From a virus, in the IMG/VR virus record IMGVR_UViG_3300049927_000079, positions 1 through 58,521 of that record: a DNA stretch of 58,521 nucleotides. The stretch is one strand, 5' to 3'. This document shows positions 1 to 58,521 of this stretch, one piece after another; within the stretch, counting starts at the first letter, position 1, and the number at the start of each line of letters is the position of its first letter. A program made the translations under genes and the position numbers. The notes under the pieces are model-generated. The model made no database searches. It had not been told where the DNA came from and worked only from the letters and a program-made list of their open reading frames with translations.

Positions 1-30
1 CAGCCAGGATTCATGGCTGGCCGAGGGCGG
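1..30. repeat. Left copy of the 30-bp terminal direct repeat
   Basis: These 30 bases are identical to the last 30 bases of the window (58492-58521). The RyR-domain reading frame runs through both copies in phase. That is what is expected when a circular or circularly permuted genome is linearised with an assembly overlap. It could be a physical short terminal repeat, but 30 bp is short for that. Confidence 0.9.
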
Positions 31-201
31 TACTTCGGAGCCGATTTGCAAGCGTTCGACGTGGAAATTTACACCGACTCGCGCCGAGGCCTTCTGCCAT
101 TCCGGAGCATCCTGCCATGAAGGTTGGGAATCGTCGCCTATCGAGGCGCAGTAAGCACGATTGGTTTCGTGTGCGATGCGTGCCACCTGTTCGCTGTTCA
201 T
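1..201 (-). CDS. RyR-domain protein, N-terminal part (gene continues at 58521)
   Basis: This is the first 67 codons of a 126-residue protein that crosses the window ends and stops at 58312. The ATG at 201-199 overlaps the stop of the Acb2-like gene as ATGA. The joined protein carries the RyR signature near residues 63-93: H-E-S-W-L, then K-A-D-G-W-K-Y-G-P-V-K-D, then K-K-x-H-P-C. RyR domains, first named from ryanodine receptors, are common as single-domain proteins in phages and bacteria. Some bacterial RyR proteins sit in nucleotide-signalling or defence contexts, so a ligand-binding counter-defence role beside Acb2 is plausible but inferred. Confidence 0.88.
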   Translation of the reverse strand, partial: MNSEQVARIAHETNRAYCASIGDDSQPSWQDAPEWQKASARVGVNFHVERLQIGSEVPPSASHESWL

Positions 202-419
202 CAGAATTTCCCGTCGAGCGCAATGGCTGCGTTCGCCGTCATGCGAGCCTCGCGCACCATGCGGAAAGCGGCCGAGCGGTCGGCGGAGTCAGGGCAGTGC
301 GCCTGAATCTCTCGGAACAATACCTTGGCTGCATCGTTCACGGCTTTGTAGTGCGGCACCTTGGCCGGGTCATTGTGGTAGGTGAACATATCGTCAATCT
401 GCTGGTCGCTTAAGGTCAT
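201..419 (-). CDS. acb2: Acb2/Tad1-type cyclic-nucleotide sponge (anti-CBASS)
   Basis: A 72-residue protein with the hallmarks of the Acb2/Tad1 hairpin family: F-T-Y-H near residues 12-15, a helix ending in C-P-x-S-A-D-R (42-48), and V-R-E-A-R-M-T-A-N-A-A-I-A-L (55-68). Family members assemble as compact helical hexamers that sequester cyclic di- and trinucleotides and so disarm host CBASS (and related) defence. The length is typical. Its stop overlaps the start of the RyR gene (ATGA), so the two are co-translated. That it acts as a sponge here is inferred from family membership; ligand specificity cannot be read from the sequence. Confidence 0.85.
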   Translation of the reverse strand: MTLSDQQIDDMFTYHNDPAKVPHYKAVNDAAKVLFREIQAHCPDSADRSAAFRMVREARMTANAAIALDGKF

Positions 420-430
420 GGTTTTTTCTC

Positions 431-673
431 CTAAAGTTCGGCATCCCGAAGAACTGACATGCGAATCGGTTGGAGCGGTTGTCCAAACGTCATCACAGTG
501 AGATATAGATTCCCGCTCAACAAGATTCTCAACCGTTCACGCCAGGAAAGTTTCCATTTTGTCTCGACGTAAGGGAGGAGAACATTCGCAGGGAGAGGTC
601 TGTACTCCGGCTGGTTCTTGGCAAACTCCACAAAAGTAGCTTTCTCGCGGGGCTCGGGAACGGTTGGCGTCAT
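431..673 (-). CDS. Small conserved phage protein with WKLSWRERL motif
   Basis: An 80-residue protein. I chose the ATG at 673 because it overlaps the upstream stop as ATGA; the frame is open further upstream but that part looks non-coding. The middle reads T-K-W-K-L-S-W-R-E-R-L-R-I-L-L-S-G-N-L-Y-L-T-V-M-T-F-G (about 38-64), followed by Q-P-L-Q-P. This pattern recurs in many small proteins of phages and soil bacteria, always of unknown function. No signal peptide or transmembrane segment is evident. Cytoplasmic location is presumed. Confidence 0.75.
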   Translation of the reverse strand: MTPTVPEPREKATFVEFAKNQPEYRPLPANVLLPYVETKWKLSWRERLRILLSGNLYLTVMTFGQPLQPIRMSVLRDAEL

Positions 674-975
674 GGCTTTTTCTCCGGCGCCGGGATTGCG
701 ACGCACTCCAGTTCTTGCGTGAACTGCCACTTGGGAGGAATGCAGCCAATCTCGCGCTCGACCCGCAAGGAAAGTTCGTTCATCTGGTTCTGGGTTTGGG
801 CGAAGGCGCGGAACTGAGGCGTAGACTCCAGTACTTCTTTAGCCTGATAGACCGCGACTTGCGCGGTGCGGATCTCCAGCTTCTGTTTTTCGGTCACCAC
901 AGGCTTCGCTTGCGCGAACAGGAGTGCTGCGGTCGCGAGTAAGAATAAGTGCGCGAGGAGGATTTTCAATGGCAT
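670..975 (-). CDS. Small exported protein, possibly spanin-like
   Basis: A 101-residue protein with a good Sec signal peptide: M-P-L-K, then about 18 hydrophobic residues, then a likely cut after A-Q-A near residue 23. The mature part is mostly polar and helical (roughly 28-75), with two cysteines (around 78 and 90) and a charged tail. There is no lipobox. It is unlike the usual inner- or outer-membrane spanins, but a small periplasmic helical protein in a phage could serve in lysis or envelope modification. It belongs to the same leftward coupled string as the Fn3 protein upstream, which is also exported. Confidence 0.65.
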   Translation of the reverse strand: MPLKILLAHLFLLATAALLFAQAKPVVTEKQKLEIRTAQVAVYQAKEVLESTPQFRAFAQTQNQMNELSLRVEREIGCIPPKWQFTQELECVAIPAPEKKP

Positions 976-1008
976 TTCTTCTTTCCCGTAAAGAAGTTGG
1001 TCACGCTA

Positions 1009-1344
1009 TCAAAAAGCCGTACCAGAAAGTGCGGGCTTGGTCGGCAAAGAAAACGGGGTGAGCAGGTTGACCTCGTTCGATGGCCCCGACTCACCTCCTG
1101 GGCCAGTTGCCGTTATCACATAGAAATTATGCTGCCCTTCGACCAGATTGGAACTGTCTGAATAGGTAAGGGTAGTGGCGGAAACGGCTTGCAAAGTCGT
1201 ATAAGGACCGCCCGTAACGCTCGCCTTCTTTACGTTGAAACCAGCTAAAGTGCCCCCGCCCACTCCTGCTACCCAAGCGAGATCGTTATGGTGTTGAGCA
1301 AAGGCCGACAGGGAAAACAAGAACAGCATGAGTAAAGTTTTCAT
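1009..1344 (-). CDS. Exported fibronectin type III domain protein
   Basis: A 111-residue protein starting at the ATG at 1344; the frame opens at a TTG four codons earlier. A signal peptide (residues 1-17, ending A-F-A-Q) is followed by a single Fn3-like fold: G-F-N-V-K-K-A, then G-G-P-Y-T-T-L, then L-T-Y-S-D-S, then F-Y-V-I-T-A-T-G-P-G-G-E-S-G-P-S-N-E-V, the usual end of a bacterial Fn3 domain. Such domains mediate binding to carbohydrate or protein surfaces. An exported single Fn3 protein made by a phage suggests action outside the cytoplasm rather than in a virion, but a virion role cannot be excluded. Confidence 0.72.
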   Translation of the reverse strand: MKTLLMLFLFSLSAFAQHHNDLAWVAGVGGGTLAGFNVKKASVTGGPYTTLQAVSATTLTYSDSSNLVEGQHNFYVITATGPGGESGPSNEVNLLTPFSLPTKPALSGTAF

Positions 1345-1356
1345 AGTTTGAACCAA

Positions 1357-1496
1357 AATTGGGCGCCTGCGGTCCAGGTGCCGTCTTATACCGCTCGTCC
1401 GCTTTCCGGGACCCCTCTAAGGACCAGATAGCGTTTAGGAAAACCCCCGCTTCGCGCCCGCCAACAAGGGCCTTCCCTGGACCGCATGGAAGTTTG
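1357..1496. other. Non-coding gap with an 11-bp long-range inverted repeat
   Basis: The gap between two leftward genes carries TGCGGTCCAGG (1368-1378) and its perfect complement CCTGGACCGCA (1476-1486), enclosing 97 bases with several short GC-rich hairpins. In the leftward transcript this would fold into a closed, multi-branch RNA domain. I could not fit it to a tRNA (no T-loop, wrong arm sizes). It may be a structured leader, an attenuator or a small RNA. Confidence 0.5.
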
Positions 1497-2003
1497 TTAA
1501 ATGGTCAACGTAGCCGAAACCGCAGGTGGCGGTGGCGTTGAGACCGTAAACACGTCGCTCGCGGTCAGACTATTGGCCGCATCCACTCCACTGATGTTAG
1601 CTACTCCGTCCGGACCTACGGAAACGATAGCGCCGGACGTGGGATCGACCGTAGCCACGCTCGGGTTATCGGAAGAAAACGTGACAGCGCCGGCCAGCGG
1701 AAGTTCTGTACCTGTTCCGCCTGGGCCTGTCCACTCATGGAACACGGCTTGGCCGGTTCCGCCTGAAGTAACTGTCTTTGGCACGGACGTACCTCCTGAA
1801 AGAATTTGCAAGGTGAGTGTAGCCGACTGCGGGCGGTTCAGAATATGAATTATTTCTAACAGTTCGGCTTCAACCAGAGCGCAGCACCGGCGCATGGACT
1901 CTTGCATGTCGCGGAGCATTCGCAACTCGATGAGTTCGAGGGCGTGCTCGCAAGGGTGCTCGCTCGGGCCACAGTGCTTGCAGATAAAAGAGAAGACGCT
2001 CAC
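1497..2003 (-). CDS. Cys/His-rich protein with C-terminal Big2-like Ig domain
   Basis: A 168-residue protein starting at GTG (2003), which overlaps the upstream stop as GTGA. Residues 1-25 hold C-K-H-C and C-E-H, a possible metal site. Residues 25-55 are helical with paired cysteines. The C-terminal 110 residues look like a bacterial Ig-like Big2 domain: V-T-F-S-S-D-N-P-S-V-A-T-V-D-P-T-S-G, then G-V-A-N-I-S-G-V, then D-V-F-T-V. It has no signal peptide, unlike its neighbours. Ig-like domains are frequent accessory folds on phage capsids and tails, so a decoration or surface-binding role is the best guess. Confidence 0.68.
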   Translation of the reverse strand: MSVFSFICKHCGPSEHPCEHALELIELRMLRDMQESMRRCCALVEAELLEIIHILNRPQSATLTLQILSGGTSVPKTVTSGGTGQAVFHEWTGPGGTGTELPLAGAVTFSSDNPSVATVDPTSGAIVSVGPDGVANISGVDAANSLTASDVFTVSTPPPPAVSATLTI

Positions 2004-2158
2004 GAAACTTTCCTCCGGCTTACATCCAGTCTCGGTCCTTCCAGTTTCCTTAATATGTACTCGTTCAGACTTACCCCGGCCGCCTCCGCCTCCGCCCGCA
2101 GCCGCTCATGCTGCGCGTCGTCCCGAAAGCGGAGCTGAATCTGGGGACGGTTTTTCAC
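2000..2158 (-). CDS. Small ribbon-helix-helix protein (Arc/CopG type)
   Basis: A 52-residue protein from GTG at 2158, coupled on both sides (its GTG overlaps the upstream TGA; its own TGA overlaps the next GTG). The sequence begins with a beta-strand-like P-Q-I-Q-L-R-F-R, then helix 1 (D-A-Q-H-E-R-L-R-A-E-A-E-A-A-G), then V-S-L-N-E-Y-I-L-R-K-L-E. This is the classical strand-helix-helix layout in which the strand contacts DNA. It probably acts as a dimeric repressor; its target is unknown. Confidence 0.72.
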   Translation of the reverse strand: MKNRPQIQLRFRDDAQHERLRAEAEAAGVSLNEYILRKLEGPRLDVSRRKVS

Positions 2159-2253
2159 CCGAGCACCACCCACGCCCGGTAAAAGATCACAAACGCAATC
2201 GCCCCAAGCATCAACGCAGCGTAGAAAATCGCGGCTCGCTCCTCGAAGGTCAA
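2155..2253 (-). CDS. 32-residue single-pass membrane protein
   Basis: Starts at TTG (2253-2251), overlapping the upstream TGA, and ends with a TGA overlapping the next GTG. The peptide is a short charged N-terminus (T-F-E-E-R) followed by one hydrophobic helix of about 20 residues and a short tail R-A-W-V-V-L-G. The double coupling makes it likely to be translated even though the start is TTG. Function unknown; small membrane peptides in phages are often lysis regulators or superinfection factors. Confidence 0.55.
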   Translation of the reverse strand: MTFEERAAIFYAALMLGAIAFVIFYRAWVVLG

Positions 2254-2516
2254 TGGGTCACCATCCTGGTCTTATAAAACCACGGCGGCGCCGGAGGTTG
2301 TTGAAACACGCACCCCGCAAACTTCTCAATCAAGTGCAACTGCCGCCGCGCATCCTCCGCCGTCGCTTCCCCCTCCACCCGGTATACCACCCCAAACCCG
2401 TTCCGGTCCGGTACCGCTTCCCCTACCGCATAAGGCTCAAAACTCCCCAACACCAGACACCCCTCCACATCCATCAACATCTCCACCAGACACATCCAAG
2501 TCTCTAGATTGTTCAT
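2250..2516 (-). CDS. Hypothetical protein
   Basis: An 88-residue protein from ATG at 2516, overlapping the preceding gene's stop (ATGA). The N-terminus is methionine-rich and hydrophobic (W-M-C-L-V-E-M-L-M-D-V-E-G-C-L-V-L), followed by F-G-V-V-Y-R-V-E-G and a helix E-D-A-R-R-Q-L-H-L-I-E-K. There is no signal peptide or named motif. I do not recognise the family. Context is the accessory leftward string between the zinc-finger protein and the 32-residue membrane peptide. Confidence 0.6.
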   Translation of the reverse strand: MNNLETWMCLVEMLMDVEGCLVLGSFEPYAVGEAVPDRNGFGVVYRVEGEATAEDARRQLHLIEKFAGCVFQQPPAPPWFYKTRMVTH

Positions 2517-2695
2517 TTCGGTTCCTGCTTTTTGCTTCGCTCTTTCGCCGCCTCGATCCGCTTGTTAGCTTCATACCACTGCGCTGGACTTGGATTGTGA
2601 GTCTGCAAGTGGCCTGCATGGTCCTCTAGTCCCTTGAATTCTAACCCTGGACAGTCAGGACAAATTCGCTTGCCCGGAAAAGCCTGCTCGGTCAT
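2513..2695 (-). CDS. Small C2H2-like zinc-finger protein
   Basis: A 60-residue protein from ATG at 2695, preceded by a GGGGG tract at Shine-Dalgarno distance; the open frame continues upstream to a TTG at 2761, but with no site. It contains C-P-D-C near 12-15, then H-A-G-H and H-L-Q-T-H, a C2H2-like metal site, followed by a lysine-rich helical tail. Similar single-finger proteins occur in many phages and probably bind DNA or RNA. Its TGA overlaps the next ATG. Confidence 0.65.
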   Translation of the reverse strand: MTEQAFPGKRICPDCPGLEFKGLEDHAGHLQTHNPSPAQWYEANKRIEAAKERSKKQEPK

Positions 2696-3096
2696 TTCAA
2701 CCCCCGCATCGCGTTCTTTACCCCAAGCGCGGCACACTGCCCACAGCAGTAGATTCTGCAAGCCTTAGTGTCGTGCCCTAAGCCCGCCGCACCAGAGGAT
2801 ACCCCTGTAACTTCTGAGTCGCGTTTACCAGTTCTAGAATTTTGGCCCCTAACTGGCTTTCGCGCTCTTTCCCGGCCGCTATCACGTTCTGCGATTCCCT
2901 CATCCTTAGCCGCGTTTCCTCCAAGGCTTGCCGACACCGCACGATCTCCTCCTCGATTACCTTTATCGCCTGCTCCACCCAATGCCTCCGTTACTACCCG
3001 TATCACCCACTCCCTTAAACTCTCCCCGCTCTCAAGCGCCCTCCCCTTCGCCTGCCTCACCAACTCCCCGTCCACTCGCTTGATATTCATGTCCAT
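2692..3096 (-). CDS. RHH protein with long out-of-frame extension
   Basis: From ATG 3096 (or 3090) the first 40 residues look like a ribbon-helix-helix domain: M-N-I-K-R-V-D-G-E-L-V-R-Q-A-K, then E-S-G-E-S-L-R-E-W-V-I-R-V-V-T-E-A-L. Beyond about residue 41 the sequence is Gly/Arg-rich and low in structure, and it overlaps a better-looking coiled-coil gene in another frame. The frame nevertheless stays open to 2692 and ends in an ATGA overlap with the zinc-finger gene. Either the protein has a disordered tail, or a frameshift has removed its natural end. It lies next to phased GGTTAC repeats that could be its operator. Confidence 0.5.
   Translation of the reverse strand: MDMNIKRVDGELVRQAKGRALESGESLREWVIRVVTEALGGAGDKGNRGGDRAVSASLGGNAAKDEGIAERDSGRERARKPVRGQNSRTGKRDSEVTGVSSGAAGLGHDTKACRIYCCGQCAALGVKNAMRGLK
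2778..2978 (-). CDS. Short coiled-coil protein nested in the RHH frame
   Basis: A 66-residue protein from GTG at 2978 with a strong Shine-Dalgarno sequence (GGAGGC, spacing about 5). It reads as one long helix with heptad character (I-K-V-I-E-E-E-I-V-R-C-R-Q-A-L-E-E-T-R-L and onward to L-V-N-A-T-Q-K-L-Q). It lies wholly inside the longer RHH reading frame but in a different phase. The ribosome site and sequence quality make it the more credible product of this stretch. Function unknown. Confidence 0.58.
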   Translation of the reverse strand: MEQAIKVIEEEIVRCRQALEETRLRMRESQNVIAAGKERESQLGAKILELVNATQKLQGYPLVRRA

Positions 3097-3097
3097 C

Positions 3098-3157
3098 GGT
3101 TACTACGTTTACCTCGGTTACCATGCCCCGTCAAGCTAATTCGGTTACTTTGGTTAC
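3098..3157. repeat. 9-bp-phased GGTTAC repeats (iteron- or operator-like)
   Basis: The hexamer GGTTAC occurs at 3098, 3116, 3143 and 3152, with a one-mismatch copy (GTTTAC) at 3107. All five starts differ by multiples of nine bases. The array lies immediately upstream of the leftward RHH gene and beside an AT-rich patch. It could be an RHH operator or replication iterons. Confidence 0.65.
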
Positions 3158-3560
3158 TTTAATTTTTCTCAATTTCTTTTGCCCAAAAATCAAGCACAAC
3201 AGAATACGTGTATGCGCGCGGGGAGGGGTGGGGTGTGGACAACCTGTCCGCTCCGACTATGGCCCTGGCTGCCTCTACGACATGGCCAGCACTCCCAGAT
3301 TATCAACAGGTTGCGAGTCCCTACGCCAATTCACCTGAATTAGCGCGTCCTGGGGCACGTCTAAAACCTCTTGCGCGGATCGGCCGCGAATCATGCGCTA
3401 AAGGGGGACTACTGAGGGAAGGTACGACAGGCGAATAGAATCAGCGAATTACGCGGGTGAGCGCTTGCCCTGCGTCACTTGGAAGGAAGGGGATGGCGGA
3501 AAGGCGGAGGGTTCTGCAGTGAAGTCACGCGGGCAGTTGTGGTGCGGTTGTGGTCGCGCA
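3158..3560. other. Non-coding region, candidate replication origin
   Basis: About 400 bases without a credible gene; the short rightward frames here have no ribosome site or protein character. It holds an AT-rich patch (3141-3192), a G-rich tract (3220-3233, three runs of four G), and two DnaA-box-like nonamers in opposite orientation: TGTGGACAA (3234-3242) and TTATCAACA (3300-3308), each one mismatch from consensus. Together with the phased repeats this resembles a compact origin. It also lies close to where coding switches from leftward to rightward. Confidence 0.45.
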
Positions 3561-3567
3561 CGGGCGT

Positions 3568-3738
3568 TTATCCTTTAAGTATGCCGAAGGTAGCGCCGGA
3601 GTGGCAGAGGCAGAGGAGGAAGGCGAGAAGGCCTGAGCCGAAGGCAATGTAGCCCAGATAAATAATCTTGGGATTAGCGGAGAGCAGGACAGCGAGCAAA
3701 CCGAGCAAAGCGATTAGGAGAGAGAGAGCGATAAGCAT
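3568..3738 (-). CDS. Small two-helix membrane protein
   Basis: A 56-residue protein. I chose ATG 3738, which has GAGG about nine bases upstream; upstream codons in the frame do not look like protein. It is two hydrophobic helices (about 1-19 and 24-48) joined by A-N-P-K-I-I-Y, ending in a short tail. This architecture recurs as a tiny protein in many phages and is not functionally assigned. A holin-like role is possible but it is far from the lysis genes. It is the first gene left of the divergent control region at 3739-3925. Confidence 0.65.
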   Translation of the reverse strand: MLIALSLLIALLGLLAVLLSANPKIIYLGYIAFGSGLLAFLLCLCHSGATFGILKG

Positions 3739-3840
3739 GATGAAGAACCTCGAAAGGCATTGAACACCCTGGAACCTTATCCGCGCAAGGTACATTTTGC
3801 ATGGCGCGTGCATAATTCGGTGAGTCTCACCAGATTATTA

Positions 3841-3869
3841 TTGACACGGTTCATACTAGTATGACATCT
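3841..3869 (+). promoter_or_regulatory. Candidate rightward early promoter
   Basis: A perfect TTGACA (3841-3846) is followed after 17 bases by ACATCT, a weak -10, upstream of the DUF932-like gene. The spacer contains a palindrome, so the promoter is probably regulated. The -10 assignment is uncertain. Confidence 0.45.
3851..3864. promoter_or_regulatory. 14-bp perfect palindrome (candidate operator)
   Basis: TCATACTAGTATGA is a perfect 14-bp palindrome lying between the TTGACA and the predicted -10 of the early promoter. A dimeric repressor bound here would block polymerase. One of the RHH or helix-turn-helix proteins of this phage, or a host regulator, is the likely ligand. Confidence 0.6.
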
Positions 3870-3925
3870 TCCTTCCTGTAAGACCTGATCGAACTACACG
3901 CGACAGGCACAGGAGGATACACAAA

Positions 3926-4837
3926 ATGTCGTACCTGCATAGCTTTGAAGTGGGAACTAGAGCAAACCGCCAGCAAGCCCCGTTGACCATTGACCAGATA
4001 GCGCAATATGCGCCGTCTGCTCTGGCTACACGGCCGCATGAGAGCCGAAGCGACCGTTACACCTATATTCCAACCGTGAACGTAATAGAAGGAATGATCC
4101 GCGCTGGATTCCAGCCGTTCAGCGCGTCTCAGTCCAGGTCGCGCGTGGAAGGTAAGTCTGAGTTTACAAAGCACATGATCCGCTTCCGCCATGCTGACCA
4201 GATGCAAGCCAGCGTCGGTGATGTCCTGCCGGAAGTGATTCTAGTCAATAGCCATGACGGTACTTCCGCTTACAAGTTGATTGCAGGGATGTTCCGCTTG
4301 GTTTGCTCGAATGGTCTCATGGTCGCCGATTCGACCACGGGGTCAGTGTCGGTTATGCACAAGGGCAATATCGTGGCGGAAGTGGTGGAAGCGTCGAACG
4401 GAATCATTGAGCAAGCTGGCAAGGCACTCAAAGCGGCCGAGGCCTGGGGACAGTTGCAGTTGACCGCGGGCGAGCAATCCGCGTTTGCCGAGGCGGCGCA
4501 TACGGTGCGGTTTGCTGACTCTGAAGGGAAGGTTACCACTCCGATAACGGCCGCTCAGTTGTTGCAGGCACGGCGCACGGATGACCAGGGAGCGGACCTG
4601 TGGCACACCTTCAACCGCGTGCAGGAAAACACTATCAAAGGTGGATTGACCGCACGGCAGGCCGATACCTTCAACGAACGCGGCCGGCGCGAGCGTGGAC
4701 GCCTAGTGAGCACGCGACAGGTCAAGGGCATTGACCAGGATGTGAAACTGAATCGCGCGCTGTGGCAGCTTGCGGAACGCATGGCGGAATTGAAAGCCGT
4801 TCCACTTGGACCACGAGAGTATATCTCCGGGAGCTAG
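3926..4837 (+). CDS. DUF932-type phage/plasmid-like protein
   Basis: A 303-residue protein with an excellent ribosome site (AGGAGG, about nine bases before ATG). It matches the general form of the DUF932 family found in phages, plasmids and genomic islands: an N-terminal Y-x-Y-I-P-T-V-N-V-I-E-G-M-I region (about 46-59), a core with H-M-I-R-F-R, V-I-L-V-N-S-H-D-G-T-S-A-Y and M-F-R-L-V-C-S-N-G-L-M-V, and a helical C-terminus. Function is unproven; members are often early genes near replication or recombination functions. Here it is first in the rightward early operon behind the palindrome-containing promoter. Confidence 0.82.
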   Translation: MSYLHSFEVGTRANRQQAPLTIDQIAQYAPSALATRPHESRSDRYTYIPTVNVIEGMIRAGFQPFSASQSRSRVEGKSEFTKHMIRFRHADQMQASVGDVLPEVILVNSHDGTSAYKLIAGMFRLVCSNGLMVADSTTGSVSVMHKGNIVAEVVEASNGIIEQAGKALKAAEAWGQLQLTAGEQSAFAEAAHTVRFADSEGKVTTPITAAQLLQARRTDDQGADLWHTFNRVQENTIKGGLTARQADTFNERGRRERGRLVSTRQVKGIDQDVKLNRALWQLAERMAELKAVPLGPREYISGS

Positions 4838-4848
4838 TTGCGGCATTG

Positions 4849-4870
4849 GCCGGATGTCGCAGCATCCGGC
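4849..4870 (+). other. 8-bp stem-loop after the DUF932-like gene
   Basis: GCCGGATG, loop TCGCAG, CATCCGGC: a perfect 8-bp stem with a 6-base loop starting 12 bases after the stop codon. No T-run follows, so it is not a classic terminator. A second stem-loop with nearly the same loop and the same distance from a stop codon lies at 5529-5550. Confidence 0.7.
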
Positions 4871-4902
4871 GATTGATGCAACCAGCATCGCGAGGAAACA
4901 AG

Positions 4903-5004
4903 ATGTCCATTCAACAGATAGCCGCTATCGCGCTCTGCATTCTCGCTGTAATCATTGTGGTGCCACTCTACTGGTATGCAACTCAGACTGGCGGCCGCCG
5001 GTGA
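4903..5004 (+). CDS. 33-residue membrane peptide
   Basis: Starts at ATG 4903 with GAGG eight bases upstream. The peptide is M-S-I-Q-Q followed by one hydrophobic helix of about 22 residues and the tail T-Q-T-G-G-R-R. Its TGA stop is followed in the same frame by another protein-like stretch with no start of its own (5005-5190). Function unknown; a single-pass inner-membrane peptide. Confidence 0.62.
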   Translation: MSIQQIAAIALCILAVIIVVPLYWYATQTGGRR

Positions 5005-5190
5005 GCCCATTCGATCGCATCCGACGAAGACGGCAACCGCATAACCATTCCTTATCCCCACGAACTCAACGGAGAAGACGTTCACCACAAAGCCGCGCAA
5101 GCACTGTGCGAGAAAATGGGCTGGACTGGTGAACTAGTAGGCGGGAGCCTCAAAAATGGTTATGTGTTCGTCTTCGATCCACACTTTTAG
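5005..5190 (+). pseudogene. Protein-like frame lacking a start codon
   Basis: Sixty-one codons plus TAG read as convincing protein: S-D-E-D-G-N-R-I-T-I-P-Y-P-H-E-L-N-G, then H-H-K-A-A-Q-A-L-C-E-K-M-G-W, then G-S-L-K-N-G-Y-V-F-V-F-D. The frame begins directly after the TGA of the membrane peptide and has no ATG, GTG or TTG before residue 38. A GTG overlapping that TGA (5003) would give a perfect coupled start if one base of the CCC at about 5008-5010 were absent. So it is a one-base frameshift (mutation or assembly error), a non-standard start, or TGA readthrough. Confidence 0.55.
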
Positions 5191-5229
5191 CTTCTCCCCC
5201 GGTCTAGGTTTCCTCGACCGCGAGAAGGT

Positions 5230-5264
5230 CCTGGATGGTACCAGGGGGCGCTACCTAACGCGCC
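5230..5264 (+). other. Pair of short hairpins upstream of the 5287 gene
   Basis: Two adjacent GC-rich hairpins, CCTGG/CCAGG (5230-5245, 6-base loop) and GGCGC/GCGCC (5247-5264, 8-base loop), fill the 96-base gap between 5190 and 5287. No T-run follows. They may mark an RNA processing or attenuation site ahead of the GGAGG ribosome site. Confidence 0.4.
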
Positions 5265-5286
5265 ACAATCCCCAACTGGAGGCAAC

Positions 5287-5517
5287 ATGGAGCTACTCAC
5301 GAAGCAGTTACGACACTACGCTGCGAAAGTTCTACAGGCCGCCGATTTGCTGGACGACTTGGGCGACCTTGTGCCGACTACGATCCCCGAACTACCAACG
5401 ACCGGGAAACCAAAGCCAGCACGTAAGCCGATGTCTAAGGCTGCACGGCATAAGATCGCCGTTGCACAACGGAAACGATGGAAATTGTACAAAGGAGGCA
5501 AGGCGAAGGCAGCTTAG
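5287..5517 (+). CDS. Small basic protein with an RKRW C-terminal helix
   Basis: A 76-residue protein with a perfect GGAGG five bases before ATG. The N-terminal half is an amphipathic helix (L-L-T-K-Q-L-R-H-Y-A-A-K-V-L-Q-A-A-D-L-L), then a proline-rich linker, then M-S-K-A-A-R-H-K-I-A-V-A-Q-R-K-R-W-K (about 49-66). That last motif, S-x-A-x-R-x-K-I-A-x-A-Q-x-x-R-W, is very common at the C-terminus of small proteins in Acidobacteria and their phages and looks nucleic-acid binding. Function unknown. A stem-loop follows its stop codon. Confidence 0.72.
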   Translation: MELLTKQLRHYAAKVLQAADLLDDLGDLVPTTIPELPTTGKPKPARKPMSKAARHKIAVAQRKRWKLYKGGKAKAA

Positions 5518-5528
5518 TCCTGCTAGTT

Positions 5529-5550
5529 GGCCAGCGTCGGAGCGCTGGCC
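5529..5550 (+). other. 8-bp stem-loop matching the one at 4849
   Basis: GGCCAGCG, loop TCGGAG, CGCTGGCC: a perfect 8-bp stem and 6-base loop beginning 12 bases after the TAG of the preceding gene. It shares loop form TCGSAG, stem length and position with 4849-4870. No T-run follows. Confidence 0.7.
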
Positions 5551-5585
5551 TGCAGTGAAGGAACTTTTGCTGGCAGGAGAATAGT

Positions 5586-5660
5586 ATGACGCCGCTCAAC
5601 GAACGACAGAGAAACGACTTAGATAACTGGGTTACCGAGCGCCGGGACCGCTTACGATGA
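5586..5660 (+). CDS. 24-residue coupled peptide
   Basis: ATG 5586 has AGGAG seven bases upstream, and its TGA overlaps the ATG of the zinc-ribbon gene (ATGA). The peptide is polar and charged (M-T-P-L-N-E-R-Q-R-N-D-L-D-N-W-V-T-E-R-R). The good ribosome site and overlap suggest it is translated, perhaps as a leader that couples translation of the downstream gene. Confidence 0.5.
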   Translation: MTPLNERQRNDLDNWVTERRDRLR

Positions 5661-5878
5661 TCGAAAACGTAACCGCCCACCGCTGTGTCTGTGAACAATG
5701 CGGCCACGAATGGAAAACTCTTTCGCGCGAGCCGCAACGCTGCCCGAACTGCCTCAAGCGTACCTGGCGCGGTAAAGTTGCGCGAGGACGACCGCGGAAG
5801 AGGACAGAGACGGTTAAGCAGGCGAAGGCGGTATCAGTTCCACTTACGATTCCGAAGCCAATGAGGAAACCATTGTGA
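5657..5878 (+). CDS. Zinc-ribbon protein with AT-hook-like tail
   Basis: A 73-residue protein. C-E-Q-C (about 12-15) and C-P-N-C (about 29-32) form a rubredoxin-type zinc ribbon, with W-K-T-L between. It is followed by R-G-R-P-R-K-R, an AT-hook-like minor-groove-binding motif, and a basic tail. It probably binds DNA, perhaps as a transcription accessory factor. It is coupled to both neighbours: its ATG overlaps the 24-residue peptide and its TGA overlaps the next GTG. Confidence 0.7.
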   Translation: MIENVTAHRCVCEQCGHEWKTLSREPQRCPNCLKRTWRGKVARGRPRKRTETVKQAKAVSVPLTIPKPMRKPL

Positions 5879-6255
5879 CGAACGACTGGAAAGATAATTT
5901 CAAAGGCTATGCCATGCGGACAAATTTCTGCATTGGACTGACTAGAACGCAGATGCAGTTTCTCTGTGCCGTGGCCGATGACGTGATGTGGGACCGCTGG
6001 AATTTTGGCAACGTCCACATTCCAGATAACTTCATCGCAGCAGAAACCGCACTCACGAAGCGCGGACTCATTCAGCGCAAGCCTGCCGGCAAACGCAAAC
6101 TCAAGCGCTGGCAGAACGTTTACGAACTCACCCACTTTTGCGAACTCACACCTGCCGGCGAACTGGTTGTGAAACTTTTGAAACTCACCGGCTTGTTTGT
6201 GCAATCCGACTTTGCTGCAGAGCGCAAGGTGGCCACGATGAGGAAACGACGATGA
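5875..6255 (+). CDS. Winged-helix-like (MarR-type fold) phage protein
   Basis: A 126-residue protein from GTG 5875 (GTGA overlap). F-C-I-G-L-T-R-T-Q-M-Q-F-L-C-A-V-A-D-D-V-M-W-D-R-W leads into I-A-A-E-T-A-L-T-K-R-G-L-I (recognition-helix region, about 53-66) and Y-E-L-T...L-T-P-A-G-E-L-V-V-K-L-L (a wing plus final helix), the order typical of MarR-like transcription factors. It may regulate early genes. The family recurs in phages without assigned function. A 10-codon coupled ORF follows. Confidence 0.66.
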   Translation: MTNDWKDNFKGYAMRTNFCIGLTRTQMQFLCAVADDVMWDRWNFGNVHIPDNFIAAETALTKRGLIQRKPAGKRKLKRWQNVYELTHFCELTPAGELVVKLLKLTGLFVQSDFAAERKVATMRKRR

Positions 6256-6284
6256 CGCCCGGATTCCGAGGAGACCAATTGTGA
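6252..6284 (+). CDS. 10-codon bridging ORF (low confidence)
   Basis: ATG 6252 overlaps the upstream stop (ATGA) and its own TGA overlaps the next GTG (GTGA). The ribosome site of the next gene (GAGGAG) lies inside it. It may only hand ribosomes between the two genes, or be coincidental. Confidence 0.25.
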   Translation: MTPGFRGDQL

Positions 6285-6466
6285 TTTTAACGCAAGGGCA
6301 GTTTGATAAGTTACGCTACTGGCAGCACGAGGCTGTACCTGGAGGCATCCTCTATGTGGACAGCATGGACTACTCGTATCCCTTTGCTGTCGTGATCCTG
6401 TTCAACCGCCAAGGGATGTCAGAATTAGCCGGCATCTTGCACAATGGCGAATTGGTTCGACCATGA
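6281..6466 (+). CDS. Hypothetical small protein
   Basis: A 61-residue protein from GTG 6281 with GAGGAG seven to eight bases upstream. It contains L-T-Q-G-Q-F-D-K-L-R-Y-W, then Y-P-F-A-V-V-I-L-F-N-R and a helix M-S-E-L-A-G-I-L. No metal site, signal peptide or transmembrane helix is clear. I do not recognise the family. Its TGA overlaps the ATG of the recombinase (ATGA), so it is co-translated with it. Confidence 0.6.
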   Translation: MILTQGQFDKLRYWQHEAVPGGILYVDSMDYSYPFAVVILFNRQGMSELAGILHNGELVRP

Positions 6467-7131
6467 CGCCAGCCGTCGCATACTACCGTTGCTCGGGCGT
6501 AGCAGCCGAGTTTGGCGACACCTTTGAGCGCCAGTCTGCTGCAGTCCACCAGTATGCCCAGGCCCACGACATCGAAATCGTGGACGAGTACCGAGACGCC
6601 GGCGTTCCAGGAAAGACCGAACTGCAGAACCGCCCTGGACTCGCAGCCTGCCTTGAACGAGTGGAGAATAACGGCGTCAAGCTGGTGCTGGTGGAGATCT
6701 CTGATCGATTGGCAAGGGACTCGATCGTGTCCGAGTTGATTATCCGCCAGTTCCAGAAAGCAGGCTGCAAGGTTATCTCTGCATCGGGCGGAGTGGACTT
6801 GACCGAAGGCGACGACTCGAATCCAACTGCGAAACTAATCCGGCAAATCTTGGCCTGCGTCGCAGAGTTTGACCGATGCGTTACAGTTCTGAAGTTGAGA
6901 GCCGCTAGGGAACGACAGCGAGCCAATGGTGGACGATGCGAAGGACGAAAAGGTTTTGGGCATCGACCAGGAGAATCAGAAACTTTTGGCTACATCATAA
7001 AAAGTTACGCCGAAGGAATGAGCCCCGCGGCCATTGCGAATAGCTTGGACGCTTTACGAATCCCGACCCGCATGGGAAAAAGATGGCACGCGGCAACGGT
7101 GAGCAAGATACTCAAACGAGTGGCAACGTAG
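6463..7131 (+). CDS. Small serine recombinase (resolvase/invertase family)
   Basis: A 222-residue protein. The N-terminal catalytic domain shows A-Y-Y-R-C-S (R9, candidate catalytic S11), F-E-R-Q (22-25), R-D-A-G, I-S-D-R-L-A-R-D (79-86) and E-F-D-R, all standard for serine recombinases. The C-terminus has a helix-turn-helix-like region with M-S-P-A-A-I-A-N-S-L and W-H-A-A-T-V-S-K-I-L-K-R. It would cut and religate DNA at short paired sites. As the last rightward gene of the early block it could resolve genome multimers, invert a segment or integrate the phage; I see no attachment site. It converges with, and overlaps by 20 bases, the nuclease gene at 7112. Confidence 0.88.
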   Translation: MTPAVAYYRCSGVAAEFGDTFERQSAAVHQYAQAHDIEIVDEYRDAGVPGKTELQNRPGLAACLERVENNGVKLVLVEISDRLARDSIVSELIIRQFQKAGCKVISASGGVDLTEGDDSNPTAKLIRQILACVAEFDRCVTVLKLRAARERQRANGGRCEGRKGFGHRPGESETFGYIIKSYAEGMSPAAIANSLDALRIPTRMGKRWHAATVSKILKRVAT

Positions 7132-7636
7132 ATCCTGCCGGCAGGAGCGGCTTCTTTTCCTTGCGCCGAATCTCTACCAGTCCCGCAACCGTGTTGGGGT
7201 AGAAGTGTGCGTCCTTGAACTGGTCCAGAGTTATCCACTCATCCCGGACTTCCCACCGTCCACCAGCGTAATCCTGCGACCACGACTGCAAAAGGATTCT
7301 GGCGCCCGAGAGCAGGACTAGCTTCGCTTCCATGCTGCCCAGGATCTTGTTGCGCCTAGTGGAGTGGTTGGCGCGACTGGTGGTCTGGACGAATACGACT
7401 GGATCTACGGAGAGTCCGGATTCCCGGAAGAAGGCGCGGGCGTGGGTTCTCGGATGGATTGCTACGATGTCGAACACGCTCCACAGGTCCACGGAAATCT
7501 CAATCATCGGAACATGGCCGCAGGCGCGGCAAGCGTGCTTCTTGCGATCCGGGAATCGCTTCTTGCCTTCGACGGTGCCGACCAAGTAACCGCGAGCGGT
7601 CAGGTTCTCGCGAGTGCGCTGCTGTGGTGTGCTCAT
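7112..7636 (-). CDS. PD-(D/E)XK-like nuclease, Q-x-T variant
   Basis: A 174-residue protein from ATG 7636, overlapping the HNH gene's stop (ATGA). It holds a possible metal pair C-R-A-C-G-H (about 36-41), then D-L-W-S-V-F-D-I-V-A-I and V-V-F-V-Q-T-T-S, followed by R-R-N-K-I-L and R-I-L-L-Q-S-W and G-G-R-W-E-V-R. The D...(Q)-x-T arrangement matches a family of small phage nucleases related to Holliday-junction resolvases and VRR-type enzymes, with glutamine replacing the usual glutamate. Next to an HNH protein and a methyltransferase, it may be a restriction-like or recombination nuclease. Confidence 0.62.
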   Translation of the reverse strand: MSTPQQRTRENLTARGYLVGTVEGKKRFPDRKKHACRACGHVPMIEISVDLWSVFDIVAIHPRTHARAFFRESGLSVDPVVFVQTTSRANHSTRRNKILGSMEAKLVLLSGARILLQSWSQDYAGGRWEVRDEWITLDQFKDAHFYPNTVAGLVEIRRKEKKPLLPAGSTLPLV

Positions 7637-7899
7637 TGTTGACCGTGTTCCTCTCGGTGGCACTTTCCGCATAGACCCTCGCAGGAATGTACCGTATCAT
7701 CCCGCTTGCTCCCGCCCATGCCGCGGCCGTTCTTGTGGTGCGTGTGGAAAGAATTATCGTAATCGAGTGGCGAGGTTAGCAATGTTCGACGGTGACACTG
7801 AGTACAGAGACCGTAGGACTGCTCGTGCAACTGGCTGCGGAAACGAGTGTAGTCCTTACCGGACAGGATCGTACGGCCATCCTTGGTGGTCTTAATCAT
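7633..7899 (-). CDS. HNH endonuclease
   Basis: An 88-residue protein with the HNH layout: L-C-T-Q-C (zinc pair), D-Y-D-N-S-F-H-T-H-H-K-N-G-R-G, then D-D-T...L-C-G-K-C-H-R-E-E-H (second zinc pair). These fold as a beta-beta-alpha-metal nuclease that nicks or cuts DNA. Small stand-alone HNH proteins in phages often assist packaging, but here it is coupled on both sides (ATGA) to a DNA methyltransferase and a second nuclease, which favours a restriction- or modification-linked role. It is far from the terminase genes. Confidence 0.82.
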   Translation of the reverse strand: MIKTTKDGRTILSGKDYTRFRSQLHEQSYGLCTQCHRRTLLTSPLDYDNSFHTHHKNGRGMGGSKRDDTVHSCEGLCGKCHREEHGQQ

Positions 7900-8747
7900 G
7901 GTTTGAAACAGCGCGCAATATGTTGAGCTAACGGAAACGGAATCTTGGCGATCTGAGCTGAGGCAGCCTTGCGCGCGAGCGAATTGCTGCTCGTGTACCT
8001 ATTGAGCGATCCACGTCCTGCCGCTTTTGCCTCTTTGTAGTTTCCGAACCAACTTCCCGTACCTTTGGCTGCTTCTGCTCGTTGTTCCATCACTTGCATC
8101 CGCCAATGCGGGCTGGTTTTCCCGTTCTTGCGAAATTCATTCCAGTCGTTGCCTGAAAGCTTCACGAAGTCCTTTTGGCCTTCAACTGTCCTGAGCGCAG
8201 CTTGTACGGCTGGCTCATCTTCGTGACCGTGGAAGCTCGGGGATGGGATGCCATACTTTTCTGGATAGTGAAAGTTTCTACCGGGCCGTTTCAGACTAAA
8301 CGTAATAGGCATCAGTGCCGGAACATCTCCCCATAGGTAGTACGACCCGAAGTGCCAACGCGCCTGCCCCACCCACTTCTGTGCGCCTCGCACATTTTCA
8401 ACGACCAGCGGAATGTGCCGCCCTGCGGCCTGGATAGCTTCCTGCTGAATCCGGAAGCACGATTCGAAAAGGGTGTTATTTGGCGGTGGGAGGGCTTTGG
8501 CACGACTCCAGGGCATCGCCCTGTAGGAATAGCCTTGACAGGGCGGACTGGCCACAATCACGGTGGCGTCCTTAAATTGCGAACCGCGTAAGGTGGTCAC
8601 ATCCTGCAGGACGAGTTGTGCGGGATAGCCTCCCGTCCCATAATCATGCCGTTCAATGTCGAAGCCGATCACGCGGTAACCCTCCGCCAAAAATCCCTCC
8701 GTCCAGCCACCGAGGCCGCAGTACAGATCAATCGCTAGAGGCTTCAT
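7896..8747 (-). CDS. C5-cytosine DNA methyltransferase
   Basis: A 283-residue protein from ATG 8747, which overlaps the upstream stop (ATGA). Motif I is D-L-Y-C-G-L-G-G (7-14, SAM binding), motif IV P-P-C-Q-G-Y-S with catalytic C70, motif VI E-N-V-R-G (117-121), and a late F-P-L-A-Q-H-I-A-R motif X-like end. It would transfer a methyl group from SAM to cytosine C5, probably protecting phage DNA from host restriction. At 283 residues it is short, so the target-recognition domain is small. No cognate specificity subunit is visible. Confidence 0.88.
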   Translation of the reverse strand: MKPLAIDLYCGLGGWTEGFLAEGYRVIGFDIERHDYGTGGYPAQLVLQDVTTLRGSQFKDATVIVASPPCQGYSYRAMPWSRAKALPPPNNTLFESCFRIQQEAIQAAGRHIPLVVENVRGAQKWVGQARWHFGSYYLWGDVPALMPITFSLKRPGRNFHYPEKYGIPSPSFHGHEDEPAVQAALRTVEGQKDFVKLSGNDWNEFRKNGKTSPHWRMQVMEQRAEAAKGTGSWFGNYKEAKAAGRGSLNRYTSSNSLARKAASAQIAKIPFPLAQHIARCFKP

Positions 8748-9322
8748 ACGTCCTGCTCGCTGCACAGCCACTCTATGAAGGTCTCTAGGCTTGCACCCTC
8801 ATCCGTCAAGAGATACGCCTCGTAAACCGCCTCCACGCGCTCCCACTGCGACGTGGTGAACTTTAGCCGCTTCTCTACGATACCCTCAATATGCTGGTCC
8901 GGGTGGTTGTCTCGAATAAACTCCCGCAGTTCCTTCGGTTTCTTGATAGCAACTGACTGAAGTTTGGGATTTTGTCTAACGGAAGACGAAACGCTGGCCA
9001 AGACCTTAGCGGACCCTAGGGGCATTTTAGACAACTCTTCGTGGGATATGTCCGGCGCCAGTTCTTTGTACCGGCCAACCACGATGTAGATGTACGACCT
9101 CGACATCGGAGCAGCGTCTAGGAGCCATTCGTGCCAGGTCTTGAACCCAAGGCGCAGATAGTCCTTGTCCCGCTCGACGTCTATGCAGGCTTTGGCGATT
9201 TCCGCCCAGTCTGCGAACTGGCGATCGAAGGCACGGACGTAGGCGTCGCGGGCTTCCGCACGGTCCTGGGGTGTGAGGCTGGTTTCAGTTCTGATTTCGG
9301 GACAATTGATGGTCGTACCCAT
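8744..9322 (-). CDS. Helical DNA-associated protein, unknown family
   Basis: A 192-residue protein from ATG 9322 with GGAG about nine bases upstream. The first third has L-T-P-Q-D-R-A-E-A-R-D-A-Y and G-F-K-T-W-H-E-W-L-L-D-A-A, followed by M-S-R-S-Y-I-Y-I-V-V-G-R-Y-K-E-L, which resembles the helix-turn-helix part of DUF3102/ParB-like regulators. The second half is E-L-R-E-F-I-R-D-N-H and a helical tail. A transcription or replication regulatory role is likely. Its 5' end overlaps by about 140 bases the tail of the helix-turn-helix ORF at 9181-9501. Confidence 0.55.
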   Translation of the reverse strand: MGTTINCPEIRTETSLTPQDRAEARDAYVRAFDRQFADWAEIAKACIDVERDKDYLRLGFKTWHEWLLDAAPMSRSYIYIVVGRYKELAPDISHEELSKMPLGSAKVLASVSSSVRQNPKLQSVAIKKPKELREFIRDNHPDQHIEGIVEKRLKFTTSQWERVEAVYEAYLLTDEGASLETFIEWLCSEQDV

Positions 9323-9501
9323 GTGTATTGCTCCAAGAAGAATGGTTTCCGCGAAGGACGGCCTTGACGCGCTCTCTGAACGTACTTTAGCCAGCGTTCT
9401 ACAGGTAAATGGTGGTGCTTGCGTTCCCACAGGGCAATCGAACACTCCGGGATGATGTAGCCCTGCAGCCGGAGCAGTTTGGACATTTCCGCGTCGGTCA
9501 T
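9181..9501 (-). CDS. Small helix-turn-helix-like protein with overlapping tail
   Basis: A 106-residue frame starting at ATG 9501, which overlaps the upstream stop (ATGA). The first 60 residues are well structured: M-T-D-A-E-M-S-K-L-L-R-L-Q-G-Y-I-I-P-E-C-S-I-A-L-W-E-R, then L-P-V-E-R-W-L-K-Y-V, resembling a phage Cro-like or adaptor HTH. The last 46 residues are Pro/Ser/Lys-rich and lie in the alternative frame of the next gene's first 140 bases. The tail may be disordered protein or an accident of where the next stop falls. Confidence 0.55.
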   Translation of the reverse strand: MTDAEMSKLLRLQGYIIPECSIALWERKHHHLPVERWLKYVQRARQGRPSRKPFFLEQYTWVRPSIVPKSELKPASHPRTVRKPATPTSVPSIASSQTGRKSPKPA

Positions 9502-9974
9502 GCCCGCCAAGCCGGAGCCTGTCCGCGCTTCTCGTCCAGGTCGTCGTATAAGGCATTTATTTCGCCGGCATTCAGCGGCCGATTGGGAAGCGAGTCGCGC
9601 ATGGACTGGTAGCGCTCCCACAGGTACAGGACATCGTTCTCCCCGTAACCACGTCCGTGACGATCTCTGCATTCCGAGTTACATCCTGGCCGGTACGCTT
9701 GCGGCGCTATCCAGGTTTTACAAAGGTCAATAATCTGACCAGGAACGGGAAAGAAAATGGCCAACTGCCGATGCTCCTCGAAGGCAAACTTAATTGCCTC
9801 CTCCGAGTAGCGGTTTAGGTCCATTCCCCAACGCTCGATCTCGCCGGGGCTCAACTCTTTCTGGGGGAAGGTTTCGAGTTGGATCTTGAGACAGTCCTCG
9901 ATTAGCTCTTGCTTGCTCAAAGGCGGAATGATTTCTCCGTGCCCTTTGCGTCTGCCCTGTTTCGATTGTGGCAT
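9498..9974 (-). CDS. Possible helicase-loader / replisome-type protein
   Basis: A 158-residue protein from ATG 9974 with GGAGAG upstream; a TTG at 9998 is an alternative. The central part reads I-E-R-W-G-M-D-L-N-R-Y-S-E-E-A-I-K-F-A-F-E-E-H-R-Q, then F-F-P-V-P-G-Q-I-I-D-L-C, reminiscent of the first domain of phage replication P/helicase-loader proteins, where a conserved FPP...F..LC motif occurs. A Cys/His-containing stretch C-N-S-E-C-R-D-R-H follows. Assignment to helicase loading is tentative. Its position beside a putative DNA-binding replication protein upstream supports it. Confidence 0.45.
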   Translation of the reverse strand: MPQSKQGRRKGHGEIIPPLSKQELIEDCLKIQLETFPQKELSPGEIERWGMDLNRYSEEAIKFAFEEHRQLAIFFPVPGQIIDLCKTWIAPQAYRPGCNSECRDRHGRGYGENDVLYLWERYQSMRDSLPNRPLNAGEINALYDDLDEKRGQAPAWRA

Positions 9975-10275
9975 TCGGGTCTCTCCGGAATCGGTCAAGG
10001 GGGGTAACCGAGTAGTCGTAAATTCTTGGGAGGAAACTTCGCGGGCGCTCGCCTGGAGTGATGCTGTCCGAGCAACCGTAGTTGTAAAGAAAAAGCCGGA
10101 AGTCTTGCAGCGTCAAATTTGGGTCCGCCTTTAGGACGCGAGTTAACTGATTTGATTCCGCGCCGTCCCAAGGACAATCCCTGCCCCACTTCCAGCGATA
10201 AAAAGCTTCGACGATCTTGCGGAACTCTGTGAAACGGTTGCTGATTCCTTCTGGAGGTGTCAAGGTGAATGTCAC
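9790..10275 (-). CDS. Putative replication-associated DNA-binding protein
   Basis: A 161-residue frame from ATG 10275. Residues 1-100 look globular: F-T-E-F-R-K-I-V-E-A-F-Y-R-W-K-W-G-R-D-C-P-W-D-G, then L-T-L-Q-D-F-R-L-F-L-Y-N-Y and S-F-L-P-R-I-Y-D-Y, similar in feel to phage replication initiator or loader partners. The last 60 residues are Arg/Asn/Pro-rich and overlap the next gene by 185 bases in another frame. Like the ORF at 9181 it has a long out-of-frame tail. Its ATG overlaps the stop of the DUF559-like gene. Confidence 0.5.
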   Translation of the reverse strand: MTFTLTPPEGISNRFTEFRKIVEAFYRWKWGRDCPWDGAESNQLTRVLKADPNLTLQDFRLFLYNYGCSDSITPGERPRSFLPRIYDYSVTPLDRFRRDPNATIETGQTQRARRNHSAFEQARANRGLSQDPTRNLPPERVEPRRDRALGNGPKPLLGGGN

Positions 10276-10577
10276 AGAGCCTCCACGATTTTCGTGATGA
10301 CCGCAGTTCGAGAATTTAAGACTTCATCGTTTGTAAAACGGAGTGTCCGGTATCCCTTATCGCGTAGCTGGCTATCGCGAGTCGCATCATGTGTATTACT
10401 AACTTTACGTCCCATTCGTTGAGCCCCCACTCGCACGCTGCGTTTGCGTGCGAGAACTCTTACCACGTTTCGGATAGCTACGAGCAACACCCCACCCTTC
10501 CTAATAGGTTCCCCTCCAAATTCGCTGGAAGCAACATACTCACTCTCCCTGAATTGCGCCCTTAAACCTCGCGGCAT
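10272..10577 (-). CDS. DUF559/Vsr-like nuclease remnant
   Basis: A 101-residue frame. The C-terminal 35 residues fit the end of DUF559 endonuclease-like proteins: T-R-D-S-Q-L-R-D-K-G-Y-R-T-L-R-F-T-N-D-E-V-L-N. The N-terminal half is basic and does not show the expected catalytic strand (V-D-F...E-x-D-G). Either this is a divergent basic DNA-binding protein that has kept only the tail of the fold, or a degraded gene. It is the first gene left of the divergent control region. Confidence 0.5.
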   Translation of the reverse strand: MPRGLRAQFRESEYVASSEFGGEPIRKGGVLLVAIRNVVRVLARKRSVRVGAQRMGRKVSNTHDATRDSQLRDKGYRTLRFTNDEVLNSRTAVITKIVEAL

Positions 10578-10796
10578 CTCATCCCGACGGATTCGGGGCA
10601 GAGCAAAGCCTAATACGCCTGCATCAATAGCAGGGGAGTCCTCTCGGAGTCGGTTTGGGAGCCGTAGAGCCGTGGGTGACGGGTTGCGACTATTGTGAGA
10701 ACGTACTTCTGCGCAGACAATGCCTTACCTTGATTGGTGATTTTTTGTCTGAGCTACCGCATCACACGCATGAGATGAGGTAGAGAGACGAACGGG

Positions 10797-10825
10797 AGAT
10801 TACGACCGTACAAGGAGTTTGTCAA
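10797..10825 (-). promoter_or_regulatory. Candidate leftward promoter
   Basis: On the minus strand TTGACA (10825-10820), a 17-base spacer, then TAATCT (10802-10797). It would drive the leftward methyltransferase/replication block. Its -35 lies 11 bases from the -35 of a rightward promoter. Confidence 0.5.
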
Positions 10826-10836
10826 CAGAGAAAAAC

Positions 10837-10865
10837 TTGACACTATTGTTGATTTCTGCAACTAT
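10837..10865 (+). promoter_or_regulatory. Candidate rightward promoter P1
   Basis: TTGACA (10837-10842), 17-base spacer, AACTAT (10860-10865). It is back-to-back with the leftward promoter, so a single bound regulator over the inverted TGTCAA/TTGACA pair could control both directions. Confidence 0.45.
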
Positions 10866-10948
10866 CTTTTTGCCCATCACACGCGCCAACGGTTCTATTG
10901 CCCTCGGACCCCAATCCGGGGGCGTTGGTTTTTGCACAGCTTTTCCAC

Positions 10949-10977
10949 TTGACACTTGCCGTATTCACCTGTACACA
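10949..10977 (+). promoter_or_regulatory. Candidate rightward promoter P2, possibly leaderless
   Basis: TTGACA (10949-10954), 17-base spacer, TACACA (10972-10977). The expected start site (about 10984) is only a few bases before the ATG at 10988, and no Shine-Dalgarno sequence precedes that ATG. The mRNA may be leaderless or nearly so. Confidence 0.45.
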
Positions 10978-10987
10978 ACTAGCACGC

Positions 10988-11137
10988 ATGGAAAAATATA
11001 CCGAAGCCTTTCCGGTGCGCGTTACTGCTCAGATGTACAAGGCAGTGAAGGCAGCAGCCGACCGAGAATATTTGAGCATTTCTCAGTTCATTCGCAAATT
11101 GATTCGCGACAACGTGATGAAAGACGACAAGAAATGA
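10988..11137 (+). CDS. Ribbon-helix-helix regulator
   Basis: A 49-residue protein from ATG 10988. The order is a strand E-A-F-P-V-R-V-T, helix 1 A-Q-M-Y-K-A-V-K-A-A-A-D-R-E, the turn Y-L-S-I-S, and helix 2 Q-F-I-R-K-L-I-R-D-N-V, a textbook Arc/CopG ribbon-helix-helix. It would bind operator DNA as a dimer of dimers. As the first gene after three promoter-like sequences it is a good candidate to control this divergent region. Its TGA overlaps the ATG of the J-domain gene. Confidence 0.78.
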   Translation: MEKYTEAFPVRVTAQMYKAVKAAADREYLSISQFIRKLIRDNVMKDDKK

Positions 11138-11775
11138 AAGCGGAAGTCCACCACGAATCACCGCTCAAGTGGCCGGAAGGCTGGTCGCGCACGCTGATTG
11201 AGAATCGGCAGCCCAAGTCTGCCTGGAAGAAGCCGCTGTCCCACTACAGTGATGCCGTGGTGCATGAACTGGAATTGATGAGTGTCAGTTCTGTGACTAT
11301 CTCGCGCAACGATGGCGACCTCGCGCGGCGCGATCCGGGAGTAGCAGTCTGGTTCTCAATCAAACCGGTGCAGGACTGGTCGTGGCAGTCCGGGTTGCAG
11401 ATTGACAGTCCTATCCCCTCGCTCGAAGAAATTGATACTGCCTACAAGCGCCTTGCTCGGAAGCATCATCCCGACGCTGTAGCCAACGGCTCCGGTGGGG
11501 ACATTCAGACCTACCACAAGCTGACTGACTACCGGAAGAAGGCGCGCGCCTGGGTTCTCGGAGAGGATAAGACGCAGCACGGCAACTGCATTCCGATGGA
11601 CAGGTTCACGGAGGTTCGATTGAACCTCGCCGGCATCCGTGCAGCGTTGGCACACTTCCGCGGCCTGGAGCGGTTAGGTATGCCAGCCATCGTGGAGCGG
11701 GTCATGTCTACCGCGTTCAAGGCAGCGCTACCACAGCGAGCATCGGAGGACGCCAATGGCCCAACCGCTGCTTGA
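11134..11775 (+). CDS. J-domain-like protein
   Basis: A 213-residue protein from ATG 11134 (ATGA overlap). Residues 95-145 resemble a DnaJ J-domain: S-L-E-E-I-D-T-A-Y-K-R-L-A-R-K-H-H-P-D (HPD at 112-114), then Y-H-K-L-T-D-Y-R-K-K-A-R-A-W. HPD is the loop that stimulates Hsp70/DnaK ATPase. The N-terminal 90 residues and C-terminal 65 are unassigned. A phage J-protein may recruit host DnaK for replication-complex remodelling, as lambda does through host DnaJ, but here the phage supplies its own. Client identity is unknown. Confidence 0.72.
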   Translation: MKAEVHHESPLKWPEGWSRTLIENRQPKSAWKKPLSHYSDAVVHELELMSVSSVTISRNDGDLARRDPGVAVWFSIKPVQDWSWQSGLQIDSPIPSLEEIDTAYKRLARKHHPDAVANGSGGDIQTYHKLTDYRKKARAWVLGEDKTQHGNCIPMDRFTEVRLNLAGIRAALAHFRGLERLGMPAIVERVMSTAFKAALPQRASEDANGPTAA

Positions 11776-12187
11776 AGGACACCAGGAATATGTGGACCCA
11801 ACCAACTACAGTCAGCAGATTCAGGAGTTACGCGACGACTTCTCTGAATACCAGCGCCAAGTTCAGGAAGCCCTGACTCGTATTGGACAAAGCATTGCAG
11901 TCATCCGGCAAGGCTTGCGGATGGCAGGCGGAGACGAGATCACTACCGTCCCACTAGGTTCATCCCCACAGTTTGATCCGAAGTGGAAAGCGTGGCAGGA
12001 CAAACTTGGTCAAGGCACAGCGCCGGCCAGAGTCATCGGAGCCATTCTGGATCATGGCCCTCTGAACCGCTCGCAGCTGCGCCAAGCTGCGGAAATGGGA
12101 TGGTCAACCCTCGACGCTGCGACGGCACGACTAAAGAATCTAAGTTTGATCGAAAAGGTAGGCGACCGCTGGAATCTTAAATCCTGA
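11756..12187 (+). CDS. Coiled-coil plus winged-helix protein
   Basis: A 143-residue protein with GGAGG six bases before ATG 11756, overlapping the J-domain gene by 20 bases. Residues 19-50 form a coiled coil (I-Q-E-L-R-D-D-F-S-E-Y-Q-R-Q-V-Q-E-A-L). Residues 88-140 look like a winged helix: A-R-V-I-G-A-I-L-D-H-G-P-L-N-R-S-Q-L-R-Q-A-A, then D-A-A-T-A-R-L-K-N-L-S-L-I-E-K-V-G-D-R-W. It probably binds DNA as an oligomer and may regulate the recombination operon. Confidence 0.65.
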   Translation: MAQPLLEGHQEYVDPTNYSQQIQELRDDFSEYQRQVQEALTRIGQSIAVIRQGLRMAGGDEITTVPLGSSPQFDPKWKAWQDKLGQGTAPARVIGAILDHGPLNRSQLRQAAEMGWSTLDAATARLKNLSLIEKVGDRWNLKS

Positions 12188-12201
12188 AAGGAATCCTCTC
12201 G

Positions 12202-12585
12202 ATGGCCAAGAAGAAGGCAGCAAAGAAGAAGTCCGCACCTAAACACTCGAAGGCTCGCCGCATCCCGCGGCAAGATGTCCTGCCTGGTATCGGTGACACC
12301 AAGATAGCAGCCATCGAGAATGCCGCACTCGACTACGCCGAGATCCGAGATGAGCGGCAGGTGTTGACCACGAAAGAAGTGGATCTCAAGAAACGGTTGC
12401 TCGACCTGATGCACAACAAGGGGTTGAAGGAATACAAGCGCAATGGCATCTCGGTCAAAGTTGTGATGGAAGAGGAAAACGTAAAGGTGCGCGTGCGAGC
12501 CGAGGAGGATCTTGACGAGGCAGCGCCGGCCGAGACAGTAGAGGTAGGCGAGCAGACCGAGGAATCCGAGGCGCAGCCCGACTGA
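12202..12585 (+). CDS. Basic N-terminus, recombination-operon helper protein
   Basis: A 127-residue protein. Residues 1-22 are almost all Lys/Ala/Ser/Arg (histone-H1-like). The core (about 35-95) is I-E-N-A-A-L-D-Y-A-E-I-R-D-E-R, then L-K-K-R-L-L-D-L-M-H, then Y-K-R-N-G-I-S-V-K-V-V, a pattern I associate with small proteins encoded next to RecT/exonuclease genes in phages. The C-terminus is acidic (Glu-rich). A strongly bipolar charge suggests nucleic-acid or protein bridging. Its stop overlaps the next ATG (TGATG). Confidence 0.62.
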   Translation: MAKKKAAKKKSAPKHSKARRIPRQDVLPGIGDTKIAAIENAALDYAEIRDERQVLTTKEVDLKKRLLDLMHNKGLKEYKRNGISVKVVMEEENVKVRVRAEEDLDEAAPAETVEVGEQTEESEAQPD

Positions 12586-12785
12586 TGCCATTCCCTGAAA
12601 CCACTGGCGAACTGGTCAAGGCGGGCTATCGCTTTGACAACCAAGCGAACTGTAGAGGGTGTGGTGCGGCGATAGAGTGGTACATCACACCCCGCGGCAA
12701 GAAGATGCCGTTCGACGTGGACGCAGACGGCAACTGCGAACCACACTTCGCAACCTGTCCGAACGCGAAGGATTTCCGCAAGTGA
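12585..12785 (+). CDS. Small zinc-ribbon protein
   Basis: A 66-residue protein. C-R-G-C-G-A-A-I-E-W-Y-I-T-P-R-G-K-K-M-P-F-D is followed by H-F-A-T-C-P-N-A; two cysteine pairs and a histidine provide a zinc site. Proteins with C-x-x-C-x(3-5)-W-x-x-T-P-x-G-K-x-M-P are widespread in phages, usually beside recombination or replication genes, with unknown function. It is coupled by TGATG to the gene before and by GTGA to the gene after. Confidence 0.72.
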   Translation: MPFPETTGELVKAGYRFDNQANCRGCGAAIEWYITPRGKKMPFDVDADGNCEPHFATCPNAKDFRK

Positions 12786-12973
12786 GCAGCGGCAGCGGTA
12801 AAAGTCGCGGCCAGGAAACTCGTGACCGGCGCCGCGCTCTAGGGCTCTGCACCGCTTGCGGGGATAATCCACCGAGTAAAAACAGTTTGAAATGCTATCC
12901 ATGTCGGGTTCGATTATCGGGCTACAGCCGGGAGCGCTATGAGCACAGTCCTATTCGACGCCGCAAAACATGA
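12782..12973 (+). CDS. Basic small zinc-finger protein
   Basis: A 63-residue protein from GTG 12782 (GTGA overlap). L-C-T-A-C-G (about 29-34) and C-Y-P-C-R (46-50) form a four-cysteine zinc site flanked by R-D-R-R-R-A and R-Y-E-H-S-P-I-R-R-R-K. The net charge is strongly positive, suggesting DNA or RNA binding. It overlaps the start of the nuclease gene by 35 bases in another frame. Confidence 0.62.
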   Translation: MSSGSGKSRGQETRDRRRALGLCTACGDNPPSKNSLKCYPCRVRLSGYSRERYEHSPIRRRKT

Positions 12974-13580
12974 GTACCGCAACGCCAAAGGAATCGCTGT
13001 CCCATCGGTTACGCAGATTCTCGCACTCGCTGGCATCTGTGATTTCTCTTTTGTCGAAGAGGAGCGGCGTATCGCGGCGATGGAGCGCGGGACGTCGGTT
13101 CACTGGCTCTTGCAACTTGAGGATGAGGGAGCGCTCAACTACCGACAGGTTCCGCTCCGGTTGCGACCGTACCGCAAAGCGTGGCAGGACTGGAAGAAGG
13201 CGTCCGGGTTCATGCCGGAGTTAATTGAGCACCAGTTTATTTCGCACTACGGATACGCCGGCACGATCGACAGGTATGGAACCTTGCCGCCAACCGCCAC
13301 GTGGCCCAACGGAAGTAAAGCGATAATCGACCTGAAAACTGGGGAGGTTGCGGATTGGACCCGGCTGCAACTGGTTGGTTATGCCATGCGGATGCACTCG
13401 ATTTTGGCAATAGCCAGACGGATTCGCCGGATAGCCGTAGCACTAAGAGCGAATGGAACGTACTCAGTGCGGGAGTTTCCGCAGTCTACATTTGAGGTTG
13501 ATTGGAGCAAGTTTATACAGGCGAAGAGGAGCGTAGATGCCGGACACGTTGAACACGGAAACGACCGAAGAAATTATTAA
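12939..13580 (+). CDS. PD-(D/E)XK exonuclease, RecB/Cas4-like
   Basis: A 213-residue protein. V-P-S-V-T-Q-I-L (20-27) opens the fold; the active site is Y-A-G-T-I-D-R-Y-G (metal-binding Asp) and A-I-I-D-L-K-T-G-E (the D-x-K pair), followed by Q-L-V-G-Y-A, the Q-x-x-x-Y element of RecB-family nucleases. It lacks the four-cysteine cluster of true Cas4. Encoded just ahead of RecT, it probably resects double-stranded DNA ends to make single strands for RecT to anneal (a SynExo-type pair). Confidence 0.8.
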   Translation: MSTVLFDAAKHEYRNAKGIAVPSVTQILALAGICDFSFVEEERRIAAMERGTSVHWLLQLEDEGALNYRQVPLRLRPYRKAWQDWKKASGFMPELIEHQFISHYGYAGTIDRYGTLPPTATWPNGSKAIIDLKTGEVADWTRLQLVGYAMRMHSILAIARRIRRIAVALRANGTYSVREFPQSTFEVDWSKFIQAKRSVDAGHVEHGNDRRNY

Positions 13581-14235
13581 ACAGGAAGCGCTTACCGTTG
13601 TAGAGCAAGCCAAGGCAATAGTCATTCGAGACCAGGAATCCTATAACCACGCTTGCTCGCTTCTGCTCGAACAGATCAAGCCCTTCCGCAAGCGCTGGCT
13701 CGAATACTGGGCTGCGGTCAAAAACCCCGCGTGGGCTGCGTATCAAGCTATCCAGAAGAAGTTTACCGAGGGCGACAAGCCGCTTGAGGAAGCCGAGCGC
13801 CAGGTCAAGGCGGAAATTAACCGCTGGAACGAGGAGCAAGAGAAGATCCGGCAGGAGTTGCAGCGTAAGGCGGAGGAAGAAGCGCGGCAGGCCGAAGAAG
13901 AGGAGCGCTTACGGATTGCGACGATGGCAGAGGAGTCCGGAGCCACCGAAGAAGAAGTTAACGCGATCGTAGACACTCCGGTGACCGCGGTTGCTCCACC
14001 CGTGCCGGCCACGTACCAGAAGGCATCCGGCATCGGGACGCGGGAGAATTGGAAGGCTCGCGTGACCGACCTCCGGAAGTTATGTGCGGCGATTGCCAAG
14101 GGAACCGTGCCGCCTACCTACGTTCTGCCGAATGAGTCTGTCCTTAACGCGCGGGCCAAGGCCGATCGTGGGACCATGAATATTCCGGGAGTGGTCCCCT
14201 ACAACGATCCGATCATTTCAGGCAGGAGCCGATGA
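13537..14235 (+). CDS. Coiled-coil recombination-operon protein
   Basis: A 232-residue protein starting inside the exonuclease gene (44-base overlap). Residues 20-75 are helical, residues about 88-125 form a highly charged coiled coil (A-E-R-Q-V-K-A-E-I-N-R-W-N-E-E-Q-E-K-I-R-Q-E-L), and the C-terminal 70 residues include G-I-G-T-R-E-N-W-K-A-R-V-T-D and V-P-P-T-Y-V-L-P-N-E-S-V-L-N-A-R-A-K. This arrangement is typical of proteins encoded beside phage RecT or Bet. It may bridge nuclease and annealase. Its TGA overlaps the ATG of the next gene. Confidence 0.66.
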   Translation: MPDTLNTETTEEIIKQEALTVVEQAKAIVIRDQESYNHACSLLLEQIKPFRKRWLEYWAAVKNPAWAAYQAIQKKFTEGDKPLEEAERQVKAEINRWNEEQEKIRQELQRKAEEEARQAEEEERLRIATMAEESGATEEEVNAIVDTPVTAVAPPVPATYQKASGIGTRENWKARVTDLRKLCAAIAKGTVPPTYVLPNESVLNARAKADRGTMNIPGVVPYNDPIISGRSR

Positions 14236-15389
14236 GGGACGGTTTAGATTACGCCGCAGAACTTGAGTACGTAAAGGAACTAGACAGGAGCGCGCAAATG
14301 AATACACAACTAGCGGTAGTGGATCACTCGAAAGATTTGGCCGTCACATCCGAGCAGGTAAAGATTGCCCGCGCAACTGTGGCCAAGGGACTCAATGATG
14401 ACCAGTTTTCCGTTTACCTCTACAACTGTCAGAGGCAAAGAGTCCACCCGCTTGACGGCCTAGTTGTACCGATCGTCCGGAAAGAGCAGGACGGCGGCGA
14501 GCGCCTCACGTTTGTGACCACAGTGGACCTCTTGAGATCCCGTGCGGACGAGACCGGCGATTACGCTGGCAGCGATGACCCGTTCTTCACTTACCCGGTT
14601 GAGAACCCAACGGCTGCCGATAAGCCGACCTCTTCAACGGTCACCGTCTGGAAGTTTGTCCACGGAGAGAAGTGCGCGTTCACTGCGACTGCCCGCTATG
14701 ACGAGTATTACCCCGGCGAGAAACAGGGGTTCATGTGGAAGAGTAAGCCGCACGTCATGCTAGGCAAGTGCGCGGAAGGGCTCGCGCTCCGCAAGGCTTT
14801 CCCGAAGCAACTGGCCGGCCTGTATCTCGAAGAGGAGTTGCAGAAGGAAAACAAGCCTGCACGCACTACGCCTGCGAAGCCATCAGAGAAGCCTGTAGGC
14901 AACGTGAAGTGCTCCGAGTGCAACGCGATTGGCGGGCACCTGCCAAAGTGCTCCAAGCGCCAAGGCCCCGCACCGCAAGCGCAGCCGGCGCCCGAGCAGG
15001 CCTCACCTGTAGAGCAGAACGTGATGTGCGGCGACTGCGGTAAGGTGAACGGCCACACGCCGGAGTGCAAGTACGCGAAGAAAGCGGAGACCAATCCCGG
15101 CTGGACTGAAACGGTTGTCGTCATCAACTCCATCGAGAAGAAGGAAACTCGTCCCGACAAAAACAACAAGACGAAGCCGTACCTGATCTTGGAAGTAACA
15201 GACGCGGACAAGTTCGAGTGGAGGATGTACTGCTGGCATCAATCGCTGCACCAGTACCTCAAACCGAAGCAGATGATGGTGTGCCAATACTCCGAACGCA
15301 AGGACCAGGACAAGACGTTCTGCTCGCTGGAGAGGGTACTCGAACTGGCCGGCGTCACCTTCTCTGACAATAAGCCGGTAGTTGCTTAG
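14232..15389 (+). CDS. recT: RecT/Bet-type annealing protein with two zinc knuckles
   Basis: A 385-residue protein. Residues about 35-200 match RecT/Bet single-strand annealing proteins: A-R-A-T-V-A-K-G-L-N-D-D-Q-F, V-H-P-L-D-G-L-V-V-P-I, T-F-V-T-T-V-D-L-L-R-S-R-A, and M-L-G-K-C-A-E-G-L-A-L-R-K-A-F-P. The C-terminal part is unusual: two C-x2-C-x5-H-x3-C knuckles (227-240 and 266-279) joined by a Pro/Ala linker, then about 95 residues of mixed strands and helices. ATG 14232 overlaps the upstream stop; ATG 14298 (M-N-T-Q-L-A-V) has its own AGGAG and may be the main start. It would anneal complementary strands made by the exonuclease. Confidence 0.85.
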   Translation: MRDGLDYAAELEYVKELDRSAQMNTQLAVVDHSKDLAVTSEQVKIARATVAKGLNDDQFSVYLYNCQRQRVHPLDGLVVPIVRKEQDGGERLTFVTTVDLLRSRADETGDYAGSDDPFFTYPVENPTAADKPTSSTVTVWKFVHGEKCAFTATARYDEYYPGEKQGFMWKSKPHVMLGKCAEGLALRKAFPKQLAGLYLEEELQKENKPARTTPAKPSEKPVGNVKCSECNAIGGHLPKCSKRQGPAPQAQPAPEQASPVEQNVMCGDCGKVNGHTPECKYAKKAETNPGWTETVVVINSIEKKETRPDKNNKTKPYLILEVTDADKFEWRMYCWHQSLHQYLKPKQMMVCQYSERKDQDKTFCSLERVLELAGVTFSDNKPVVA

Positions 15390-15776
15390 ATGGCCCCCCG
15401 CAAGGACAGTTTCGCCCGAGCCTTAGCAGATGCCCAAAAGCGTCTGGAGCGGGCATTGGCGGAGCAGGATAGGGCCAAAAGAGTTTTGGCTGCGTTGCAA
15501 TCAGAAATTCCGACACTTCTCATAACTATCGCAGCGCTAAAGCATCACTTGGACCCGAGTGGACCGTTACCCGAAGAAATTGCACAGGTAGAACATTCTC
15601 CGGTTTCACCGTCCCCGCCTCCTAATCTGTCTCCCGAGGATCTGGCTAAGTGGTATCACGACCGCGACCTGTCCGGAGTTGGGAGCATTGCTCCAGCAAG
15701 ACCTGTGGCACCGACTGTAGCGGTAAGCGAGGATGACCTACTACCCGACGACTTCGCTGTAGGCAAAAAGGAATAG
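15390..15776 (+). CDS. Coiled-coil protein with proline-rich tail
   Basis: A 128-residue protein whose ATG directly follows the TAG of recT, in the same frame. Residues 8-55 are a charged coiled coil (F-A-R-A-L-A-D-A-Q-K-R-L-E-R-A-L-A-E-Q-D). The rest is Pro/Ser-rich with a short segment L-S-P-E-D-L-A-K-W-Y-H-D-R-D and an acidic end. No enzymatic motif is seen. It connects the recombination genes to the glycosyltransferase cassette; stop-start abutment (TAGATG) on both sides suggests re-initiation. Confidence 0.6.
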   Translation: MAPRKDSFARALADAQKRLERALAEQDRAKRVLAALQSEIPTLLITIAALKHHLDPSGPLPEEIAQVEHSPVSPSPPPNLSPEDLAKWYHDRDLSGVGSIAPARPVAPTVAVSEDDLLPDDFAVGKKE

Positions 15777-16967
15777 ATGAGCCGATTCCCGTTGCTCTTT
15801 CTTTCTGATGCTCCGACCGCAGGAACCGGCCTTTCTCGGATTACGCGGGATCTCGCCGTTAGAATAGCGACCCATCTTTCTGATGTGATCGAGGTAGGGA
15901 CATTGGGTTACGGTGGGCCGATGTCGCGCTCGCTCCCTTTCCCGCAATATCACATGGAAATGGAAAATTGGGTTGTGCGCAATCTCCCGGAAGTCTGGGC
16001 TGATTTTGCAGGGGAGAGGAAGGGCGCAATCTTTGTTATCTGGGATGGTTCGCGTGTTCTTTGGTTCGCACACCCAGAAAATTGTCAAGATGTCCAACTC
16101 CGTAAATTCCTGCAGGAGTCAACGTTCTCGCGATGGCTGTATGCGCCAATGGATGCAACAGGTCCACATGACCGCTTGACTGCCGTCCTCAAGCATACGG
16201 CAGAAGGGTTTGACCGAGTGCTCGCGTATTCATCGTGGGCAGAGGAAATCCTACGAAGAACATTGTGGAAGAAACCGCTATTGCAGACATTGACCAACCT
16301 GCCGCACGGTTTAGATAGTTCAGTGTTCTACCCGCGCGATAGAGCGGAAGCAAGAGCGAAATTTGGCGAACGAATCGGGATGAGGAACCAGACTGGTAAA
16401 TGGTTATATATCCCCGACAACTTCTTTGTCGTTGGGATTGTCGCCACTAATCAGGCGCGAAAAGATTACGGCCTCGGACTTCAGGTAGTCGCGCAACTTG
16501 CCAAGGAAAAACCGACCTTGGTCTGGATTCACACGGACGTCCTCGAAAGAAACTGGAGCCTACCTGCACTGCTGAATGACTTCGGGCTAAAGAACCACGC
16601 AATCACTACGGTTCCATTAACAGACGAGCAACTGGCGTGGTCGTATTCGGCGTGCGACGTGACTCTCGGCATAGGGATGTCAGAGGGCTTCGGTTTCCCG
16701 ATATTTGAGAGCTTGGCATGTGGCGTCCCGTGCATTCACGGCGATACTGGCGGAGCCCCAGAGCACATGCCTCCGCACATGCTTGTGCCTGCGGAGATGT
16801 ACCGCATAGAGGGTCCGTACAATATGTATCGCCCTGTCCACGTCGCAACTGAGTGGGTCAAGAAGATTCGCGAACTACCGCGCGGACCTGTGTCACTCCC
16901 CGAGCATCTGGACTGGAACGTGTTGTGGCCAAACTGGGAACGTTGGCTGCGGGCAGGTGTCGAATGA
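15777..16967 (+). CDS. GT-B glycosyltransferase (GT4-like)
   Basis: A 396-residue protein. The N-terminal half begins L-L-F-L-S-D-A-P-T-A-G-T-G-L-S-R (first Rossmann domain with acceptor-side glycine loop); the second has N-F-F-V-V-G-I-V-A-T-N-Q-A-R-K-D, and the diagnostic E-G-F-G-F-P-I-F-E-S-L-A-C-G-V-P (about 303-318), the E-x7-E nucleotide-sugar site of GT4 enzymes, then G-G-A-P-E. It should transfer a sugar from a nucleotide-sugar donor with retention. It is the first gene of a seven-gene overlapping cassette. Acceptor unknown: phage DNA, a virion protein or host glycan are options. Confidence 0.85.
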   Translation: MSRFPLLFLSDAPTAGTGLSRITRDLAVRIATHLSDVIEVGTLGYGGPMSRSLPFPQYHMEMENWVVRNLPEVWADFAGERKGAIFVIWDGSRVLWFAHPENCQDVQLRKFLQESTFSRWLYAPMDATGPHDRLTAVLKHTAEGFDRVLAYSSWAEEILRRTLWKKPLLQTLTNLPHGLDSSVFYPRDRAEARAKFGERIGMRNQTGKWLYIPDNFFVVGIVATNQARKDYGLGLQVVAQLAKEKPTLVWIHTDVLERNWSLPALLNDFGLKNHAITTVPLTDEQLAWSYSACDVTLGIGMSEGFGFPIFESLACGVPCIHGDTGGAPEHMPPHMLVPAEMYRIEGPYNMYRPVHVATEWVKKIRELPRGPVSLPEHLDWNVLWPNWERWLRAGVE

Positions 16968-17689
16968 AACTCGCCATCATGTGCCCGAGCACAGGAGGAC
17001 ACGAAGAGGCCGTGAGCAGTTGGCTTATGCGGGAGCATGAATTGTGGGAGGTATTCGTGGACTCCGCAATCGAAGGCGAGGGCGCCGGCTACTTGCAGAA
17101 AGTGCAGAACTTCTATCTACACACCGACGCAGACGTAATCGCGTATTTTCATTCCGACCTCTTCATTCGCGAATGGGATTGGGATGGTCGCGTGCTCCGC
17201 GAGTTTGAAGATCCCAACGTAGTTCTGGTCAGTTTCTTTGGTGCGAAAGAACTGGGGCGCTCAAACATCTACGTGGACCCTTACGACTACCGCCAACTGG
17301 CCCGCGGAGGTTGCTACTCGAACATGCGCGACTGGTTCAACCACGGCCAGTGCTGCACGGGCGCAATGGACGTAGCCATGATTGACAGCTTCTCGCTCAT
17401 CGTGCGGCGATCGTTTTTGGATGAACTTGGCGGATGGCCCATGCACTGCCCGCCGTCACATGGCAGCGATATGTGGCTTTGCATGATGGCCGCGCGGCAC
17501 AAGAAGAAAGTAAGGCTGGTCGGGATTGACTGCTCGCACTCTAGCGGAGGCGTGCGCGGAGATGGGAAGTTTGATTACCCCGCCTGGGCTGCAACGACCA
17601 AGTGGGGCTCCGATGCCGCGATGCACCAGGTGTGGCACCGGTACCTCTACGACGAGTTCAAGGATGTCTTGCCGATAAAGGTGGCGTGA
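16964..17689 (+). CDS. GT-A fold glycosyltransferase-like protein
   Basis: A 241-residue protein from ATG 16964 (ATGA overlap). It starts K-L-A-I-M-C-P-S-T-G-G-H; D-A-D-V-I-A-Y-F-H-S-D-L-F-I (about 54-67) contains the DxD-like metal site expected of GT-A enzymes; S-F-S-L-I-V-R-R-S-F-L-D-E-L-G-G-W and G-S-D-M-W-L-C-M-M-A-A match the acceptor-side region (the ED-type motif) of GT2-like proteins. It probably uses an NDP-sugar. It is the second transferase of the cassette and is co-translated with the GNAT gene (TGATG). Confidence 0.75.
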   Translation: MKLAIMCPSTGGHEEAVSSWLMREHELWEVFVDSAIEGEGAGYLQKVQNFYLHTDADVIAYFHSDLFIREWDWDGRVLREFEDPNVVLVSFFGAKELGRSNIYVDPYDYRQLARGGCYSNMRDWFNHGQCCTGAMDVAMIDSFSLIVRRSFLDELGGWPMHCPPSHGSDMWLCMMAARHKKKVRLVGIDCSHSSGGVRGDGKFDYPAWAATTKWGSDAAMHQVWHRYLYDEFKDVLPIKVA

Positions 17690-18198
17690 TGGCGTTCGTG
17701 CGATCAGGGCTTAACTTCCGCGAAGTGGAGGAGCGCGATCTGCACTGGTTGCGCGACTTGCGAAATGATCCACGTAACACTCCTGGCTGGCGCGATCCGC
17801 GCTCTGTCCAGACTATGCATAACCAGGATGCCTGGTACATGGCGCTCAACAATCTAAACCAGGCATTCATCGCGCTGGACGGGCAGGTGATTATAGGACT
17901 ACTCCGGTTTCGCCTCGACTACCCCATGTCAATCGCAGCCATGACGGGTACGGATGTACTCGAAGGCATGACAGGTCAAGGCTACGGTCGCCGCATCCTC
18001 CGCTCCGGCGCCGAGTACGTGATTCAGGAACTTGGGTTCCATCGGGTGACTGCGGAAGCGCTGGAATCGAACACGGCTGCCATCCACATCATCCAGGCAG
18101 CAGGATTTAAGTCGGAAGGCGTCTTGCGCGGGTATATGTGGCGCAATGGCAAGTGGAACAACTGGCACCTGTTCGGGATGCTGCGGGAGGATCTTTGA
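17689..18198 (+). CDS. GNAT N-acetyltransferase
   Basis: A 169-residue protein from ATG 17689; a GTG one codon earlier overlaps too. It begins with L-N-F-R-E-V-E-E-R-D-L-H-W-L-R-D-L-R-N-D-P, typical of RimJ/sugar-amine GNATs, and has G-Q-G-Y-G-R-R-I-L (acetyl-CoA pyrophosphate loop, motif A), then L-G-F-H-R-V-T-A-E-A-L-E-S-N-T-A-A-I-H-I-I-Q-A-A-G-F (motif B), and G-V-L-R-G-Y. Beside an aminotransferase and glycosyltransferases it most likely acetylates an amino-sugar nucleotide, as in Qui3NAc/Qui4NAc-type pathways. Confidence 0.84.
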   Translation: MAFVRSGLNFREVEERDLHWLRDLRNDPRNTPGWRDPRSVQTMHNQDAWYMALNNLNQAFIALDGQVIIGLLRFRLDYPMSIAAMTGTDVLEGMTGQGYGRRILRSGAEYVIQELGFHRVTAEALESNTAAIHIIQAAGFKSEGVLRGYMWRNGKWNNWHLFGMLREDL

Positions 18199-18842
18199 TT
18201 CTCGTCTTTGGCGGTCTCACGGGCGGTCTCGGTGAACCTCTCCACAAGGATCTCTGCGCCCTGTACTCGGACCAAGTGGTTATGGCAATCGGCCGTACAA
18301 ATTGCAACGTAGAGAGCGAGGACTCGATTGCCGCGTTCCTGAAGTTGCTGTCCGTAGCCAACCCGTTGCACATCATCAACGCGACCGGATTCTCTGTCTC
18401 TGCCGTGATTCACAAGACAGACGTTGCAGACATCCACAAGATATTCCGCGTGAACGTGACTGCAAACATTCTGCTCTTGAAGCACGCGCGGGAACTGTAC
18501 AAGGTTCATGGCGGGACGTTCACCATGCTTTCCTCTGTCACCGCAAGCGATGGCCCTGTAGGGACCGCGGCGTATGCAGCGTCCAAAGCGGCCTTGCACG
18601 GGCTGGTCAGAGTCGCAGCGAAAGAGTTTGCCATGTTCAAGACTCGCGTAAACTGCCTGGAGTTGGGATACTTCAACCGCGGCATGATTTCCGAAGTGCC
18701 AAGCACGCGCCTGCAGAATCTCATTGAAGGAATCCCGTTAGAGGATCTTGGGACCGTGAACGCACTGGCCCACGCCTGCAAGTTCCTGATTGATTGCGAG
18801 TACGTGACCGGCGCCATCGTGAAGGTCAACGGAGGACTATGA
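18195..18842 (+). CDS. Short-chain dehydrogenase/reductase
   Basis: A 215-residue protein from TTG 18195, overlapping the GNAT stop as TTGA. The Rossmann loop is F-G-G-L-T-G-G-L-G (5-13, a variant of G-x3-G-x-G). The catalytic triad region is L-S-S-V-T-A-S (Ser about 113) and Y-A-A-S-K (127-131); N-V-T-A-N-I-L-L-L and the end Y-V-T-G-A-I-V-K-V-N-G-G complete the family pattern. It would oxidise or reduce a keto/hydroxy group with NAD(P)H. In this cassette a nucleotide-keto-sugar is the likely substrate, preparing it for, or competing with, the aminotransferase. Confidence 0.82.
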   Translation: MILVFGGLTGGLGEPLHKDLCALYSDQVVMAIGRTNCNVESEDSIAAFLKLLSVANPLHIINATGFSVSAVIHKTDVADIHKIFRVNVTANILLLKHARELYKVHGGTFTMLSSVTASDGPVGTAAYAASKAALHGLVRVAAKEFAMFKTRVNCLELGYFNRGMISEVPSTRLQNLIEGIPLEDLGTVNALAHACKFLIDCEYVTGAIVKVNGGL

Positions 18843-19897
18843 TCCCGCTTTTCAAACATTACGTTGCACCCGAGGCGGCCGCAGCAGTCGCAGAAACGTT
18901 GGCATCGAGTTGTATTGGCCAAGGTCCGAAGGTAGACGAGTTCGAGAAAGCGCTGGAACCGTGGATTGGCCCGAACGTCACCGTCAACTCTGGCACAAGC
19001 GCTCTGTGGCTGGCTTACGACCTCGCCGGCATCAAGCCTGGGGACTACGTGATAGCGAGCCCCATGACGTGTCTGCTGGCCAATGTGCCACTGGCGCACA
19101 TGGGAGCGCGTATCCTGTGGGCCGACGTCTACCCGGATACGGGGTTGATTGACCCAGACTCAGTTGAGCGATTGCTAAAGAAGTATCCCGGCGTGGTCGC
19201 TATCTGCTGCGTGGATTACGCGGGAGTGGTCTGCGATTACCAATCGCTCAAAGAATTAGCCGAGACCTACGGATGCAGTTTGATTTCGGATGCTGCTCAC
19301 TCCTTCGGAGCAAACCTCGGCAATCTTGCACACATGACGGCGTACAGTTTCCAGGCGATAAAACATCTCACCACGGGAGATGGTGGATCACTCGCAACCA
19401 TCAGCAATAGCCCGCTTCGCCGGAAAGCCATCCTGAAACGCTGGTGCGGCCTCGACCGTACAAGCGGAGGATTCCGCTGCGACCAGATTGTGACCGCGAA
19501 GGGGTACAAGTTCCACCTTACCGACATCGCCGCCTCGATCGGACTGGCAAACTTGCCGCACGTCGCTAAGAACATTTCCATCCATCGCTGGCACGCACAG
19601 CAGTACAACGCAGCCGGCGTAGGGAACATGCCGATTGACTCATCCTGCTGGATGTACAACGTCATGGTGGATGACCGGGACGGCTTCGTGAAGCACATGG
19701 CCAAGCGCGGAGTGCAGGCTGCGCGCACGCATAACCGGAATGACCGGCATCCGATATTCAGCGCGATGGAACAACACCTGCCGGGAGTTACGCAGTTCAA
19801 CGATCGCCAGTGCTCGATACCCGTGGGCTGGTGGCTTTCAGATGCGGACGTTAAGCAAGTAATCGACGCCGTGCAGGAATGGAGTGTGATGCCATGA
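18839..19897 (+). CDS. DegT/DnrJ/EryC1 sugar aminotransferase
   Basis: A 352-residue PLP enzyme from ATG 18839 (ATGA overlap). Family signatures: N-S-G-T-S-A-L-W-L-A, the block L-I-S-D-A-A-H-S-F-G (Asp binding the PLP nitrogen), Y-S-F-Q-A-I-K-H-L-T-T-G-D-G-G with the PLP lysine at about K175, and G-Y-K-F-H-L-T-D-I-A-A-S-I-G-L. It should move an amino group from glutamate onto a nucleotide-linked keto-sugar. With the GNAT upstream it would yield an N-acetylated amino-deoxy sugar. No dehydratase for making the keto-sugar is in the window, so the precursor must come from the host. Confidence 0.87.
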   Translation: MIPLFKHYVAPEAAAAVAETLASSCIGQGPKVDEFEKALEPWIGPNVTVNSGTSALWLAYDLAGIKPGDYVIASPMTCLLANVPLAHMGARILWADVYPDTGLIDPDSVERLLKKYPGVVAICCVDYAGVVCDYQSLKELAETYGCSLISDAAHSFGANLGNLAHMTAYSFQAIKHLTTGDGGSLATISNSPLRRKAILKRWCGLDRTSGGFRCDQIVTAKGYKFHLTDIAASIGLANLPHVAKNISIHRWHAQQYNAAGVGNMPIDSSCWMYNVMVDDRDGFVKHMAKRGVQAARTHNRNDRHPIFSAMEQHLPGVTQFNDRQCSIPVGWWLSDADVKQVIDAVQEWSVMP

Positions 19898-20091
19898 TCG
19901 CTCAAGAAGATACCGAACTTGTCAACTGGATACTCGGTATTCAGCGCCTACATGCCGGCAGTTTCTTACAGGCGATAGCCGATGCTGCCGTGCGTGCGGA
20001 CGGACAGAACTACCTGTTGCTCCGCCCCGCACTGCTACAGTTCCGCTCTAAATATCCAGAGTACGATGCGGATAAACAGGGTGGCCGATGA
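19894..20091 (+). CDS. Small conserved phage protein in the sugar cassette
   Basis: A 65-residue protein from ATG 19894 (ATGA overlap). It reads as helices: T-E-L-V-N-W-I-L-G-I-Q-R-L-H-A-G-S-F-L-Q-A-I-A-D-A-A-V-R-A-D, then Y-L-L-L-R-P-A-L-L-Q-F-R-S-K-Y-P-E-Y. The pattern S-F-L-x-A-I-x-x-A-x-x-R-A-D-x-x-N-Y-x-x-L-R-P-x-L matches a short phage protein I have seen in many genomes without function. Its TGA overlaps the next ATG. It may be a fortuitous passenger or a small partner of the glycosyltransferases. Confidence 0.68.
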   Translation: MIAQEDTELVNWILGIQRLHAGSFLQAIADAAVRADGQNYLLLRPALLQFRSKYPEYDADKQGGR

Positions 20092-20804
20092 ACCCCTGCC
20101 TGATGCTCACCCGCAACAATCTTGCCCTAACCATGCGTGCCGCCGCATCGGTCATGCGCCAGTCGGTGCGGACACAGCTCTACATCGTGGACAACGGGAG
20201 CACGGACGGAACACAAGACTGCCTGTTCACCGCTGGCAGTGCATTGCTCACACGCTTTGAGACAAACATGGGCGTGTCGTTTGGCTGGAACGATGGACTC
20301 GGGAGAATCTTTGGAACCGACCCACTGTATTCCAAGCACGAGAAGATTCAGGCCGATCATTGCCTTGTAATCAACAACGACGTGGTTCTGCCCGTTTGGT
20401 TCTACGAGCAACTGCTGTCCTACAACAAGCCGTTCGTCTCCGGCGTCTCCGTGGACAAGATGGAACAGATTGCGGAGCCAGCACCGATGGGACCGCTGCA
20501 TCCGCATCCGGATTTCTCCGCGTTCCTAATCAAGCGCGAGGTATGGGATACGGTAGGGCAGTTCGATGAGAGCATGAAGCACTACGCCTCCGACAACGAC
20601 TTCCACGTTCGCGCGCAGCGTGCCGGCGCCGCGCTCTGGAAAGCGAATGTGCCCTTCTACCATGAGCGGTCGTCCACTATTAACCTTGCTACACCGGAGG
20701 AGAGGCTGGAACTGACTGAGCAGGCAAGCAAGGATCGGCAGAGGTTTTTTGAGAAGTGGGGCGTGATGCCGTGGGGTCCGGGGTATGATGCGTTATTCGG
20801 ATGA
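20088..20804 (+). CDS. GT2-family glycosyltransferase
   Basis: A 238-residue protein. Y-I-V-D-N-G-S-T-D-G-T (32-42) is the GT2 nucleotide-binding motif; L-V-I-N-N-D-V-V-L-P holds the metal-binding acidic residue; F-L-I-K-R-E-V-W-D-T-V-G-Q-F-D-E and Y-A-S-D-N-D-F-H-V-R-A are the acceptor-side and catalytic-base (ED-like) region. An inverting sugar transfer is expected. It is the last gene of the cassette, and its final 116 bases are overlapped antisense by the tail of the leftward nuclease-like gene. Confidence 0.86.
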   Translation: MNPCLMLTRNNLALTMRAAASVMRQSVRTQLYIVDNGSTDGTQDCLFTAGSALLTRFETNMGVSFGWNDGLGRIFGTDPLYSKHEKIQADHCLVINNDVVLPVWFYEQLLSYNKPFVSGVSVDKMEQIAEPAPMGPLHPHPDFSAFLIKREVWDTVGQFDESMKHYASDNDFHVRAQRAGAALWKANVPFYHERSSTINLATPEERLELTEQASKDRQRFFEKWGVMPWGPGYDALFG

Positions 20805-21720
20805 ACCCGTACTTCTCCTCTGGTTCAACCTCTGGTAGCGTGTAACAGCACTTCCGAAACGGACATGGGACTGGCCAATCACAACCGCTTAGATTCGCTT
20901 CTGGCGTGCGCCTCATCGCGTAGATTCTGCTTAACTTTTCTTGCGCCATTCTTTGAACCCGAAGAAGATGAGGAGTGGGTGGAATGGGGATGTCCTCGCG
21001 GAAGCAGACATCCTGCATCACGCCGTCCCTTAGCATCGCGTCCAGCCACTTCTTCCGGCTAATCTCGTCATGGTCCTCGCGGTAGATTTTCGTCCAACGG
21101 TCGCTAAACACATTAAATGGCAACTTGGAACCCATGCGTCTTTTGCGGAAGCGCAGGTCGCTGTTTGCGGGATGCAGGAAGCCACTCGCCCAAGGGCTCG
21201 ATGACCGCTTGCCGTCTCTCTGCTGCCCTATGACAATCACAATCATCTGCATCGGTAATTCGTACATAGCCTGCTCGCCCAAGGTGTACCACGACCGACA
21301 CTCGCTGGCATGGCGCTCATCCGACCAATGCGTGACCAGTACCACCCGGCGCAGCGTGTCGCCGCTGGCTGAGACATAGCACCCCGACGTCCAGTTTTCC
21401 ACAGGTTCAGGGGTAAGCCAGGGCGGATCTCCCGGCTTGCGGATGCAGGTTACTACCAGGTCTGCGATGCAGGCATGGTGGACCACGGCATCGTAGATTC
21501 CATTGTGGGTGTCGGTCTCCAGGCCGCGGTCCTGGGCCAACTGCAGCATTGCCGACCCCGCCAAGGTGCCCCAATCCTGCTCGCCTGCGGCTCCCAGGGC
21601 GATTCGGATGGCTTCTGCCATCATCCGGGTAGAGTTTAGCTTCTGGGGCTCCCAGGACCGCGAGAAGTAGCCTTTACGGTCGCAGGTCTCAAAATTGGAG
21701 AGTAATTCAGGGGTGTTCAT
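20689..21720 (-). CDS. Cas4/AddB-like protein with Fe-S-type cysteines
   Basis: A 343-residue protein, last of the long leftward operon, coupled to the gene upstream (ATGA). The start, L-L-S-N-F-E-T-C-D-R-K-G-Y-F-S, and the end, C-D-W-P-V-P-C-P-F-R-K-C-C-Y, place one cysteine near the N-terminus and a cluster near the C-terminus, the arrangement that binds a 4Fe-4S cluster in Cas4, AddB and related PD-(D/E)XK nucleases. I cannot identify a clear D...E-x-K catalytic set, so it may be a structural or inactive member. The last 35 residues are Pro/Ser/Thr-rich and antisense to the GT2 gene. Confidence 0.6.
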   Translation of the reverse strand: MNTPELLSNFETCDRKGYFSRSWEPQKLNSTRMMAEAIRIALGAAGEQDWGTLAGSAMLQLAQDRGLETDTHNGIYDAVVHHACIADLVVTCIRKPGDPPWLTPEPVENWTSGCYVSASGDTLRRVVLVTHWSDERHASECRSWYTLGEQAMYELPMQMIVIVIGQQRDGKRSSSPWASGFLHPANSDLRFRKRRMGSKLPFNVFSDRWTKIYREDHDEISRKKWLDAMLRDGVMQDVCFREDIPIPPTPHLLRVQRMAQEKLSRIYAMRRTPEANLSGCDWPVPCPFRKCCYTLPEVEPEEKYGFIRITHHTPDPTASRPTSQKTSADPCLPAQSVPASPPV

Positions 21721-23633
21721 CTGCCCATGAGTTCGAGCGCGTCCTTGCGGTTGTGAACGTTCGACACGCCGGCAGTAGCGCCCATGATCCGCGCCACATT
21801 CGCGGGACCGAGCAAAGCCTTGGCCGCGGGAGAGGGTTGCACCTTGTTCGCTATGGCCGCATCGGTCAAGGTGTTGATGATCTTAACCTTGCTCGAACCC
21901 TTAATCCTGCTTATGGCGTCCAGTTCCGCCTGGGGAGTCTTGACCAGCCAATCAGCCACCTTGGGGTTATTCAAGGCGCGGGACATGGCAAACTTCCCGC
22001 CTTCGTAGGCGCCTACGCCCGAGAGCACCCCGCCCAGGATCTTCGGGTCCGCTCCCAGGACGGCCGCGACAATCTCCGCTACTCCGCTCGAAGCGATAAT
22101 ACCGATGTCGCGAGCGTTGAAGTCTCCAATCCGGGCCGCACGTCGCATGATCGAGTCCCTTGCGACTTGCTCTGCGTCCACAACTGGAGCCTTAACCGGC
22201 TTGATGGCTTTGTCGGCGCCCATTTTCCGCAGGTTCTCATGGTGCCCAAGCATCTCTTCGACTGTGGTTGCTGCTTCGTTACCGCCGTGCTGCGGATACT
22301 TCCGGAGAATGTCTACGCCGCGGTTGCCCAGTTCAGAGTTTGCGGACCCTGTGAACGGTCCCCGGATTCTCGCAGGATCTACAGCGTTGAGCGCTCTAGC
22401 CACAGGCGAGCCCGAACCCTCTTTCCCAGTCCCTTCATGGAAATCCTGCTTATATTCTCGCCACGTCTTTTTCGCATCGCCCCACAGGTCTTTTGCTCCG
22501 TGTGCTTCCGCCAGTTCTCCCATCGTGTCCACAATCGTTTCCTGGACAGAACTGAGAGCCCGCACCAGGTCGCCGTTCATGCGGGCCGATCCACGGAAGT
22601 TTTGCCGCAGTCGCGCATCAATACGGCTCTTGAGGGATTGCAACTTGTCCCAGGACATCGGTTTCGGGCCTTCGAGTTCGATATTGTGAGCCTCTGCCGC
22701 GTCCGCCACGTTTGAAGGTAACTCCTCCCCGTGACCCAGAATGGCGCGAAATTCCTTGATGTTTTCCGGGATGTCCTGAAGGATATTCGACTCCGCATTT
22801 GTGACCGCTTCTGTTAGCGGCTTGGGATCAACTTCCGGGTTGCCAATCTTCTCGCGCACCGCATCAAATTTGGCGTCCGCTGCCTTGTGGACCGACTCTT
22901 CCACCTTCCCGATATGCTGGCGAGCCTTCACGCTGGTTTCGTCCAACGTTTTTGCCAGCGTTTTCCGCTGTGCTGCAGTCTCGGTCGCTTCCGCGTGAGC
23001 GCCTTCCGCCTTAGCTGTATCTTCGGCGGCCTTATTCACCGCACGCTTCAAGTCGCTTTCTGGACCAGAAACCTTGCGAGCAAAGCGTTGCGCCTTCTCT
23101 GGCAGTCCTTTAGTGATCGACTCGCGCAGTTCACCCGGAGTGGCTGGCGCCTTGATCTTGCCTAAGACTCGCCCGCCCAGTTCGCCAGCCGCCTGGGAGC
23201 CCACTCCCACCCCGAGCGCTTCCGGTAGAACGCTCAACGCCGCTCTCGGAGTTACCTTTCCCGAGGCATAATCCTTCACGGCACTTTCGACGGGATCTAC
23301 CACTAAGCGTTCGAGCCCGAGCCCCACTCGCTTGAGTCCACCCGTGTCGCCGCTGTACTTCTTGGTTTCCTCTTCCGTTGGCTCATCCGCGAACGCATGG
23401 TAGACGGCGCCAGGAGTCCCGAGCACAGCACCGCCCGCAGCACTGAGGGCACGCACTGCGACGTTTGAATCCTCCGCGCCGGGATCATAAGGAGCGACCA
23501 GGCGCTTGTAGAAGCCGGGAGTCTGCGGGGCTTGCGCGTCCTGCTGTACAGGTTCCGCAATGGCTGCGAAGGGATCAGCTCCGCCAGGAGCGGATACAGG
23601 TTCAGCGATCGAAGCGAATGGATCTTCTGCCAC
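21717..23633 (-). CDS. Large helical ejection-type (internal virion) protein
   Basis: A 638-residue protein from GTG 23633, whose G is shared with the upstream TAG. It opens with a repeated D-P-F-A-x-I-A-E-P-V (residues 4-13 and 20-29). The body is long Ala/Lys/Glu-rich helices (for example A-E-D-T-A-K-A-E-G-A-H-A-E-A-T-E), and residues about 510-545 are hydrophobic and glycine-rich (I-I-A-S-S-G-V-A-E-I-V-A-A-V-L-G), a possible membrane-insertion segment. This fits podovirus internal proteins ejected with DNA to form a channel through the envelope. No lytic motif was found. Confidence 0.62.
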   Translation of the reverse strand: MAEDPFASIAEPVSAPGGADPFAAIAEPVQQDAQAPQTPGFYKRLVAPYDPGAEDSNVAVRALSAAGGAVLGTPGAVYHAFADEPTEEETKKYSGDTGGLKRVGLGLERLVVDPVESAVKDYASGKVTPRAALSVLPEALGVGVGSQAAGELGGRVLGKIKAPATPGELRESITKGLPEKAQRFARKVSGPESDLKRAVNKAAEDTAKAEGAHAEATETAAQRKTLAKTLDETSVKARQHIGKVEESVHKAADAKFDAVREKIGNPEVDPKPLTEAVTNAESNILQDIPENIKEFRAILGHGEELPSNVADAAEAHNIELEGPKPMSWDKLQSLKSRIDARLRQNFRGSARMNGDLVRALSSVQETIVDTMGELAEAHGAKDLWGDAKKTWREYKQDFHEGTGKEGSGSPVARALNAVDPARIRGPFTGSANSELGNRGVDILRKYPQHGGNEAATTVEEMLGHHENLRKMGADKAIKPVKAPVVDAEQVARDSIMRRAARIGDFNARDIGIIASSGVAEIVAAVLGADPKILGGVLSGVGAYEGGKFAMSRALNNPKVADWLVKTPQAELDAISRIKGSSKVKIINTLTDAAIANKVQPSPAAKALLGPANVARIMGATAGVSNVHNRKDALELMGR

Positions 23634-25072
23634 TAGGGTTTCACCGTATGGCCGGATGCCTCAATCGCCTTGCGGATTTCATCATCAGACTTGCCCTTCA
23701 TCTGGGGAAGCAGTTTTGCCTTCGCAAGACTGACTGCCTTGCCGGTTGATGCCGTGGTTCCACCTGCTGCCACTGGCCCGTGCGCGGCCTTGAATGCCTC
23801 CTCTTTAGCTCGTAAATTTGTGTGCGCTGCGTCTACCAGTTGCCGGATGATGTCCGCAGGATAACTGCCAGTCGTAGGAGCGTTCGCCCACGTCTCCAAC
23901 TTGTTGCCCCATCCAGCTTCCAGCATCTTGTCCAGTGCAAGACTCGTAAACCTTCCCGCTCTGGCTCTTTCGAGAGCAATGGCAAAACCTTTGACGTTCA
24001 CGGCATCATTTGGTTTCTTTGCCATCTCGTCCGCTGTCTTAGCGAGCGCGACTGCTCCATCTCGCTCAGTCCCGGCCTTTGTGATTTCAGGCGTGGCGCT
24101 TTGAATGCCGAGAGGCTTACCTACTCTCGCGCTTGATGCTGCCGGCCTCATACGATCTTTGGCCGCGCCAGGAGTCATCCCCGGTTCAACAGGAGGGGAG
24201 CCCGCGCCGCGCTCTGTGGTAACCTCCACCGGAATGTTATTTCCGTACTCGTCCTTGACGATTTTCGTGGTCCTGGACTCGCCGTTCCTTTGCGAGTCGT
24301 AAGCCATCTTTTGATTGAAGAAGGCTAACTGCTCCGGAGACCATTCCTTGATCTTCTTGCCCCAGTGCGTCTCGTAAACCGCCGCCTCTTGCGAGAATTT
24401 GGAAGTTCCGCCAGCCGTACCCTTGCGCTGTTCGCGGTAAGCCTGCTCTTGCGCGGCAGTCGGATTGTCCGGGTCTCCGCCTTCAGACTCCACGAATCGC
24501 TTGAGCCCTTGCCCATAGTCGCTTACCTTGCCAGCACGTGCTTCTGTGCCAACCTTCGTGCGAATCGCTCTTTCCGCGTCGGCTTCCGACCATCCTATGT
24601 CCAGCAGTTGCTTCTTTTCTTTCGCGAACGGGTTGCTGTCGGTCGTAGCAGATCCAGAAGTAGCCGCCGCCGCATCAATCGGGGCCATGATGTCCGCAAA
24701 ACTCTTTTTGGCCTGTCCTGGAGTTACGGGAGCCTTGTTTTTTGAAAGATGCTGGCGGATGAACCCACCGAGATGTGCGAGGGCGCCGGGATTCTGTTCG
24801 GGATGGTAGAGGTCGGTAAGCGCCTGCCGCGCGTCATGCAGCGCCTTGTCGTTCGATTCGAGATCCTGCTGATAGTTGGGGTGTTTGGGATCTAAAGTCG
24901 ATCGCCTTTTCTGCAGGCCGGCAACATCGTCTAGGATGGATTGCGTCTGCGCTTGTAACTCTTCGTGCTGAGTCGCCTTGCGGTCAGACTTCTCATTTTC
25001 AATCCGTTGAACTGTCGGCTGGTCGCCCGCAGCTTGCGCGAATCCTTCGAGCAGGTTTTGTCCGAATGCCAT
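23633..25072 (-). CDS. Second ejection-type virion protein
   Basis: A 479-residue protein from ATG 25072. It is mostly polar helix: an N-terminal coiled coil (E-N-E-K-S-D-R-K-A-T-Q-H-E-E-L-Q-A-Q-T-Q-S-I-L-D), then F-I-R-Q-H-L-S-K-N-K, a central A-A-V-Y-E-T-H-W-G-K-K-I-K-E-W-S-P-E-Q-L-A-F-F-N-Q region, and a C-terminal helical end Q-M-K-G-K-S-D-D-E-I-R-K-A-I-E-A-S-G. It has no signal peptide or catalytic motif. Between two other Ala-rich virion proteins and downstream of tail genes, an internal/ejected virion protein is the likeliest role. Confidence 0.6.
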   Translation of the reverse strand: MAFGQNLLEGFAQAAGDQPTVQRIENEKSDRKATQHEELQAQTQSILDDVAGLQKRRSTLDPKHPNYQQDLESNDKALHDARQALTDLYHPEQNPGALAHLGGFIRQHLSKNKAPVTPGQAKKSFADIMAPIDAAAATSGSATTDSNPFAKEKKQLLDIGWSEADAERAIRTKVGTEARAGKVSDYGQGLKRFVESEGGDPDNPTAAQEQAYREQRKGTAGGTSKFSQEAAVYETHWGKKIKEWSPEQLAFFNQKMAYDSQRNGESRTTKIVKDEYGNNIPVEVTTERGAGSPPVEPGMTPGAAKDRMRPAASSARVGKPLGIQSATPEITKAGTERDGAVALAKTADEMAKKPNDAVNVKGFAIALERARAGRFTSLALDKMLEAGWGNKLETWANAPTTGSYPADIIRQLVDAAHTNLRAKEEAFKAAHGPVAAGGTTASTGKAVSLAKAKLLPQMKGKSDDEIRKAIEASGHTVKP

Positions 25073-25082
25073 AGGTCTCTCT

Positions 25083-25715
25083 CTATATTGCCGATACATC
25101 ATCGAAGGACGTAGGATCTTCTCCGCCGCCGCCACCACCAACCGCACTAGCACCCTTTTTGAGCAGTGAAGCAAACCCGCCGCCAGGAACAAACGCGGAC
25201 GCGATCGACGTGATGCTTTTGAAGATGTCGTTCAACTTGGCCGCCTTCTGTTGCTGAATCGTGTTGGCTTCACTGAAGGCAGCTTCATGCCCGCTGGCGC
25301 CGGCCGCCAAGAGACTTGACCCACTCGCGCCCAGGGCGCTTGCCGCTTCTCCGGTCAATCCGGAAACCATCGTGTCGTACTCCGACCGAACGCCTTCCCC
25401 CGCTTCTTGCTCTGCTGCATTCGTTCCCCCGCTGCGGTTACCAAACTCAGACGCGGTTTTCTTTTGCTGTTGCGCGCGCTTGTTGATGCCCGATATTTGC
25501 GGGCCGAGCACCTTAGAAATCTTATTCGGGTCACCAGACAGGATTGACTTCCAAAAACTGTCCGCACTATTGATGTCGCTTTCCCCTTTGGACGTTGCGA
25601 AATTAGCAAGCGAGGCGATATTTCCAAACTCGCTCTTTTCCTGCTTGGTCGGACCCATCCCGATTCCGAAGAACCCGTCCTCGTTCGTCCACAGATAGCG
25701 CAACCAGCGTTTCAT
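25083..25715 (-). CDS. Third ejection-type virion protein, membrane-active end
   Basis: A 210-residue protein from ATG 25715 with GGAG six bases upstream. After a short basic start (M-K-R-W-L-R-Y-L-W) come polar helices, then A-S-A-L-G-A-S-G-S-S-L-L-A-A-G-A-S-G, and near the end I-F-K-S-I-T-S-I-A-S-A-F-V-P-G-G-G-F-A-S-L-L-K-K-G, an amphipathic, glycine-containing helix. The C-terminus has a run of six glycines. The size and order (small, medium, large Ala-rich proteins in a row) resemble the three ejection proteins of podoviruses such as P22 and T7. Confidence 0.58.
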   Translation of the reverse strand: MKRWLRYLWTNEDGFFGIGMGPTKQEKSEFGNIASLANFATSKGESDINSADSFWKSILSGDPNKISKVLGPQISGINKRAQQQKKTASEFGNRSGGTNAAEQEAGEGVRSEYDTMVSGLTGEAASALGASGSSLLAAGASGHEAAFSEANTIQQQKAAKLNDIFKSITSIASAFVPGGGFASLLKKGASAVGGGGGGEDPTSFDDVSAI

Positions 25716-25741
25716 AATTGCTCCGCGCACATTGTACAACC

Positions 25742-26398
25742 CTAAATAAGTGTAACCACAGCATATTCGACCGTCACGGTAAGCGTGCCATCGCCCGCCA
25801 GCAGTTCTGCCGAGCAATCCGAAGGCAACGCGATCGACAATGGCTGGTTGTCGAAATTCAGTTGTGAGTTACGCCCAATCACGGCAGATACCCAGACCTG
25901 ACTCGCGCCCTGGTCCATAAACCCCGTCGAGCTAAGAAAAGCGAATGCGTTTCCCAAGTTCGCCAGTGTGGGTTGCGTCCCATCGTAGATGCATAGGTAC
26001 TGGTTCCCGGAAGCATTGACCGTGTACGGTGTCGTCGCAAACTTGTACTGCAGGACAATCAGGCAGGGCGCGTACATCGAACCCGCACCCGGCGCAGCCA
26101 GCAGTTGAATCGGGAGCGCCTTGAGTGCGAGAACACTGGCGGATGGTATGGTAACCGCGATCGACAAGAACAGCGGAGGAGTCGGAGCCGGTGTCGCGCC
26201 GCCACTCGCAGCCGCGGCCACGTTCGTGATGTTGGTGATTGAGCCAGTATTGGCGTTTACTTTTGTATTCAGCTTCTTGATGGCGTCGTTGAGGTCTTTC
26301 AGGCCATTGAAGCTGTAGCGGATCGCGCTGACAACGTGTTCGTGAGCCTTCCCGTCTAAATTAAAAGGAAATCGGAAGGACGTCGGTTGGTTTGGCAT
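25742..26398 (-). CDS. Virion/tail-associated protein
   Basis: A 218-residue protein whose ATG abuts the upstream TAA. Residues 1-45 form a helix (E-H-V-V-S-A-I-R-Y-S-F-N-G-L-K-D-L-N-D-A-I-K-K-L-N), followed by a Thr/Asn/Ala/Pro linker and a beta-rich domain (L-F-L-S-I-A-V-T-I-P, Y-L-C-I-Y-D-G-T-Q, L-T-V-T-V-E-Y-A-V-V). A helical anchor followed by a small beta-domain is typical of minor tail or spike parts. I do not recognise a named family. Confidence 0.55.
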   Translation of the reverse strand: MPNQPTSFRFPFNLDGKAHEHVVSAIRYSFNGLKDLNDAIKKLNTKVNANTGSITNITNVAAAASGGATPAPTPPLFLSIAVTIPSASVLALKALPIQLLAAPGAGSMYAPCLIVLQYKFATTPYTVNASGNQYLCIYDGTQPTLANLGNAFAFLSSTGFMDQGASQVWVSAVIGRNSQLNFDNQPLSIALPSDCSAELLAGDGTLTVTVEYAVVTLI

Positions 26399-26629
26399 TT
26401 ATTTTGTGCCGTAGAATGCACGTTCGCGGGCTCGCTGACGCCGACGCCAGTTACGCACTCGATCGCGCAACAGGGCGTAAGTAATATCATGCCGACGTTG
26501 TTCGTCTCTGTACTGCTTGTAACATACGTAACACCATGATTGAACCGAGTTGGGGCGCCGTTTGTCGATAGCAAAATCCCCATCCCGATTTTTAGGCTGC
26601 TTACATCTTGTACAAATCTTAACTCTCAC
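26399..26629 (-). CDS. Zinc-finger protein (HNH-like metal core)
   Basis: A 76-residue protein from GTG 26629. I-C-T-R-C-K (about 5-10) and C-Y-V-C-Y-K-Q-Y (33-40) make a four-cysteine zinc site with F-A-I-D-K-R-R-P-N-S between, then R-R-H and an Arg-rich tail. Proteins starting K-x-C-x-x-C-K-x-x-K-x-x-x-x-F are frequent in phages and often carry an HNH-like fold. The catalytic histidines are not obvious, so it may only bind nucleic acid. It sits oddly between tail genes, as mobile HNH-type genes often do. Confidence 0.58.
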   Translation of the reverse strand: MRVKICTRCKQPKNRDGDFAIDKRRPNSVQSWCYVCYKQYRDEQRRHDITYALLRDRVRNWRRRQRARERAFYGTK

Positions 26630-26668
26630 CCTTACTTGGTCACTCCTTCAATTCGCTCCACTTCTTAT

Positions 26669-27556
26669 TCAAACGGTTGCCCCTGTGCGCGAACTTCCCC
26701 CTATAGGTCGTATGATCTGATACTCGTCAGTTCTGCCCCAGCGTCCAATCTTTAGTTGTAGGTCATCCGCAAAGATCCGGTGTGCGGCGTCGGTTGAAAA
26801 GGTCTGAAGTCCAATCAACTTGAACTTATTTGCCGGCAGCGTCACTTTCGTCTTGGCCTGTAAGCCGGCCGTCGAAGGCAACGGGATGGTGATGGTCGGC
26901 CATGCGTCGAAAGTCAGCACAAGAGTAACCCCAGAGGTCGATACATACGGTACATTCATCTCCCGTACATGGCCCCAACCGATCAATCCGAGCGACGTCA
27001 TTTCCGTCTGCCAGTTGAAACACAACTCCGGCCACGGCTGCGATACCAACTTGGTTGTCCATACTCTCCACTCCACTCCATCGGTAGAAATCACGCGCGC
27101 CGAGTGCGCCACGAACGGAACGCAACTGAAAGCCTTGACCGATTGCTGGTTGAATGTGGCCGGCGTCTCGTTCAGGGGATGCAGGGTTAGAGTGTCGGCG
27201 TCTTGCAGGAAGAAAGTTTTGGCCTGGTTGAAGGAATCGGCTTCAATGATGACACCCTGGATGAACTTTGCCCCGCCGCTGTCGAGCCAGTCGGTAGCTC
27301 GCCCGTAGATGCCCTCGGGCATAGGAATGATAGCCGGTTGCCATACGTACAGAACCGTTCCAGACTGGGTTGGCCACTGGAAGATCGTCCCCAGGTCACG
27401 GGAGTAAAGCCCTCCCCCGGAATTAAAGTCCAAAACAACAGCATGTCGCCCCTCCTGCACCGATTCGTAGGAATTGATGATGGCGTCACTCACGGGCGCG
27501 GTGTAGAGCGCCGTGGATGGCGTAATCGTAAGCGAGAGGTCGGCGATAACTGGCAA
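26669..27556 (-). CDS. Tail structural protein following the 926-residue protein
   Basis: A 295-residue beta-rich protein. The TTG start at 27556 directly follows the TAG of the 926-residue gene and is in the same frame; AAAGGGGA upstream may serve as ribosome site. The sequence (L-S-L-T-I-T-P-S-T-A-L-Y-T-A-P-V, Y-V-W-Q-P-A-I-I-P-M-P-E-G-I-Y-G-R, S-G-V-T-L-V-L-T-F-D-A-W) suggests a tail or virion surface protein. It may be separate, or made partly as an extension of the upstream protein by amber readthrough. Confidence 0.6.
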   Translation of the reverse strand: MPVIADLSLTITPSTALYTAPVSDAIINSYESVQEGRHAVVLDFNSGGGLYSRDLGTIFQWPTQSGTVLYVWQPAIIPMPEGIYGRATDWLDSGGAKFIQGVIIEADSFNQAKTFFLQDADTLTLHPLNETPATFNQQSVKAFSCVPFVAHSARVISTDGVEWRVWTTKLVSQPWPELCFNWQTEMTSLGLIGWGHVREMNVPYVSTSGVTLVLTFDAWPTITIPLPSTAGLQAKTKVTLPANKFKLIGLQTFSTDAAHRIFADDLQLKIGRWGRTDEYQIIRPIGGSSRTGATV

Positions 27557-30337
27557 CTACGTCCCCTTTGGTGAGCCCTCAATATACAGGTCACCCCAAT
27601 GCTTCTGACTTCTCACGTCTCCCGCAGTTTCGCACGGCATCAGCAACACGCAAACCGCATTCTCGGAACTAGAATCCGCCAACGGCCGCACCGTGCCATC
27701 CGTGCAACCGCACAGCACTCCGTTGATGTTGTCGCCTTCTTCGAGCGAGTGCGTGACCACCGGATGCTGGTAGACGTCCCACACCCAACCCTTTGCCGCG
27801 ACATCGAAAGTCAACGTGCGCTGGTTCCCATTCACATCCTGATAGTCGTAATAGACGTAGCCTTGCGCGGAGTTGAGCCGCTGCGAAGCTGGCCGAGTAT
27901 CATCTGGCGGGTAGACGACAAAGCCGCCGCGAATGACCGGCTGTGGCTTGGCGCCTTCATGCGGGAATAAGTTGAACAAATCCGGATCTGTGATCGACTC
28001 TCCGCCTTGACCGAAAGGCGAGAGATAGACGCCATCTTTGGCACGGAAGAACACATTGTTCCCTCCATCCACCGTCAAGGCCCACGGCATATAGATGCCG
28101 CGCTTCAGGCTCGATTCCTGCAAAGTCCAAGTTGCGCCGATCGTGCCATCGACAGTCGCAAGTGCGTTGAAGAAGTTAGGGTAGATGAGCCATGCGCGCT
28201 CGGGTGATGCCACCCACCCGAGGCCATCCACAATCAACCCATTCACTAGGGGCTCGCTTGGACTGGTCACGTCCTGTTGGTTGGTATCCGGCGCCGAGTC
28301 CAGGTTGTTCCCCTTGGACCAGTACAAGACTCCCGGACGCAAAGGATCTCCGCAAGCAAAAGCGAAGTTTACGTTGTCAGTCGGTCCCCACATGAAAGGC
28401 AAAGGTTGCGCGGCTAGAATCGGCTCCGCGATTTCATAGGTTAGGCCAGTGCCGCTCGCCAAAGGCACAGAAACAGGTACGCCGTTCTGGATCTCCTCAT
28501 TAGTTGCCGTGAGAGTCGTAGTGGAGGACGGGCGCCGGTCGAGCGTGTACGCCACCGCGGAAGCTGTAGGCGACGTCGGCCCGAGAATGATAATGGTCCC
28601 CGGCAGCCAGCGCACGTTGAACTGGTCGCCGGATACCCACGTAGCCACGCCCCCTGCAACATTCACAATCCCTTTGCGTGGAAGGTCGATCGAAGGGAAA
28701 GGCTCGAAGTTGTCAAACTCAAGTACCGGGTTGGCGATTACATCGGCATCGAGCAGGGTGTCTTTGAACGGAGTCGAGTTGTTCGGCCCAGTCCCTACGT
28801 AGGTGTAGTTGAGCAGACCGACATCTCTCCGGTAGAAATCAATTTTGTCCACCTGGGGATCAGTCGAAGGTGTTGCGGTTACCTGGTTCGCGAGCACAGA
28901 GAGCGACTGCACTGCGGATGCCGGCGAAGGATTAGAAACCGCACCTGTCGCAGATGAACGGTAGGTATAGCGGTACTGTGCGTCCGTGATGGTTGAAGCC
29001 GGGATAGGAGGAATGAAGTTGCCGGCAGACTTGACAACTAAGATCCGACCGCTGTGATACCAATAGTCGTAATCCAGTTCAATCGGATAGTTTCCCGCCG
29101 CAGAGAACGTGACTGCAACCGAAGCAGTATCTACCTGCCCTGCACCGTCCAGGGTCACTGTCTTGGGAATCAACGGATAGCCGTTTTTGGCGGTAACCTT
29201 CTGACCCATAACGCTGAGTACCGTCCCGCCCGAAGGCCCAGGCCACGTCGCAGTACCCGTACCAGAGCTGCCAATGCCCCACAACACTTCATCCTTCGAC
29301 TGGATGGACAAGTTGTAAGTGCCAGCAACCGGAATGTACAACGTCGCTTCCGCGATGAAGTTGAAGTCCGAAAAGCCCTCACTCTCTAAGGCAGGGGTGA
29401 ATACCGGGACCGCAGATCCAAGGACTGCCGCGTTATATGGAACATCTACCTGCGTACCGGGGTTGGTTGTCAGATGAAGCGCGGTATTGGTTGGAGGCGG
29501 AAAGGCTGCGACCGTGTAACTTACCGCATTGATGACCAGGACGTTCCCCGCAATGATCCCGGTAAAGTCATCTCCACTCACCCACCCAACCGAGTTCCCT
29601 AGCGGCGAAGTGGTGACCGTGCCGGAATACTGGTTGTACTGCGTCCACTCCATCGGAACCGCTTGGCTTCCGATAGCGCCCTGGTCGAAGATGAGCGAGT
29701 TCCCAATCGTTGAACCGTTCGGAGGAGTGTTCAGTCGGATAGGTCCAGACCCCGTGCCGGTGCGGAAGCGCCAGATATAGTTCCCGGTTGGACCTGAGTG
29801 CGGGCTGTCTCCCCAGTAAGTGACGGTCACGTCTCCGATAAGCGAGAGAACGTCCGAGGCCGGCGTCGAAGCGATGACGGGAGTGCCTTGCGGTTCTTTA
29901 ATGCCCATCTTGTAGGTCAAACCATCCGACCGTACTTTGGACATCTTGAGCGAGTCGCCTACATACATCCACGGCTGGACGGAAGTATTCGGGCGGAAAG
30001 GGACCAGGGAGAGAGGGTTGCCGCTGTAGCCGGTGTCTACCTGCGTGATGCCGGCGTAGAGATTCGAGGACGCGCCTCCGATGAGAATGAACCCTAGCGC
30101 GGGTCCGGCAGGAGTCGTGTCGTTCAGCCGGCGAATGGAATAGACAGGTCCAGGAAGAGTCTCAACCGATGAGTCCTGTGCCGCGCGTGGCCGAATCGCA
30201 TCGCGAAGGTAAGCGCGCACGTTCTGCGCGAACGGGTACTTGCCTTCCGGCATCCTGTCCGGAGGCAGTACGGTATTCATCCCGTGAAAGTCGAGACGCT
30301 TGGCATCGGGATTCCGCTCGTAGGGTTTCTCCGCCAT
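27557..30337 (-). CDS. Large tail protein (gp12-like hub) with PA14-like insert
   Basis: A 926-residue protein. The start, F-H-G-M-N-T-V-L-P-P-D-R-M-P-E-G-K-Y-P-F-A-Q-N-V-R, and the end, with repeated W-x-x-x-x-D and Y-V-Y-Y-D-Y motifs, resemble large podovirus tail-tube/nozzle proteins with beta-propeller folds. Residues about 318-440 (L-E-S-E-G-F-S-D-F-N-F-I-A-E-A-T-L-Y-I-P-V-A-G-T-Y-N-L-S-I and P-I-E-L-D-Y-D-Y-W-Y-H-S-G-R) look like a PA14 domain, a carbohydrate-binding fold. It probably forms the distal tail and contacts the host surface. It ends in TAG followed at once by an in-frame TTG gene. Confidence 0.68.
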   Translation of the reverse strand: MAEKPYERNPDAKRLDFHGMNTVLPPDRMPEGKYPFAQNVRAYLRDAIRPRAAQDSSVETLPGPVYSIRRLNDTTPAGPALGFILIGGASSNLYAGITQVDTGYSGNPLSLVPFRPNTSVQPWMYVGDSLKMSKVRSDGLTYKMGIKEPQGTPVIASTPASDVLSLIGDVTVTYWGDSPHSGPTGNYIWRFRTGTGSGPIRLNTPPNGSTIGNSLIFDQGAIGSQAVPMEWTQYNQYSGTVTTSPLGNSVGWVSGDDFTGIIAGNVLVINAVSYTVAAFPPPTNTALHLTTNPGTQVDVPYNAAVLGSAVPVFTPALESEGFSDFNFIAEATLYIPVAGTYNLSIQSKDEVLWGIGSSGTGTATWPGPSGGTVLSVMGQKVTAKNGYPLIPKTVTLDGAGQVDTASVAVTFSAAGNYPIELDYDYWYHSGRILVVKSAGNFIPPIPASTITDAQYRYTYRSSATGAVSNPSPASAVQSLSVLANQVTATPSTDPQVDKIDFYRRDVGLLNYTYVGTGPNNSTPFKDTLLDADVIANPVLEFDNFEPFPSIDLPRKGIVNVAGGVATWVSGDQFNVRWLPGTIIILGPTSPTASAVAYTLDRRPSSTTTLTATNEEIQNGVPVSVPLASGTGLTYEIAEPILAAQPLPFMWGPTDNVNFAFACGDPLRPGVLYWSKGNNLDSAPDTNQQDVTSPSEPLVNGLIVDGLGWVASPERAWLIYPNFFNALATVDGTIGATWTLQESSLKRGIYMPWALTVDGGNNVFFRAKDGVYLSPFGQGGESITDPDLFNLFPHEGAKPQPVIRGGFVVYPPDDTRPASQRLNSAQGYVYYDYQDVNGNQRTLTFDVAAKGWVWDVYQHPVVTHSLEEGDNINGVLCGCTDGTVRPLADSSSENAVCVLLMPCETAGDVRSQKHWGDLYIEGSPKGT

Positions 30338-30340
30338 TGT

Positions 30341-30460
30341 TTATTTATGAAGCGAACGACAGGCTTCAACCTTCTTGCGTTCCTGCAATAGCCATTGGTA
30401 GGGGACCAGAATCACCATAAGCATAAGACCGCCAATCGTAATTCGATCAACGCACAGCAT
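30341..30460 (-). CDS. 39-residue membrane peptide
   Basis: ATG 30460 abuts the TAA of the upstream tail gene, and its own TAA lies three bases before the next ATG. One hydrophobic segment of about 20 residues (I-T-I-G-G-L-M-L-M-V-I-L-V-P-Y) is followed by a charged end (Q-E-R-K-K-V-E-A). Position and tight packing suggest it is real. Function unknown; possibly a small lysis or envelope peptide. Confidence 0.5.
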   Translation of the reverse strand: MLCVDRITIGGLMLMVILVPYQWLLQERKKVEACRSLHK

Positions 30461-31768
30461 TTATTCCCCCTTCTTTCTTGGTTGATTGATGTCCTGCCGG
30501 CGCCCTTCGAGCCCAAGCATGTCGCGGAACAGCCCCATAGCCGCCAGCCGCTTGTTAGTCTCCATCGCGAACTGGAAGAAGTTTTTCTCCAGGTCCTTTG
30601 TGCTCGAAAACTCTTCTCCGCCCATTTTGAAGCTGGCCAGAACTTGCGCGTAATCGAGGATCACATCGAAGGCGTCCTTCGAGATTTGCACAAAGTCGGC
30701 ATCGAGTACCGGGACCGGCGCGTTGCCTACCACTACCAGAGACACACCCCGTGGTGATCCGCCTACCGGACACGGAGCCAAAAAGTCCATCCCGGCAGTC
30801 ACAATCGAAGGCCATGCGCTGCCATCGTTCTGCCATTCAGGAGAGAATCCATCCTGCTCGCGCACAGAAGGCGTATCCACAGGGATACCGTTGATTGTCG
30901 CTGTCAGCAGCCAGTTTGACGCCTTCATAATCTGCAGACCATCCTGGTAGCGCTTCAGGCAGTAGTCGGCGCGCGCGCGATCGGTAGCTTCGGAATCCCG
31001 CCCCAGGAGATCCGACATAGCGCCCCACTTGGCCAACCATGACCAGTCATCCGGAACCCCAAGCAGAGTATTCGCCGGAGGATTAAACGGTATCCCGGCC
31101 ATGAGTGCGATGACGTCGTATTGGCCAGCCACGTTTGGCCCTGTGTCCACATCCATTGCCAAAGGCGGCCCGGTGATGACGCCCCAGGACTGCGGGACGC
31201 TAGGAGTCTGGGCATGGTCAGGCTCGAAGCTGTCCCATGCGAGGTTATCTTCCCGCGTCATCGTATTGGGCAACCCGGAATCCGGCATGAAGCGAGCCCG
31301 CCGCAGTTCAAGCGTTGAATCCGGGAAATACGTCCTGCGCGTGTTGGGAACTGAGGGTAGCGGACCCATCTGCGCGATGTTGCAGCCCGAGACCTGGATC
31401 ATCTCGTCCCGGCGCCGTTGCAGCGCAAATTGAAGGTCGGCAATATTGAACTGCGACGTCCCTGTCCAAACCCCTCCCGTGGGTGGCTCTAGTAAATGAT
31501 ATTCAAGGATTGTGTAGAGGTCGGTGTCAGTGAGGGTGCGAAGGCGGGGAGATCCAGGCAGTCGGGAGAGATCGTACCAGGGAACAAAGTTGGGAGTGAA
31601 AGCCAAATCCGCGTTCCACTGTTCAGTCAACGCATTGAATGTGCGGAGCGCTTCGGCTAGATAAAGTCCAAGTTCAGGATTAGTCCAGAAAGCGTTCGTG
31701 GGGTCCGCTAGGCGCTGTGCGAGCGCCTGCTTTGCAGCAGCGAACGTGAGCCATTGGAATTGTGGCAT
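30461..31768 (-). CDS. Tail/neck structural protein
   Basis: A 435-residue protein. The start, F-Q-W-L-T-F-A-A-A-K-Q-A-L-A-Q-R-L, A-F-W-T-N-P-E-L-G-L-Y-L-A-E-A-L-R-T-F-N-A-L-T, reads like head-tail connector or tail-tube A-type proteins. The centre has a region W-S-W-L-A-K-W-G-A-M-S-D-L-L-G-R-D-S-E-A, and the end is helical with a basic tail. Its C-terminal F-F-Q-F-A-M-E-T-N-K-R-L-A-A-M-G-L is a coiled segment. It lies directly upstream of the large hub protein and is probably assembled next to it. Confidence 0.6.
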   Translation of the reverse strand: MPQFQWLTFAAAKQALAQRLADPTNAFWTNPELGLYLAEALRTFNALTEQWNADLAFTPNFVPWYDLSRLPGSPRLRTLTDTDLYTILEYHLLEPPTGGVWTGTSQFNIADLQFALQRRRDEMIQVSGCNIAQMGPLPSVPNTRRTYFPDSTLELRRARFMPDSGLPNTMTREDNLAWDSFEPDHAQTPSVPQSWGVITGPPLAMDVDTGPNVAGQYDVIALMAGIPFNPPANTLLGVPDDWSWLAKWGAMSDLLGRDSEATDRARADYCLKRYQDGLQIMKASNWLLTATINGIPVDTPSVREQDGFSPEWQNDGSAWPSIVTAGMDFLAPCPVGGSPRGVSLVVVGNAPVPVLDADFVQISKDAFDVILDYAQVLASFKMGGEEFSSTKDLEKNFFQFAMETNKRLAAMGLFRDMLGLEGRRQDINQPRKKGE

Positions 31769-31769
31769 G

Positions 31770-31907
31770 TCACCGCTTCAGTGCCTTCTTTTGCTTCTGT
31801 TTGTTTTCGGTTGAGTAGAAAACTTTCTTCCAGTTCTTGCCGTAGGTCCGCTTCATGCTCTTGGCCACCTTCTTGCCATGGCCCGCGAAATGTTTGGAGA
31901 CTGGCAT
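31770..31907 (-). CDS. 45-residue basic virion-cluster protein
   Basis: Read directly: M-P-V-S-K-H-F-A-G-H-G, then K-V-A-K-S-M-K-R-T-Y-G-K-N-W-K-K-V-F-Y-S-T-E-N-K-Q. The pattern M-K-x-x-Y-G-x-x-x-x-x-x-V-F-Y-x-T-x-N-K is characteristic of a very small protein found in many podoviruses near capsid and tail genes. It is strongly basic and probably binds DNA or an acidic virion component. It ends two bases before the next gene's ATG. Confidence 0.66.
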   Translation of the reverse strand: MPVSKHFAGHGKKVAKSMKRTYGKNWKKVFYSTENKQKQKKALKR

Positions 31908-31908
31908 A

Positions 31909-32088
31909 CTAACGCTGGCCTGCCTCGCCTAAAGCACTCACGGAACACACGATGGAGGCCCATTCGTTTTCAGGAATGACCAGCGTGGTGTCGCCGTGTA
32001 CGACTCGCACGCTACCGTCCGCAAGGCGCTTGAACCACCATCCATCGCGCCAATGAAAACCGGTCTGTCTATCGTCCAAGGGAGTCAT
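31909..32088 (-). CDS. Small hypothetical protein
   Basis: A 59-residue protein starting at ATG 32088 just downstream of a GGGG-containing hairpin. It reads F-H-W-R-D-G-W-W-F-K-R-L-A-D-G-S-V-R-V-V, then V-I-P-E-N-E-W-A-S-I-V, then a helical end with one cysteine. The W-F-x-R-x-x-D-G-S-V-R-V and I-P-x-x-x-W-A-S-I-V pattern is common in small uncharacterised phage proteins. It is packed between structural genes and is likely translated. Confidence 0.62.
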   Translation of the reverse strand: MTPLDDRQTGFHWRDGWWFKRLADGSVRVVHGDTTLVIPENEWASIVCSVSALGEAGQR

Positions 32089-32098
32089 CTATATAATT

Positions 32099-32114
32099 CC
32101 CCATAACTATGGGG
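32099..32114 (-). other. 16-bp inverted repeat over a stop codon
   Basis: CCCCATA-AC-TATGGGG overlaps the stop of the 32107 gene and lies just upstream of the ATG at 32088. In the leftward RNA it forms a short hairpin whose 3' arm (GGGG) is the only candidate ribosome site for that ATG. It may tie translation of the 59-residue protein to ribosomes arriving from the upstream gene. Confidence 0.5.
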
Positions 32115-32484
32115 TCGTTGGTGCCGTTGCCGGTGCCGGTGCCGGTGCCGCGTTCAGTACTTGAACCACGGCGTTGATGTACGACGTCACCGCCGCAGTG
32201 CTGCCGTCCTTACCAGCATCCTTTAGCCCTTGAGCAATCACTGGTTGCATAAGCTGAAGGACATCAGCCAATTTCTGTGGTCCCGTTCCAGCCTGATTAC
32301 CGAGCGCTGCCGCCTTCTGTTCTGCGAGCACCACAGCGGAAACGGTTGAGTTGAATAGCGGGCCGAGAGCAGGAGCGAATAAGCTAACCGCAACCTCTCC
32401 CGCACCCTCCGCCCAAGGCAGGATAAAATTGAGGCCCTTCTTGAAGTCGTGTCCGACCGCCTTGAGAAAACTTACGAAGCTCAT
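32107..32484 (-). CDS. Small Ala-rich hydrophobic protein near lysis genes
   Basis: A 125-residue protein from ATG 32484 with GGAGG seven bases upstream. Residues 1-45 are S-F-V-S-F-L-K-A-V-G-H-D-F-K-K-G-L-N-F-I-L-P-W-A-E-G-A-G-E-V-A-V-S-L-F-A-P-A-L-G, an amphipathic region; the centre is helical, and the C-terminus is a low-complexity run of Ala-Pro-Thr. Similar small proteins occur in lysis/tail regions of soil phages without assigned role. It follows the peptidoglycan hydrolase directly. Confidence 0.58.
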   Translation of the reverse strand: MSFVSFLKAVGHDFKKGLNFILPWAEGAGEVAVSLFAPALGPLFNSTVSAVVLAEQKAAALGNQAGTGPQKLADVLQLMQPVIAQGLKDAGKDGSTAAVTSYINAVVQVLNAAPAPAPATAPTTP

Positions 32485-32485
32485 A

Positions 32486-32884
32486 CTATTCCTCCCGGTA
32501 AAAAGAATGGTGTCCAATTTTGGCCGTTGCGGTCATTTGTTGCGCCCATGCGGGGATCGGGATTGAATCCGCAAAGTAGTGCGTGGCCCCGTTCGTAAGA
32601 TCAGAGTCTCCGCCCTGAAAGATTGAGTCCGCAACATCATAGCAGTCCACAAAAGGGGCATCTGGCGAGACAGGAACTTTAGCCAACTGCGGATCATTGG
32701 AGGCAGTCATGGAGGAAAACTGCCAAGGTTGATAGACGATTTCTGCCCATGACTTGTTGTGCTTCAGAGCTCGATTCTGAATCACATGCAGAACTGCACG
32801 GATACCGTCGCGCCCCTCCCCGCGAGCCTCGCGCCATGCACAGAGCGCAGCGCACCACTTTTGGAATTCGTTCCAGTTCATCAT
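32486..32884 (-). CDS. Endolysin, SleB-type cell-wall hydrolase
   Basis: A 132-residue protein (start at ATG 32884, or 32881). It matches the cell-wall hydrolase SleB family: A-A-L-C-A-W-R-E-A-R-G-E-G-R-D-G-I-R-A-V-L-H-V-I-Q-N-R, then Q-P-W-Q-F-S-S-M, then A-T-H-Y-F-A-D and P-A-W-A. The glutamate in W-R-E-A-R-G-E is the expected catalytic acid. It has no signal peptide, so it needs a holin to reach the peptidoglycan. It is coupled to the coiled-coil membrane protein upstream (ATGA), forming the lysis cassette. Confidence 0.85.
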   Translation of the reverse strand: MMNWNEFQKWCAALCAWREARGEGRDGIRAVLHVIQNRALKHNKSWAEIVYQPWQFSSMTASNDPQLAKVPVSPDAPFVDCYDVADSIFQGGDSDLTNGATHYFADSIPIPAWAQQMTATAKIGHHSFYREE

Positions 32885-33279
32885 TTCCCCAAGTAGTGCA
32901 GCAACAGATTCAGTCCCACTGCTATAACACTGATCCCGGCTCCCATAGCCCACATGCGACCTTCCATGTTGCTCCTGTTAGTTTCGAGTAGCTTGAGTCG
33001 GGCATCCATTTCACTTCGCAGAGCATTATGCTGTTCATCATACATATCGCGCCGCATAAACTCGCCACGTTCATGAGCGATTTGCTCCCGAAACTGGTTC
33101 ATCTCATCCAGGCGTCGGTCTATTTCTCTGCGAGCTAATACTAGTGCTTCTTTGTCAACGATGTGAAACCGGTGGTGCGCGTCTTGCCACTGTTCGCGAA
33201 GCTCGCGCTCATGGACAGTAAGCCTCCAACACTCCTCAACATTGTGTCGCTCGGATTTACTTGTTTCTTTGTCATCCAT
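32881..33279 (-). CDS. Coiled-coil tail-anchored protein, holin/spanin candidate
   Basis: A 132-residue protein. Residues about 17-105 are a highly charged coiled coil (R-E-I-D-R-R-L-D-E-M-N-Q-F-R-E-Q-I-A-H-E-R-G), and residues about 110-129 are a single transmembrane helix (W-A-M-G-A-G-I-S-V-I-A-V-G-L-N-L-L-L). Such C-terminally anchored coiled coils resemble XhlA-type lysis proteins and holin partners. Its stop overlaps the endolysin start. An i-spanin would have the helix at the other end. Confidence 0.62.
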   Translation of the reverse strand: MDDKETSKSERHNVEECWRLTVHERELREQWQDAHHRFHIVDKEALVLARREIDRRLDEMNQFREQIAHERGEFMRRDMYDEQHNALRSEMDARLKLLETNRSNMEGRMWAMGAGISVIAVGLNLLLHYLGK

Positions 33280-33295
33280 CTCACATATTCTCCCT

Positions 33296-33311
33296 GGGGG
33301 GAGGGGGGGGG
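33296..33311. other. Homopolymer run G6-A-G9
   Basis: Six G, one A, nine G between the 33313 gene and the coiled-coil lysis gene. In the leftward RNA it is a C-run, upstream of the AGGGAG ribosome site. Runs this long are prone to slippage and to sequencing errors. Confidence 0.8.
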
Positions 33312-33312
33312 C

Positions 33313-33795
33313 TTATTCTCCTACTTTGCGCTCAACACTCAGTTTATCAACTGCGACCACGGCTGGATCGTAACTTGGTATCTCTCCCTTGAACACACTC
33401 GGCAACCAGGCGAACTTTGGACTACTCGAAAGAATGAACTGAATTTGATCGAGCGCCAAGTCTACAAGAAATCCGAAACTCGCTGCTGTAGTCAAGGTCG
33501 GAGGAATCGTAATCCAGTTGGCAAGGCCTGGAGTCACGCCGAGATAGATAACCCCCTTCGAGAGCGTCCCTGGATCACGCAGCCAGAGCGAGAACAGCAC
33601 CGTGTTAATGGCAGAGCGCAACAGGAACACGTCCCAATTTCGGGACACAAAGGACCAGCGCGAAGGGTACGTATTGACCTTGCTCCGGAACGCCGTAGAT
33701 GCCCGCTGCAGCAATCGCAGCAGGATTCCCATGTAGAACATCACGATCAGCAAGACTGTGGGATTCAGCCACAGCGCCCCAACTTTTATGTCCAT
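33313..33795 (-). CDS. Multi-pass membrane protein, holin candidate
   Basis: A 160-residue protein. Residues 8-28 (A-L-W-L-N-P-T-V-L-L-I-V-M-F-Y-M-G-I-L-L), 55-72 (V-F-L-L-R-S-A-I-N-T-V-L-F-S-L-W) and 100-118 (T-A-A-S-F-G-F-L-V-D-L-A-L-D) are candidate membrane segments. It directly precedes the coiled-coil protein and the endolysin in the operon, the usual place for a holin. Three hydrophobic segments would fit a class I-type holin; no named family was recognised. Confidence 0.55.
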   Translation of the reverse strand: MDIKVGALWLNPTVLLIVMFYMGILLRLLQRASTAFRSKVNTYPSRWSFVSRNWDVFLLRSAINTVLFSLWLRDPGTLSKGVIYLGVTPGLANWITIPPTLTTAASFGFLVDLALDQIQFILSSSPKFAWLPSVFKGEIPSYDPAVVAVDKLSVERKVGE

Positions 33796-33807
33796 GATTC
33801 CCTCATT

Positions 33808-36800
33808 TTACTGAACTCCCACGACAAGATGGCCACCTAAAACCAAAACTCCCCCGAGCGTAACTTTCACCGGACCCGGAGGAGGCGGAACCGGAATCGC
33901 TGTGCCCTGCAACGCAATCGTCTGCGGACTGTTTACCGTATTTGAGACCACCGAAATAGATCCGAGATGCACGTTGCTGATACAGCCTCCGGCGCTGTCA
34001 AACTGCCCACACAAGGTCGAAGGAGTAAAGGTAGCCTGCTCTGAGCAGAAGGCGCCAACTGCGAGCGTAGAGCCGCAGGCTCCGGTTACGGCAAAGTCCG
34101 CAGTCGTAGATGTCACCGCGAGCCCTGTGGCAGTCGCCGTGCCGTTGTTTGTGACAATGAATACCAAGGGATTGCTGGTTTTCCCTACCGTCTGGTTGCC
34201 GAAATCAATGCGCGAGATCCCGAGAACTATGTTTGGCGTCCCCGTGAAACCTGTGCAACTGAGGGTCGCGGTATCCGGACTGCTCGCAGCATTCGACGCG
34301 AATATCAGGGTCGCAGTCAGGAACCCTGTCGCCGTGGGTTGGCAGTTCACCGTAGCCGTGCAGGAATTGCCAGCCGTTACCGTCCCGCAGTTGTCGCTTT
34401 CAATGAACTGGGTTGGATTGGCGCCGCCAAAGGTTAGCGGAGTCGCGATCACCAGGTCCGCATTCCCGGTATTGGTCGCGGTGACAGTCAAGCCGGCCGA
34501 GGTTGTTCCCGTCTGAATGCTCGGCGGAGAGAAGGCCAGCGACGTTGGGGCCAGCGAGATCCGCGGCGTAGGCGCAGCCACTCCATTCACCGTCAATGTA
34601 AGGTTCTGCGGGCTGTCGGACGCATCATCCACCACATGAACGTTCGCCGTGCGTGCGCCAGTCCCGCCAGGTGTCACTGAGACATCCACGGGGCAGAAGG
34701 CACCAGGAGCGAGGGTCAACCCGCAGTGATTGACCAAGGTGTAATCCCCTGGGTTGGTTCCGGTCAGGGCGATGCTCGAAAGGTTCAGCGTTGCCGTGCC
34801 AGTGTTCTGGATCTGGCCACTGACCACTTTAGACAACACGCCTACCGTGACGTTCCCGAAATCAATCGAAGATGGAGTCAACGTAACCGCGGGCGCCGTC
34901 GCTACGCCTGTGCAACTCAGAGACACCGTGAGGGGAGAAATGCTTGTTCCGGTAAAGGGTTGCGTGAAGGTTCCAGACTGCGCGCCGGCAGCGATCGGAT
35001 TACAGCGAATGAAGTACTGACATTGCGCCTGGGGAGCAAGGTTTTGGTTGCAGGTTGGATTCCCGAAAATGAAGCTAAAATTTGGATCGTTGATGGTCGC
35101 TCCCCCGAGCGCCAAGGATGTATTCCCAGTGTTCTGCAGGGTCACCGCTTGGTTAGCGCTTACCTGCCCCACCGTGATGCTTCCGAAGGACAGGCTGGAC
35201 GGGGTAAGCGTGGCGCCGTCTTGTGTACCGAAGCCGGAGAGAGTTACGACATTTGGAGACGAAGCGGCGTTTGAAGCAATCGAAATATTTCCCGTAAGCG
35301 GACCAGCCGAGAGCGGCGCGAACTTGACGTTAATGGTGCAGGTAGATCCAACCGTGACCGTCCCGCAAGCGTTGGCCTGGGAGAAATTTCCGGTTGGAGT
35401 CACGCTCGAAACAACCAAGCTGGCCGTGCCGCAGTTGGTTACTACAACCGGCAGGCTGGCTGAAACCGAGTTTACCGGAGTGTTCGGGAAACTAAGGCTG
35501 GTCGCACTCAAGCAGACTGCCGGAGCGGTTGCTACTCCTGTCCCGGTAAGAGCCGCAGTCGATGGAGTCGTACTCGCGCTATTGACCAGCGTCAGAGTCG
35601 CCGCGCGCGCGCCAGTCGTGGTTGGCTTGAAGGCCGCGGGGATGATGCAATTCTGCCCACCCGGAAGCGGGTTGGCGCAACTGTTTGCCAAGAGAACGAA
35701 GTCTCCCGGATTGGCTCCGGCCAGTGAAAGCGTCCAGCGCATCGGGCCTGTGCCTGTATTCGACCAAGTGAAGTTGAACGGTGCGGTTTGTGTCCCAGAC
35801 ACTTGCGAGCCGAAATCATGGGATACAGGAGCAAGGCTGGCAATCGGAGCCGTGCCAGTGCCCGAGAGAGACGCCTGGTGCGGACTGCCCGTGGCGCTAT
35901 CTGCCATCGACAGCGCAGCAATCTTGAGGCCGATAGAAAGCGGGCTGAAGTACACCGGGATCGTGCAACTGGCGCCGGCAGCCAGCGTAGTGACTCCGGC
36001 CGGAGTGAAGGAGAAAGCCTTAACAAACTGCCAGCGCGTCCCATTCGTAGCCAAGCCACCAAACGCGGCATTGTTGGTGCCCCAGAGATTCATCATGGGG
36101 TTGGCAGGAGCAAACGGGATGTTCGTGCTGTGCGTCTGACTCAGCGTGCCATCAATCGAAAACGCTACCGAAGGCGCCGTCCACTTGAAGCCATAAACGT
36201 GGAACCCCAGTTCCGGGTTGGCCAGAGTAGCCGTGGTTGCAGTGTTCAGGGACGGAGTGCTCCAAGTTGTCCACTCGATCGTATTCGGTAGTCGCCCTTC
36301 AATCTCCGGCGAATCAATCTCCGTGTAGGGATTCGAGATGGAACTGTTCAGAATGAAGTCGGAAGAAACCTGTCCCGAGGGAACCGTGCCAGTCAAGTAA
36401 GGCGTGGTCGCCGTGGATGCAGAGCGCATCGACCAGCGATAACTTCCGAAACCGAAAGCTGTGGTCGATCGTACTTCCGCGCCCACCGAAATCGTAGGAG
36501 CCGCCCCGCTCTGGACTACCTTCAGTCCGAGCATCCCGTTCGACAAGTCCACATTCGAGGTCGAGAAGGTGCTTGTGTTCACGCCTCCGATATTTCCCGG
36601 AGCCGTCCCGGTATCTATCTGCCACTTGGAACTGAGGGCGCCCTGGTCGAAGTTGTCAGTGAATCCACTGGCTGCGGTCGCGCACTCGCCGGCAGTAAAG
36701 TCTCCGGGATTCGCTCCAATCAGCGACACTCCGGAAATTGTTACCGGCGAGGTTCCCGTGTTGGTCGCCGTCACGTTCGTAACTGGAGAGAAGTTACCTA

Positions 36801-39774
36801 CCAGAACATCGTTGAAGTTCACCGTGGACGGTGCGAGTTGAATGGTCCCAGGGACGGTCCCTGTACCTGTCAAGGTTGAGCCTACCGGCGCACCATTCGA
36901 GGCCACCGAAAGCGCAGAGGTCAAGAGGCCCGCTGCTGCTGGCTTGAAGAATGCATTGATGGTGCAGGACTGAGCCGGCGTTATCGTCCCGGTCGAAGGG
37001 CAGTTGTTCGACTGCGAATAGGCGGTTGGATTCGTGCCGCCAAGACTGATGGTGACTCCGGTCGAATTGATGCTTCCGCTCGCAGTGAGGGTGAAGGCTT
37101 GGCACAGGACCGATGTTCCTACCTGTTGATTCCCGCACGCCGCACTGGACGGACTAAGCGTCATGGCAGCCGCGCCGCCGACGCCGCTCATCGGAACTGT
37201 TTGTGGAGATCCGGGAGCGTTGTCAGTGAAACTCATATTGGCCGTGCGCGAGCCCGTAGCCGTTGGGCAGAACTTGGCGCTCTGCGTACAGGAAGATCCA
37301 GGTCCGAGTGAACCACCCCCCGCACCCGTCGCAGTGAAAGTGGAGAAGCCGTAGTCTGCTTGAGTATTCGCTCCCTGCAGGAACATACCCATTCCCGGAA
37401 AACCTGAAGCGAACGTTGTATCGGTAGCCGTGTTGACCTGGATGCCGTTTTTGAACACGGTGATAGTCGAGCCCGTGATTGACGCCTTGACTACATCTCC
37501 GTTGACTACCGCGCCTCCTACCGCCTTATTGGAGAGCATAGTGAAGCTGCCAAGCGGTCCATTCCAGCGAACAATTTGGGTGTAGGACTGACCCGGCCCA
37601 ACCGCAAAATTTATTTCGTAGCCCTTTATGCTGTGCGGAGCGATCGTAGTGCGAAGCCGTAGTTCCAGTTCCTCAAACGTCGATTGAACGTGTGAGACGG
37701 TGTGGACAGTTGCGGTAACCGTCTGGTCGTTATTCCATGATCCACCGACTACCGCGGTCGAGTCGTTCAGGGCGCCAGAACCAGTTTGCGTCCCGAAAGC
37801 AAGTCCGGGAGTTGTTCGGACGTTGGCCCAGTCGAGACCTGTCGTTCCACCATTGATCCAGTTCCCGCCTTCTGAAATCGGGTTCTCGGTAGCCGGGAAG
37901 TTGGTTGTGTAGGTGCGCGAAGCCAGCAGGCTAGGACAACTGCCAGTTCCGCCTACCGGAAAGTCCAAGGGGTTCGTGCCCGTGAAACCAAGGTTGGTAA
38001 TGGTCAAAGCCGTACTGCCCGTGTTGGTCAGCGTGGTTTGCTGGACTGCGCTGCAACTACCAGGTGCGATCGTACCAAAGTTGAGCACGGCAGGATTAAG
38101 ACTCACAGTGGAAGTACCGCCTGTCACCGTAAGAGCAACCTGGTGCGGCGAACCTACGGCATTGTCGGTCAAGGTCAGGAAAGCGCTACGCACTCCGCTT
38201 GCCGTGGGTTTGGCAGTTATGCTGAACGCGCAGCTAGCAGCAGCCGCAAGCGAGGCGGGACAGTTATTCGTCTGCGAGAAGTCTCCCAGGTTGGTTCCGG
38301 TGATTGCCTTGCCTGAAATAGTGAGTGCCGCATTCCCTGGATTAGACAGCGCGACTACGACCGGAGAGGACGACGTACTTACCGGGACCGTGCCGAAGTT
38401 GACCGATCCTGGACTGAAAGCCACGGCCGGAGCCAGTCCGCCTACGCATCCGCCCGCGAGACCTTCCATGCCAAGGGCCACGCACGGGTCTGCGATGTGG
38501 AAGTGTTGCAATACATTCAACCCGTTGACCAAACTAACGTTCGCCCACCATGCCGTGTTGTACTGTCTTGTACTGTGCGGAGCGGAAGGGTTAGGCCAAG
38601 TACCTACGCACGGTCCCCCAACACATGCTCCCCCTCCCGGCGCCCCTCCTCCTGTGCGGTCAGTGAAGGTGCAGGGCGCAATGCATTGTGCGTTCATAGC
38701 AGCCGAGAAATTGTTCGCTACGGTTTGGGCTCCTGGATAACCGTGCGTCTGCAGCCATGAGTAAGGCGTCTCGCTCTCAATGCTCGGCAGGGCTACTGCG
38801 TCTCCGTTCCCGGTTCCGCCAATGATGATGCCGTAGAGGGTCGCCGCACGGAGAATCGCGTACTGAATAATTCCAAGTTTAGCGATTCCAGGACAGGACG
38901 GTTGCACGGGATCGAAACAGTTGAGTTGCGGCGTAGTGTAATCGAGAAAGAACAAAGATCCGTTCGGAGGTCGGTTCACGTCAGTCGAGGCAGGGCTTGT
39001 TTTAGAAGTACAAAGTTGTCCCGGACTACCGCCGCCAGAACCGATAGGAAACACCGTGAAACCGGGGTAGCGCCCAGTAGGAACGCCGCTTCCGGAGCAC
39101 AGCGAGTAGCCGTACAGCGCATGATTGATTACTCCGGAAAGCAATTCCTGCAGGCGCATGATCGGGCCGAAGGGGGAAGTACCGCCCGTGATCGTTGAGC
39201 CAGTCTGGTAACCGGGTCCGGTATTCCACACATCCATGCCGCAATAACTGTTGCCGTTGTGCGTAAATGTTCCAGGTACAGCCGGGATCTGTCCTGCCCC
39301 GAAGGTATAGAACACCCAAAGTTTGCCAGTCACCTGATCGTAGAGGAGGAAATTGGAATCAGAATTTCCGCCTGTGAAGCCGTTGTATGGCAGGAGGGGC
39401 TGCATGTGGACGATTTGGCCGTTGAGCCCACTGGCATACGAGTTCCCGCTGCAACCTTGCACCGGCCACGTAGGATCACTGGCCTGTCCGAAGTAGAGCG
39501 GCCATGAACTGAAGTCGTCGCTCCCTGGCGTGTGGTACGGGCCTGTTTGAAAATTAGTAAAGTTGCCGGTGACGTTCTGGATCATTTGTGCCGACCCAGG
39601 CATCAGGTTGCCCAACGGCCCGCCCGCGCCGGCATTGGGCAGTTGATGGTTATAGAAGGCAGCCGGATAGGGTCGGTTACTGTTTGCCGGCTGGTTCAGG
39701 ATGTTGTAAGGCGGAGTTTGCGCGAGGGCGCCCGCAACCAGGAACAGGAGCGCGGAGATGAGTCTGCGAATCAA
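33808..39774 (-). CDS. Giant exported HYDIN-repeat protein with lectin-like and GH16-like domains
   Basis: A 1988-residue protein. The real start is TTG 39774, giving a Sec signal peptide I-R-R-L-I-S-A-L-L-F-L-V-A-G-A-L-A-Q; it has GAGG upstream and overlaps the previous stop (TTGA). Residues 20-445 are an unassigned exported domain. From about 446 come ten choice-of-anchor-D (HYDIN/ASH) Ig-like repeats with L-x-P-x-x-x-x-F-G-x-x-x-V-G openings. A LamG-like domain (about 618-813) and a GH16-like domain (about 1036-1258, catalytic-type E-I-D-S-P-E near 1149) are inserted in repeats 2 and 4. It could bind and cut beta-glucan or similar polymer at the cell surface. Confidence 0.75.
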   Translation of the reverse strand: MIRRLISALLFLVAGALAQTPPYNILNQPANSNRPYPAAFYNHQLPNAGAGGPLGNLMPGSAQMIQNVTGNFTNFQTGPYHTPGSDDFSSWPLYFGQASDPTWPVQGCSGNSYASGLNGQIVHMQPLLPYNGFTGGNSDSNFLLYDQVTGKLWVFYTFGAGQIPAVPGTFTHNGNSYCGMDVWNTGPGYQTGSTITGGTSPFGPIMRLQELLSGVINHALYGYSLCSGSGVPTGRYPGFTVFPIGSGGGSPGQLCTSKTSPASTDVNRPPNGSLFFLDYTTPQLNCFDPVQPSCPGIAKLGIIQYAILRAATLYGIIIGGTGNGDAVALPSIESETPYSWLQTHGYPGAQTVANNFSAAMNAQCIAPCTFTDRTGGGAPGGGACVGGPCVGTWPNPSAPHSTRQYNTAWWANVSLVNGLNVLQHFHIADPCVALGMEGLAGGCVGGLAPAVAFSPGSVNFGTVPVSTSSSPVVVALSNPGNAALTISGKAITGTNLGDFSQTNNCPASLAAAASCAFSITAKPTASGVRSAFLTLTDNAVGSPHQVALTVTGGTSTVSLNPAVLNFGTIAPGSCSAVQQTTLTNTGSTALTITNLGFTGTNPLDFPVGGTGSCPSLLASRTYTTNFPATENPISEGGNWINGGTTGLDWANVRTTPGLAFGTQTGSGALNDSTAVVGGSWNNDQTVTATVHTVSHVQSTFEELELRLRTTIAPHSIKGYEINFAVGPGQSYTQIVRWNGPLGSFTMLSNKAVGGAVVNGDVVKASITGSTITVFKNGIQVNTATDTTFASGFPGMGMFLQGANTQADYGFSTFTATGAGGGSLGPGSSCTQSAKFCPTATGSRTANMSFTDNAPGSPQTVPMSGVGGAAAMTLSPSSAACGNQQVGTSVLCQAFTLTASGSINSTGVTISLGGTNPTAYSQSNNCPSTGTITPAQSCTINAFFKPAAAGLLTSALSVASNGAPVGSTLTGTGTVPGTIQLAPSTVNFNDVLVGNFSPVTNVTATNTGTSPVTISGVSLIGANPGDFTAGECATAASGFTDNFDQGALSSKWQIDTGTAPGNIGGVNTSTFSTSNVDLSNGMLGLKVVQSGAAPTISVGAEVRSTTAFGFGSYRWSMRSASTATTPYLTGTVPSGQVSSDFILNSSISNPYTEIDSPEIEGRLPNTIEWTTWSTPSLNTATTATLANPELGFHVYGFKWTAPSVAFSIDGTLSQTHSTNIPFAPANPMMNLWGTNNAAFGGLATNGTRWQFVKAFSFTPAGVTTLAAGASCTIPVYFSPLSIGLKIAALSMADSATGSPHQASLSGTGTAPIASLAPVSHDFGSQVSGTQTAPFNFTWSNTGTGPMRWTLSLAGANPGDFVLLANSCANPLPGGQNCIIPAAFKPTTTGARAATLTLVNSASTTPSTAALTGTGVATAPAVCLSATSLSFPNTPVNSVSASLPVVVTNCGTASLVVSSVTPTGNFSQANACGTVTVGSTCTINVKFAPLSAGPLTGNISIASNAASSPNVVTLSGFGTQDGATLTPSSLSFGSITVGQVSANQAVTLQNTGNTSLALGGATINDPNFSFIFGNPTCNQNLAPQAQCQYFIRCNPIAAGAQSGTFTQPFTGTSISPLTVSLSCTGVATAPAVTLTPSSIDFGNVTVGVLSKVVSGQIQNTGTATLNLSSIALTGTNPGDYTLVNHCGLTLAPGAFCPVDVSVTPGGTGARTANVHVVDDASDSPQNLTLTVNGVAAPTPRISLAPTSLAFSPPSIQTGTTSAGLTVTATNTGNADLVIATPLTFGGANPTQFIESDNCGTVTAGNSCTATVNCQPTATGFLTATLIFASNAASSPDTATLSCTGFTGTPNIVLGISRIDFGNQTVGKTSNPLVFIVTNNGTATATGLAVTSTTADFAVTGACGSTLAVGAFCSEQATFTPSTLCGQFDSAGGCISNVHLGSISVVSNTVNSPQTIALQGTAIPVPPPPGPVKVTLGGVLVLGGHLVVGVQ

Positions 39775-40505
39775 TACAGATTCCTCGCATGACGCACTGC
39801 AGAAGAAACAAATGGCGCCACTCCGAAAGCAATCGTGGAGTATCCAGGGGCAGCGCTCCCGGTTTTGGTCGTACCTGCCGTATAGGTGCCGGGCGGTAAA
39901 TTGATCCGGTCTGCGATGTTGAGGCAAGCACCATGATTGTTGAATTCAATTGTGAACCCTGAAGCTGGCGTCTCCCCGCTGCACGTCACCACTCCGCTGT
40001 CACCGCTCATGCTGATAATGAGATCATTTGACCCGCTTGTGGTGACTTGGCTGGTAAATGGACTATTGCCCTGGTTCCCCGTATCTACACCAGTTAAGTC
40101 CTGGCCGTACTCACCTACCCAAAGGAATACTGGAGTGCTCCCGCCAGCAGATAAATTGAACGTGTCAGAACCAGAAAACGCTCCTGTGCTTGAGTAAAAC
40201 AGCACGCCTGCCCATGAAGCAAAAGAGATGGAATAAGACTGGCCAATGCCGACTCCGGTGTTACATCCACTCGTAATGCAGCCTGGGAGTGGTGCCTGTG
40301 AAAAAGAATTGCCGGGAGTATCGGTATAGCTCAGGGTATGCGAGTCGCCGCTCACGAAACCTACAGCAACTACTAAATGATGAGCGCTAACCGTGAGAGT
40401 GCAGGAAGTTGTTCCGCCGCTATTGGTATTTGTGCATTGCTGAACCGGAACCGCTGCAGACACGGGTAGCGCGAACAGGGCGAGAATGAATAAGAGTCGT
40501 CGCAT
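39771..40505 (-). CDS. Exported protein, paralogue of the 42232 product
   Basis: A 244-residue protein from ATG 40505 (TGATG overlap). It has a clear signal peptide (R-R-L-L-F-I-L-A-L-F-A-L-P-V-S-A-A) and a beta-rich Ser/Thr/Gly body with several cysteines: Q-C-T-N-T-N-S-G-G-T-T-S-C-T-L-T-V, V-V-A-V-G-F, S-G-S-D-T-F-N-L. The overall plan (C...C near the start, V-V-A-V/I, F-S-G, S-x-S-x-L-x-I) is shared with the gene at 42232, so the two look like diverged copies. Probably an extracellular adhesin-like protein. Confidence 0.62.
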   Translation of the reverse strand: MRRLLFILALFALPVSAAVPVQQCTNTNSGGTTSCTLTVSAHHLVVAVGFVSGDSHTLSYTDTPGNSFSQAPLPGCITSGCNTGVGIGQSYSISFASWAGVLFYSSTGAFSGSDTFNLSAGGSTPVFLWVGEYGQDLTGVDTGNQGNSPFTSQVTTSGSNDLIISMSGDSGVVTCSGETPASGFTIEFNNHGACLNIADRINLPPGTYTAGTTKTGSAAPGYSTIAFGVAPFVSSAVRHARNLY

Positions 40506-42238
40506 CAATTTACCGTGAAATTTACTTGAACCGAGAACCTCTTGGCTACTCCGCCCGCTGTCCCTGATACGGTCTCAATGTAATCCCCAACCGCGATCGC
40601 AGTGTTCTGCAAGGTTGCCGAGCAAGTCGTGAACGTGTCCAGGCCCGCCGTGGCTCCTGTCTTGGAACACGCTGGCGCGCCCGAGGCTGCCGTTGCAAGC
40701 GCACCTGAAACCAGGTTGGTGACGGTGAAGTTGGACGCGCAAGGACTGCCGGTGCAATGACGGATGGCAACAATCACGTTCGGCGTCCCTGCATCTGCGG
40801 TTACGTCAATCTCGTTAACCGTGGCTGCGTAGGCTACTTGGCACTGCTCTTTCTGTGGGCCTATGTCTGTATCCGTCAGGGCGGAACTGGCATTCTCCGC
40901 ACCAAAGACCAGCGCGCAAGTACGTCGCAGACTTGACCCAGACGGCCCTGCGGCAGTTTTCCATAAAGTTACGATGTGCGTGGCATCCGTAACGGTATCA
41001 ATCGTAAGAACTTGACCGGCCGTGCCAGGGACGCCTGGTATTGAGGTTCCGAAGCTGGTTGGAACGGAGGTCGGAGCGTACCAGTAAGCCGTGGTGAGTT
41101 GACTTAGAGTGGGGACTGCACTTTGGCCGAAACCAATGAAGCCCGCGCTTGAACCGGCAAGCGTGACGCTGATGCCGTTGACATTACCGCCGCCATCGGT
41201 CGTAAAGGACGGGTCGCAGGTGACCACGTTCCCCGTCGCAGCGTAGTACGCGATGGCACCCACCGTAGAGCAAGGGGAGACGGTTCCGGTTCCGCCCGAG
41301 GCTTGTGGCGCAACTACGTCAGGAAGGCCGATGCGGATAACCGCATTCGTTGCGGCGCCAGAGTTGACCGATTGCACGCGCGCTATGTTTTGTACCGCAA
41401 CCGGCTCGGTCGCTCCGGCATCGTGGCACTGAGATCCAGAACCAAGCACCACGTAGTCGTTTATCCCAGTTTGATTATCAAAGGTACAGGAGATGGGGCC
41501 TTGCACGGCGACCGAGACCGTACCCGTCGTTCCGGCGCCGGCATCCGCGACACCTAAGAGATTGTTGGCATCGGTCGGTTGTGCATTTCTGGCCTGCAGT
41601 GAAGAGTTGAGACTGACAAGAAGGAATTGCGTGGTGCCGGGAGAACTGGAATTTGCGTAATCAAACTCAAGCGGCGCTTGTACTAGATCCAAGCCGAGTG
41701 GCCATGCGGCCGGGACGATTCCAGTTGCGACACCTTCTGAATTTCCTACCGTGGTCGCAGTGATGAACTTAGCTACGCGGTTTACCGTTCCCGATCCACC
41801 CCCGCCTCCGCCGCCCGCGCCTGTACCTTCGCAGACGTCGGTTAACGTTCGGTTGTACGGCATCGGTACACTCCCGCTCGACATCGTGATGTCGTAGCAG
41901 GCGCCTTGCGCGACGAAGAAAGTAAGACTCCCGTCCACGTTCGCGACAAAAGGATTCACTGAAGGCGTAGGCGTAGGGTTGTTGTCTGAGAAAATATTCG
42001 CCTTGACCAGGGTGCCGGTGTTATAGACGGTCACTATACAACCGGGGAAGGACGCTTGAACTCCGGCGCCAGCGTTGACGTTCGTGGTCCCAATCTGCTG
42101 CGTAGCGGTCGAAGGTAGGCCCGAGGTCAAGGCTTGCTCCCCTCCGATTTGACAATCGCCGTTCACGCCGGCAAGGGTCTGCCCGAAGGCTGGAGCACAA
42201 CACAGAGCGAGAATGAGGACAAGTTTTCTCGTTACCAT
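40505..42238 (-). CDS. Exported fibre-like protein
   Basis: A 577-residue protein from ATG 42238, with signal peptide V-T-R-K-L-V-L-I-L-A-L-C-C-A-P-A-F-G-Q. The mature protein is Gly/Thr/Ala-rich with repeated beta-strand patterns, including a G-G-G-G-G-G-S-G-T-V-N-R-V-A-K-F linker (about 202) of the kind seen in tail fibres, and A-P-L-E-F-D-Y-A-N-S. The last 150 residues have C-T-G-S-P-C-A-S-N-F and similar pairs. It resembles a phage tail fibre except that it carries a Sec signal. It overlaps the upstream stop by seven bases. Confidence 0.6.
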   Translation of the reverse strand: MVTRKLVLILALCCAPAFGQTLAGVNGDCQIGGEQALTSGLPSTATQQIGTTNVNAGAGVQASFPGCIVTVYNTGTLVKANIFSDNNPTPTPSVNPFVANVDGSLTFFVAQGACYDITMSSGSVPMPYNRTLTDVCEGTGAGGGGGGGSGTVNRVAKFITATTVGNSEGVATGIVPAAWPLGLDLVQAPLEFDYANSSSPGTTQFLLVSLNSSLQARNAQPTDANNLLGVADAGAGTTGTVSVAVQGPISCTFDNQTGINDYVVLGSGSQCHDAGATEPVAVQNIARVQSVNSGAATNAVIRIGLPDVVAPQASGGTGTVSPCSTVGAIAYYAATGNVVTCDPSFTTDGGGNVNGISVTLAGSSAGFIGFGQSAVPTLSQLTTAYWYAPTSVPTSFGTSIPGVPGTAGQVLTIDTVTDATHIVTLWKTAAGPSGSSLRRTCALVFGAENASSALTDTDIGPQKEQCQVAYAATVNEIDVTADAGTPNVIVAIRHCTGSPCASNFTVTNLVSGALATAASGAPACSKTGATAGLDTFTTCSATLQNTAIAVGDYIETVSGTAGGVAKRFSVQVNFTVN

Positions 42239-42933
42239 ACTCCGCTTCCTTTTCGCGTGGGCACTTGTGGAGGGACGATTGGCTTGAAAGTTGCCATTAC
42301 TGCCTCCGGCAATGGTGATCCCGATTGTGTCCAAGAGGGATTCACGGCACCGATCGGCGTTTTGACCAGATAAGCCATGTAACAAGTCGTAGTGGTTCCT
42401 GAGTTAAGGATTCCAACGGGAGTAGAGAATCCGGAATCTATAGTCGGAACACTCGCAGTTTGCGAGCCGAATGCACTTACAAAAAGCTCGTTATTGAAAG
42501 ACGGCGTGAGGCTCCCTGGTTGAATCGGAGAACTACCGCTTGACCCGCTTTGACCTTCAAAGGCTGATGACGGCAATGTTCCAGAGAAGGCCATTGCCGC
42601 CATACCTGCGAATGAACTAGAGGTTGCCGTGGTAAACGTGTGCGAGGCTCCAACGGTTCCGGGAATACTGTAAAACATGCGAGTGTGCGTATTGGTGTGA
42701 ACCTGTTCTGTGAGCGCAGTCCAGGAATTACTTTTTGAATCTGTTGGAACAGCCGGCGTTTTTTGAAATTCCGAAATGGCTACGACCAACAGAGTCGCAC
42801 CTGTCGTATCCATGACTGCCGTGGTACAGCCATTTGTCCCTCCGCATGTTTGGGGCGTTCCCACCAGGGCAGGTACACCCCAAGCAAAACTAGAGAGTGC
42901 GAGCACGAATGCGAAAATGAGCGCCTGTCTCAT
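42232..42933 (-). CDS. Exported protein, paralogue of the 39771 product
   Basis: A 233-residue protein from ATG 42933 (ATGA overlap). Signal peptide R-Q-A-L-I-F-A-F-V-L-A-L-S-S-F-A-W-G, then P-Q-T-C-G-G-T-N-G-C-T-T-A-V, L-L-V-V-A-I-S-E-F, G-A-S-H-T-F-T-T-A-T, N-N-E-L-F-V-S-A-F-G. It shares domain order and several motifs with the product of 39771. Function unknown; presumably periplasmic or cell-surface. Confidence 0.62.
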   Translation of the reverse strand: MRQALIFAFVLALSSFAWGVPALVGTPQTCGGTNGCTTAVMDTTGATLLVVAISEFQKTPAVPTDSKSNSWTALTEQVHTNTHTRMFYSIPGTVGASHTFTTATSSSFAGMAAMAFSGTLPSSAFEGQSGSSGSSPIQPGSLTPSFNNELFVSAFGSQTASVPTIDSGFSTPVGILNSGTTTTCYMAYLVKTPIGAVNPSWTQSGSPLPEAVMATFKPIVPPQVPTRKGSGVW

Positions 42934-43802
42934 TGGGTTAGGCTTATAAACCAGCCGGTCTGCTTGCTTGTCCCATCTGCAATAAATGTGAATTTGATTA
43001 CGTCGCCGTTCGCGATCGTAGTAGTCGAACTTAGGGTTCCTGGCGCTCCGCCCGCCGCCGCGGTACAGGTCACCGGAGTCGGACTCAGCAGCGCTGTGCC
43101 GGCGCCGTTGGTGGCACTTAAACTACTGGTTCCGGCATTGTCAGTGAAGCACCCGAGGCGGGTAATCGTCCACGTCACTCCGGAATTGTTGTAGCAGTTG
43201 GTCTGAAGATAGGTGCCCGCTGCCATCGCGTTCAAGCCATCCCCGAGACCGGGATAGCAGCGCAAGATGCTGTACTGTGCCGCCAACTGGGTAGCTGTGA
43301 CCGTGTTGGCAGTCATGTCCGCGCCTACGACCGCACCATAGGTAGGGTCGCCGGCAGCAGCACCGTGCAGCACTGTAGTTGAGGTCCCCAGGCTTGCCAA
43401 GACGGACGGGCACACGCCCGCGCCGCCACCTAGCACAATCGCGTGTTGAGTCAAGGTGCCGGAAGAGGCCCACGTCGCCGCCCCGGTGAAGCACACAATT
43501 CCGCCAGATGTTCCCGCCACAGTGAGCGCGGGGGTAGTCGTCGGATTAGCTACAGAAATCAGTCCGCCCGTGAACGAAACACTGCTAACCGTTCCCCCGC
43601 CACTGCCAGCCACCTTAGTCCATGTCCCGCTTACGCACGTGTAGAGGTCTCCTGTGGTGAGAAGAACTTGTAGATGCTGGCCCTGAGAGCACGTCCCGGA
43701 GGGTGCCGAGGTTACGTAATCCACAAACCCCGGACCCACCACTTGCGCGGGCAGGACGCGCGGCAGAAGAAGCAAAAGAATAAGCAGGGCCGACCACCGC
43801 AT
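42930..43802 (-). CDS. Exported fibre-like protein with shared N-terminal module
   Basis: A 290-residue protein from ATG 43802. After a signal peptide (R-W-S-A-L-L-I-L-L-L-L-L-P-R-V-L-P-A-Q) comes V-V-G-P-G-F-V-D-Y-V-T-S-A-P-S-G-T-C, nearly identical to the same region of the 43850 product. The remainder is Gly/Thr/Ser-rich with G-G-G-T-V-S-S-V-S and a C-terminal beta-domain ending F-I-A-D-G-T-S-K-Q-T-G-W. The shared module after the signal peptide may be an anchoring or assembly domain. Confidence 0.62.
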   Translation of the reverse strand: MRWSALLILLLLLPRVLPAQVVGPGFVDYVTSAPSGTCSQGQHLQVLLTTGDLYTCVSGTWTKVAGSGGGTVSSVSFTGGLISVANPTTTPALTVAGTSGGIVCFTGAATWASSGTLTQHAIVLGGGAGVCPSVLASLGTSTTVLHGAAAGDPTYGAVVGADMTANTVTATQLAAQYSILRCYPGLGDGLNAMAAGTYLQTNCYNNSGVTWTITRLGCFTDNAGTSSLSATNGAGTALLSPTPVTCTAAAGGAPGTLSSTTTIANGDVIKFTFIADGTSKQTGWFISLTQ

Positions 43803-43849
43803 TAGTTTAGAGCCTCCTACGATAAATTGCTGCAAGGTCATGTCATTGC

Positions 43850-45484
43850 CTACGGAGAGGTTGCAGCTTCTACCACAAATCGTTGCAGCGTCATGCTGTT
43901 TCCGGCAGTGCTAGCTGAGCAGAAAAGAATTGGCTGAACCACCAGCGTGCCATTCGTGACAAGATTTACCGGCTGGACAACGAATCCTGAAAGCGGTGTT
44001 TTGAAGGGTGTAAAGGCGGTTGTACTCGTGCCTTGCGCCAGGTCCAGAAAAGTATAAACGGCGGCGCTGCCAGATGCAGCCGCTGATCCTTGCATCTCAA
44101 ACGTTACTTCCATCGGAATATTGGTCATGCTTATCGAAGGAGCGGCTGCGGCTGCGGTATATACGTTTGCTCCACCCACACTCAACTGGAAACCGAAGCT
44201 CGGAGGCGAGCTGGAACTGGTAAGAGAGAATCCGAGCGTAATTTTCAACACCTTCTTTGTCGCCAGGTAATTCGCCGGGATAGTGTAGGTAGTTGCGAAA
44301 TTAGCCGTAGTATTATTCGGGCATGACACTGTGTCCGTGTTTGCTACTGAGGACGTTACGATGCCCCACAGACCCGCCGTGATAGCAGGAAATGTCTGAG
44401 TGGTCGAGTCGGTACCCGCAAGCGTTAGAGAGTTATTGATCGTCGCGGTTTTACCATCCGCCACCGTCAGGGTCGAGCTTGTGGCTGGCGCGGTAATCGC
44501 CATCTTGTTGATAGAGCTAGCCGTCGCCACGCCCAAAGTAGGAGTAGTGAAGGATGGCGATACCAGCGGAGCCAAGGAAGCCAGCGCCGTACCGGAGTCT
44601 TGGATAGCTTGGCTGCCCGCTCCAGTAATTACATTGCCCGATGTGTTGGAACTGGCTTGTGTCACCAGGCTGGCTGGGGCGATAGAAAACTTCGCGTAGG
44701 TGAGAGCGCTCCCCGCAGGACCGATTGAAGTCACCTGGGAGGTCAGCAGCCAAGAAGTGGTGGTGTTCGCCGTGCCCGATTGCACCGGGACTGTGCCGGT
44801 GTTGTTTACATCCGATGGCGTATCATAATCGATTGCTCTGGTAAAGACAGGGCTAACGCCCAGAGCGCCTACAATGGTGGCAAAGTAAACTCCATTCTGC
44901 GTTCCATCGGCCTGGTTCTTGAGCAGGACGCGTTGGCCGATGGTGTTGATAGCAATTCCGTCTAAGGTGAAAGATCCCGTAGCCGTCACGGTGAAAAAGT
45001 CTCCGATGCCCGCGCCGACTGCAGTGTAGGCGCCGACCACATTGGCGGTCGAGGCGGCAAGAACCGCTACAGCAGGATTGACTCCTGCGATTGCATTCGC
45101 CACAGCCAGGTCGGTGTAGGCGGTAGTAGAGAGTAGGGTTGAATTATTGTTCTGACTCTGAGTAGCTGCGGTTGCCGAACCAGGGAAAGCGAACGTGCTC
45201 GAAATCGAGAGTACTGGCGTCGTTGTGCCCGTAGCCACATTGATCTGATTGGCCGTACCTGTAACCGAAGTAACCGTACCGCCGCCGCCTGCACCAACCT
45301 GCGCCCACGTCCCAGACTGGCAGGTGTAGATAAATCCGCTGCCGAGAACGTTCTGCTGGTGAGCGCCTTGCGTGCAGGTTCCAGATGGGGCGGAAGTAAC
45401 ATAATCCACAAAACCAGCACCTACTACTTGCGCGGTGGCAAGACTTGTCCAAAATAAGACGATGAATATGAGTTTGCGAATCAT
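43850..45484 (-). CDS. Exported tail-fibre-like protein
   Basis: A 544-residue protein from ATG 45484. Signal peptide I-R-K-L-I-F-I-V-L-F-W-T-S-L-A-T-A-Q, then V-V-G-A-G-F-V-D-Y-V-T-S-A-P-S-G-T-C as in the 42930 product. Residues about 170-275 match a module of phage tail fibres: F-T-L-D-G-I-A-I-N-T-I-G-Q-R-V-L-L-K-N-Q, G-T-Q-N-G-V-Y, then F-T-R-A-I-D-Y-D-T-P. The C-terminal 150 residues form a beta-domain. A tail-fibre module fused to a cleavable export signal is unusual. Confidence 0.65.
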   Translation of the reverse strand: MIRKLIFIVLFWTSLATAQVVGAGFVDYVTSAPSGTCTQGAHQQNVLGSGFIYTCQSGTWAQVGAGGGGTVTSVTGTANQINVATGTTTPVLSISSTFAFPGSATAATQSQNNNSTLLSTTAYTDLAVANAIAGVNPAVAVLAASTANVVGAYTAVGAGIGDFFTVTATGSFTLDGIAINTIGQRVLLKNQADGTQNGVYFATIVGALGVSPVFTRAIDYDTPSDVNNTGTVPVQSGTANTTTSWLLTSQVTSIGPAGSALTYAKFSIAPASLVTQASSNTSGNVITGAGSQAIQDSGTALASLAPLVSPSFTTPTLGVATASSINKMAITAPATSSTLTVADGKTATINNSLTLAGTDSTTQTFPAITAGLWGIVTSSVANTDTVSCPNNTTANFATTYTIPANYLATKKVLKITLGFSLTSSSSPPSFGFQLSVGGANVYTAAAAAPSISMTNIPMEVTFEMQGSAAASGSAAVYTFLDLAQGTSTTAFTPFKTPLSGFVVQPVNLVTNGTLVVQPILFCSASTAGNSMTLQRFVVEAATSP

Positions 45485-45495
45485 CGTGTCACATC

Positions 45496-45924
45496 CTAGC
45501 GTGTCACCAGAACATTCGTATAGACACTGTTAGTGAGCGTCTTGATATTGACCCGGATGAACTTGGCCCATAGCCAGGGCAATTCAATCCGGCCCGCGCG
45601 CCCCGTAGTGCTTACCAACGTGAGTCCTGTGGTGTCGCAGTACATCGCATCGGTATCGATGTCGGAGGTCTGCGCATCAACCTCAAACGCTCCGGGGTTT
45701 GCTGCGGCTTGGTTGACGTCGGTAAAGAAGATTTGCAGGGAGCATCCGAACGGATAGAAGTACGACATCTTGATCCGTTCCAACTGGACCGCGATACTCG
45801 CATTCCCCGCGGCGATGAGTTGCTGTTGAAAAAGCCATTGCGAAGAGTTCGCCCGAAGCAGGCTTGCTAATCCGGCGCCTGGGTAAATCCCCGGTGAAAC
45901 TGGTGGCAGCGCTCCTAGCGGCAT
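45496..45924 (-). CDS. Virion structural protein
   Basis: A 142-residue protein whose ATG directly follows the TAA of the adaptor gene in the same frame. It reads Y-P-G-A-G-L-A-S-L-L-R-A-N-S-S-Q-W-L-F-Q-Q-Q-L, then M-S-Y-F-Y-P-F-G-C-S-L-Q-I-F-F, then R-I-E-L-P-W-L-W-A-K-F-I-R-V-N-I. No named family. By position, a tail or neck component. Confidence 0.58.
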   Translation of the reverse strand: MPLGALPPVSPGIYPGAGLASLLRANSSQWLFQQQLIAAGNASIAVQLERIKMSYFYPFGCSLQIFFTDVNQAAANPGAFEVDAQTSDIDTDAMYCDTTGLTLVSTTGRAGRIELPWLWAKFIRVNIKTLTNSVYTNVLVTR

Positions 45925-46923
45925 TTAGAACCTCCCAATATTCAACTGTCCATTGACTGTGGCGAACGGCTCACCGTTGTTGTACATATCCGGACGGTAC
46001 TTAGAGAAATAGAGTGAGACGAGATCACTGTCTCGATCCTTGACCGGCTTGATGGTCAACTTGAACTGCTCGCGCGCTTCCTGAATGATGAACTTCCAGT
46101 CCGCACCCTGCCCGCGTTGCATATCCTCGCCCTTATTCGCCTCTTTGAACATGCCCGCCACTTCTTTCGCGCGCCATACAACCGGACTCTCGGTAAGTGG
46201 GTAGGGCAAGGTGTCGTTCGGGTTCTGCAGGAGCGGACCCATGCGAAGGTACTGGTAGGTGTAAGGCAACACGCTCAAAGGGTGCGGCCACAATTCGTAC
46301 AGCATATTTCCAAACGTTGCGCTATTGGGGCGCTGGTCCTGCTCGAACGGAACAAAGTAGTTCGGGTCATCGAAGATGGTTCGCTCCGCATCCTCGACTG
46401 CGAGATCCTTCTGACTCTTGCTCCAATAATCCATCGGCCAGTCGTTCGTAGTATCCCGCGCCGACAGGAATCGCTTGAAATCCGGAACCGGGACGGGAAA
46501 GTATGCCTGGTAGATCATGTAGGTCGCAGTTGCGTTGGTCGGTTCCATCCACGGGCGGTCGAGAGTAAGTATCCCGGTCACGGGATTGATAGCGATGATG
46601 TTGTACAGCGAGTAGAACGGGCTGCGGAATTGAAGCTGCGTAAACAGCGGCATCCCGGTATAGGCCAGCCATGCGTTCTTAGCCGCGAGACTGGGCGCTA
46701 CCAAGGGAGAAAATGCCGTGACTGCAACCGTCCCTACGCTGGTTCCCGGCCCGCTAGGGAACAACAGTCCAGGAGTAAGCCAGCCCGAGGTCTTGAGTTG
46801 CCACGACCACATCTGCGAGCCGTAGATGAGTTCGAGAGCGCGGTTCAGGTACTTCTTCGCTTGCGACGAGGCTATCCCAGGGATTTCGAGCAGCATTTCC
46901 TGGATCATCGTGTTGAGCGACAT
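45925..46923 (-). CDS. Head-tail adaptor / tail-tube A-like protein
   Basis: A 332-residue protein. The start, L-N-T-M-I-Q-E-M-L-L-E-I-P-G-I-A-S-S-Q-A-K-K-Y-L-N-R-A-L-E-L-I-Y-G-S-Q-M-W-S-W, has the helical pattern of podovirus adaptor (tail tubular A-type) proteins that dock onto the portal. The body includes Y-L-R-M-G-P-L-L-Q-N and W-K-F-I-I-Q-E-A-R-E-Q-F. It lies just past the predicted terminator of the capsid module. Confidence 0.62.
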   Translation of the reverse strand: MSLNTMIQEMLLEIPGIASSQAKKYLNRALELIYGSQMWSWQLKTSGWLTPGLLFPSGPGTSVGTVAVTAFSPLVAPSLAAKNAWLAYTGMPLFTQLQFRSPFYSLYNIIAINPVTGILTLDRPWMEPTNATATYMIYQAYFPVPVPDFKRFLSARDTTNDWPMDYWSKSQKDLAVEDAERTIFDDPNYFVPFEQDQRPNSATFGNMLYELWPHPLSVLPYTYQYLRMGPLLQNPNDTLPYPLTESPVVWRAKEVAGMFKEANKGEDMQRGQGADWKFIIQEAREQFKLTIKPVKDRDSDLVSLYFSKYRPDMYNNGEPFATVNGQLNIGRF

Positions 46924-46935
46924 CTTTGACTCCTA

Positions 46936-46969
46936 AAAATAATGGCGCCCTCCGCTGAGAAGGACGCCA
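46936..46969 (-). terminator. Rho-independent terminator after the capsid module
   Basis: In the leftward RNA a 9-bp stem (TGGCGTCCT with AGGGCGCCA, one G-U pair) and a 9-base loop is followed at once by TTATTTTT. This is the best terminator in the window and sits between the capsid-module genes and the adaptor. Confidence 0.85.
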
Positions 46970-46994
46970 ATCGGGGAGAGCACGCCCCCTGAAC

Positions 46995-47339
46995 TTAGTA
47001 CACGCCTCCATGCCCTTGAACAAGTACGGTCTCAGCAGAGAGGTCGGTAGTATTCGTAACTTCAGTCCCGCTTGAGATTGTGTACCACACGCCAAACCAA
47101 CTTGCTCGCGGCCCCGCTTGTGAAGGACGAAATCGCACAAGGTAAGTTCCGCTCAGTGACACTGAGGAAAAGTCAAGAGCGTCGATGTAGTTCTGGAAAC
47201 CCGGCAACTGTACCGGGTCTCCAGTAGTAGCGATGTTTGACGTGTTGGTGTAGGACTTGGGACCGACGTAGTTCCCCGCAAAGGCAAACCGCTTGCCGAT
47301 GTAGTCCGGGTAACCATGAAACAACGCAAAGAGTGACAT
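46995..47339 (-). CDS. Capsid-module structural protein
   Basis: A 114-residue beta-rich protein: L-F-A-L-F-H-G-Y-P-D-Y-I-G-K-R-F-A-F-A-G-N-Y, Y-I-D-A-L-D-F-S-S-V-S-L-S-G-T-Y-L-V-R-F-R-P, W-F-G-V-W-Y-T-I-S. It is the last gene before the terminator and directly follows the likely decoration protein. A small capsid or head-completion protein is probable; no family recognised. Confidence 0.58.
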   Translation of the reverse strand: MSLFALFHGYPDYIGKRFAFAGNYVGPKSYTNTSNIATTGDPVQLPGFQNYIDALDFSSVSLSGTYLVRFRPSQAGPRASWFGVWYTISSGTEVTNTTDLSAETVLVQGHGGVY

Positions 47340-47348
47340 CGTTCCCCC

Positions 47349-47984
47349 TTACCCTTGGACCACAGGCACATACTGCAACAGAATGCGGAACAACTTGCTT
47401 ACCTGCGGCAAGTCGATAGCGATTCCAACCGAAGTCACCACTACCGCAGTAGTGCTCGCGGGCACGTCCACTACGCCAGTCGCAGCCGTGTTGATAATCG
47501 CTCCGATCGCGGGAGTGCCGGTAAAAGACGACTTGCCAAGAACCGACGCGACACCGAGTTCTTGCACGAAGCCATAGTTTCCCGGCGTGATCGAGTTCAG
47601 GAACACAACCGGCCGAAGGTCAGTCGAAAGACCGATGGCTTGGTCGTAACTGGTGACAATGTTCATCGGCGGATTCCGCGTACCGAACTTGTTGAGTGAG
47701 ACCACTGCCAGTGAAGGCATTAAGCCGATGGTGCCTGTCTTGACGTTCGCAGCCGTGGCACCTGAGTCCACCTGCACCCGGCGATAGCGGCCGGCGTACA
47801 GGATGCCATTGGTCTGATAGGAGAGGTCATTCGCCTCGGGATTCGTGAGGTCGAAGTAGTCTCCAACATTCAAGCCGCCAGCGAGGACCGGCTGCCCGGT
47901 GCGGAGGTCAGTGAAGTAAGACGGTGAAGTATCGTTAGCGGCATTCAGTGCCAGCCAAGTTGGGACAATCGGTTGATAAGGCAA
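47349..47984 (-). CDS. Probable capsid decoration protein
   Basis: A 211-residue protein from TTG 47984 with GGGAGAAG upstream. L-D-F/L-T-N-P-E-A-N-D-L-S-Y, R-Y-R-R-V-Q-V-D-S-G-A-T-A-A-N-V-K-T-G-T-I-G, and repeated short Val/Thr strands suggest a compact beta-fold. The V-D-S-G-A-T-A-A-N-V-x-x-G-T phrase and its place right after the major capsid gene fit a head decoration or cement protein. Confidence 0.6.
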   Translation of the reverse strand: MPYQPIVPTWLALNAANDTSPSYFTDLRTGQPVLAGGLNVGDYFDLTNPEANDLSYQTNGILYAGRYRRVQVDSGATAANVKTGTIGLMPSLAVVSLNKFGTRNPPMNIVTSYDQAIGLSTDLRPVVFLNSITPGNYGFVQELGVASVLGKSSFTGTPAIGAIINTAATGVVDVPASTTAVVVTSVGIAIDLPQVSKLFRILLQYVPVVQG

Positions 47985-48032
47985 TTTATCTTCTCCCGGC
48001 GACGAGTTCGCCTATGCCGCTAATTTTTACTT

Positions 48033-49364
48033 CTACGCGCTGAATCCGAGAAGCACCTGGTTGTGTCGCGGCATCACGTTATACAGATTGGTGCCGAGAC
48101 GCATAAACAGTGCATCCATCGAAACGTTGTTAGGCATCGGTGCCCTGCGGAGCCCGAAGTTCCAACCCTTCTTGTCAGTCGGCCTCAACTTGAAGCTTCC
48201 GGATTCCAGGAAGTAGAGTACTTCGCCCACGGTGCAAGTCGCGTTCGAGGGGAAGTTGCTCCCGGTCGGAGAGGTAGCCACATTCGAGGTCACACCACCT
48301 ACCGTCTGGGTGTACTGCGGAGTCACCAGCGTTCCAGTCTGCGTGCTCGAACCTGCGCCGTCCTGCAAGTTGTTATTCCCAGACTTGCCGGCTGCCGGAG
48401 CGAGTGACAGGAAATCTCCCGCGAGTGCAGAGGGGGCGAGCGGGTCGGGATAGATCTCCATGCCATTGAACGTGACACCGTAGTAGCCGACATCGAATTT
48501 CTTCATATCGGTATTGCGGCGCTGTGCGTCGAGAGCGTTGACCACGGCAGTAAAGCCAAACACGTTGGTGATGCCCATATCTGGCTTGCCGCCCGTGACT
48601 ACAGCCTGCGCCCATCCGCGGGTAAGGGCATTGACGTCAATCTGTCCAGTCCCATTGGTCGCGAGTGCAGCAGCAGTCGCGCCGGCAGTGGTTCCGCCAA
48701 GGTACAGCGGAGTCGAATTGAGTGCTGGCCCGATAACCCCATTGCGAGTATCTCCCCCGTAAGTGGAGTAAATGTTCCCGAACGGCGACGGGTCGATACC
48801 GTTGTTCAGTCCTTCGTCGAGCCCGTTCGTATTCAGGATGCGGTTGTCTGAGATCCCCGTACCGGCCGGTTGACCGTGACGGAAACTGTCCATCTCGATC
48901 ATGGTATTCAGAGTCATGGTCATGTTTTCCATGAGAATCTGATACTGGTTCGCGATCATGGCAGGACCGGAGTTTACGACTCCGCCCGTACCGCTACCGT
49001 CATCCAGTTCCCAGTCGTCTAGGGGAACCCAGGTCGCGTAGGCTTTCGGCAGGAACTTCATGCCGGTATTGGTCTGCTGGCGAGTGACCGTGACGGTCGA
49101 ACCCGGAGCAAGAGCGGCGCCCTGCACGCGCCCGTAGATGAAGCCCTCGAACATTCCCGAGCCACCCAGGAACGGATCGAGTACGCCGGCCGCGCGCAAT
49201 TTAGCTTGGAACGGTGTATCGACAAAAAGGTTATCGAACACAACGTTCTTTCTTACTGATTCTAAATTAGTTGCGTCGATTTCCGAGTAGAGAGGGTCCG
49301 TGAGGAACGCGAAATTTAACTGGAACAGCCTCGCCAGCGTCAACAGCAGGAACTTGATAAGCAT
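48033..49364 (-). CDS. Major capsid protein
   Basis: A 443-residue protein with AGGAGAGG before ATG 49364. Reading starts with a hydrophobic segment (L-I-K-F-L-L-L-T-L-A-R-L-F) and goes on to F-D-N-L-F-V-D-T-P-F-Q-A-K-L-R-A-A-G-V-L-D-P-F, K-A-Y-A-T-W-V-P-L-D-D-W-E-L, M-E-N-M-T-M-T-L-N-T-M-I-E-M-D and the end R-L-G-T-N-L-Y-N-V-M-P-R-H-N-Q-V-L-L-G-F. Size, position after a scaffold-like gene and the mixed fold fit an HK97-like coat protein. The hydrophobic N-terminus is odd for a coat protein and may be removed or be the scaffold-contact helix. Confidence 0.75.
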   Translation of the reverse strand: MLIKFLLLTLARLFQLNFAFLTDPLYSEIDATNLESVRKNVVFDNLFVDTPFQAKLRAAGVLDPFLGGSGMFEGFIYGRVQGAALAPGSTVTVTRQQTNTGMKFLPKAYATWVPLDDWELDDGSGTGGVVNSGPAMIANQYQILMENMTMTLNTMIEMDSFRHGQPAGTGISDNRILNTNGLDEGLNNGIDPSPFGNIYSTYGGDTRNGVIGPALNSTPLYLGGTTAGATAAALATNGTGQIDVNALTRGWAQAVVTGGKPDMGITNVFGFTAVVNALDAQRRNTDMKKFDVGYYGVTFNGMEIYPDPLAPSALAGDFLSLAPAAGKSGNNNLQDGAGSSTQTGTLVTPQYTQTVGGVTSNVATSPTGSNFPSNATCTVGEVLYFLESGSFKLRPTDKKGWNFGLRRAPMPNNVSMDALFMRLGTNLYNVMPRHNQVLLGFSA

Positions 49365-49390
49365 TGGTCCTCTCCTGGATAACTAAACCT

Positions 49391-50209
49391 TTAGTGAACC
49401 GATTCGTTGGCGGCGATTTCCTTATGGATTTCAACCGCCGTGTTGCGATGCCGCTCCTCGCGCGATAAGCCAAGCGGGCTCGGCCGCTGCTTCGCGTCTA
49501 CCGCCTTGGTCAGAGTCGAGAATCCGGAAACCTCGGCTTGGCGGATATTCGGATTGCTGCCTACCTTCTCCGCCCACTTCTTGTCGTTCTCTTCGACGGC
49601 AGCTTTGGCGACGGCATCATCATGCGTCTTTTGCTCAGCCGCGCGCTTAGCGGATTCTTTCGCCGCAAAGTCGTACTTCTTGGCAGCGTAGGTTGCGGGG
49701 TCAAGGCGCTGCGCGGTCGCTTCGCGGATGATCGCGGTGGGGGAATCCGGCATCTCTGTGCCGAAAAGGGTGCGGTACTTCCAAGTGACGTCCGCCACGA
49801 AGGCGAAAGCGTTACCTACTTCATCCTTCAGCCCTTTGACAAATTCCGGACTACCTGTGGGTCCGGCAACAAACTTTCCATCCTCTGCTCGCGGAGGAGG
49901 CGCCGTGATCGGCGCCTTCAGGATGTCGGGAATCTTGAATCCGCCCTCTTCGGCGGCCTTCAGCGCTGCATCATAAGCGGCCATCTTTGCGGAGAGTGCG
50001 GCCTTGTCGTTGGCCCAGGCATCAAGCGCGGGGGAGATTTCAGTTTCAAACTTCTGATTCGTGGCGCGCTGCGTGAGTTCCGCTTTTTCTTGCGCCTGCT
50101 GTGCGGTCGAAAGAATTGTGGTGAATCCAGTAGTTACCTTGGCATCGAGAGCGGCGATCTGCTCATCGGAAAGTCCGGTCTCTTTCAGGATTTCGGCAAC
50201 TGTTTTCAT
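49391..50209 (-). CDS. Scaffolding-type protein
   Basis: A 272-residue protein. It is mostly helical and charged: T-V-A-E-I-L-K-E-T-G-L-S-D-E-Q-I-A-A-L-D-A-K, then a coiled coil Q-Q-A-Q-E-K-A-E-L-T-Q-R, then A-A-K-K-Y-D-F-A-A-K-E-S-A-K-R-A-A-E-Q-K-T-H-D-D-A-V-A-K. A mid region P-A-P/I-T-A-P-P-P-R-A-E-D-G-K-F-V is flexible. An acidic-to-basic helical protein directly upstream of the major capsid gene is the normal place and composition for a scaffold. Confidence 0.72.
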   Translation of the reverse strand: MKTVAEILKETGLSDEQIAALDAKVTTGFTTILSTAQQAQEKAELTQRATNQKFETEISPALDAWANDKAALSAKMAAYDAALKAAEEGGFKIPDILKAPITAPPPRAEDGKFVAGPTGSPEFVKGLKDEVGNAFAFVADVTWKYRTLFGTEMPDSPTAIIREATAQRLDPATYAAKKYDFAAKESAKRAAEQKTHDDAVAKAAVEENDKKWAEKVGSNPNIRQAEVSGFSTLTKAVDAKQRPSPLGLSREERHRNTAVEIHKEIAANESVH

Positions 50210-50218
50210 AGCGCCTTC

Positions 50219-50479
50219 TTATACAGGAGGATTTGAACTGGCCGGCTGCGGTGCCGGTTGGACCACCGAGGCCTGCTGCGCTTCCTGAATACCTTCGGCA
50301 GCTTTCGCGAGACCGGCAGACAGAACGGGATTCTGCGCGGCGAGAGCCTTGCACGCCTGGAACAACTTGGCGAGCATCATCTGCTCTGGATTGGCGGGAG
50401 CCCCAGACGGAGCGCCACCCCCGGCATCGGGCGATGGTGCTCCACCTTGGGTTGGATCGGGCGTGGGCTGCGAAGCCAT
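50219..50479 (-). CDS. Small Pro/Gly/Ala-rich protein of the capsid module
   Basis: An 86-residue protein. Residues 1-32 are Pro/Gly/Ala/Ser (flexible), then one helix of about 35 residues (E-Q-M-M-L-A-K-L-F-Q-A-C-K-A-L-A-A-Q), then a Pro/Ala/Ser tail. It lies between a basic mini-protein and the scaffold. It could be a minor scaffold or head assembly helper. No known motif. Confidence 0.58.
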   Translation of the reverse strand: MASQPTPDPTQGGAPSPDAGGGAPSGAPANPEQMMLAKLFQACKALAAQNPVLSAGLAKAAEGIQEAQQASVVQPAPQPASSNPPV

Positions 50480-50481
50480 GT

Positions 50482-50592
50482 CTAGCGCTTGCGCCGTCCA
50501 CCTTTGTGCCGCCGGCCACCGTGCTTTTTCTTGCCCATGTGACCCTTGTGGCCACTGACAATCTTGGTGTGCTTCTTACCGCGTCGCGCCAT
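50482..50592 (-). CDS. 36-residue ultra-basic Lys/Arg/His/Gly protein
   Basis: Read directly: ATG 50592 has a perfect AGGAGG five bases upstream, the strongest ribosome site in the region. More than half of its residues are Lys, Arg or His, the rest mostly Gly (start M-A-R-R-G-K-K-H-T-K, end G-G-R-R-K-R). It is the first gene after the capsid-module promoter. Such a peptide could condense packaged DNA or neutralise charge inside the head; that role is inferred. Confidence 0.65.
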   Translation of the reverse strand: MARRGKKHTKIVSGHKGHMGKKKHGGRRHKGGRRKR

Positions 50593-50611
50593 GTTGCCTC
50601 CTAAAAGGAAA

Positions 50612-50635
50612 CGGCTCACCGTTTCGGGTGAGCCG
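50612..50635 (-). terminator. 9-bp hairpin in the capsid-module leader
   Basis: CGGCTCACC, loop GTTTCG, GGTGAGCCG: a perfect 9-bp stem. On the leftward strand it is followed by TTTCCTTTTAGG, a broken T-run. It lies between the predicted promoter (50707-50678) and the first gene, so it is either a weak terminator for upstream transcription or a leader attenuator/stabiliser. Confidence 0.65.
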
Positions 50636-50677
50636 CTCTGCAATCCTTGGGAGGCGCTGTGCGAATCTCAGTTATGA

Positions 50678-50707
50678 CTTGTACGCTGCTGACTCTAGGC
50701 GTGTCAA
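50678..50707 (-). promoter_or_regulatory. Candidate capsid-module promoter
   Basis: On the minus strand TTGACA (50707-50702), 18-base spacer, TACAAG (50683-50678). Transcription would begin near 50671, in a gap of about 120 bases, and could continue to the terminator at 46936-46969. That would give the capsid genes their own strong transcript. Confidence 0.55.
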
Positions 50708-50716
50708 ATCAAATCT

Positions 50717-50956
50717 TTATTCCCATCCGAGCAACGCGCGGATTTTCTCCGACTGCGCGTCATTCACCTTGGTGCGCTCCACCACTTTGACGGTCTGCGA
50801 GCCGCCTTGACTCATGTTGCGCTCGACCGTGATTTTCCCTGTGGTTCTTCGGTTTTTCAAGTACGCCTCGATGTCAGTCAGCGTGTGTCCGGAGTTGAAC
50901 ACAGTCTCCGTTACGAAGTAATCCTGCAAGTCGCCTTCAAGTTCTTGTTCTGCCAT
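50717..50956 (-). CDS. Hypothetical protein after the portal
   Basis: A 79-residue protein. E-G-D-L-Q-D-Y-F-V-T-E-T-V-F-N-S-G-H-T-L-T-D-I-E-A-Y-L-K-N-R-R is followed by K-I-T-V-E-R-N-M-S-Q-G-G-S-Q-T-V-K-V-V-E-R-T and a helix S-E-K-I-R-A-L-L. No metal or catalytic motif. Position after the portal suggests a head-related helper; identity unknown. Confidence 0.58.
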   Translation of the reverse strand: MAEQELEGDLQDYFVTETVFNSGHTLTDIEAYLKNRRTTGKITVERNMSQGGSQTVKVVERTKVNDAQSEKIRALLGWE

Positions 50957-50965
50957 CGCTAACTC

Positions 50966-53053
50966 CTATGAGGTTTTCACTGTGGTGCGCGGTTCCCCGC
51001 CCGCTCCACCTTTTTGCGCTACCTTGGCCGGCTTCTTATTCGAGTTCGGGCGCCCGCCGCCCTTACCTTGTCCCGGCCCGCCTTGAGGCTGAAGTCCAAG
51101 CGCGGCCATGATGCCCGCGGCTTCGGCTTGCAACTTTAGATCCTCGATTTGTTCGTTGATGTACTTCTCGCGCTCCGTGTTCCCTTTCACTTCTCCGTAG
51201 TTTTCCATCCCCACTTTTTTAAGGACCGTGGCCCAGGCAATCGGCGCGCCCTGCTTTTTCAGAGTCAGCCACTTGAGTTGGTCCTGAATCGCAGTAATCT
51301 TGAGCAGCGTGTTAGGAACGGAAATCAAGCGAATGTTTTTAGCGAACCAGCGCGCGCGCGTCACTTGCGAATATGCCGACTGCTTCATTCGCAAGGACTC
51401 GCCTTCTCCGACCATCGGGATCTCGCCGTCTACGTACTCATCGGGCATGTGGCCGGGAATAAGCGAAGTCGGGTCATAGTCGAGCACCTGCTGCGTCACG
51501 TTGTCCGAACCGATGTACTGGATGATGCGAGCCGTGTCGTACCACTGCGGGATTAGGAATTTGACCATGTAGGCAAGTTTGGCGTTTGAGCGCTCCATGC
51601 CTCCGGCGATTCCTTTAGCGATCGGCCCCACGGGTTCGAGCGCTTTTTCCAGGCTGTCGCCTTGCAGGTTCAGTTTCGCATTGGCCAGATTCGCGATGTC
51701 GTTGATGCCTAACTGCTCTTTCCGCATGTTCGCGAGGTAGTCGACCATCTTGAAGTGGATCTCAGTGACGCGAACCTCTTCCGGAAGGAGAGACTGCAGG
51801 GTATCTTTCGGCTTGCCGTCCATGCCCGCACGTTGGTCCTGCTCGAAGATGTCGAAGTTTTCAATCCCTGGACCCGATACCGCGTTGCGGTCGTAGCCCA
51901 TCGGGGGATTTAAGGTTGTGGTAATAACCTGGTCCATCTTGCGTTCGAGTTTCCGTTTGGTGGTTTCGATCGAACCTACGTCCTGAATCAGCGAGCGCCC
52001 CATCCCTTCCCAGGCCCAGTCGTCTACGTCGTACTGCACAAATGGCATCTCGCCATGCCAGTCGAACGCCGGTCCGTCGTACATCGGTTGCTTGATTCCC
52101 TTGCTGGTGATGATGAGACGCAGGTAGGGATAGATGAGGCAATCTTCCCGCTTGGCTTTGCGCGTAGACATCGAGCCGTTCTTCATGCCCGCGGGAATCT
52201 GCTGGCCAATAAAAGGAACGGTGTAGAACCAGGTTGTGCCGGGGTCTCCCATTGGCAATTCTTTTTGGTAGGGATTGATGGCAATGTCCCGGACGTAGGT
52301 GTAGCGGATCTCGCAGTAGAGATTGCCCCAGTTCCGCGCTTGGGGTCCGCCGCGGACGCGTTCGGTAAAATCCACGCGCCTTGCCTGGACGCGCGAGCGG
52401 TAACTCAGGGAACTGACCGGAACTAGTTGCGACTGGAACAACGGAAAGCGGCCGTGCGCCTCTGCGATCGGCATGTAGCTATACGCGGTATTACAGTAGG
52501 CGTCCTGAACATCGTTGGTCGAGGGAATCTGGACCGGAACCAGGTCGATTGGGCCGAGCGGTTCAAAAATGATCTTACGCTCTCCGTACCCGTAGTTTCC
52601 GGCTTTGCACTTAGGCCATAGATAGCCGCGTCCCATCACGGTCGAATATTGCAATACCTTGCGAATCTGTGCCGGGAAGAAGGATTCCAGATAGATCCCG
52701 CTGGCCACCTTGTTTTCGATGTTGGCGTAGGACTTGAACTGCGGAGCATCCGACCCGTAGGTTCCGATTTCCTGTACTTCGGAAATAGTTTCGACAAACT
52801 TGCGGATGTCGTACTTCAGCCCGTTAGAAATCAGCGTGGACTTGGTTTTGTCCTCAAACACAGCGTCGAAGATGCGAAGGTTTTTTCCCAGGTCGCGGTA
52901 GGCGCTCTGGTTTTCGAGCCAGCCTTCGCCTTCTTCAATTTGCTCGTCCACCCAACCGACACGCATACTGGGAGACGAGACGAAGCTAGGTACTTGCCAA
53001 TCCGACACCCTTTTGTCGATGCCGACCGCCCGCGATATTATCTGGGTTGACAT
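50966..53053 (-). CDS. Portal protein
   Basis: A 695-residue protein, the length of large podovirus portals. It shows N-E/Q-S-A-Y-R-D-L-G-K-N, a K-Y-D-I-R-K-F-V segment, Y-L-W-P-K-C, P-F-V-Q-Y-D-V-D-D-W-A-W-E-G-M-G-R-S-L-I-Q-D-V (stem-to-clip region), then long helices with M-E-R-S-N-A-K-L-A-Y-M. The C-terminus is Gly/Lys-rich and likely disordered. As the dodecameric ring at the capsid vertex it admits and releases DNA. It lies downstream of the terminase genes, separated by an HNH-AP2 gene. Confidence 0.8.
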   Translation of the reverse strand: MSTQIISRAVGIDKRVSDWQVPSFVSSPSMRVGWVDEQIEEGEGWLENQSAYRDLGKNLRIFDAVFEDKTKSTLISNGLKYDIRKFVETISEVQEIGTYGSDAPQFKSYANIENKVASGIYLESFFPAQIRKVLQYSTVMGRGYLWPKCKAGNYGYGERKIIFEPLGPIDLVPVQIPSTNDVQDAYCNTAYSYMPIAEAHGRFPLFQSQLVPVSSLSYRSRVQARRVDFTERVRGGPQARNWGNLYCEIRYTYVRDIAINPYQKELPMGDPGTTWFYTVPFIGQQIPAGMKNGSMSTRKAKREDCLIYPYLRLIITSKGIKQPMYDGPAFDWHGEMPFVQYDVDDWAWEGMGRSLIQDVGSIETTKRKLERKMDQVITTTLNPPMGYDRNAVSGPGIENFDIFEQDQRAGMDGKPKDTLQSLLPEEVRVTEIHFKMVDYLANMRKEQLGINDIANLANAKLNLQGDSLEKALEPVGPIAKGIAGGMERSNAKLAYMVKFLIPQWYDTARIIQYIGSDNVTQQVLDYDPTSLIPGHMPDEYVDGEIPMVGEGESLRMKQSAYSQVTRARWFAKNIRLISVPNTLLKITAIQDQLKWLTLKKQGAPIAWATVLKKVGMENYGEVKGNTEREKYINEQIEDLKLQAEAAGIMAALGLQPQGGPGQGKGGGRPNSNKKPAKVAQKGGAGGEPRTTVKTS

Positions 53054-53223
53054 AACCCGTGCTTCCTGTACCAGTCGGCGCGGGTTTCAGGTGGACCGGC
53101 GACCGAGGATGCGGGACACTGCAGAAGGCGCTCGCTAATTTCCGGGGTATCCTCTACTTCAACGCCCGTTCCGTGCATTCCGCAAGTACACAATTCCCGA
53201 ATCTGCTTGACGGTTTCGTTCAA
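53038..53223 (-). CDS. Small Cys-containing protein before the portal
   Basis: A 61-residue protein from TTG 53223 (TTGA overlap), running 16 bases into the portal gene. It reads E-T-V-K-Q-I-R-E-L-C-T-C-G-M-H-G-T-G-V-E-V, then E-I-S-E-R-L-L-Q-C-P and R-A-D-W-Y-R-K-H-G-L-C. The C-T-C-x-x-H plus later cysteines could bind a metal. Frame choice rests on the overlap and on sequence quality from the TTG onward. Confidence 0.5.
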   Translation of the reverse strand: MNETVKQIRELCTCGMHGTGVEVEDTPEISERLLQCPASSVAGPPETRADWYRKHGLCQPR

Positions 53224-53642
53224 CTCGCGACTCCCTCTTCCGCTTCGCAGGCCATGTGCGCCTCGGGCGCCTTCGGAGCGCGCCGGGACGCGCGTTTCTC
53301 TTTCGCCTGCCGGATGAACCACTCCATGAACTGTTTATTTTTGGAATCGGTTGCGCGGGATAGGCAGAGTTCCATTTCTTCGATGATGTAGGACTGGATC
53401 TTACCTTCATACTCGAAGCGTTCAAGATCCGTCATTTCAAAAAAACGCTTCTCCTGCCTTCGCAGCCGGCGACTCCACATATCTACTTCATAGGCGTGCT
53501 TGCACTCGATGCGCTCGTAGCCGGTCGGGGGAGGGGCTATGGGGGAGGCGGGGAGCATAATGTGCTGCAACTTCTTGGAAAACCAAAAAACCACAGGGTT
53601 TTCCATCTGTACATATTGCCTGGGAAGAATCAGGTTGGTCAT
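53220..53642 (-). CDS. Hypothetical packaging-region protein
   Basis: A 140-residue protein. It starts L-I-L-P-R-Q-Y-V-Q-M-E-N-P-V-V-F-W-F-S-K-K-L, then A-Y-E-V-D-M-W-S-R-R-L-R-R-Q-E-K-R-F-F-E-M-T-D-L-E-R-F-E-Y-E, then helical M-E-W-F-I-R-Q-A-K-E-K-R. It is charged and helical throughout. No family recognised. It sits between the HNH-AP2 gene and the portal and is coupled to both. Confidence 0.58.
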   Translation of the reverse strand: MTNLILPRQYVQMENPVVFWFSKKLQHIMLPASPIAPPPTGYERIECKHAYEVDMWSRRLRRQEKRFFEMTDLERFEYEGKIQSYIIEEMELCLSRATDSKNKQFMEWFIRQAKEKRASRRAPKAPEAHMACEAEEGVAS

Positions 53643-54148
53643 GCCGCAACCTCCGGAAAGTTGGGCGCGGCAAATTCACCAAAATATAATCGCGCCGCTT
53701 CGTCATACGCCGTCGCCGCCTCTTCAGGTGTACCGAACTGGCCCAAGAATCTTGATTTCCCCGAAACTCTAATTTGGGCCATCCAGCGCTTCCCTTTTGT
53801 CAGATATACACCCTTGAATCCTGATTTATTATCGAGGCGCAAACGTTGATTCGCTGCATTCTGTGCGCGGGTGCAGCGTCGAATATTGACCTTTTGGTTG
53901 TTGAGTCCATCTTGGTCTTTGTGATCCAGCCTCGCCGCTTCCCCGAAAACAAGGTGCTGCATGTACTGGATTCGGTGAGTACCGCCCTTTACCCCGCTGG
54001 CTAGGTTCCTGTACGCATAGAACTGGCGAGCACTGCCGTCTTTTCGGCGCGCAACAAAAAGGTGCCAGGTATATTGCGAGACTCGCTCATAATCCTCGTC
54101 ACTAACAAACGCTACGAAACCATCGCGAGTAAGAGGTATCGCCTTCAC
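53639..54148 (-). CDS. HNH homing endonuclease with AP2 domain
   Basis: A 169-residue protein from GTG 54148, directly after the terminase stop. The N-terminal part I-P-L-T-R-D-G-F-V-A-F-V-S-D-E-D-Y and Y-M-Q-H-L-V-F-G, L-D-H-K-D-Q-D-G-L-N-N-Q-K-V-N-I-R is an HNH nuclease of the homing type; residues about 104-165 (G-F-K-G-V-Y, W-M-A-Q-I-R-V, F-L-G-Q-F-G-T-P-E-E-A-A-T-A-Y-D-E-A-A) are an AP2 DNA-binding domain. Such free-standing elements spread into conserved genes; here it is wedged between terminase and portal. Confidence 0.88.
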   Translation of the reverse strand: MKAIPLTRDGFVAFVSDEDYERVSQYTWHLFVARRKDGSARQFYAYRNLASGVKGGTHRIQYMQHLVFGEAARLDHKDQDGLNNQKVNIRRCTRAQNAANQRLRLDNKSGFKGVYLTKGKRWMAQIRVSGKSRFLGQFGTPEEAATAYDEAARLYFGEFAAPNFPEVAA

Positions 54149-56287
54149 TCAGTCCCCCACTGACATGAGGGGAATCGTAGCATACGACCTGTCGATTTCG
54201 GGAAGCCTTTGTGTGGGAGGGCTGTATCGTTTGGTTGATCGTGCGGCAAGTTCGTCTAAGTGGTGGCGAGTCCAGTAGGAGTGGGCGGCTGCAAGTACGC
54301 GGTCATCGTGCTTTCCCGCCTGGTGCTCGACTCTCGACTTACCCTTTTTCAGTTTGCGTTCAAGCGAAGCCAACTCTTCAATCAGGAATTTCGATTGCGG
54401 CTGATACCAGCCATCTTTCACGGCATCGACAAAGCGGGTGATAATCTGGCCGCGCGACCAGGGCCGCATGTAGATACCTTCCTTGTGGCCGCGGTTTTCC
54501 TTGATAACTTTCGAGTCGTAAGGGATGTCGGTGTGGTGATAGTTGAATCCCATCAGTTTCAGTTGCAACTGGCAATCGTCTCCCGGCCGTTCGCGTTGCT
54601 CGATGGCAAACTTGCAACCGCGAGTGTCGATGGTATTGATTCCGTACCAGGCTGCAAGGCAAGCTGCGAATCCTACTGCCTGGGGTGCATTGATTCGGCG
54701 GGAGGCGAGTTCAAACACTTGCACGTCGCAGTTTTCGCCTCTCATGCTCCTGGTTCCCGAAAGTACGGTCGAGTCCTCATCTTCCTGGTTCAGTCCGTCC
54801 GCGGTGTCGATGCCGATGGAGTAATCTTCCGGCTCCCCGTAGTGTCCCGGCCGGCGATTGGGCTCCTCGAAGATGAGCACCTTGTCGAAAGAGTGGCGCT
54901 CGTCCTCTTCATTGAACGGCTTGAGTGGAATCATAATCCACTCAAAATGCTGCTTCTTGTGCGAGTTCCACGAAACCCGGATACGTTCCTTGTTGTAGTC
55001 AATCTCGTTTTCGTCGGGCTCGAAGCCGTCATCAATCGAGTCTCCGGTAACCGCGTAAGCCGTGTAGTTCCGAGTTCTCCCGTCGCGGGCGCCGTCGATT
55101 ACGATGGTGTCAAACACCAGATCGTTCGCACCCTGCAGCGCTTCGTAGTCGTCGGCCGGCATCTGCGAGAACCATACTTTCTGGGTGTGGGTGTCTACGG
55201 ATTCAAGGTAGTTAAACTCCCAGAACCACTGCTGCTCGACCGGCATTCGCCAGTCTTTCCCAACAACTCGCGCCAGGTAGTCAGTGTCCCGTATGAATAA
55301 TTCGCAACGCAGGACGTGCTTCCGGGTGGCTTCGAGAGGCTTGAATCCAGCCGGGACGGGATGTTTTCTAATCCAGTCGGGTTCAGGATATAGGTCAGGC
55401 GCCATAGGCCAGTTGATAAAGAATGGGAAGAATCGAGACTTCCCCAAGGGCCATCCCGCTTTACTGGAACGCCACTTATCAGCCTGCCATCCTGTGTTTC
55501 CATTTCCCGTTCCCTCCAACACGAAGTAGAGTTTGCGCGATGAGTGCGTGGCACGGAGCAGTCCTTCCTCGATCGTTTTCTTGGGATTCGGGATGTCTCC
55601 GATTTCAGAGACGTGGACACAAGTCGGAGTCCAGCCTTGCGCGATGCCCGTAGCCTGGTGACCAGACTGCACAGAGAGAATCGAGCCGTTGATAAACCCG
55701 ATCATCTTTATACGGTCGGTGGTGCGCGCCGGAATCAGCCACCAAGGGAGACGGGCGATGCAGGTTTCGATGATGCGCGTAATGAGTTCGGATTTCTCGT
55801 CGTTGACCGAGCCCATGACCGCCTGGGTGTGCGGCAGAAACAACATCCGGTGCAGGAACTTCAGCGCCGTCTTAGTGGTGACTCCCAGTTGCCGCGCTTT
55901 CAGGATAAGAAGTTCGATTGAGACCTGTTGCTCGTCAAAATCCGCGAGTATGTTGTCATAGACTTCTTGCGACTTGCGGTTGCGGAACTTGAAAATGTCG
56001 CCTTTTTCATCGCACACCCAGGCATAGCGCGACTCAAAGTAAGCCGAGTCGAACATGCAGAGCACTTGCTCATTCTCGACCCATCGGCGGATCTCTTTCG
56101 CGCGATTGGCGGAGATTTCTTTTTTCAGGTCGTAGTAGTTGTTCCGGCCCTTGGAGTCATGGGCAATGATGGAATTGACGTAGGCCTTAAACTCTTCAAT
56201 CTGCTCTACCGTGTGGTAGTACGGCATCCACTTTTCGCGGGCGGCGAAGAGTTCGAGGTTCTGGACTATGATCTTTTCACTATACAA
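54149..56287 (-). CDS. terL: Terminase large subunit
   Basis: A 712-residue protein. The start at TTG 56287 overlaps the upstream stop by eight bases and lacks a good ribosome site, so an internal start is possible. The ATPase part has L-I-L-K-A-R-Q-L-G-V-T-T (Walker A-like, about 127-138) and V-S-E-I-G-D-I (Walker B-like); the nuclease part has Y-S-I-G-I-D-T-A-D-G and G-K-H-D-D-R-V-L-A-A-A. It packages DNA into the head through the portal. It is longer than typical terminases, with about 100 extra N-terminal residues. Confidence 0.85.
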   Translation of the reverse strand: MYSEKIIVQNLELFAAREKWMPYYHTVEQIEEFKAYVNSIIAHDSKGRNNYYDLKKEISANRAKEIRRWVENEQVLCMFDSAYFESRYAWVCDEKGDIFKFRNRKSQEVYDNILADFDEQQVSIELLILKARQLGVTTKTALKFLHRMLFLPHTQAVMGSVNDEKSELITRIIETCIARLPWWLIPARTTDRIKMIGFINGSILSVQSGHQATGIAQGWTPTCVHVSEIGDIPNPKKTIEEGLLRATHSSRKLYFVLEGTGNGNTGWQADKWRSSKAGWPLGKSRFFPFFINWPMAPDLYPEPDWIRKHPVPAGFKPLEATRKHVLRCELFIRDTDYLARVVGKDWRMPVEQQWFWEFNYLESVDTHTQKVWFSQMPADDYEALQGANDLVFDTIVIDGARDGRTRNYTAYAVTGDSIDDGFEPDENEIDYNKERIRVSWNSHKKQHFEWIMIPLKPFNEEDERHSFDKVLIFEEPNRRPGHYGEPEDYSIGIDTADGLNQEDEDSTVLSGTRSMRGENCDVQVFELASRRINAPQAVGFAACLAAWYGINTIDTRGCKFAIEQRERPGDDCQLQLKLMGFNYHHTDIPYDSKVIKENRGHKEGIYMRPWSRGQIITRFVDAVKDGWYQPQSKFLIEELASLERKLKKGKSRVEHQAGKHDDRVLAAAHSYWTRHHLDELAARSTKRYSPPTQRLPEIDRSYATIPLMSVGD

Positions 56288-57026
56288 AGCAGTAGCCTGA
56301 GTCGCATCCAGTGAGCGTTGGTTGCCTGTCAGTGAAATCTACTTCGCTTAACGGCTTTCCTATTGAGTGAAGGAAAACAAAGTTATCGCGTTTGCGGAGT
56401 CCTGCGTCAAACGCGACTGCTTTTTTGAAATCCCCGGCATCCATCTCTCGCCACTCTTCGTCGTTCATGTTAGGACACATCCAACAGGCGGAGCGCGGCG
56501 GCTTGGGCCATCCCATTTCGTCCATGACTAGGCGGATGCAATCCCCCTTTCCCATTGGAACATCAAAAAGAAGGGGGTACCATTCCTGCATCCACTGCTT
56601 ACTGGGCGCTCGTACACGCTTCATTTCATCCCGCGAGATTCCTACCCAGACTCTAGCTTGTTCCACTCCGAGACTGCGGAGCCAGCGAGCCGTGACGCGA
56701 CGTTTCCATTCCACCGAGCAGTACGTTGGCAACTTTCCCACTTCCCCATTTTGCGTGGTAAAGGCAGGGATTAGCAGAGTGTCGCCTTCCTCTCCGCCGT
56801 AAAGATCAACGGTGGCAAATCGAGATTTAGGGACGCGATGGATTTCCAGTCCGACTTTGGACAAATTGGGTCGGATTACTTCATCGAGATAGCGCCAAGT
56901 TGAAGCCTTCTCTCGTTCCGTGTCCACGATTACCGCGAGGTCTGGTTTGGGAAGTTTCCCTTGGATGATGAGGGCGGCAATAGCAGCAGATTGAGTTCCA
57001 CCGCCACAACTCCACACTTCCGTCAC
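56280..57026 (-). CDS. PAPS-reductase/ATP-PPase-family protein
   Basis: A 248-residue protein from GTG 57026 (GTGA overlap). The PP-loop is W-S-C-G-G-G-T-Q-S-A-A (5-15), a variant of S-G-G-x-x-S. Further signatures: V-D-T-E-R-E-K-A-S-T-W, C-S-V-E-W-K, and paired cysteines A-C-W-M-C-P-N and the end C-D-S-G-Y-C. Phage members of this adenine-nucleotide-alpha-hydrolase group occur widely; relatives act in sulfur transfer, including DNA phosphorothioation. It lies between the two terminase-type genes, which suggests a DNA-related role, but substrate is unknown. Confidence 0.75.
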   Translation of the reverse strand: MTEVWSCGGGTQSAAIAALIIQGKLPKPDLAVIVDTEREKASTWRYLDEVIRPNLSKVGLEIHRVPKSRFATVDLYGGEEGDTLLIPAFTTQNGEVGKLPTYCSVEWKRRVTARWLRSLGVEQARVWVGISRDEMKRVRAPSKQWMQEWYPLLFDVPMGKGDCIRLVMDEMGWPKPPRSACWMCPNMNDEEWREMDAGDFKKAVAFDAGLRKRDNFVFLHSIGKPLSEVDFTDRQPTLTGCDSGYCFV

Positions 57027-57670
57027 TTGCGCGTCTCCAGAAGTTTTTGCCGCATGGGTTGGACCTTCTCCTGCATGATGGACACGTCCGGGAAGATCAC
57101 GTCCAGGTCGTCCTCGAAGCGCTCCGGGGGTGCCGTGTCTCCCGGTTCTGCCGGCTCATTCGACTTGCCGCCAAAGAATTTCCCGATGAAGATTGATCCT
57201 CCCTTTTGCGGCAGGGCGCCCAACATACTGTGGACCATCTCGCGGTCGCGGGCGCCGTCACGCCCTTCAAGCGCGCTCTCAATCGTCCGCGTCATAACCT
57301 CGGGATGGCGGGCGATGCCGATAGCCTTGACTGAGTTGGCGCTAAATTCCCGCATAGCCAGCAGGATCTCGCCCAACAGGTACGCCGGCTCGACGTCCGC
57401 GGCAATCGCGATGGCTTCAATGGGGAGGTAGTTCTTGTCCGACTCCGCAATGCGATCGTAGGTTTTCAGGAATTGCCTGATGACGGGGTTATCCGAAAAG
57501 CGCATGGCCTGGAACGCAATCAGCCGGCCTTTGGGAATGTCTTTGAGGACTGCGGTGATGTCGGGCGCCTGTGCGACCTGTTCAGGACTTACCTTTAGAC
57601 GCTCCAAGGCCGCTTGCTTTCTTTTCAAACCGGGACGGCCTACGGGGTTGGGGATTTTTGGAACGTTCAT
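57023..57670 (-). CDS. Putative small terminase subunit
   Basis: A 215-residue protein from ATG 57670, overlapping the preceding ORF. After a basic start (P-N-P-V-G-R-P-G-L-K-R-K-Q-A-A-L-E-R-L) it is helical: I-A-F-Q-A-M-R-F-S-D-N-P-V-I-R-Q-F-L-K-T-Y-D, I-A-I-A-A-D-V-E-P-A-Y-L-L-G-E-I, R-E-M-V-H-S-M-L-G-A-L. A basic DNA-binding N-terminus and a helical oligomerisation region just before terL are what a small terminase looks like. The PAPS-like gene between them is unusual. Confidence 0.55.
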   Translation of the reverse strand: MNVPKIPNPVGRPGLKRKQAALERLKVSPEQVAQAPDITAVLKDIPKGRLIAFQAMRFSDNPVIRQFLKTYDRIAESDKNYLPIEAIAIAADVEPAYLLGEILLAMREFSANSVKAIGIARHPEVMTRTIESALEGRDGARDREMVHSMLGALPQKGGSIFIGKFFGGKSNEPAEPGDTAPPERFEDDLDVIFPDVSIMQEKVQPMRQKLLETRK

Positions 57671-57923
57671 CAAACTCGCGTTCGCGTGGTCCAATATCAA
57701 GCCACTCTTCTGTGGTTTCTTCCGGCGCCGCCCCTTGCGCTTCTTTGATGAGATCGACTGGACCTTTGAGTTTAGTGAGGGTGACGTCTCCGGGATCATG
57801 CTTCGGAGGATACATCTTCTCGTAAAACTGCGCCAACTGGTCCGCGATCCGCTCAAAGGCGGCCGCTATGCGCTCCATTGCGCGCGTGTCGCGCTCGATC
57901 GACTCTGCGAGTTCGGCGCTCAT
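57582..57923 (-). CDS. Hypothetical coiled-coil protein
   Basis: A 113-residue protein from ATG 57923 (ATGA overlap). The N-terminus is an amphipathic coiled coil (L-A-E-S-I-E-R-D-T-R-A-M-E-R-I-A-A-A-F-E-R-I-A-D-Q-L), then F-Y-E-K-M-Y-P-P-K-H-D-P-G and L-K-G-P-V-D-L-I, then an acidic and Arg/Lys-rich end. Its last 89 bases overlap the next gene out of frame. No known family. Confidence 0.58.
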   Translation of the reverse strand: MSAELAESIERDTRAMERIAAAFERIADQLAQFYEKMYPPKHDPGDVTLTKLKGPVDLIKEAQGAAPEETTEEWLDIGPREREFDERSKNPQPRRPSRFEKKASGLGASKGKS

Positions 57924-58312
57924 CTCTTAGGCCGCGGATATTTGATGCGACCGATGCTTGGTTTGCCGTCCTGGTCCTTAGTTAACACAGGGACCGCCTG
58001 CCCGGTCTCTTCCCGCATGGTGTTGGGATCGGTCTGGGCGCCGGCCAGTTCAGTCTCGAACTGTTCGAGCGCGGCATACTCTGGATTCTCGGGATCGAGT
58101 TTGACCGGCGCGCCCGCTTCCTTGACGTCAACTTTCTCTATCCGCCCGAGGTCATGCAGTTCGATGTGGATCTCGATTTCGTAAGAAAAGTGATCGTAGG
58201 AGTGAGCCGCGTTCAGATGCCCGTCTTTGGCTAGTCGGACCATGAGTTTGTCCAGAATCGCAGTGCGAATCTCTTCGCCGCTAAGGTTTTCGGGTAAAAC
58301 TCGTTCCGCCAT
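57920..58312 (-). CDS. Hypothetical protein before the packaging genes
   Basis: A 130-residue protein. L-S-G-E-E-I-R-T-A-I-L-D-K-L-M-V-R-L-A-K-D-G-H-L, then Y-E-I-E-I-H-I-E-L-H-D-L-G-R-I-E-K-V-D-V-K, then Q-F-E-T-E-L-A and a basic end. It has a mixed alpha/beta character and no signal peptide. It is coupled to the RyR gene upstream (TGATG) and to the coiled-coil gene downstream. Function unknown. Confidence 0.6.
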   Translation of the reverse strand: MAERVLPENLSGEEIRTAILDKLMVRLAKDGHLNAAHSYDHFSYEIEIHIELHDLGRIEKVDVKEAGAPVKLDPENPEYAALEQFETELAGAQTDPNTMREETGQAVPVLTKDQDGKPSIGRIKYPRPKR

Positions 58313-58521
58313 CAGCGCACCACTTTCGTTGTAGCTTCGGCAGCGTAGAACGCAGCCACAATCGCGCCGAATAGGTAATCCTTCATGCGTTGTTCGAGCG
58401 GCAAAGCGTGATACGGAAGGAAGCAGGGATGTTCTTTTTTATCCGCATCCTTGACAGGTCCGTACTTCCATCCGTCCGCTTTCTTTTGCGCCAGCCAGGA
58501 TTCATGGCTGGCCGAGGGCGG
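58312..58521 (-). CDS. RyR-domain protein, C-terminal part (continues from base 1)
   Basis: Codes for the remaining 59 residues of the RyR-domain protein plus its stop, entered in frame from the 30-bp overlap. It contains the core of the domain: the conserved D-G-W-x-Y-G-P-V-K-D block, the K-K-E-H-P-C segment, and a final amphipathic helix around K-D-Y-L-F-G-A-I-V-A-A. The TGA stop overlaps the ATG of the following leftward gene (TGATG). The frame reads cleanly through the window end, which supports both the gene call and circularity. The ends alone would look like two broken ORFs and would be missed by a linear annotation. Confidence 0.88.
   Translation of the reverse strand, partial: PPSASHESWLAQKKADGWKYGPVKDADKKEHPCFLPYHALPLEQRMKDYLFGAIVAAFYAAEATTKVVR
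58492..58521. repeat. Right copy of the 30-bp terminal direct repeat
   Basis: Identical to bases 1-30. Removing one copy joins the two halves of the RyR gene without a frame change, because 30 is divisible by three. The unique genome length would then be 58,491 bp. Confidence 0.9.

Follow-up and report, generated by a model that had tools for sequence, protein, structure and literature searches.

A three-glycosyltransferase core with exchangeable neighbouring genes in a phage of likely acidobacterial host and its relatives

The window analysed here is the complete 58,521-nt stretch of the IMG/VR record IMGVR_UViG_3300049927_000079. It carries a 30-nt direct repeat at both ends, as would be expected if the phage genome is complete. 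Its minus strand encodes terminase and the portal-position and head genes. On the strand opposite to these late genes, behind recT and other early-type genes, lies a cassette of seven ORFs that had been described as a single rightward string with stop/start overlaps. All seven were found in that arrangement; of their six junctions, five are 4-nt overlaps (ATGA or TTGA) and the sixth is a 1-nt overlap (TGATG). The features of the locus are as follows.

15390-15776, plus strand: orf128, a conserved small partner directly upstream of GT4
15777-20804, plus strand: the studied string of seven ORFs
15777-16967, plus strand: core GT4, a GT-B type glycosyltransferase, 396 aa
16964-17689, plus strand: core GT-A transferase (GTA2), 241 aa
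17689-18198, plus strand: GNAT acetyltransferase (Pfam GNAT, 4e-11)
18195-18842, plus strand: short SDR oxidoreductase, 215 aa, TTG start (Pfam SDR, 9e-27)
18839-19897, plus strand: DegT/DnrJ-type PLP sugar aminotransferase (Pfam DegT, 7e-57)
19894-20091, plus strand: 65-aa ORF, no Pfam match, not conserved
20088-20804, plus strand: core GT2 transferase, 238 aa (Pfam Glycos_transf_2, 0.005, below cut-off)
20689-21720, minus strand: orf343, convergent, its 3' end overlapping GT2 by 116 nt

Pfam and NCBIfam searches bore out the names originally given to the six enzymes, the GT-A and GT2 transferases as sub-threshold matches. GT4 matched PF00534 (Glycos_transf_1) at 2e-9 and PHROG 2170 at 1e-24, and its residues H177, K229, E303 and E311 were invariant in an alignment of 35 sequences. 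GTA2 matched Pfam Glyco_tranf_2_5 at 3e-5, with 24.2 bits against a cut-off of 27 bits, and retained an invariant H63-x-D65 and H192 among 26 aligned sequences. A tblastn search of 50,697 phage records returned no relative of GTA2, while the relatives of GT4 in this collection were partial and 24-33% identical. Judging from its sequence, GTA2 is an undescribed GT-A enzyme. As read from the sequence, the GGxTGGLG and YxxxK motifs of the SDR are intact, as is the lysine motif of DegT, SFQAIKHLTTGDGG. The remaining name, a small conserved protein, did not hold, since the 65-aa ORF had no match in any relative compared at the E-value limits used, including the 60-kb relative L002, which has a different 65-aa ORF in its place.

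The small partner orf128, which the original prediction had missed, has a stop codon that abuts the GT4 start. Its N-terminal half is charged and looks helical by eye, and is accompanied by a Pro/Ser-rich stretch, SPSPPPNLSPEDLAKWY, and an acidic C-terminal motif. Using an iterated HMM, we observed relatives of orf128 in 21 other loci of the phage group, in several of them close upstream of GT4 and in others elsewhere near the cassette. On the other side of the string, orf343 is a frequent boundary of the cassette and forms the distal end of the late operon; it has no Pfam match. An Rfam scan gave no match, and shuffled sequences contained promoter-like and terminator-like sites just as often.

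Comparison with L002 indicated that the cassette is maintained. The six enzyme genes of the string are syntenic in this relative, with 65-85% amino acid identity, and the wider order recT, orf128, GT4, GTA2, GNAT, SDR, DegT, GT2, orf343 and orf638 is the same in both genomes at 46-85% identity. In five of the six enzyme genes dN/dS between the window and L002 was 0.12-0.22, showing that these five are under purifying selection; GT4 and orf128 were saturated at synonymous sites. Because of this synteny and these ratios, we consider the cassette genes to be real and maintained.

To recruit further phage records, alignments of GT4, GTA2 and GT2 served as queries. Two-row alignment queries (SDR and GTA2) had retrieved only the L002 record, and wider alignments were used afterwards; gene calls in the relatives were mechanical. 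At the thresholds used, GT4, GTA2 and GT2 were all present in 23 IMG/VR phage records besides the window, and of 33 core-bearing records tested for DegT only two, the window and L002, had it. What lies between and around the transferases varies from record to record. Inserts in the relatives comprise methyltransferases, B12-binding radical SAM enzymes, GT2 and PLOD-type transferases and rhamnosyl O-methyltransferase-like proteins, and also an epimerase, a hexapeptide acetyltransferase, a GT92 enzyme and HNH or AP2 homing-type genes. Pfam counts for 84 insert proteins, which overlap, were 21 for Methyltransf_24, 13 each for Methyltransf_11 and GT2, seven each for GT_PLOD, B12-binding and HNH_3, six for radical SAM, three for RMNT_CmcI, two for epimerase and one for GT92. 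The original prediction had treated the seven genes as one whole set. Recurrence is confined to the three transferases, while the inserts vary; the transferases are therefore the core, with swappable genes between and around them, and GNAT-SDR-DegT is a rare exchangeable module.

Among isolated phages, the window phage is nearest to Tunturi_1 and Tunturi_2, two podoviruses that infect Tunturiibacter (Acidobacteriota; PMC11924767), with 27-29% identity in terminase and in the major head protein; the window portal also matches that of Tunturi_1. On this similarity, the host of this uncultured, soil-type phage is likely to be an acidobacterium. None of GT4, GTA2, GT2, orf343 and orf638 was detectable in Tunturi_1, and both isolates appear to lack the core, Tunturi_2 having been searched only within the phage collection. 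An equivalence between Tunturi_1 ORF2, in the terminase-portal gap, and the gene found there in L059 was dropped, as the similarity was not significant.

An aminotransferase, an acetyltransferase and an SDR had been read together as amino-sugar chemistry, and our comparisons agree with this. The best NCBIfam match of DegT was PseC, at 173.9 bits against a curated cut-off of 423.5, and GNAT matched PseH at 39.9 bits against a cut-off of 93.1. In these two matches the module resembles the pseudaminic acid pathway (PseB-PseC-PseH-PseI); it differs in that both scores are far below the cut-offs and the other two enzymes were not found. No match to the PseB 4,6-dehydratase (TIGR03589) or to the epimerase/dehydratase family PF01370 was obtained in the window's record, so that the sugar dehydratase is indeed missing, and neither the window nor L002 matched NeuB/PseI (PF03102) in a search in which nine positive controls matched.

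Over its full length, DegT is closest among solved structures to two chains at 217 bits, titled only 'putative aminotransferase', which we take to be AtmS13, and CalS13 follows at 155 bits; AtmS13 and CalS13 are aminodeoxypentose aminotransferases. AtmS13 has been postulated to install the amine on a keto-pentose (PMC10951976). A scan of genome contigs gave only a 27-residue match for DegT. When 398 genomes from the phylum of the organism with that match were searched for DegT at an E limit of 1e-40, two matches were obtained, of which L157 was the better. This bacterial relative of DegT lies beside a PseB-like dehydratase gene and scores about the same as the AtmS13/CalS13-type match, and a pentose substrate argued from the AtmS13-like score alone was dropped for this reason. 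Taken together, these likenesses suggest that an acetylated amino sugar is the probable product of GNAT-SDR-DegT. For a ketone made by oxidation there is a precedent in dehydrogenase-DegT pairs like WbpB-WbpE, and a donor route of the WbpB-WbpE-WbpD kind would run through oxidation, transamination and acetylation. Hijacking of a host keto-sugar, as first proposed, fits the absence of a dehydratase and is one of two readings: the ketone for DegT could come from a host 4,6-dehydratase, or it could be made by the SDR.

The location of the core differs among the relatives. In most of them it is opposite in strand to the late genes, as in the window, and often ends against orf343. In L055, L059 and L135, which belong to a sister group, it lies between terminase (TerL) and portal/MCP on the same strand as the head genes, and the GT4 start falls in the final bases of the ORF before it. 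The order GTA2-GT2-portal-MCP is seen on L062, a truncated contig. The placement in L055, L059 and L135 may stem from one insertion event. The position of the cassette away from virion genes had been taken to indicate a non-virion target, an argument which is weak given a core inside the head operon in these three records. Such a placement does not establish that the target is the virion, but the argument from distance falls away.

We propose that the locus is a modular phage glycan cassette with its own acetamido-sugar donor, and that a virion protein is its most likely acceptor; we give this reading a probability of about 45%. DegT would transaminate a ketone on an NDP-sugar and GNAT would then acetylate the amine, giving an N-acetylated amino-sugar donor, while the SDR would either oxidise to make the ketone or reduce a keto intermediate. 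GT4, GTA2 and GT2, as three soluble glycosyltransferases, would assemble a short glycan, and the exchanged genes around the core would set the sugar or decoration used. The acceptor would be a virion protein of the head or tail, synthesised in the cytoplasm. Glycosylated mycobacteriophages offer a parallel, with glycans on capsid and tail tube in the account of Freeman et al. 2023 cited in PMC12619734. The order of the chemical steps, the identity of the sugar and the choice of the virion as acceptor are our inferences. We favour a virion protein because of the head-operon location in the sister group together with the mycobacteriophage precedent, and the cassette enzymes have no clear transmembrane segment (largest 19-residue hydropathy mean, 1.39). 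Against this stand the opposite strand of the cassette in the window and most relatives, its position here behind recT, and the possibility that the three head-operon records trace to one insertion. In addition, an acceptor site was not found, GTA2 and GT2 are annotated below Pfam cut-offs, and lipid-linked glycans of the host, prior to their export, could equally be substrates for transferases in the cytoplasm.

This last point leads to the most serious alternative, one of the targets originally suggested, in which a surface glycan of the infected host is altered by the cassette, for superinfection exclusion or receptor masking, the acetamido sugar being added to lipid-linked lipopolysaccharide or exopolysaccharide units at the cytoplasmic face. 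The strand and the place behind recT would suit such a role, pelagiphage glycosyltransferases have been interpreted likewise (PMC7029224), and a DegT relative on a sphingomonad plasmid lies beside GNAT, sugar transferase, polysaccharide biosynthesis and flippase genes. Prophage O-antigen conversion of the classical GtrABC type, however, uses a GtrA flippase and a membrane-bound transferase. That form of host-surface conversion is disfavoured because GtrA is absent (no PF04138 match in a search in which seven positive controls matched) and the cassette shows no clear membrane segment, and the core inside the head operon of the sister group also speaks against a host glycan. We regard modification of the host surface as possible, though distinctly less probable than that of the virion. 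It is doubtful that the acceptors are instead late-operon phage proteins that look exported and would receive their glycan ahead of export or assembly. Six late ORFs at 33808-45484 do have signal-peptide-like N-termini, and signal-like starts also occur in two relatives and, in Tunturi_1, on proteins annotated as spike/structural, but Tunturi_1 has such proteins and no match to the core.

Glycosylation of phage DNA, also suggested at the outset, would agree with a C5-cytosine methyltransferase-like gene at 7896-8747, and hypermodification of DNA by phage glycosyltransferases has been reported (Pyle et al. 2024, as cited in PMC12619734). We consider it improbable, because no thymidylate-synthase-type hydroxymethylase (PF00303) was found in any of the 33 core records tested, nine positive controls having matched; a search for TET/JBP (PF12851) likewise gave no match, in a run in which no control matched. 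Least probable of all is that GNAT, SDR and DegT act on a non-sugar small molecule and merely neighbour the transferases. Both the GNAT and SDR families include many non-sugar enzymes, and the best PDB matches of GNAT are diamine and spermidine acetyltransferases. Yet the best solved relatives of DegT are sugar aminotransferases, and the three genes are tied by translational overlaps into a transferase-bounded string whose order is kept in L002.

Targets of phage glycosyltransferases are often guessed from location. Here one conserved core, with accessory genes that change, can be traced over about two dozen related phages, and only some of the genomes have it within the head operon, so that its target is testable by comparing virions across the set. 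Should virion proteins prove to be the acceptors, the glycan coat of soil phages would be modular and diversifying, much like the one reported for mycobacteriophages. A more far-reaching and tentative proposal is an undescribed phage-borne three-transferase machine whose exchangeable modules give acidobacterial podovirus-like particles a variable glycan coat, combined with a dehydratase-free donor route in which the SDR would oxidise, DegT transaminate and GNAT acetylate a host nucleotide sugar.

Among known phage systems, we consider the methyltransferase and glycosyltransferase genes of Corndog, a Cluster O mycobacteriophage, to be the closest precedent for the cassette. In Corndog an O-methyltransferase and glycosyltransferases lie between portal and capsid protease, and capsid modification has been proposed (PMC4351075). 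Phage-encoded glycosyltransferases accompanied by a methyltransferase gene in the head operon recall the core placement in L055, L059 and L135, but the gene set is another one, and the window has an amino-sugar donor module and a cassette outside the late operon. The Flavobacterium phage immuto (MW353176) differs in carrying an epimerase, and at the limits used no GT4 relative was found in it and no GTA2 relative in any phage record. Its DegT is 34.9% identical to that of the window, and it resembles the cassette in a glycosyltransferase run with two DegT-type transaminases, a methyltransferase, the epimerase and a 'pilin glycosylation protein'.

At its 3' end the cassette is bounded by a convergent gene, orf343, whose 3' end shares 116 nt (20689-20804) with that of GT2. 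The two ends also overlap in L002, the 60-kb relative carrying a syntenic cassette, and in the compared loci L064 and L071. In a different 94-kb phage (L003, 7498-9062) a DegT gene comes directly after a GNAT gene, and the DegT protein is 42% identical to that of the window; a search of this record for the sugar 4,6-dehydratase PseB and for the epimerase/dehydratase family PF01370 gave no match to either. B12-binding proteins of the radical SAM type, about 380-490 aa long, are encoded among the exchangeable genes of L056, L064, L071, L072, L137, L151 and L079, each assigned to its locus by eye except in L064.

Signal-peptide-like starts are unusual among the virion genes of tailed phages. In the late operon they were observed as follows, using a crude hydropathy rule:

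33808-45484, minus strand: six consecutive ORFs with signal-peptide-like N-termini (1988, 244, 577, 233, 290 and 544 aa)
33808-39774, minus strand: the 1988-aa ORF of this set, which also contains several copies of an ASH/HYDIN-like Ig domain together with a glycosyl hydrolase domain of family GH16

By the same rule, two relatives (L159 and L160) have ORFs with comparable starts, and so, on reading by eye, do gp12, gp13, gp14 (the tail spike) and gp17 of Tunturi_1, a podovirus of Tunturiibacter (Acidobacteriota).

Three further genes were recorded in the window:

7896-8747, minus strand: C5-cytosine methyltransferase-like protein, the match being limited to the N-terminal part of the family
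53639-54148, minus strand: AP2-domain protein, between the terminase gene and the gene at the portal position
56280-57026, minus strand: PAPS-reductase-like protein (PHROG 424, 1.6e-27; without a Pfam match), adjoining the large terminase gene

The AP2-domain protein occupies the same terminase-portal interval that holds the transferase core (GT4, GTA2 and GT2) in L055, L059 and L135.

Follow-up and report, generated by a model that had tools for sequence, protein, structure and literature searches.

The block studied here occupies positions 33808-45484 of the window, by which we mean the whole 58,521-nucleotide stretch that was analysed (IMG/VR record IMGVR_UViG_3300049927_000079, positions 1 to 58,521), and it belongs to a podovirus-type phage. 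Six consecutive leftward genes, SP1 to SP6, each carry a Sec/signal peptidase I signal. They lie between capsid and tail genes (48033-49364, 45925-46923 and 45496-45924) on one side and an endolysin gene (32486-32884) on the other, where a preliminary description of this DNA had placed them. The relevant features are as follows.

48033..49364, minus strand: major capsid protein, the lineage marker
45925..46923, minus strand: counterpart, by position, of the Tunturi_1 gp11 "tail protein"; no signal peptide, 0 Cys
45496..45924, minus strand: small gene directly upstream of the block, conserved in close relatives
43850..45484, minus strand: SP1; ATG start; 544 aa; signal peptide 1-18, short Cys-pair N-terminal domain, phage fibre modules
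42930..43802, minus strand: SP2; ATG start with Shine-Dalgarno sequence TAGGAGG; 290 aa; signal peptide 1-19, fibre-like body; 8 Cys in the mature part
42232..42933, minus strand: SP3; ATG start; 233 aa; signal peptide and small beta-rich domain
40505..42238, minus strand: SP4; ATG start; 577 aa; signal peptide ~1-19, predicted tailspike head-binding domain ~20-140, variable body; 14 Cys in the mature part
41816..42181, minus strand: predicted SP4 head-binding domain; Cys pair GDC / FPGC and second pair GAC / DVC
39771..40505, minus strand: SP5; ATG start; 244 aa; signal peptide and small beta-rich domain; 6 Cys in the mature part
33808..39774, minus strand: SP6; TTG start with GAGGA upstream; 1988 aa; 44 Cys in the mature part
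32486..32884, minus strand: endolysin (Hydrolase_2), just past the block, marking the lysis cassette

Judging by its position and conservation, the product of 45496..45924, which begins MPLGALPPVSPGIYPGAG, is a possible tail or adaptor component. A profile search with 45925..46923 gave no hit, and a lysis family search found no relatives.

A rule-based caller, together with inspection by eye, was used to judge signal peptides in all six block genes. Each has a positive n-region, a short h-region (9-13 residues) and small residues at -3/-1, in the classic n-h-c pattern with ends mostly of the form A-x-A before Q. Far from rejecting most of the six, the caller accepted them all. The N-termini, with the residues that follow the predicted cleavage site, are MIRKLIFIVLFWTSLATA before QVV (SP1), MRWSALLILLLLLPRVLPA before QVV (SP2), MVTRKLVLILALCCAPAFG before QTL (SP4), MRRLLFILALFALPVSA before AVP (SP5) and MIRRLISALLFLVAGALA before QTP (SP6); that of SP3, MRQALIFAFVLALSSFAWG, has VPA at the site. 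All six genes of the preliminary description were thus recovered, with refined starts; for 33808 and 40505, TTG starts far upstream gave way to starts that match ribosome sites and signals. Among the ~65 genes of the window the caller was positive for 8, namely the six adjoining block genes and two small genes distant from them (670-975 and 1009-1356). As its false-positive rate was 2 of 676 on N-termini with shuffled residues, and it was positive on a background of 3 of 236 genes from unrelated fibre-bearing contigs, a chance origin of six signals in a row is ruled out. The first 60 mature residues are better conserved than the signal segments in 638 of 698 pairs, and thus the conserved part begins at the cleavage site.

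The expectation that several of the products would be fibre-like was borne out by the phage fibre modules of SP1, the head-binding domain of SP4 and the repeats and glucanase domain of SP6. SP1 and SP2 have the same N-terminal domain after the signal; in SP1 this Cys-pair domain (QVVGAGFVDYV..SGTC..YTC) has no match among cultured phages, and its AlphaFold model is too low in confidence for use (pLDDT 47). The SP3 domain is related to that of SP5 (30% identity). The SP3/SP5 alignment is very divergent. Behind its signal peptide, SP6 has an N-terminal region, ASH/HYDIN-type Ig repeats with Cys pairs and a GH16 glucanase domain (PF00722, E=6e-12; lichenase chains, E ~1e-9) with the predicted catalytic motif ExDx(x)E, read as EIDSPE at residue 1152. 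The counterpart of SP6 in one relative has an extra beta-helix. No full-length relatives emerged when viral sequences were scanned with SP5, the N-terminus of SP6 and a fibre of Tunturi_4.

In sequence profile and predicted fold, the first mature domain of SP4 matches the domain by which podovirus tailspikes dock on the virion (head-binding domain). The profile search retrieved the Pan3 tail spike (9vyg, E=1.9e-6) and the Pam1 tailspike head-binding domain (7eeq, E=0.003), and the AlphaFold model compared with 9vyg, 7eeq and P22 tailspike head-binding structures gave Foldseek probabilities of 0.92-1.00 at modest E-values (best 1.7e-3). Homologues of SP4 range from 186 to 1556 aa, and most have only the first 135-165 residues in common; a conserved N-terminus with a variable C-terminus is the pattern of virion-anchored receptor-binding proteins. 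The SP4 body matches no Pfam family. Homologues without a signal begin directly at the docking domain, and one of them (L016) joins this domain to a pectate-lyase tail spike. SP4 departs from a plain podovirus tailspike in its signal peptide, and it is therefore a variant of the P22/Pam1/Pan3 type rather than a plain member. Among the six block proteins a docking domain was recognised in SP4 only; SP1, SP2, SP3, SP5 and SP6 may be absent from the virion.

Cysteines provide a second, indirect line of evidence for export. They number 79 in 3766 residues of the mature block, compared to 20 in 5410 in other virion genes (p=5e-15), and their counts are even rather than odd in a ratio of 73:14 in signal-bearing proteins versus 183:174 in signal-less ones. 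By homology cluster (at least 4 Cys), counts are even in 41 of 43 signal-bearing clusters versus 45 of 70 signal-less ones. Even counts point to an oxidising compartment. In the head-binding domain, both cysteines occur in 41 of 41 versions called signal-bearing and are not both present in 15 of 16 called signal-less. In the sole exception, L094, inspection by eye reveals a signal peptide, long in its n-region, that escaped the caller; counted as signal-bearing, L094 brings the Cys pair to 42 of 42 signal-bearing and 0 of 15 signal-less domains. Counted on the capsid tree, which is not the spike tree, the signal-peptide state has 7 changes, of which 5 fall on starred branches, with the Cys pair following in each; on the domain tree, which is short and weakly resolved, it changes 5 times, 3 of them forced by starred branches. 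Based on the even counts and the covariation of the Cys pair with the signal, we read the predicted export as real, and export and disulfide bonding of the block proteins are well supported by their sequences.

A search for the same block in other phages, as the preliminary description had suggested, found it in relatives and in cultured phages, so it is not unique to the window. Consecutive signal-bearing genes number six in L005/L116, five in L054 and in L003/L117, and four in L060, and synteny of the block extends over a deep phage lineage and to one cultured phage. These are soil phages, some of which are known to infect Acidobacteriota. In the cultured Acidobacteriota podovirus Tunturi_1, signals are clear on gp12, 13, 14, 16 and 17 and weaker on gp15, in a row between tail gp11 and endolysin gp21. 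Tunturi_1 and Tunturi_2, phages of Tunturiibacter, resemble the window phage in capsid lineage, in the position of the block and in having a row of signal-bearing spike/fibre genes, but they are remote (29% capsid identity) and their C-terminal bodies differ. Tunturi_4, an unrelated siphovirus, has three signal-bearing genes in its fibre cluster. A requirement imposed by the host is ruled out, as Tunturi_1 and Tunturi_3 share a host strain, yet the fibre genes of Tunturi_3 have no signals. Among phages sampled from other hosts (P22, crAss001 and Flavobacterium 11b), no signals were found on spikes or fibres.

Known systems overlap only partially with this arrangement. The tailspikes of P22 (gp9), Pam1 and Pan3 share the head-binding domain by sequence profile and fold, but P22 gp9 has no signal peptide, whereas SP4 has one together with a disulfide-type Cys pair in the domain. 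The NPF-domain tail spikes of E. coli ep3, Serratia MTx, Pantoea Vid5 and Pseudomonas KT1 start with the same N-terminal domain (from residue 1 in MTx, Vid5 and KT1) and have neither signal peptide nor Cys pair. The ASH-repeat "hydrolases" of Skulduggery and Erwinia phage phiEaP8 (phrog_18474) resemble SP6 in repeat architecture, but they lack a signal peptide, and the Cys pairs of the SP6 repeats are missing at the same motif. Filamentous phage coat proteins are virion proteins that are exported through host Sec before they are assembled; assembly of filamentous phages takes place at the membrane and their release occurs without lysis, whereas the block phages are tailed and have lysis genes. 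P22 tailspikes attach in vitro to spikeless heads. In T4, the long tail fibres are a late addition to particles still lacking fibres (PMC3004832). No precedent for docking after export was found for tailed phages, and no report of Sec-exported tail spikes was found in the open-licence papers searched. The claim that no such system had been described holds for reports; the block itself was already present, unremarked, in Tunturi_1, as the paper on Tunturi_1 and Tunturi_2 nowhere mentions signal peptides (PMC11924767).

We consider it probable, with some reserve, that the block encodes an adhesion/depolymerase module which host Sec exports, which becomes oxidised in the periplasm and which docks on virions at lysis and not before. 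The signals, the even and paired cysteines, the covariation of the two, the head-binding domain and the conserved synteny support this proposal. We infer that the signals are cleaved, that the proteins are located in the periplasm and form a complex, and that docking follows export. The proteins would be made as precursors whose signals are removed by signal peptidase I, and the periplasm would be the site of their folding and disulfide formation; there SP4 (anchor spike), SP1 and SP2 (fibres), SP3 and SP5 (small proteins) and SP6 (large GH16 enzyme) may associate. Heads with short tails would meanwhile be built in the cytoplasm without the block proteins. Once holin and endolysin had opened the inner membrane and wall, virions would come into contact with the mature spikes, whether in the periplasm or in the lysate, and docking of the SP4 head-binding domain on the tail would be the last assembly step. 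That this route was also acquired and lost on several occasions within one podovirus lineage, and probably arose independently elsewhere (siphovirus Tunturi_4 and phage L031), seems to us slightly better than an even prospect.

Of the two explanations offered in the preliminary description, assembly after export is favoured, based on the docking domain of SP4, the tailspike nature of its signal-less versions and the conserved N-terminus with variable C-terminus; no evidence was found for display at the cell surface, and surface remodelling by the infected cell is the weaker rival. The block proteins could instead be exported non-virion proteins, glycanases and adhesins, in solution or held at the surface, that are set free at lysis or earlier and that strip polysaccharide, coat neighbouring cells or block superinfection. 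Export does look real, SP6 has a glucanase domain to which its relative's counterpart adds a beta-helix, and since type II secretion (T2SS) substrates have no linear signal, the proteins could be secreted onward. However, the mature part of SP4 still begins with a virion-docking domain, those homologues within this capsid lineage that lack a signal are tailspikes (L010 compared with L011/L015 at one and the same locus), and inspection found no sorting domain common to the six C-termini. We regard this reading as unlikely, though it deserves some weight.

It is very improbable that the block consists of morons, genes for secreted host proteins that entered the late operon recently and play no part in assembly. 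Cellular proteins often contain ASH repeats and GH16 domains, but the block is syntenic over a deep lineage, and no close host-chromosome homologues were found for the docking domain or the SP6 N-terminal region: in the phylum of the Acidobacteriaceae MAG, the former occurs in 1 of 396 genomes, in a match that is the phage contig itself, and the latter has a single marginal match in 297. The hydrophobic segments do occupy the N-terminus, the end by which spikes are attached to the virion; that they are retained for tail anchoring or membrane piercing during infection rather than serving as Sec signals is nevertheless scarcely credible, given their n-h-c pattern and ends, the start of conservation at the cleavage site and of signal-less homologues at the docking domain, and the oxidising compartment implied by the cysteines. 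The strength of Cys pairing shows that oxidation matters, and export might serve disulfide formation only, with the proteins rejoining assembly before lysis by some active route; we know of no route for folded proteins back into the cytoplasm, and as a simpler one exists at lysis, we give this idea hardly any credence.

In the accepted view, tailed phages have their tail spikes and fibres synthesised, and joined to the particle, within the cytoplasm. If docking at lysis is correct, assembly would be split between two compartments and lysis would be part of maturation. These phages would gain disulfide-stabilised adhesins, and spikes in the periplasm would be free to meet the virions of other phages. 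Tunturi_1 and Tunturi_2 with Tunturiibacter are cultured phage-host pairs in which the proposal is directly testable, and the signal/cysteine rule provides a genome-based means of finding such phages.

We conclude that the window encodes six consecutive leftward genes with Sec signal peptides (SP1 to SP6, numbered leftward across 33808-45484). The preliminary description had claimed as much, and typical signals were recovered at all six starts by a rule-based caller written here, with gene starts picked by a simple caller. Eight of the approximately 65 window genes were flagged, i.e., all six block members plus a pair of small, distant genes. Given shuffled N-termini, the signal caller fired on 2 of 676, and on background contigs it flagged 3 of 236 genes. 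Features of the window, a virus record of 58.5 kb, are as follows.

54149-56287: terminase (profile match)
48033-49364 (-): major capsid protein (profile match)
32486-32884: endolysin (profile match)
56280-57026 (-): phosphoadenosine phosphosulfate reductase-like gene, adjoining the terminase
20088-20804 (+): early-strand galactosyl/glycosyltransferase-like gene that overlaps the late operon at its end
1009-1356 (-): small signal-peptide protein distant from the block, resembling a single exported fibronectin-III-like domain, without cysteines
670-975 (-): small signal-peptide protein, also distant from the block

Mean identity is 0.26 across the signal segments and 0.46 across the first 60 residues of the mature proteins, and the signal segment scores lower in 638 of 698 pairs. 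The signal pattern is kept despite this poor conservation, and the conserved part begins at the predicted cleavage site, a pattern that we count as evidence for real export. Cysteine content points the same way. The mature block contains 79 cysteines in 3,766 residues versus 20 in 5,410 for the other virion genes. Across the lineage, the count is even in 73 of 87 complete mature signal-bearing proteins; signal-less proteins divide into 183 even and 174 odd. Among homology clusters with at least four cysteines, counts are even in 41 of 43 signal-bearing versus 45 of 70 signal-less clusters. Even counts are expected if all cysteines are paired in disulfides, and we consider both the richness and the evenness evidence for export.

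The head-binding domain, the first mature domain of SP4, offers a natural experiment. A scan of viral contigs placed it at 54 loci, either behind a signal or at the very start of the protein. Both cysteines (GxC and FPxC) occur in all 41 called signal-bearing versions, whereas 15 of 16 called signal-less versions lack the full pair; in the lone exception, the caller overlooked a signal peptide whose n-region is long. On the capsid tree, signal state switches seven times, with five of the switches falling on starred branches, and every switch is paralleled by the cysteine pair (sign test on five pairs, p=0.06, the test's floor). Because spike genes are possibly exchanged between phages, this tree overstates the independence of the switches. 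A poorly resolved tree of the domain, computed with the cysteine columns removed, gives five signal changes, of which three or more are forced. One phage, L062, encodes signal-bearing and signal-less versions in adjoining genes (L062:8932-11061 and the next gene). We count this covariation, too, as evidence for real export.

The window's capsid family is present in 37 of 38 searched records with the SP4 first domain; the exception, L031, came from another scan. The capsid lineage includes the podoviruses Tunturi_1 and Tunturi_2, cultured on Tunturiibacter (Acidobacteriota), which were found via the terminase and then entered in the capsid alignment (29% identity), and L053, a contig inside an Acidobacteriaceae metagenome-assembled genome (MAG). 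The capsid start used here adds a hydrophobic N-terminal extension, MLIKFLLLTLARLFQLNFAFLTDPLYSEID, present also in L003, L005, L018, and L019; in L007, L010, and L016 the protein starts at MADPLYNEI. The extension may be genuine, or a small gene that overlaps the capsid gene may account for it.

In capsid relatives, signal-bearing genes likewise stand in a row at the corresponding position, following the tail gene and then a small gene that is conserved. The runs in these viral contigs are as follows.

L003/L117: five genes
L005/L116: six genes
L004, L006, L008, and L009: runs shorter or cut by contig ends
L054 (more distant relative): five genes
L060 (more distant relative): four genes

In Tunturi_1, signals are clear on gp12, gp13, gp14 (the annotated tail spike), gp16, and gp17 and weaker on gp15, in a row between tail gp11 and endolysin gp21. 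The words "signal peptide" are absent from the paper describing these phages (PMC11924767). The siphovirus Tunturi_4 has three signal-bearing genes in its fibre cluster (L052:30076-37324), with mature cysteine counts of 12, 8, and 20, all even; the deposited start of its gp111 (80433) is probably downstream of the signal and misses it. Tunturi_3, which shares its host with Tunturi_1, has no signal-bearing gene in its fibre cluster. In L031, a phage lacking this capsid family, five signal-peptide genes stand in a row in the structural region (L031:8937-15980; cysteine-poor products of 127, 1,343, 82, 200, and 582 aa); this could be an independent case.

SP4 contains the only recognised docking domain of the block. 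Its N-terminal profile matches the solved tail spikes of Pan3 (9vyg, E=1.9e-6) and Pam1 (head-binding domain, 7eeq, E=0.003). For an AlphaFold model of this domain (pLDDT 75, with residues 14-40 poor), the top Foldseek matches include 9vyg, 7eeq, and head-binding structures of P22 (probability, 0.92 to 1.00; every E-value at least 0.001). The domain also opens the spikes of Escherichia coli phage ep3, Serratia phage MTx, Pantoea phage Vid5, and Pseudomonas phage KT1 which, unlike SP4, lack the signal and the cysteine pair, and in the signal-less relative L016 it is fused to a pectate-lyase body. SP4 homologues range from 186 to 1,556 aa, and most have only the first 135 to 165 residues in common, a pattern typical of proteins in which a conserved virion anchor carries exchangeable bodies. 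SP1 has fibre modules known from many phages and shares a small cysteine-pair domain with SP2, and SP3 and SP5 are small and related to each other. SP6 has a GH16 lichenase-type domain amid ASH repeats, with an additional beta-helix in its counterpart on the L003 contig. The trend seen for the SP4 domain extends to SP6: its repeats hold cysteine pairs (e.g., CGTVTVGSTC), whereas the ASH proteins of Skulduggery and phiEaP8, which have no signal, lack them at this motif.

We propose that the block encodes an adhesion/depolymerase module that joins the virion after export; the strongest rival explanation is that export serves a role of the block proteins outside the virion. We found no report of Sec-exported tail spikes in open-licence papers. 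P22 tailspikes add to spikeless heads in vitro. In T4, fibres attach late to otherwise complete particles (PMC3004832). Disulfide chemistry is available to at least some members of the phylum of the Acidobacteriaceae MAG, since the MAG itself and 20 of 60 genomes from this phylum encode a disulfide-forming VKOR family member. Under the proposed scheme, the proteins would be exported via Sec, lose their signals by cleavage, and undergo oxidation and assembly in the periplasm; lysis would bring virions and spikes together, and the SP4 head-binding domain would then dock.

Follow-up and report, generated by a model that had tools for sequence, protein, structure and literature searches.

A probably exported phage protein carrying a GH16-type domain and a probable ConA-like domain within interrupted choice-of-anchor-D repeats

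Introduction

Can carbohydrate-directed domains be carried inside the Ig-like repeats of a phage protein, and if so, what would such a protein do? The question is raised by an open reading frame of 1988 codons (33808..39774, minus strand) in the IMG/VR virus record IMGVR_UViG_3300049927_000079, the whole 58,521 bases of which were analysed and are referred to as the window. By its profile matches the encoded protein contains about ten choice-of-anchor-D/HYDIN repeats, and it is probably exported. The original prediction held that repeats 2 and 4 are split at the same loop, by a LamG-like lectin domain and a GH16-like domain respectively, and that repeated insertion had built a modular display architecture. 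Acidobacterial proteins were proposed there for the search for further cases, but the window is a virus record. By genome context it holds a terminase large subunit (54149..56287), a major capsid protein (48033..49364) and an endolysin (32486..32953), all on the minus strand, and it also holds an HNH endonuclease; the 1988-residue protein is therefore viral and not chromosomal. Judged by the terminase, the nearest phages in culture are those of the acidobacterium Tunturiibacter named Tunturi_1 and Tunturi_2 (TerL 28.5% identity over 97%; PMC11924767), and they also match a 577-residue protein encoded near the repeat protein over 100 residues. From these two matches, the host of the window phage is likely to belong to the Acidobacteriota.

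Results

Organisation of the protein

The reading frame starts with a TTG codon at 39774, which is preceded by GAGGAA, overlaps the stop of the upstream gene in a TTGA and is counted as residue 1. A Sec signal peptide is predicted for residues 1-18 (39721..39774; (M)IRRLISALLFLVAGALA|Q) from the sequence and a heuristic scan. It is followed by an N-terminal domain (residues 19-440; 38455..39720), defined by family search and comparison with a sister phage (L034), for which neither a Pfam or PHROG match nor a significant match in a PDB sequence search was found. The repeats are recognised by NF012200 (choice-of-anchor D; 452.7 bits over the whole protein in 12 stretches, cut-off 45) and PF22544 (HYDIN/ASH-like; 154.6 bits), and an uninterrupted repeat (model residues 329-437) fits both the ASH/PapD-like domain of CEP192 (6fvi; Z 12.6, rmsd 2.1 over 104) and HYDIN (2e6j; Z 10.6, rmsd 2.3 over 102). 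The only PHROG family returned for the protein was phrog_18474, 'hydrolase'. Repeat 1 (38152..38436), repeat 3 (36895..37203; confidently modelled and PapD/ASH-like) and repeats 5-10 (34015..35874; profile matches) are uninterrupted in the window.

Interruption of repeats 2 and 4

The N-terminal half of repeat 2 (37930..38142) ends in GTGSCPS, with Cys613 at 37936-37938, and the C-terminal half (37195..37308) begins with LGPGSSC, with Cys829 at 37288-37290; between them lies insert 1 (residues 616-822; 37309..37929), a candidate ConA-like/LamG-like beta domain. Repeat 4 is arranged in the same way, its N-terminal half (36682..36876) ending in DFTAGEC (Cys1031 at 36682-36684) and its C-terminal half (35887..35985) beginning with LAAGASC (Cys1270 at 35965-35967), with insert 2, the GH16 domain, between them (residues 1032-1263; 35986..36681). 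The halves were placed by half-HMMs and alignment. The interruption amounts to 207 aa in repeat 2 and to 232 aa in repeat 4, and both times it separates the two conserved Cys residues of the choice-of-anchor-D/HYDIN repeat. The motifs quoted in the original prediction were all found (DFPVGGTGSCPS at 604-615, LGPGSSCT at 823-830, DFTAGEC at 1025-1031 and LAAGASCT at 1264-1271), as were the contiguous halves of an uninterrupted repeat (NNCPASLAAAASC at 503-515, in repeat 1).

For the half-HMM test, a repeat model made from 120 repeats, mostly cellular with phage ones included, was cut into an N-terminal and a C-terminal half, and each half was searched separately. The matches flanking insert 1 scored 48.6 and 43.6 bits and those flanking insert 2 scored 47.0 and 31.1 bits, and the gap between halves by this measure was 211 aa in repeat 2 and 231 aa in repeat 4; in each of the remaining eight repeats it was 2-5 aa. 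In a second test, a profile alignment trained on cellular repeats only and permitting one free insertion, the best position for both inserts was at columns 60-72, in the Cys67-Cys77 loop, with adjacent columns nearly tied. The Cys residues at model columns 67 and 77 that bracket this loop are present in 86-88% of repeats, and a MAFFT alignment of the window protein, its sister-phage counterpart and eight cellular three-repeat stretches also placed both inserts between invariant Cys columns. AlphaFold2 prediction on residues 540-1305 gave the scaffold a pLDDT of about 85-95 right up to both junctions and the inserts mostly values below 50, so that structure prediction supports the scaffold halves on both sides of each insert and leaves the inserts themselves at low confidence. 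Half-HMMs, profile alignment, MAFFT, the AlphaFold2 scaffold and an empty site in the sister phage (see below) agree, and the interruption of repeats 2 and 4 by inserted domains is confirmed.

Cellular choice-of-anchor-D proteins (NF012200, many of them from Acidobacteriota) share the repeat sequence and the Cys pair with the phage protein, but their loop is short and their extra stretches lie between whole repeats. In 350 half-pairs from 76 proteins at 71 loci, the loop between halves was at most 21 aa, bar two weak pairs; these, with apparent loops of 358 and 81 aa, depend on half matches of only 6 bits and were dismissed. In the acidobacterial proteins L139, L140 and L143, stretches of about 450-520 aa were seen between whole repeats. 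When 396 acidobacterial genomes were searched with query A1, matches occurred in 84 genomes, nearly all of the matches listed falling on the HYDIN part, and four of those that extended into the GH16 columns were inspected and had no GH16 there. A GH16 inside such a repeat was absent among the matches listed from these 396 genomes.

Nature of the two inserts

The expectation of a GH16-like domain in repeat 4 is well founded. PF00722 matches insert 2 with 51.4 bits (gathering score 22; 1e-13), NF047856 also matches it, and the PDB licheninases 1mac, 1byh and 1u0a match over most of the domain (1e-11). The catalytic motif ExDxxE is intact as EIDSPE (residues 1152-1157; 36304..36321) in the window and identically in the sister phage, differing from the licheninase EIDIEF. 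By homology, insert 2 can thus be solidly assigned as a GH16 glucanase-type domain. Among eleven relatives it was found only in the two sister phages; the nine other TerL relatives, some of which are fragments, show neither choice-of-anchor-D repeats nor GH16, and no GenBank phage with this GH16 or with insert 1 was found.

For insert 1, no LamG profile matched in Pfam and a PDB sequence search gave nothing significant, while a weak acidobacterial relative matches PF06439, a ConA-like family, at 0.0014, under its cut-off. The AlphaFold model of this insert is of low confidence (pLDDT 44.8), and its best structural matches are a GH32 sandwich, SPRY, a PL7 lyase and galectin with Z of at most 7.4, on a scale where models that lack a clear match typically reach 7 to 8 at best. 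Against viral lectin and tail-fibre models the same low-confidence model gave E values of 1e-5 to 1e-3, with phage tail-fibre and minor tail proteins among the matches. The LamG-like lectin reading is therefore retained in part: a tendency towards a ConA-like jelly roll is seen in the model, and this is the probable fold of insert 1, with support at the level of the superfamily and not of the LamG family.

Relatives of insert 1 found by alignment come from one contig only, recovered twice. The best is a free-standing, signal-bearing protein of 218 aa on the unrelated phage contig L135 (28% over 181 aa), which stands between fibre-like and beta-helix-like genes downstream of Dit and matches a PHROG 'virion structural protein' family at 2.8e-5.

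Comparison with the sister phage

The sister phage G001 (IMGVR_UViG_3300045110_000134), with a terminase 88% identical to that of the window, encodes an ortholog of 2173 aa. Its repeat 2 is unbroken (GTGTC-NQPGSVPPGG-SC) and represents a natural empty site for insert 1, which fits gain of this insert in the window lineage as well as its loss in G001. Repeat 4 carries the same GH16 at the same point, with about 63-70% identity in this region. Repeat 5 holds an additional stretch of about 396 aa, inserted at about column 98 and thus in a different loop, which matches a beta-helix family of Pfam at 2.8e-6 and gave nothing significant in a PDB sequence search. The two orthologs also bear unrelated caps at the N-terminus, an orphan domain in the window (38455-39720) and, by eye, a beta-helix-looking one in G001 (L034:11093-12322), for which no Pfam or PHROG match was found. 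No close relatives of the whole protein, its N-terminal domain or insert 1 were found in viral contigs beyond the sister phage.

These differences indicate that domains come and go inside the repeats of one protein, and not always in the same loop. They support the proposed modular display by repeated domain insertion, and since the lectin-like insert is missing from G001 and another insert sits elsewhere, the protein appears, from this comparison of sequences, to be a chassis for exchangeable surface-targeting domains. A single shared loop does not hold throughout: inserts 1 and 2 are both in the Cys loop, but the third insert, in the sister phage, occupies another, so that one-loop use is not a rule. 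The 'same loop' rests on two inserts, and two of two would be expected by chance in an estimated one in seven cases if any loop would do.

A cassette of signal-bearing genes

The gene of the repeat protein is the last of an operon-like cassette of six, joined by overlaps of 4-7 nt or one 8-nt gap and located between tail/connector genes and lysis genes. The other five, all on the minus strand, encode proteins of 245 aa (39771..40508), 577 aa (40505..42238; fibre-like and homologous to a Tunturi_1/2 protein), 233 aa (42232..42933), 303 aa (42930..43841; fibre-like) and 544 aa (43850..45484; weakly matching a PHROG family labelled 'head decoration'). Signal peptides were scored by our own strict heuristic scan, which flags five of the six genes; the sixth, that of 303 aa, has a signal-like N-terminus by eye (MRWSALLILLLLLPRVLPAQ), and its G001 ortholog is flagged. 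The predicted cleavage sites are signal-peptidase-like (ALA|Q, AFG|Q, ASA|Q, AFA|Q), the next residue being mostly Q or A. The scan also flags two small ORFs of the window that lie outside the cassette.

Signal-bearing genes also follow the tail/connector genes in G003, G004, G005, G006 and G009, while G008 is a fragment ending before this region. In Tunturi_1/2 (L138/L137), gp12, gp13, gp14, gp16 and gp17 have signal-like N-termini, and the signal-bearing proteins are annotated as tail fibre, tail spike, pectin lyase and virion structural protein; the terminase, portal, capsid, gp11, gp30, gp31 and gp36 of Tunturi_1 are not signal-like. The products of these cassettes (window, G003-G006, G009, L137/L138) are fibre-like and Cys-rich, and the repeat protein has 49 Cys as against 0-9 in the tail/structural proteins checked in Tunturi_3 and Tunturi_4. 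In these two unrelated phages of the same host genus, signal-like N-termini were found in none of the tail/structural proteins checked; by this comparison the signal-bearing fibre cassette seems to go with the phage lineage and not with the host.

Discussion

The architecture can be compared with the 'evolved Dit' and 'evolved Tal' proteins of siphophages that infect Gram-positive bacteria, in which inserted carbohydrate-binding modules (CBMs), in the case of evolved Dits, extend the host range to exopolysaccharide producers (PMC7291167, PMC10688798). In both systems carbohydrate-active domains sit in loops of a structural beta-domain, the inserts vary between sister phages, and insert-free 'classical' versions exist, as here in G001, which is without insert 1. 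They differ in that the Gram-positive scaffold is a galectin-type tail ring with binding modules as inserts, whereas here it is a tandem HYDIN/ASH-like rod, probably exported, with an enzyme-type GH16 and a Cys-bracketed loop. The protein was rejected as a true evolved Dit, its scaffold being made of HYDIN-like repeats and not homologous to a distal tail protein; by analogy it may work like one. In Erwinia phage S6, gp095 combines choice-of-anchor D with a GH5 cellulase, and cellulose is the first receptor of the phage (PMC9544554). That protein and its phiEaP8 homolog (NC_049510), the latter encoded close to appendage and lysis genes, likewise join a glycoside hydrolase to choice-of-anchor-D repeats, but the GH5 of gp095 is appended at the C-terminus, and the homolog lacks a signal peptide, a Cys pair in the repeats and an insert. 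The cassette of Tunturi_1/2 (PMC11924767; PP887698, PP885685) resembles that of the window in genome position, signal-like N-termini, Cys-rich fibre or spike proteins and one partly homologous protein, and a whole-protein search of these records with the HYDIN-repeat protein gave no match. No description of signal-bearing tail fibres or of loop insertions in HYDIN repeats was found in the titles and listed abstracts obtained by searching open-access literature, where absence is no proof.

Overall, the reading we favour, with a probability of about 0.68, is that of a phage adhesion/depolymerase fibre, a Cys-rich and probably Sec-exported rod that bears interchangeable glycan-active domains. The Sec signal would take the protein out of the infected cell, and the rod would be formed by the about ten Ig-like repeats, most of which contain a Cys pair, likely disulfide-bonded. 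In repeats 2 and 4, the domain inserted in the Cys-bracketed loop would protrude sideways on a stem that the presumed disulfide holds in place, leaving the rod unbroken. The GH16 insert may cut, and the ConA-like insert probably binds, beta-glucan or a similar exopolysaccharide at the host surface, and inserts and N-terminal cap would be exchangeable between sister phages. The most likely role is in adsorption or matrix penetration, as for other tail-spike depolymerases.

Other explanations have to be weighed against such a fibre. A plain bead-on-string order, with the interruption an artefact of weak half-repeats, is highly improbable: cellular choice-of-anchor-D proteins do put long non-repeat stretches between whole repeats, but here the matches to the two halves reach 31-49 bits, the halves are directly joined at the empty site of the sister phage, and the AlphaFold2 model is confident on both sides of the inserts. 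A metabolic role is the common reading of glycoside hydrolases of soil viruses in the literature (including PMC11924767), and the GH16 would then be an auxiliary gene helping the infected host to feed on plant or fungal beta-glucan. We consider this quite unlikely: the GH16 is enclosed in a repeat of a protein whose cassette adjoins tail genes, no other carbohydrate-use gene was noticed, and among eleven relatives the domain was found in the two sister phages only; glycoside hydrolases of soil viruses should not be taken as metabolic genes by default.

The export signal raises a different difficulty. Virion proteins normally assemble in the cytoplasm, and a cleaved signal peptide is therefore hard to square with a tail fibre. 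The protein might instead be a secreted, free depolymerase outside the virion, which would act before or at lysis, thinning the exopolysaccharide of the host so as to release progeny or prevent re-adsorption. This possibility, suggested by the signal-like N-termini across the cassette and by the richness in Cys (49 residues, compared with 0-9 in the checked Tunturi_3/4 proteins), deserves consideration but seems doubtful to us, as the genes lie within the tail/adsorption module among fibre-like neighbours and the corresponding Tunturi_1/2 cassette carries an annotated tail spike and tail fibre. The hydrophobic N-termini could also be membrane or assembly anchors of virion fibres and not cleaved export signals, which would square them with cytoplasmic assembly; this is unlikely, as they end in canonical signal-peptidase-like sites with Q or A as the usual next residue, and the repeat Cys pairs suit an oxidising compartment.

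It is tempting to speculate, and we do so tentatively, that a podovirus-like lineage of soil phages (the window, G001, G003-G006, G009 and Tunturi_1/2) makes its host-recognition fibres via Sec as oxidised, disulfide-bonded periplasmic proteins, which are mounted on virions only at or after lysis, with the HYDIN-repeat protein as the exchangeable carrier and the Cys-bracketed loop as the insertion port. The similar signal-bearing cassette beside Dit/tail genes in the unrelated L135 suggests that such a Sec-fibre strategy may be wider. The cassette of signal-bearing fibre genes poses a testable question, namely by what route exported proteins come to serve as virion adhesins or to assist them, for which Tunturi_1/2 provide culturable phages.

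Loop insertion of carbohydrate domains was known before from galectin-type tail proteins of Gram-positive phages. New here are a different scaffold, phages probably of Acidobacteriota, an enzyme-type cargo, and an empty site that fixes the boundaries; an Ig fold left intact behind a likely disulfide clamp at each insert suggests a display chassis.

Some minor observations may be added. In L135 (3897-10053) the Dit gene is followed by a series of genes mostly with signal-like N-termini; a beta-helix-like protein and the free-standing relative of insert 1 are encoded among them. A phosphoadenosine phosphosulfate reductase gene adjoins the terminase gene of the window (56280-57026), and this function is also reported for Tunturi 5 and for acidobacterial vOTUs (PMC11924767). 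Finally, the C-terminal tails of the window protein (33811-33880; PPPPGPVKVTLGGVLVLGGHLVVGVQ) and of Tunturi gp14 (L137/L138; PPAPISVQMQGVKVQGARIQ) look alike, and the shared tail is possibly an attachment or trimerisation motif.
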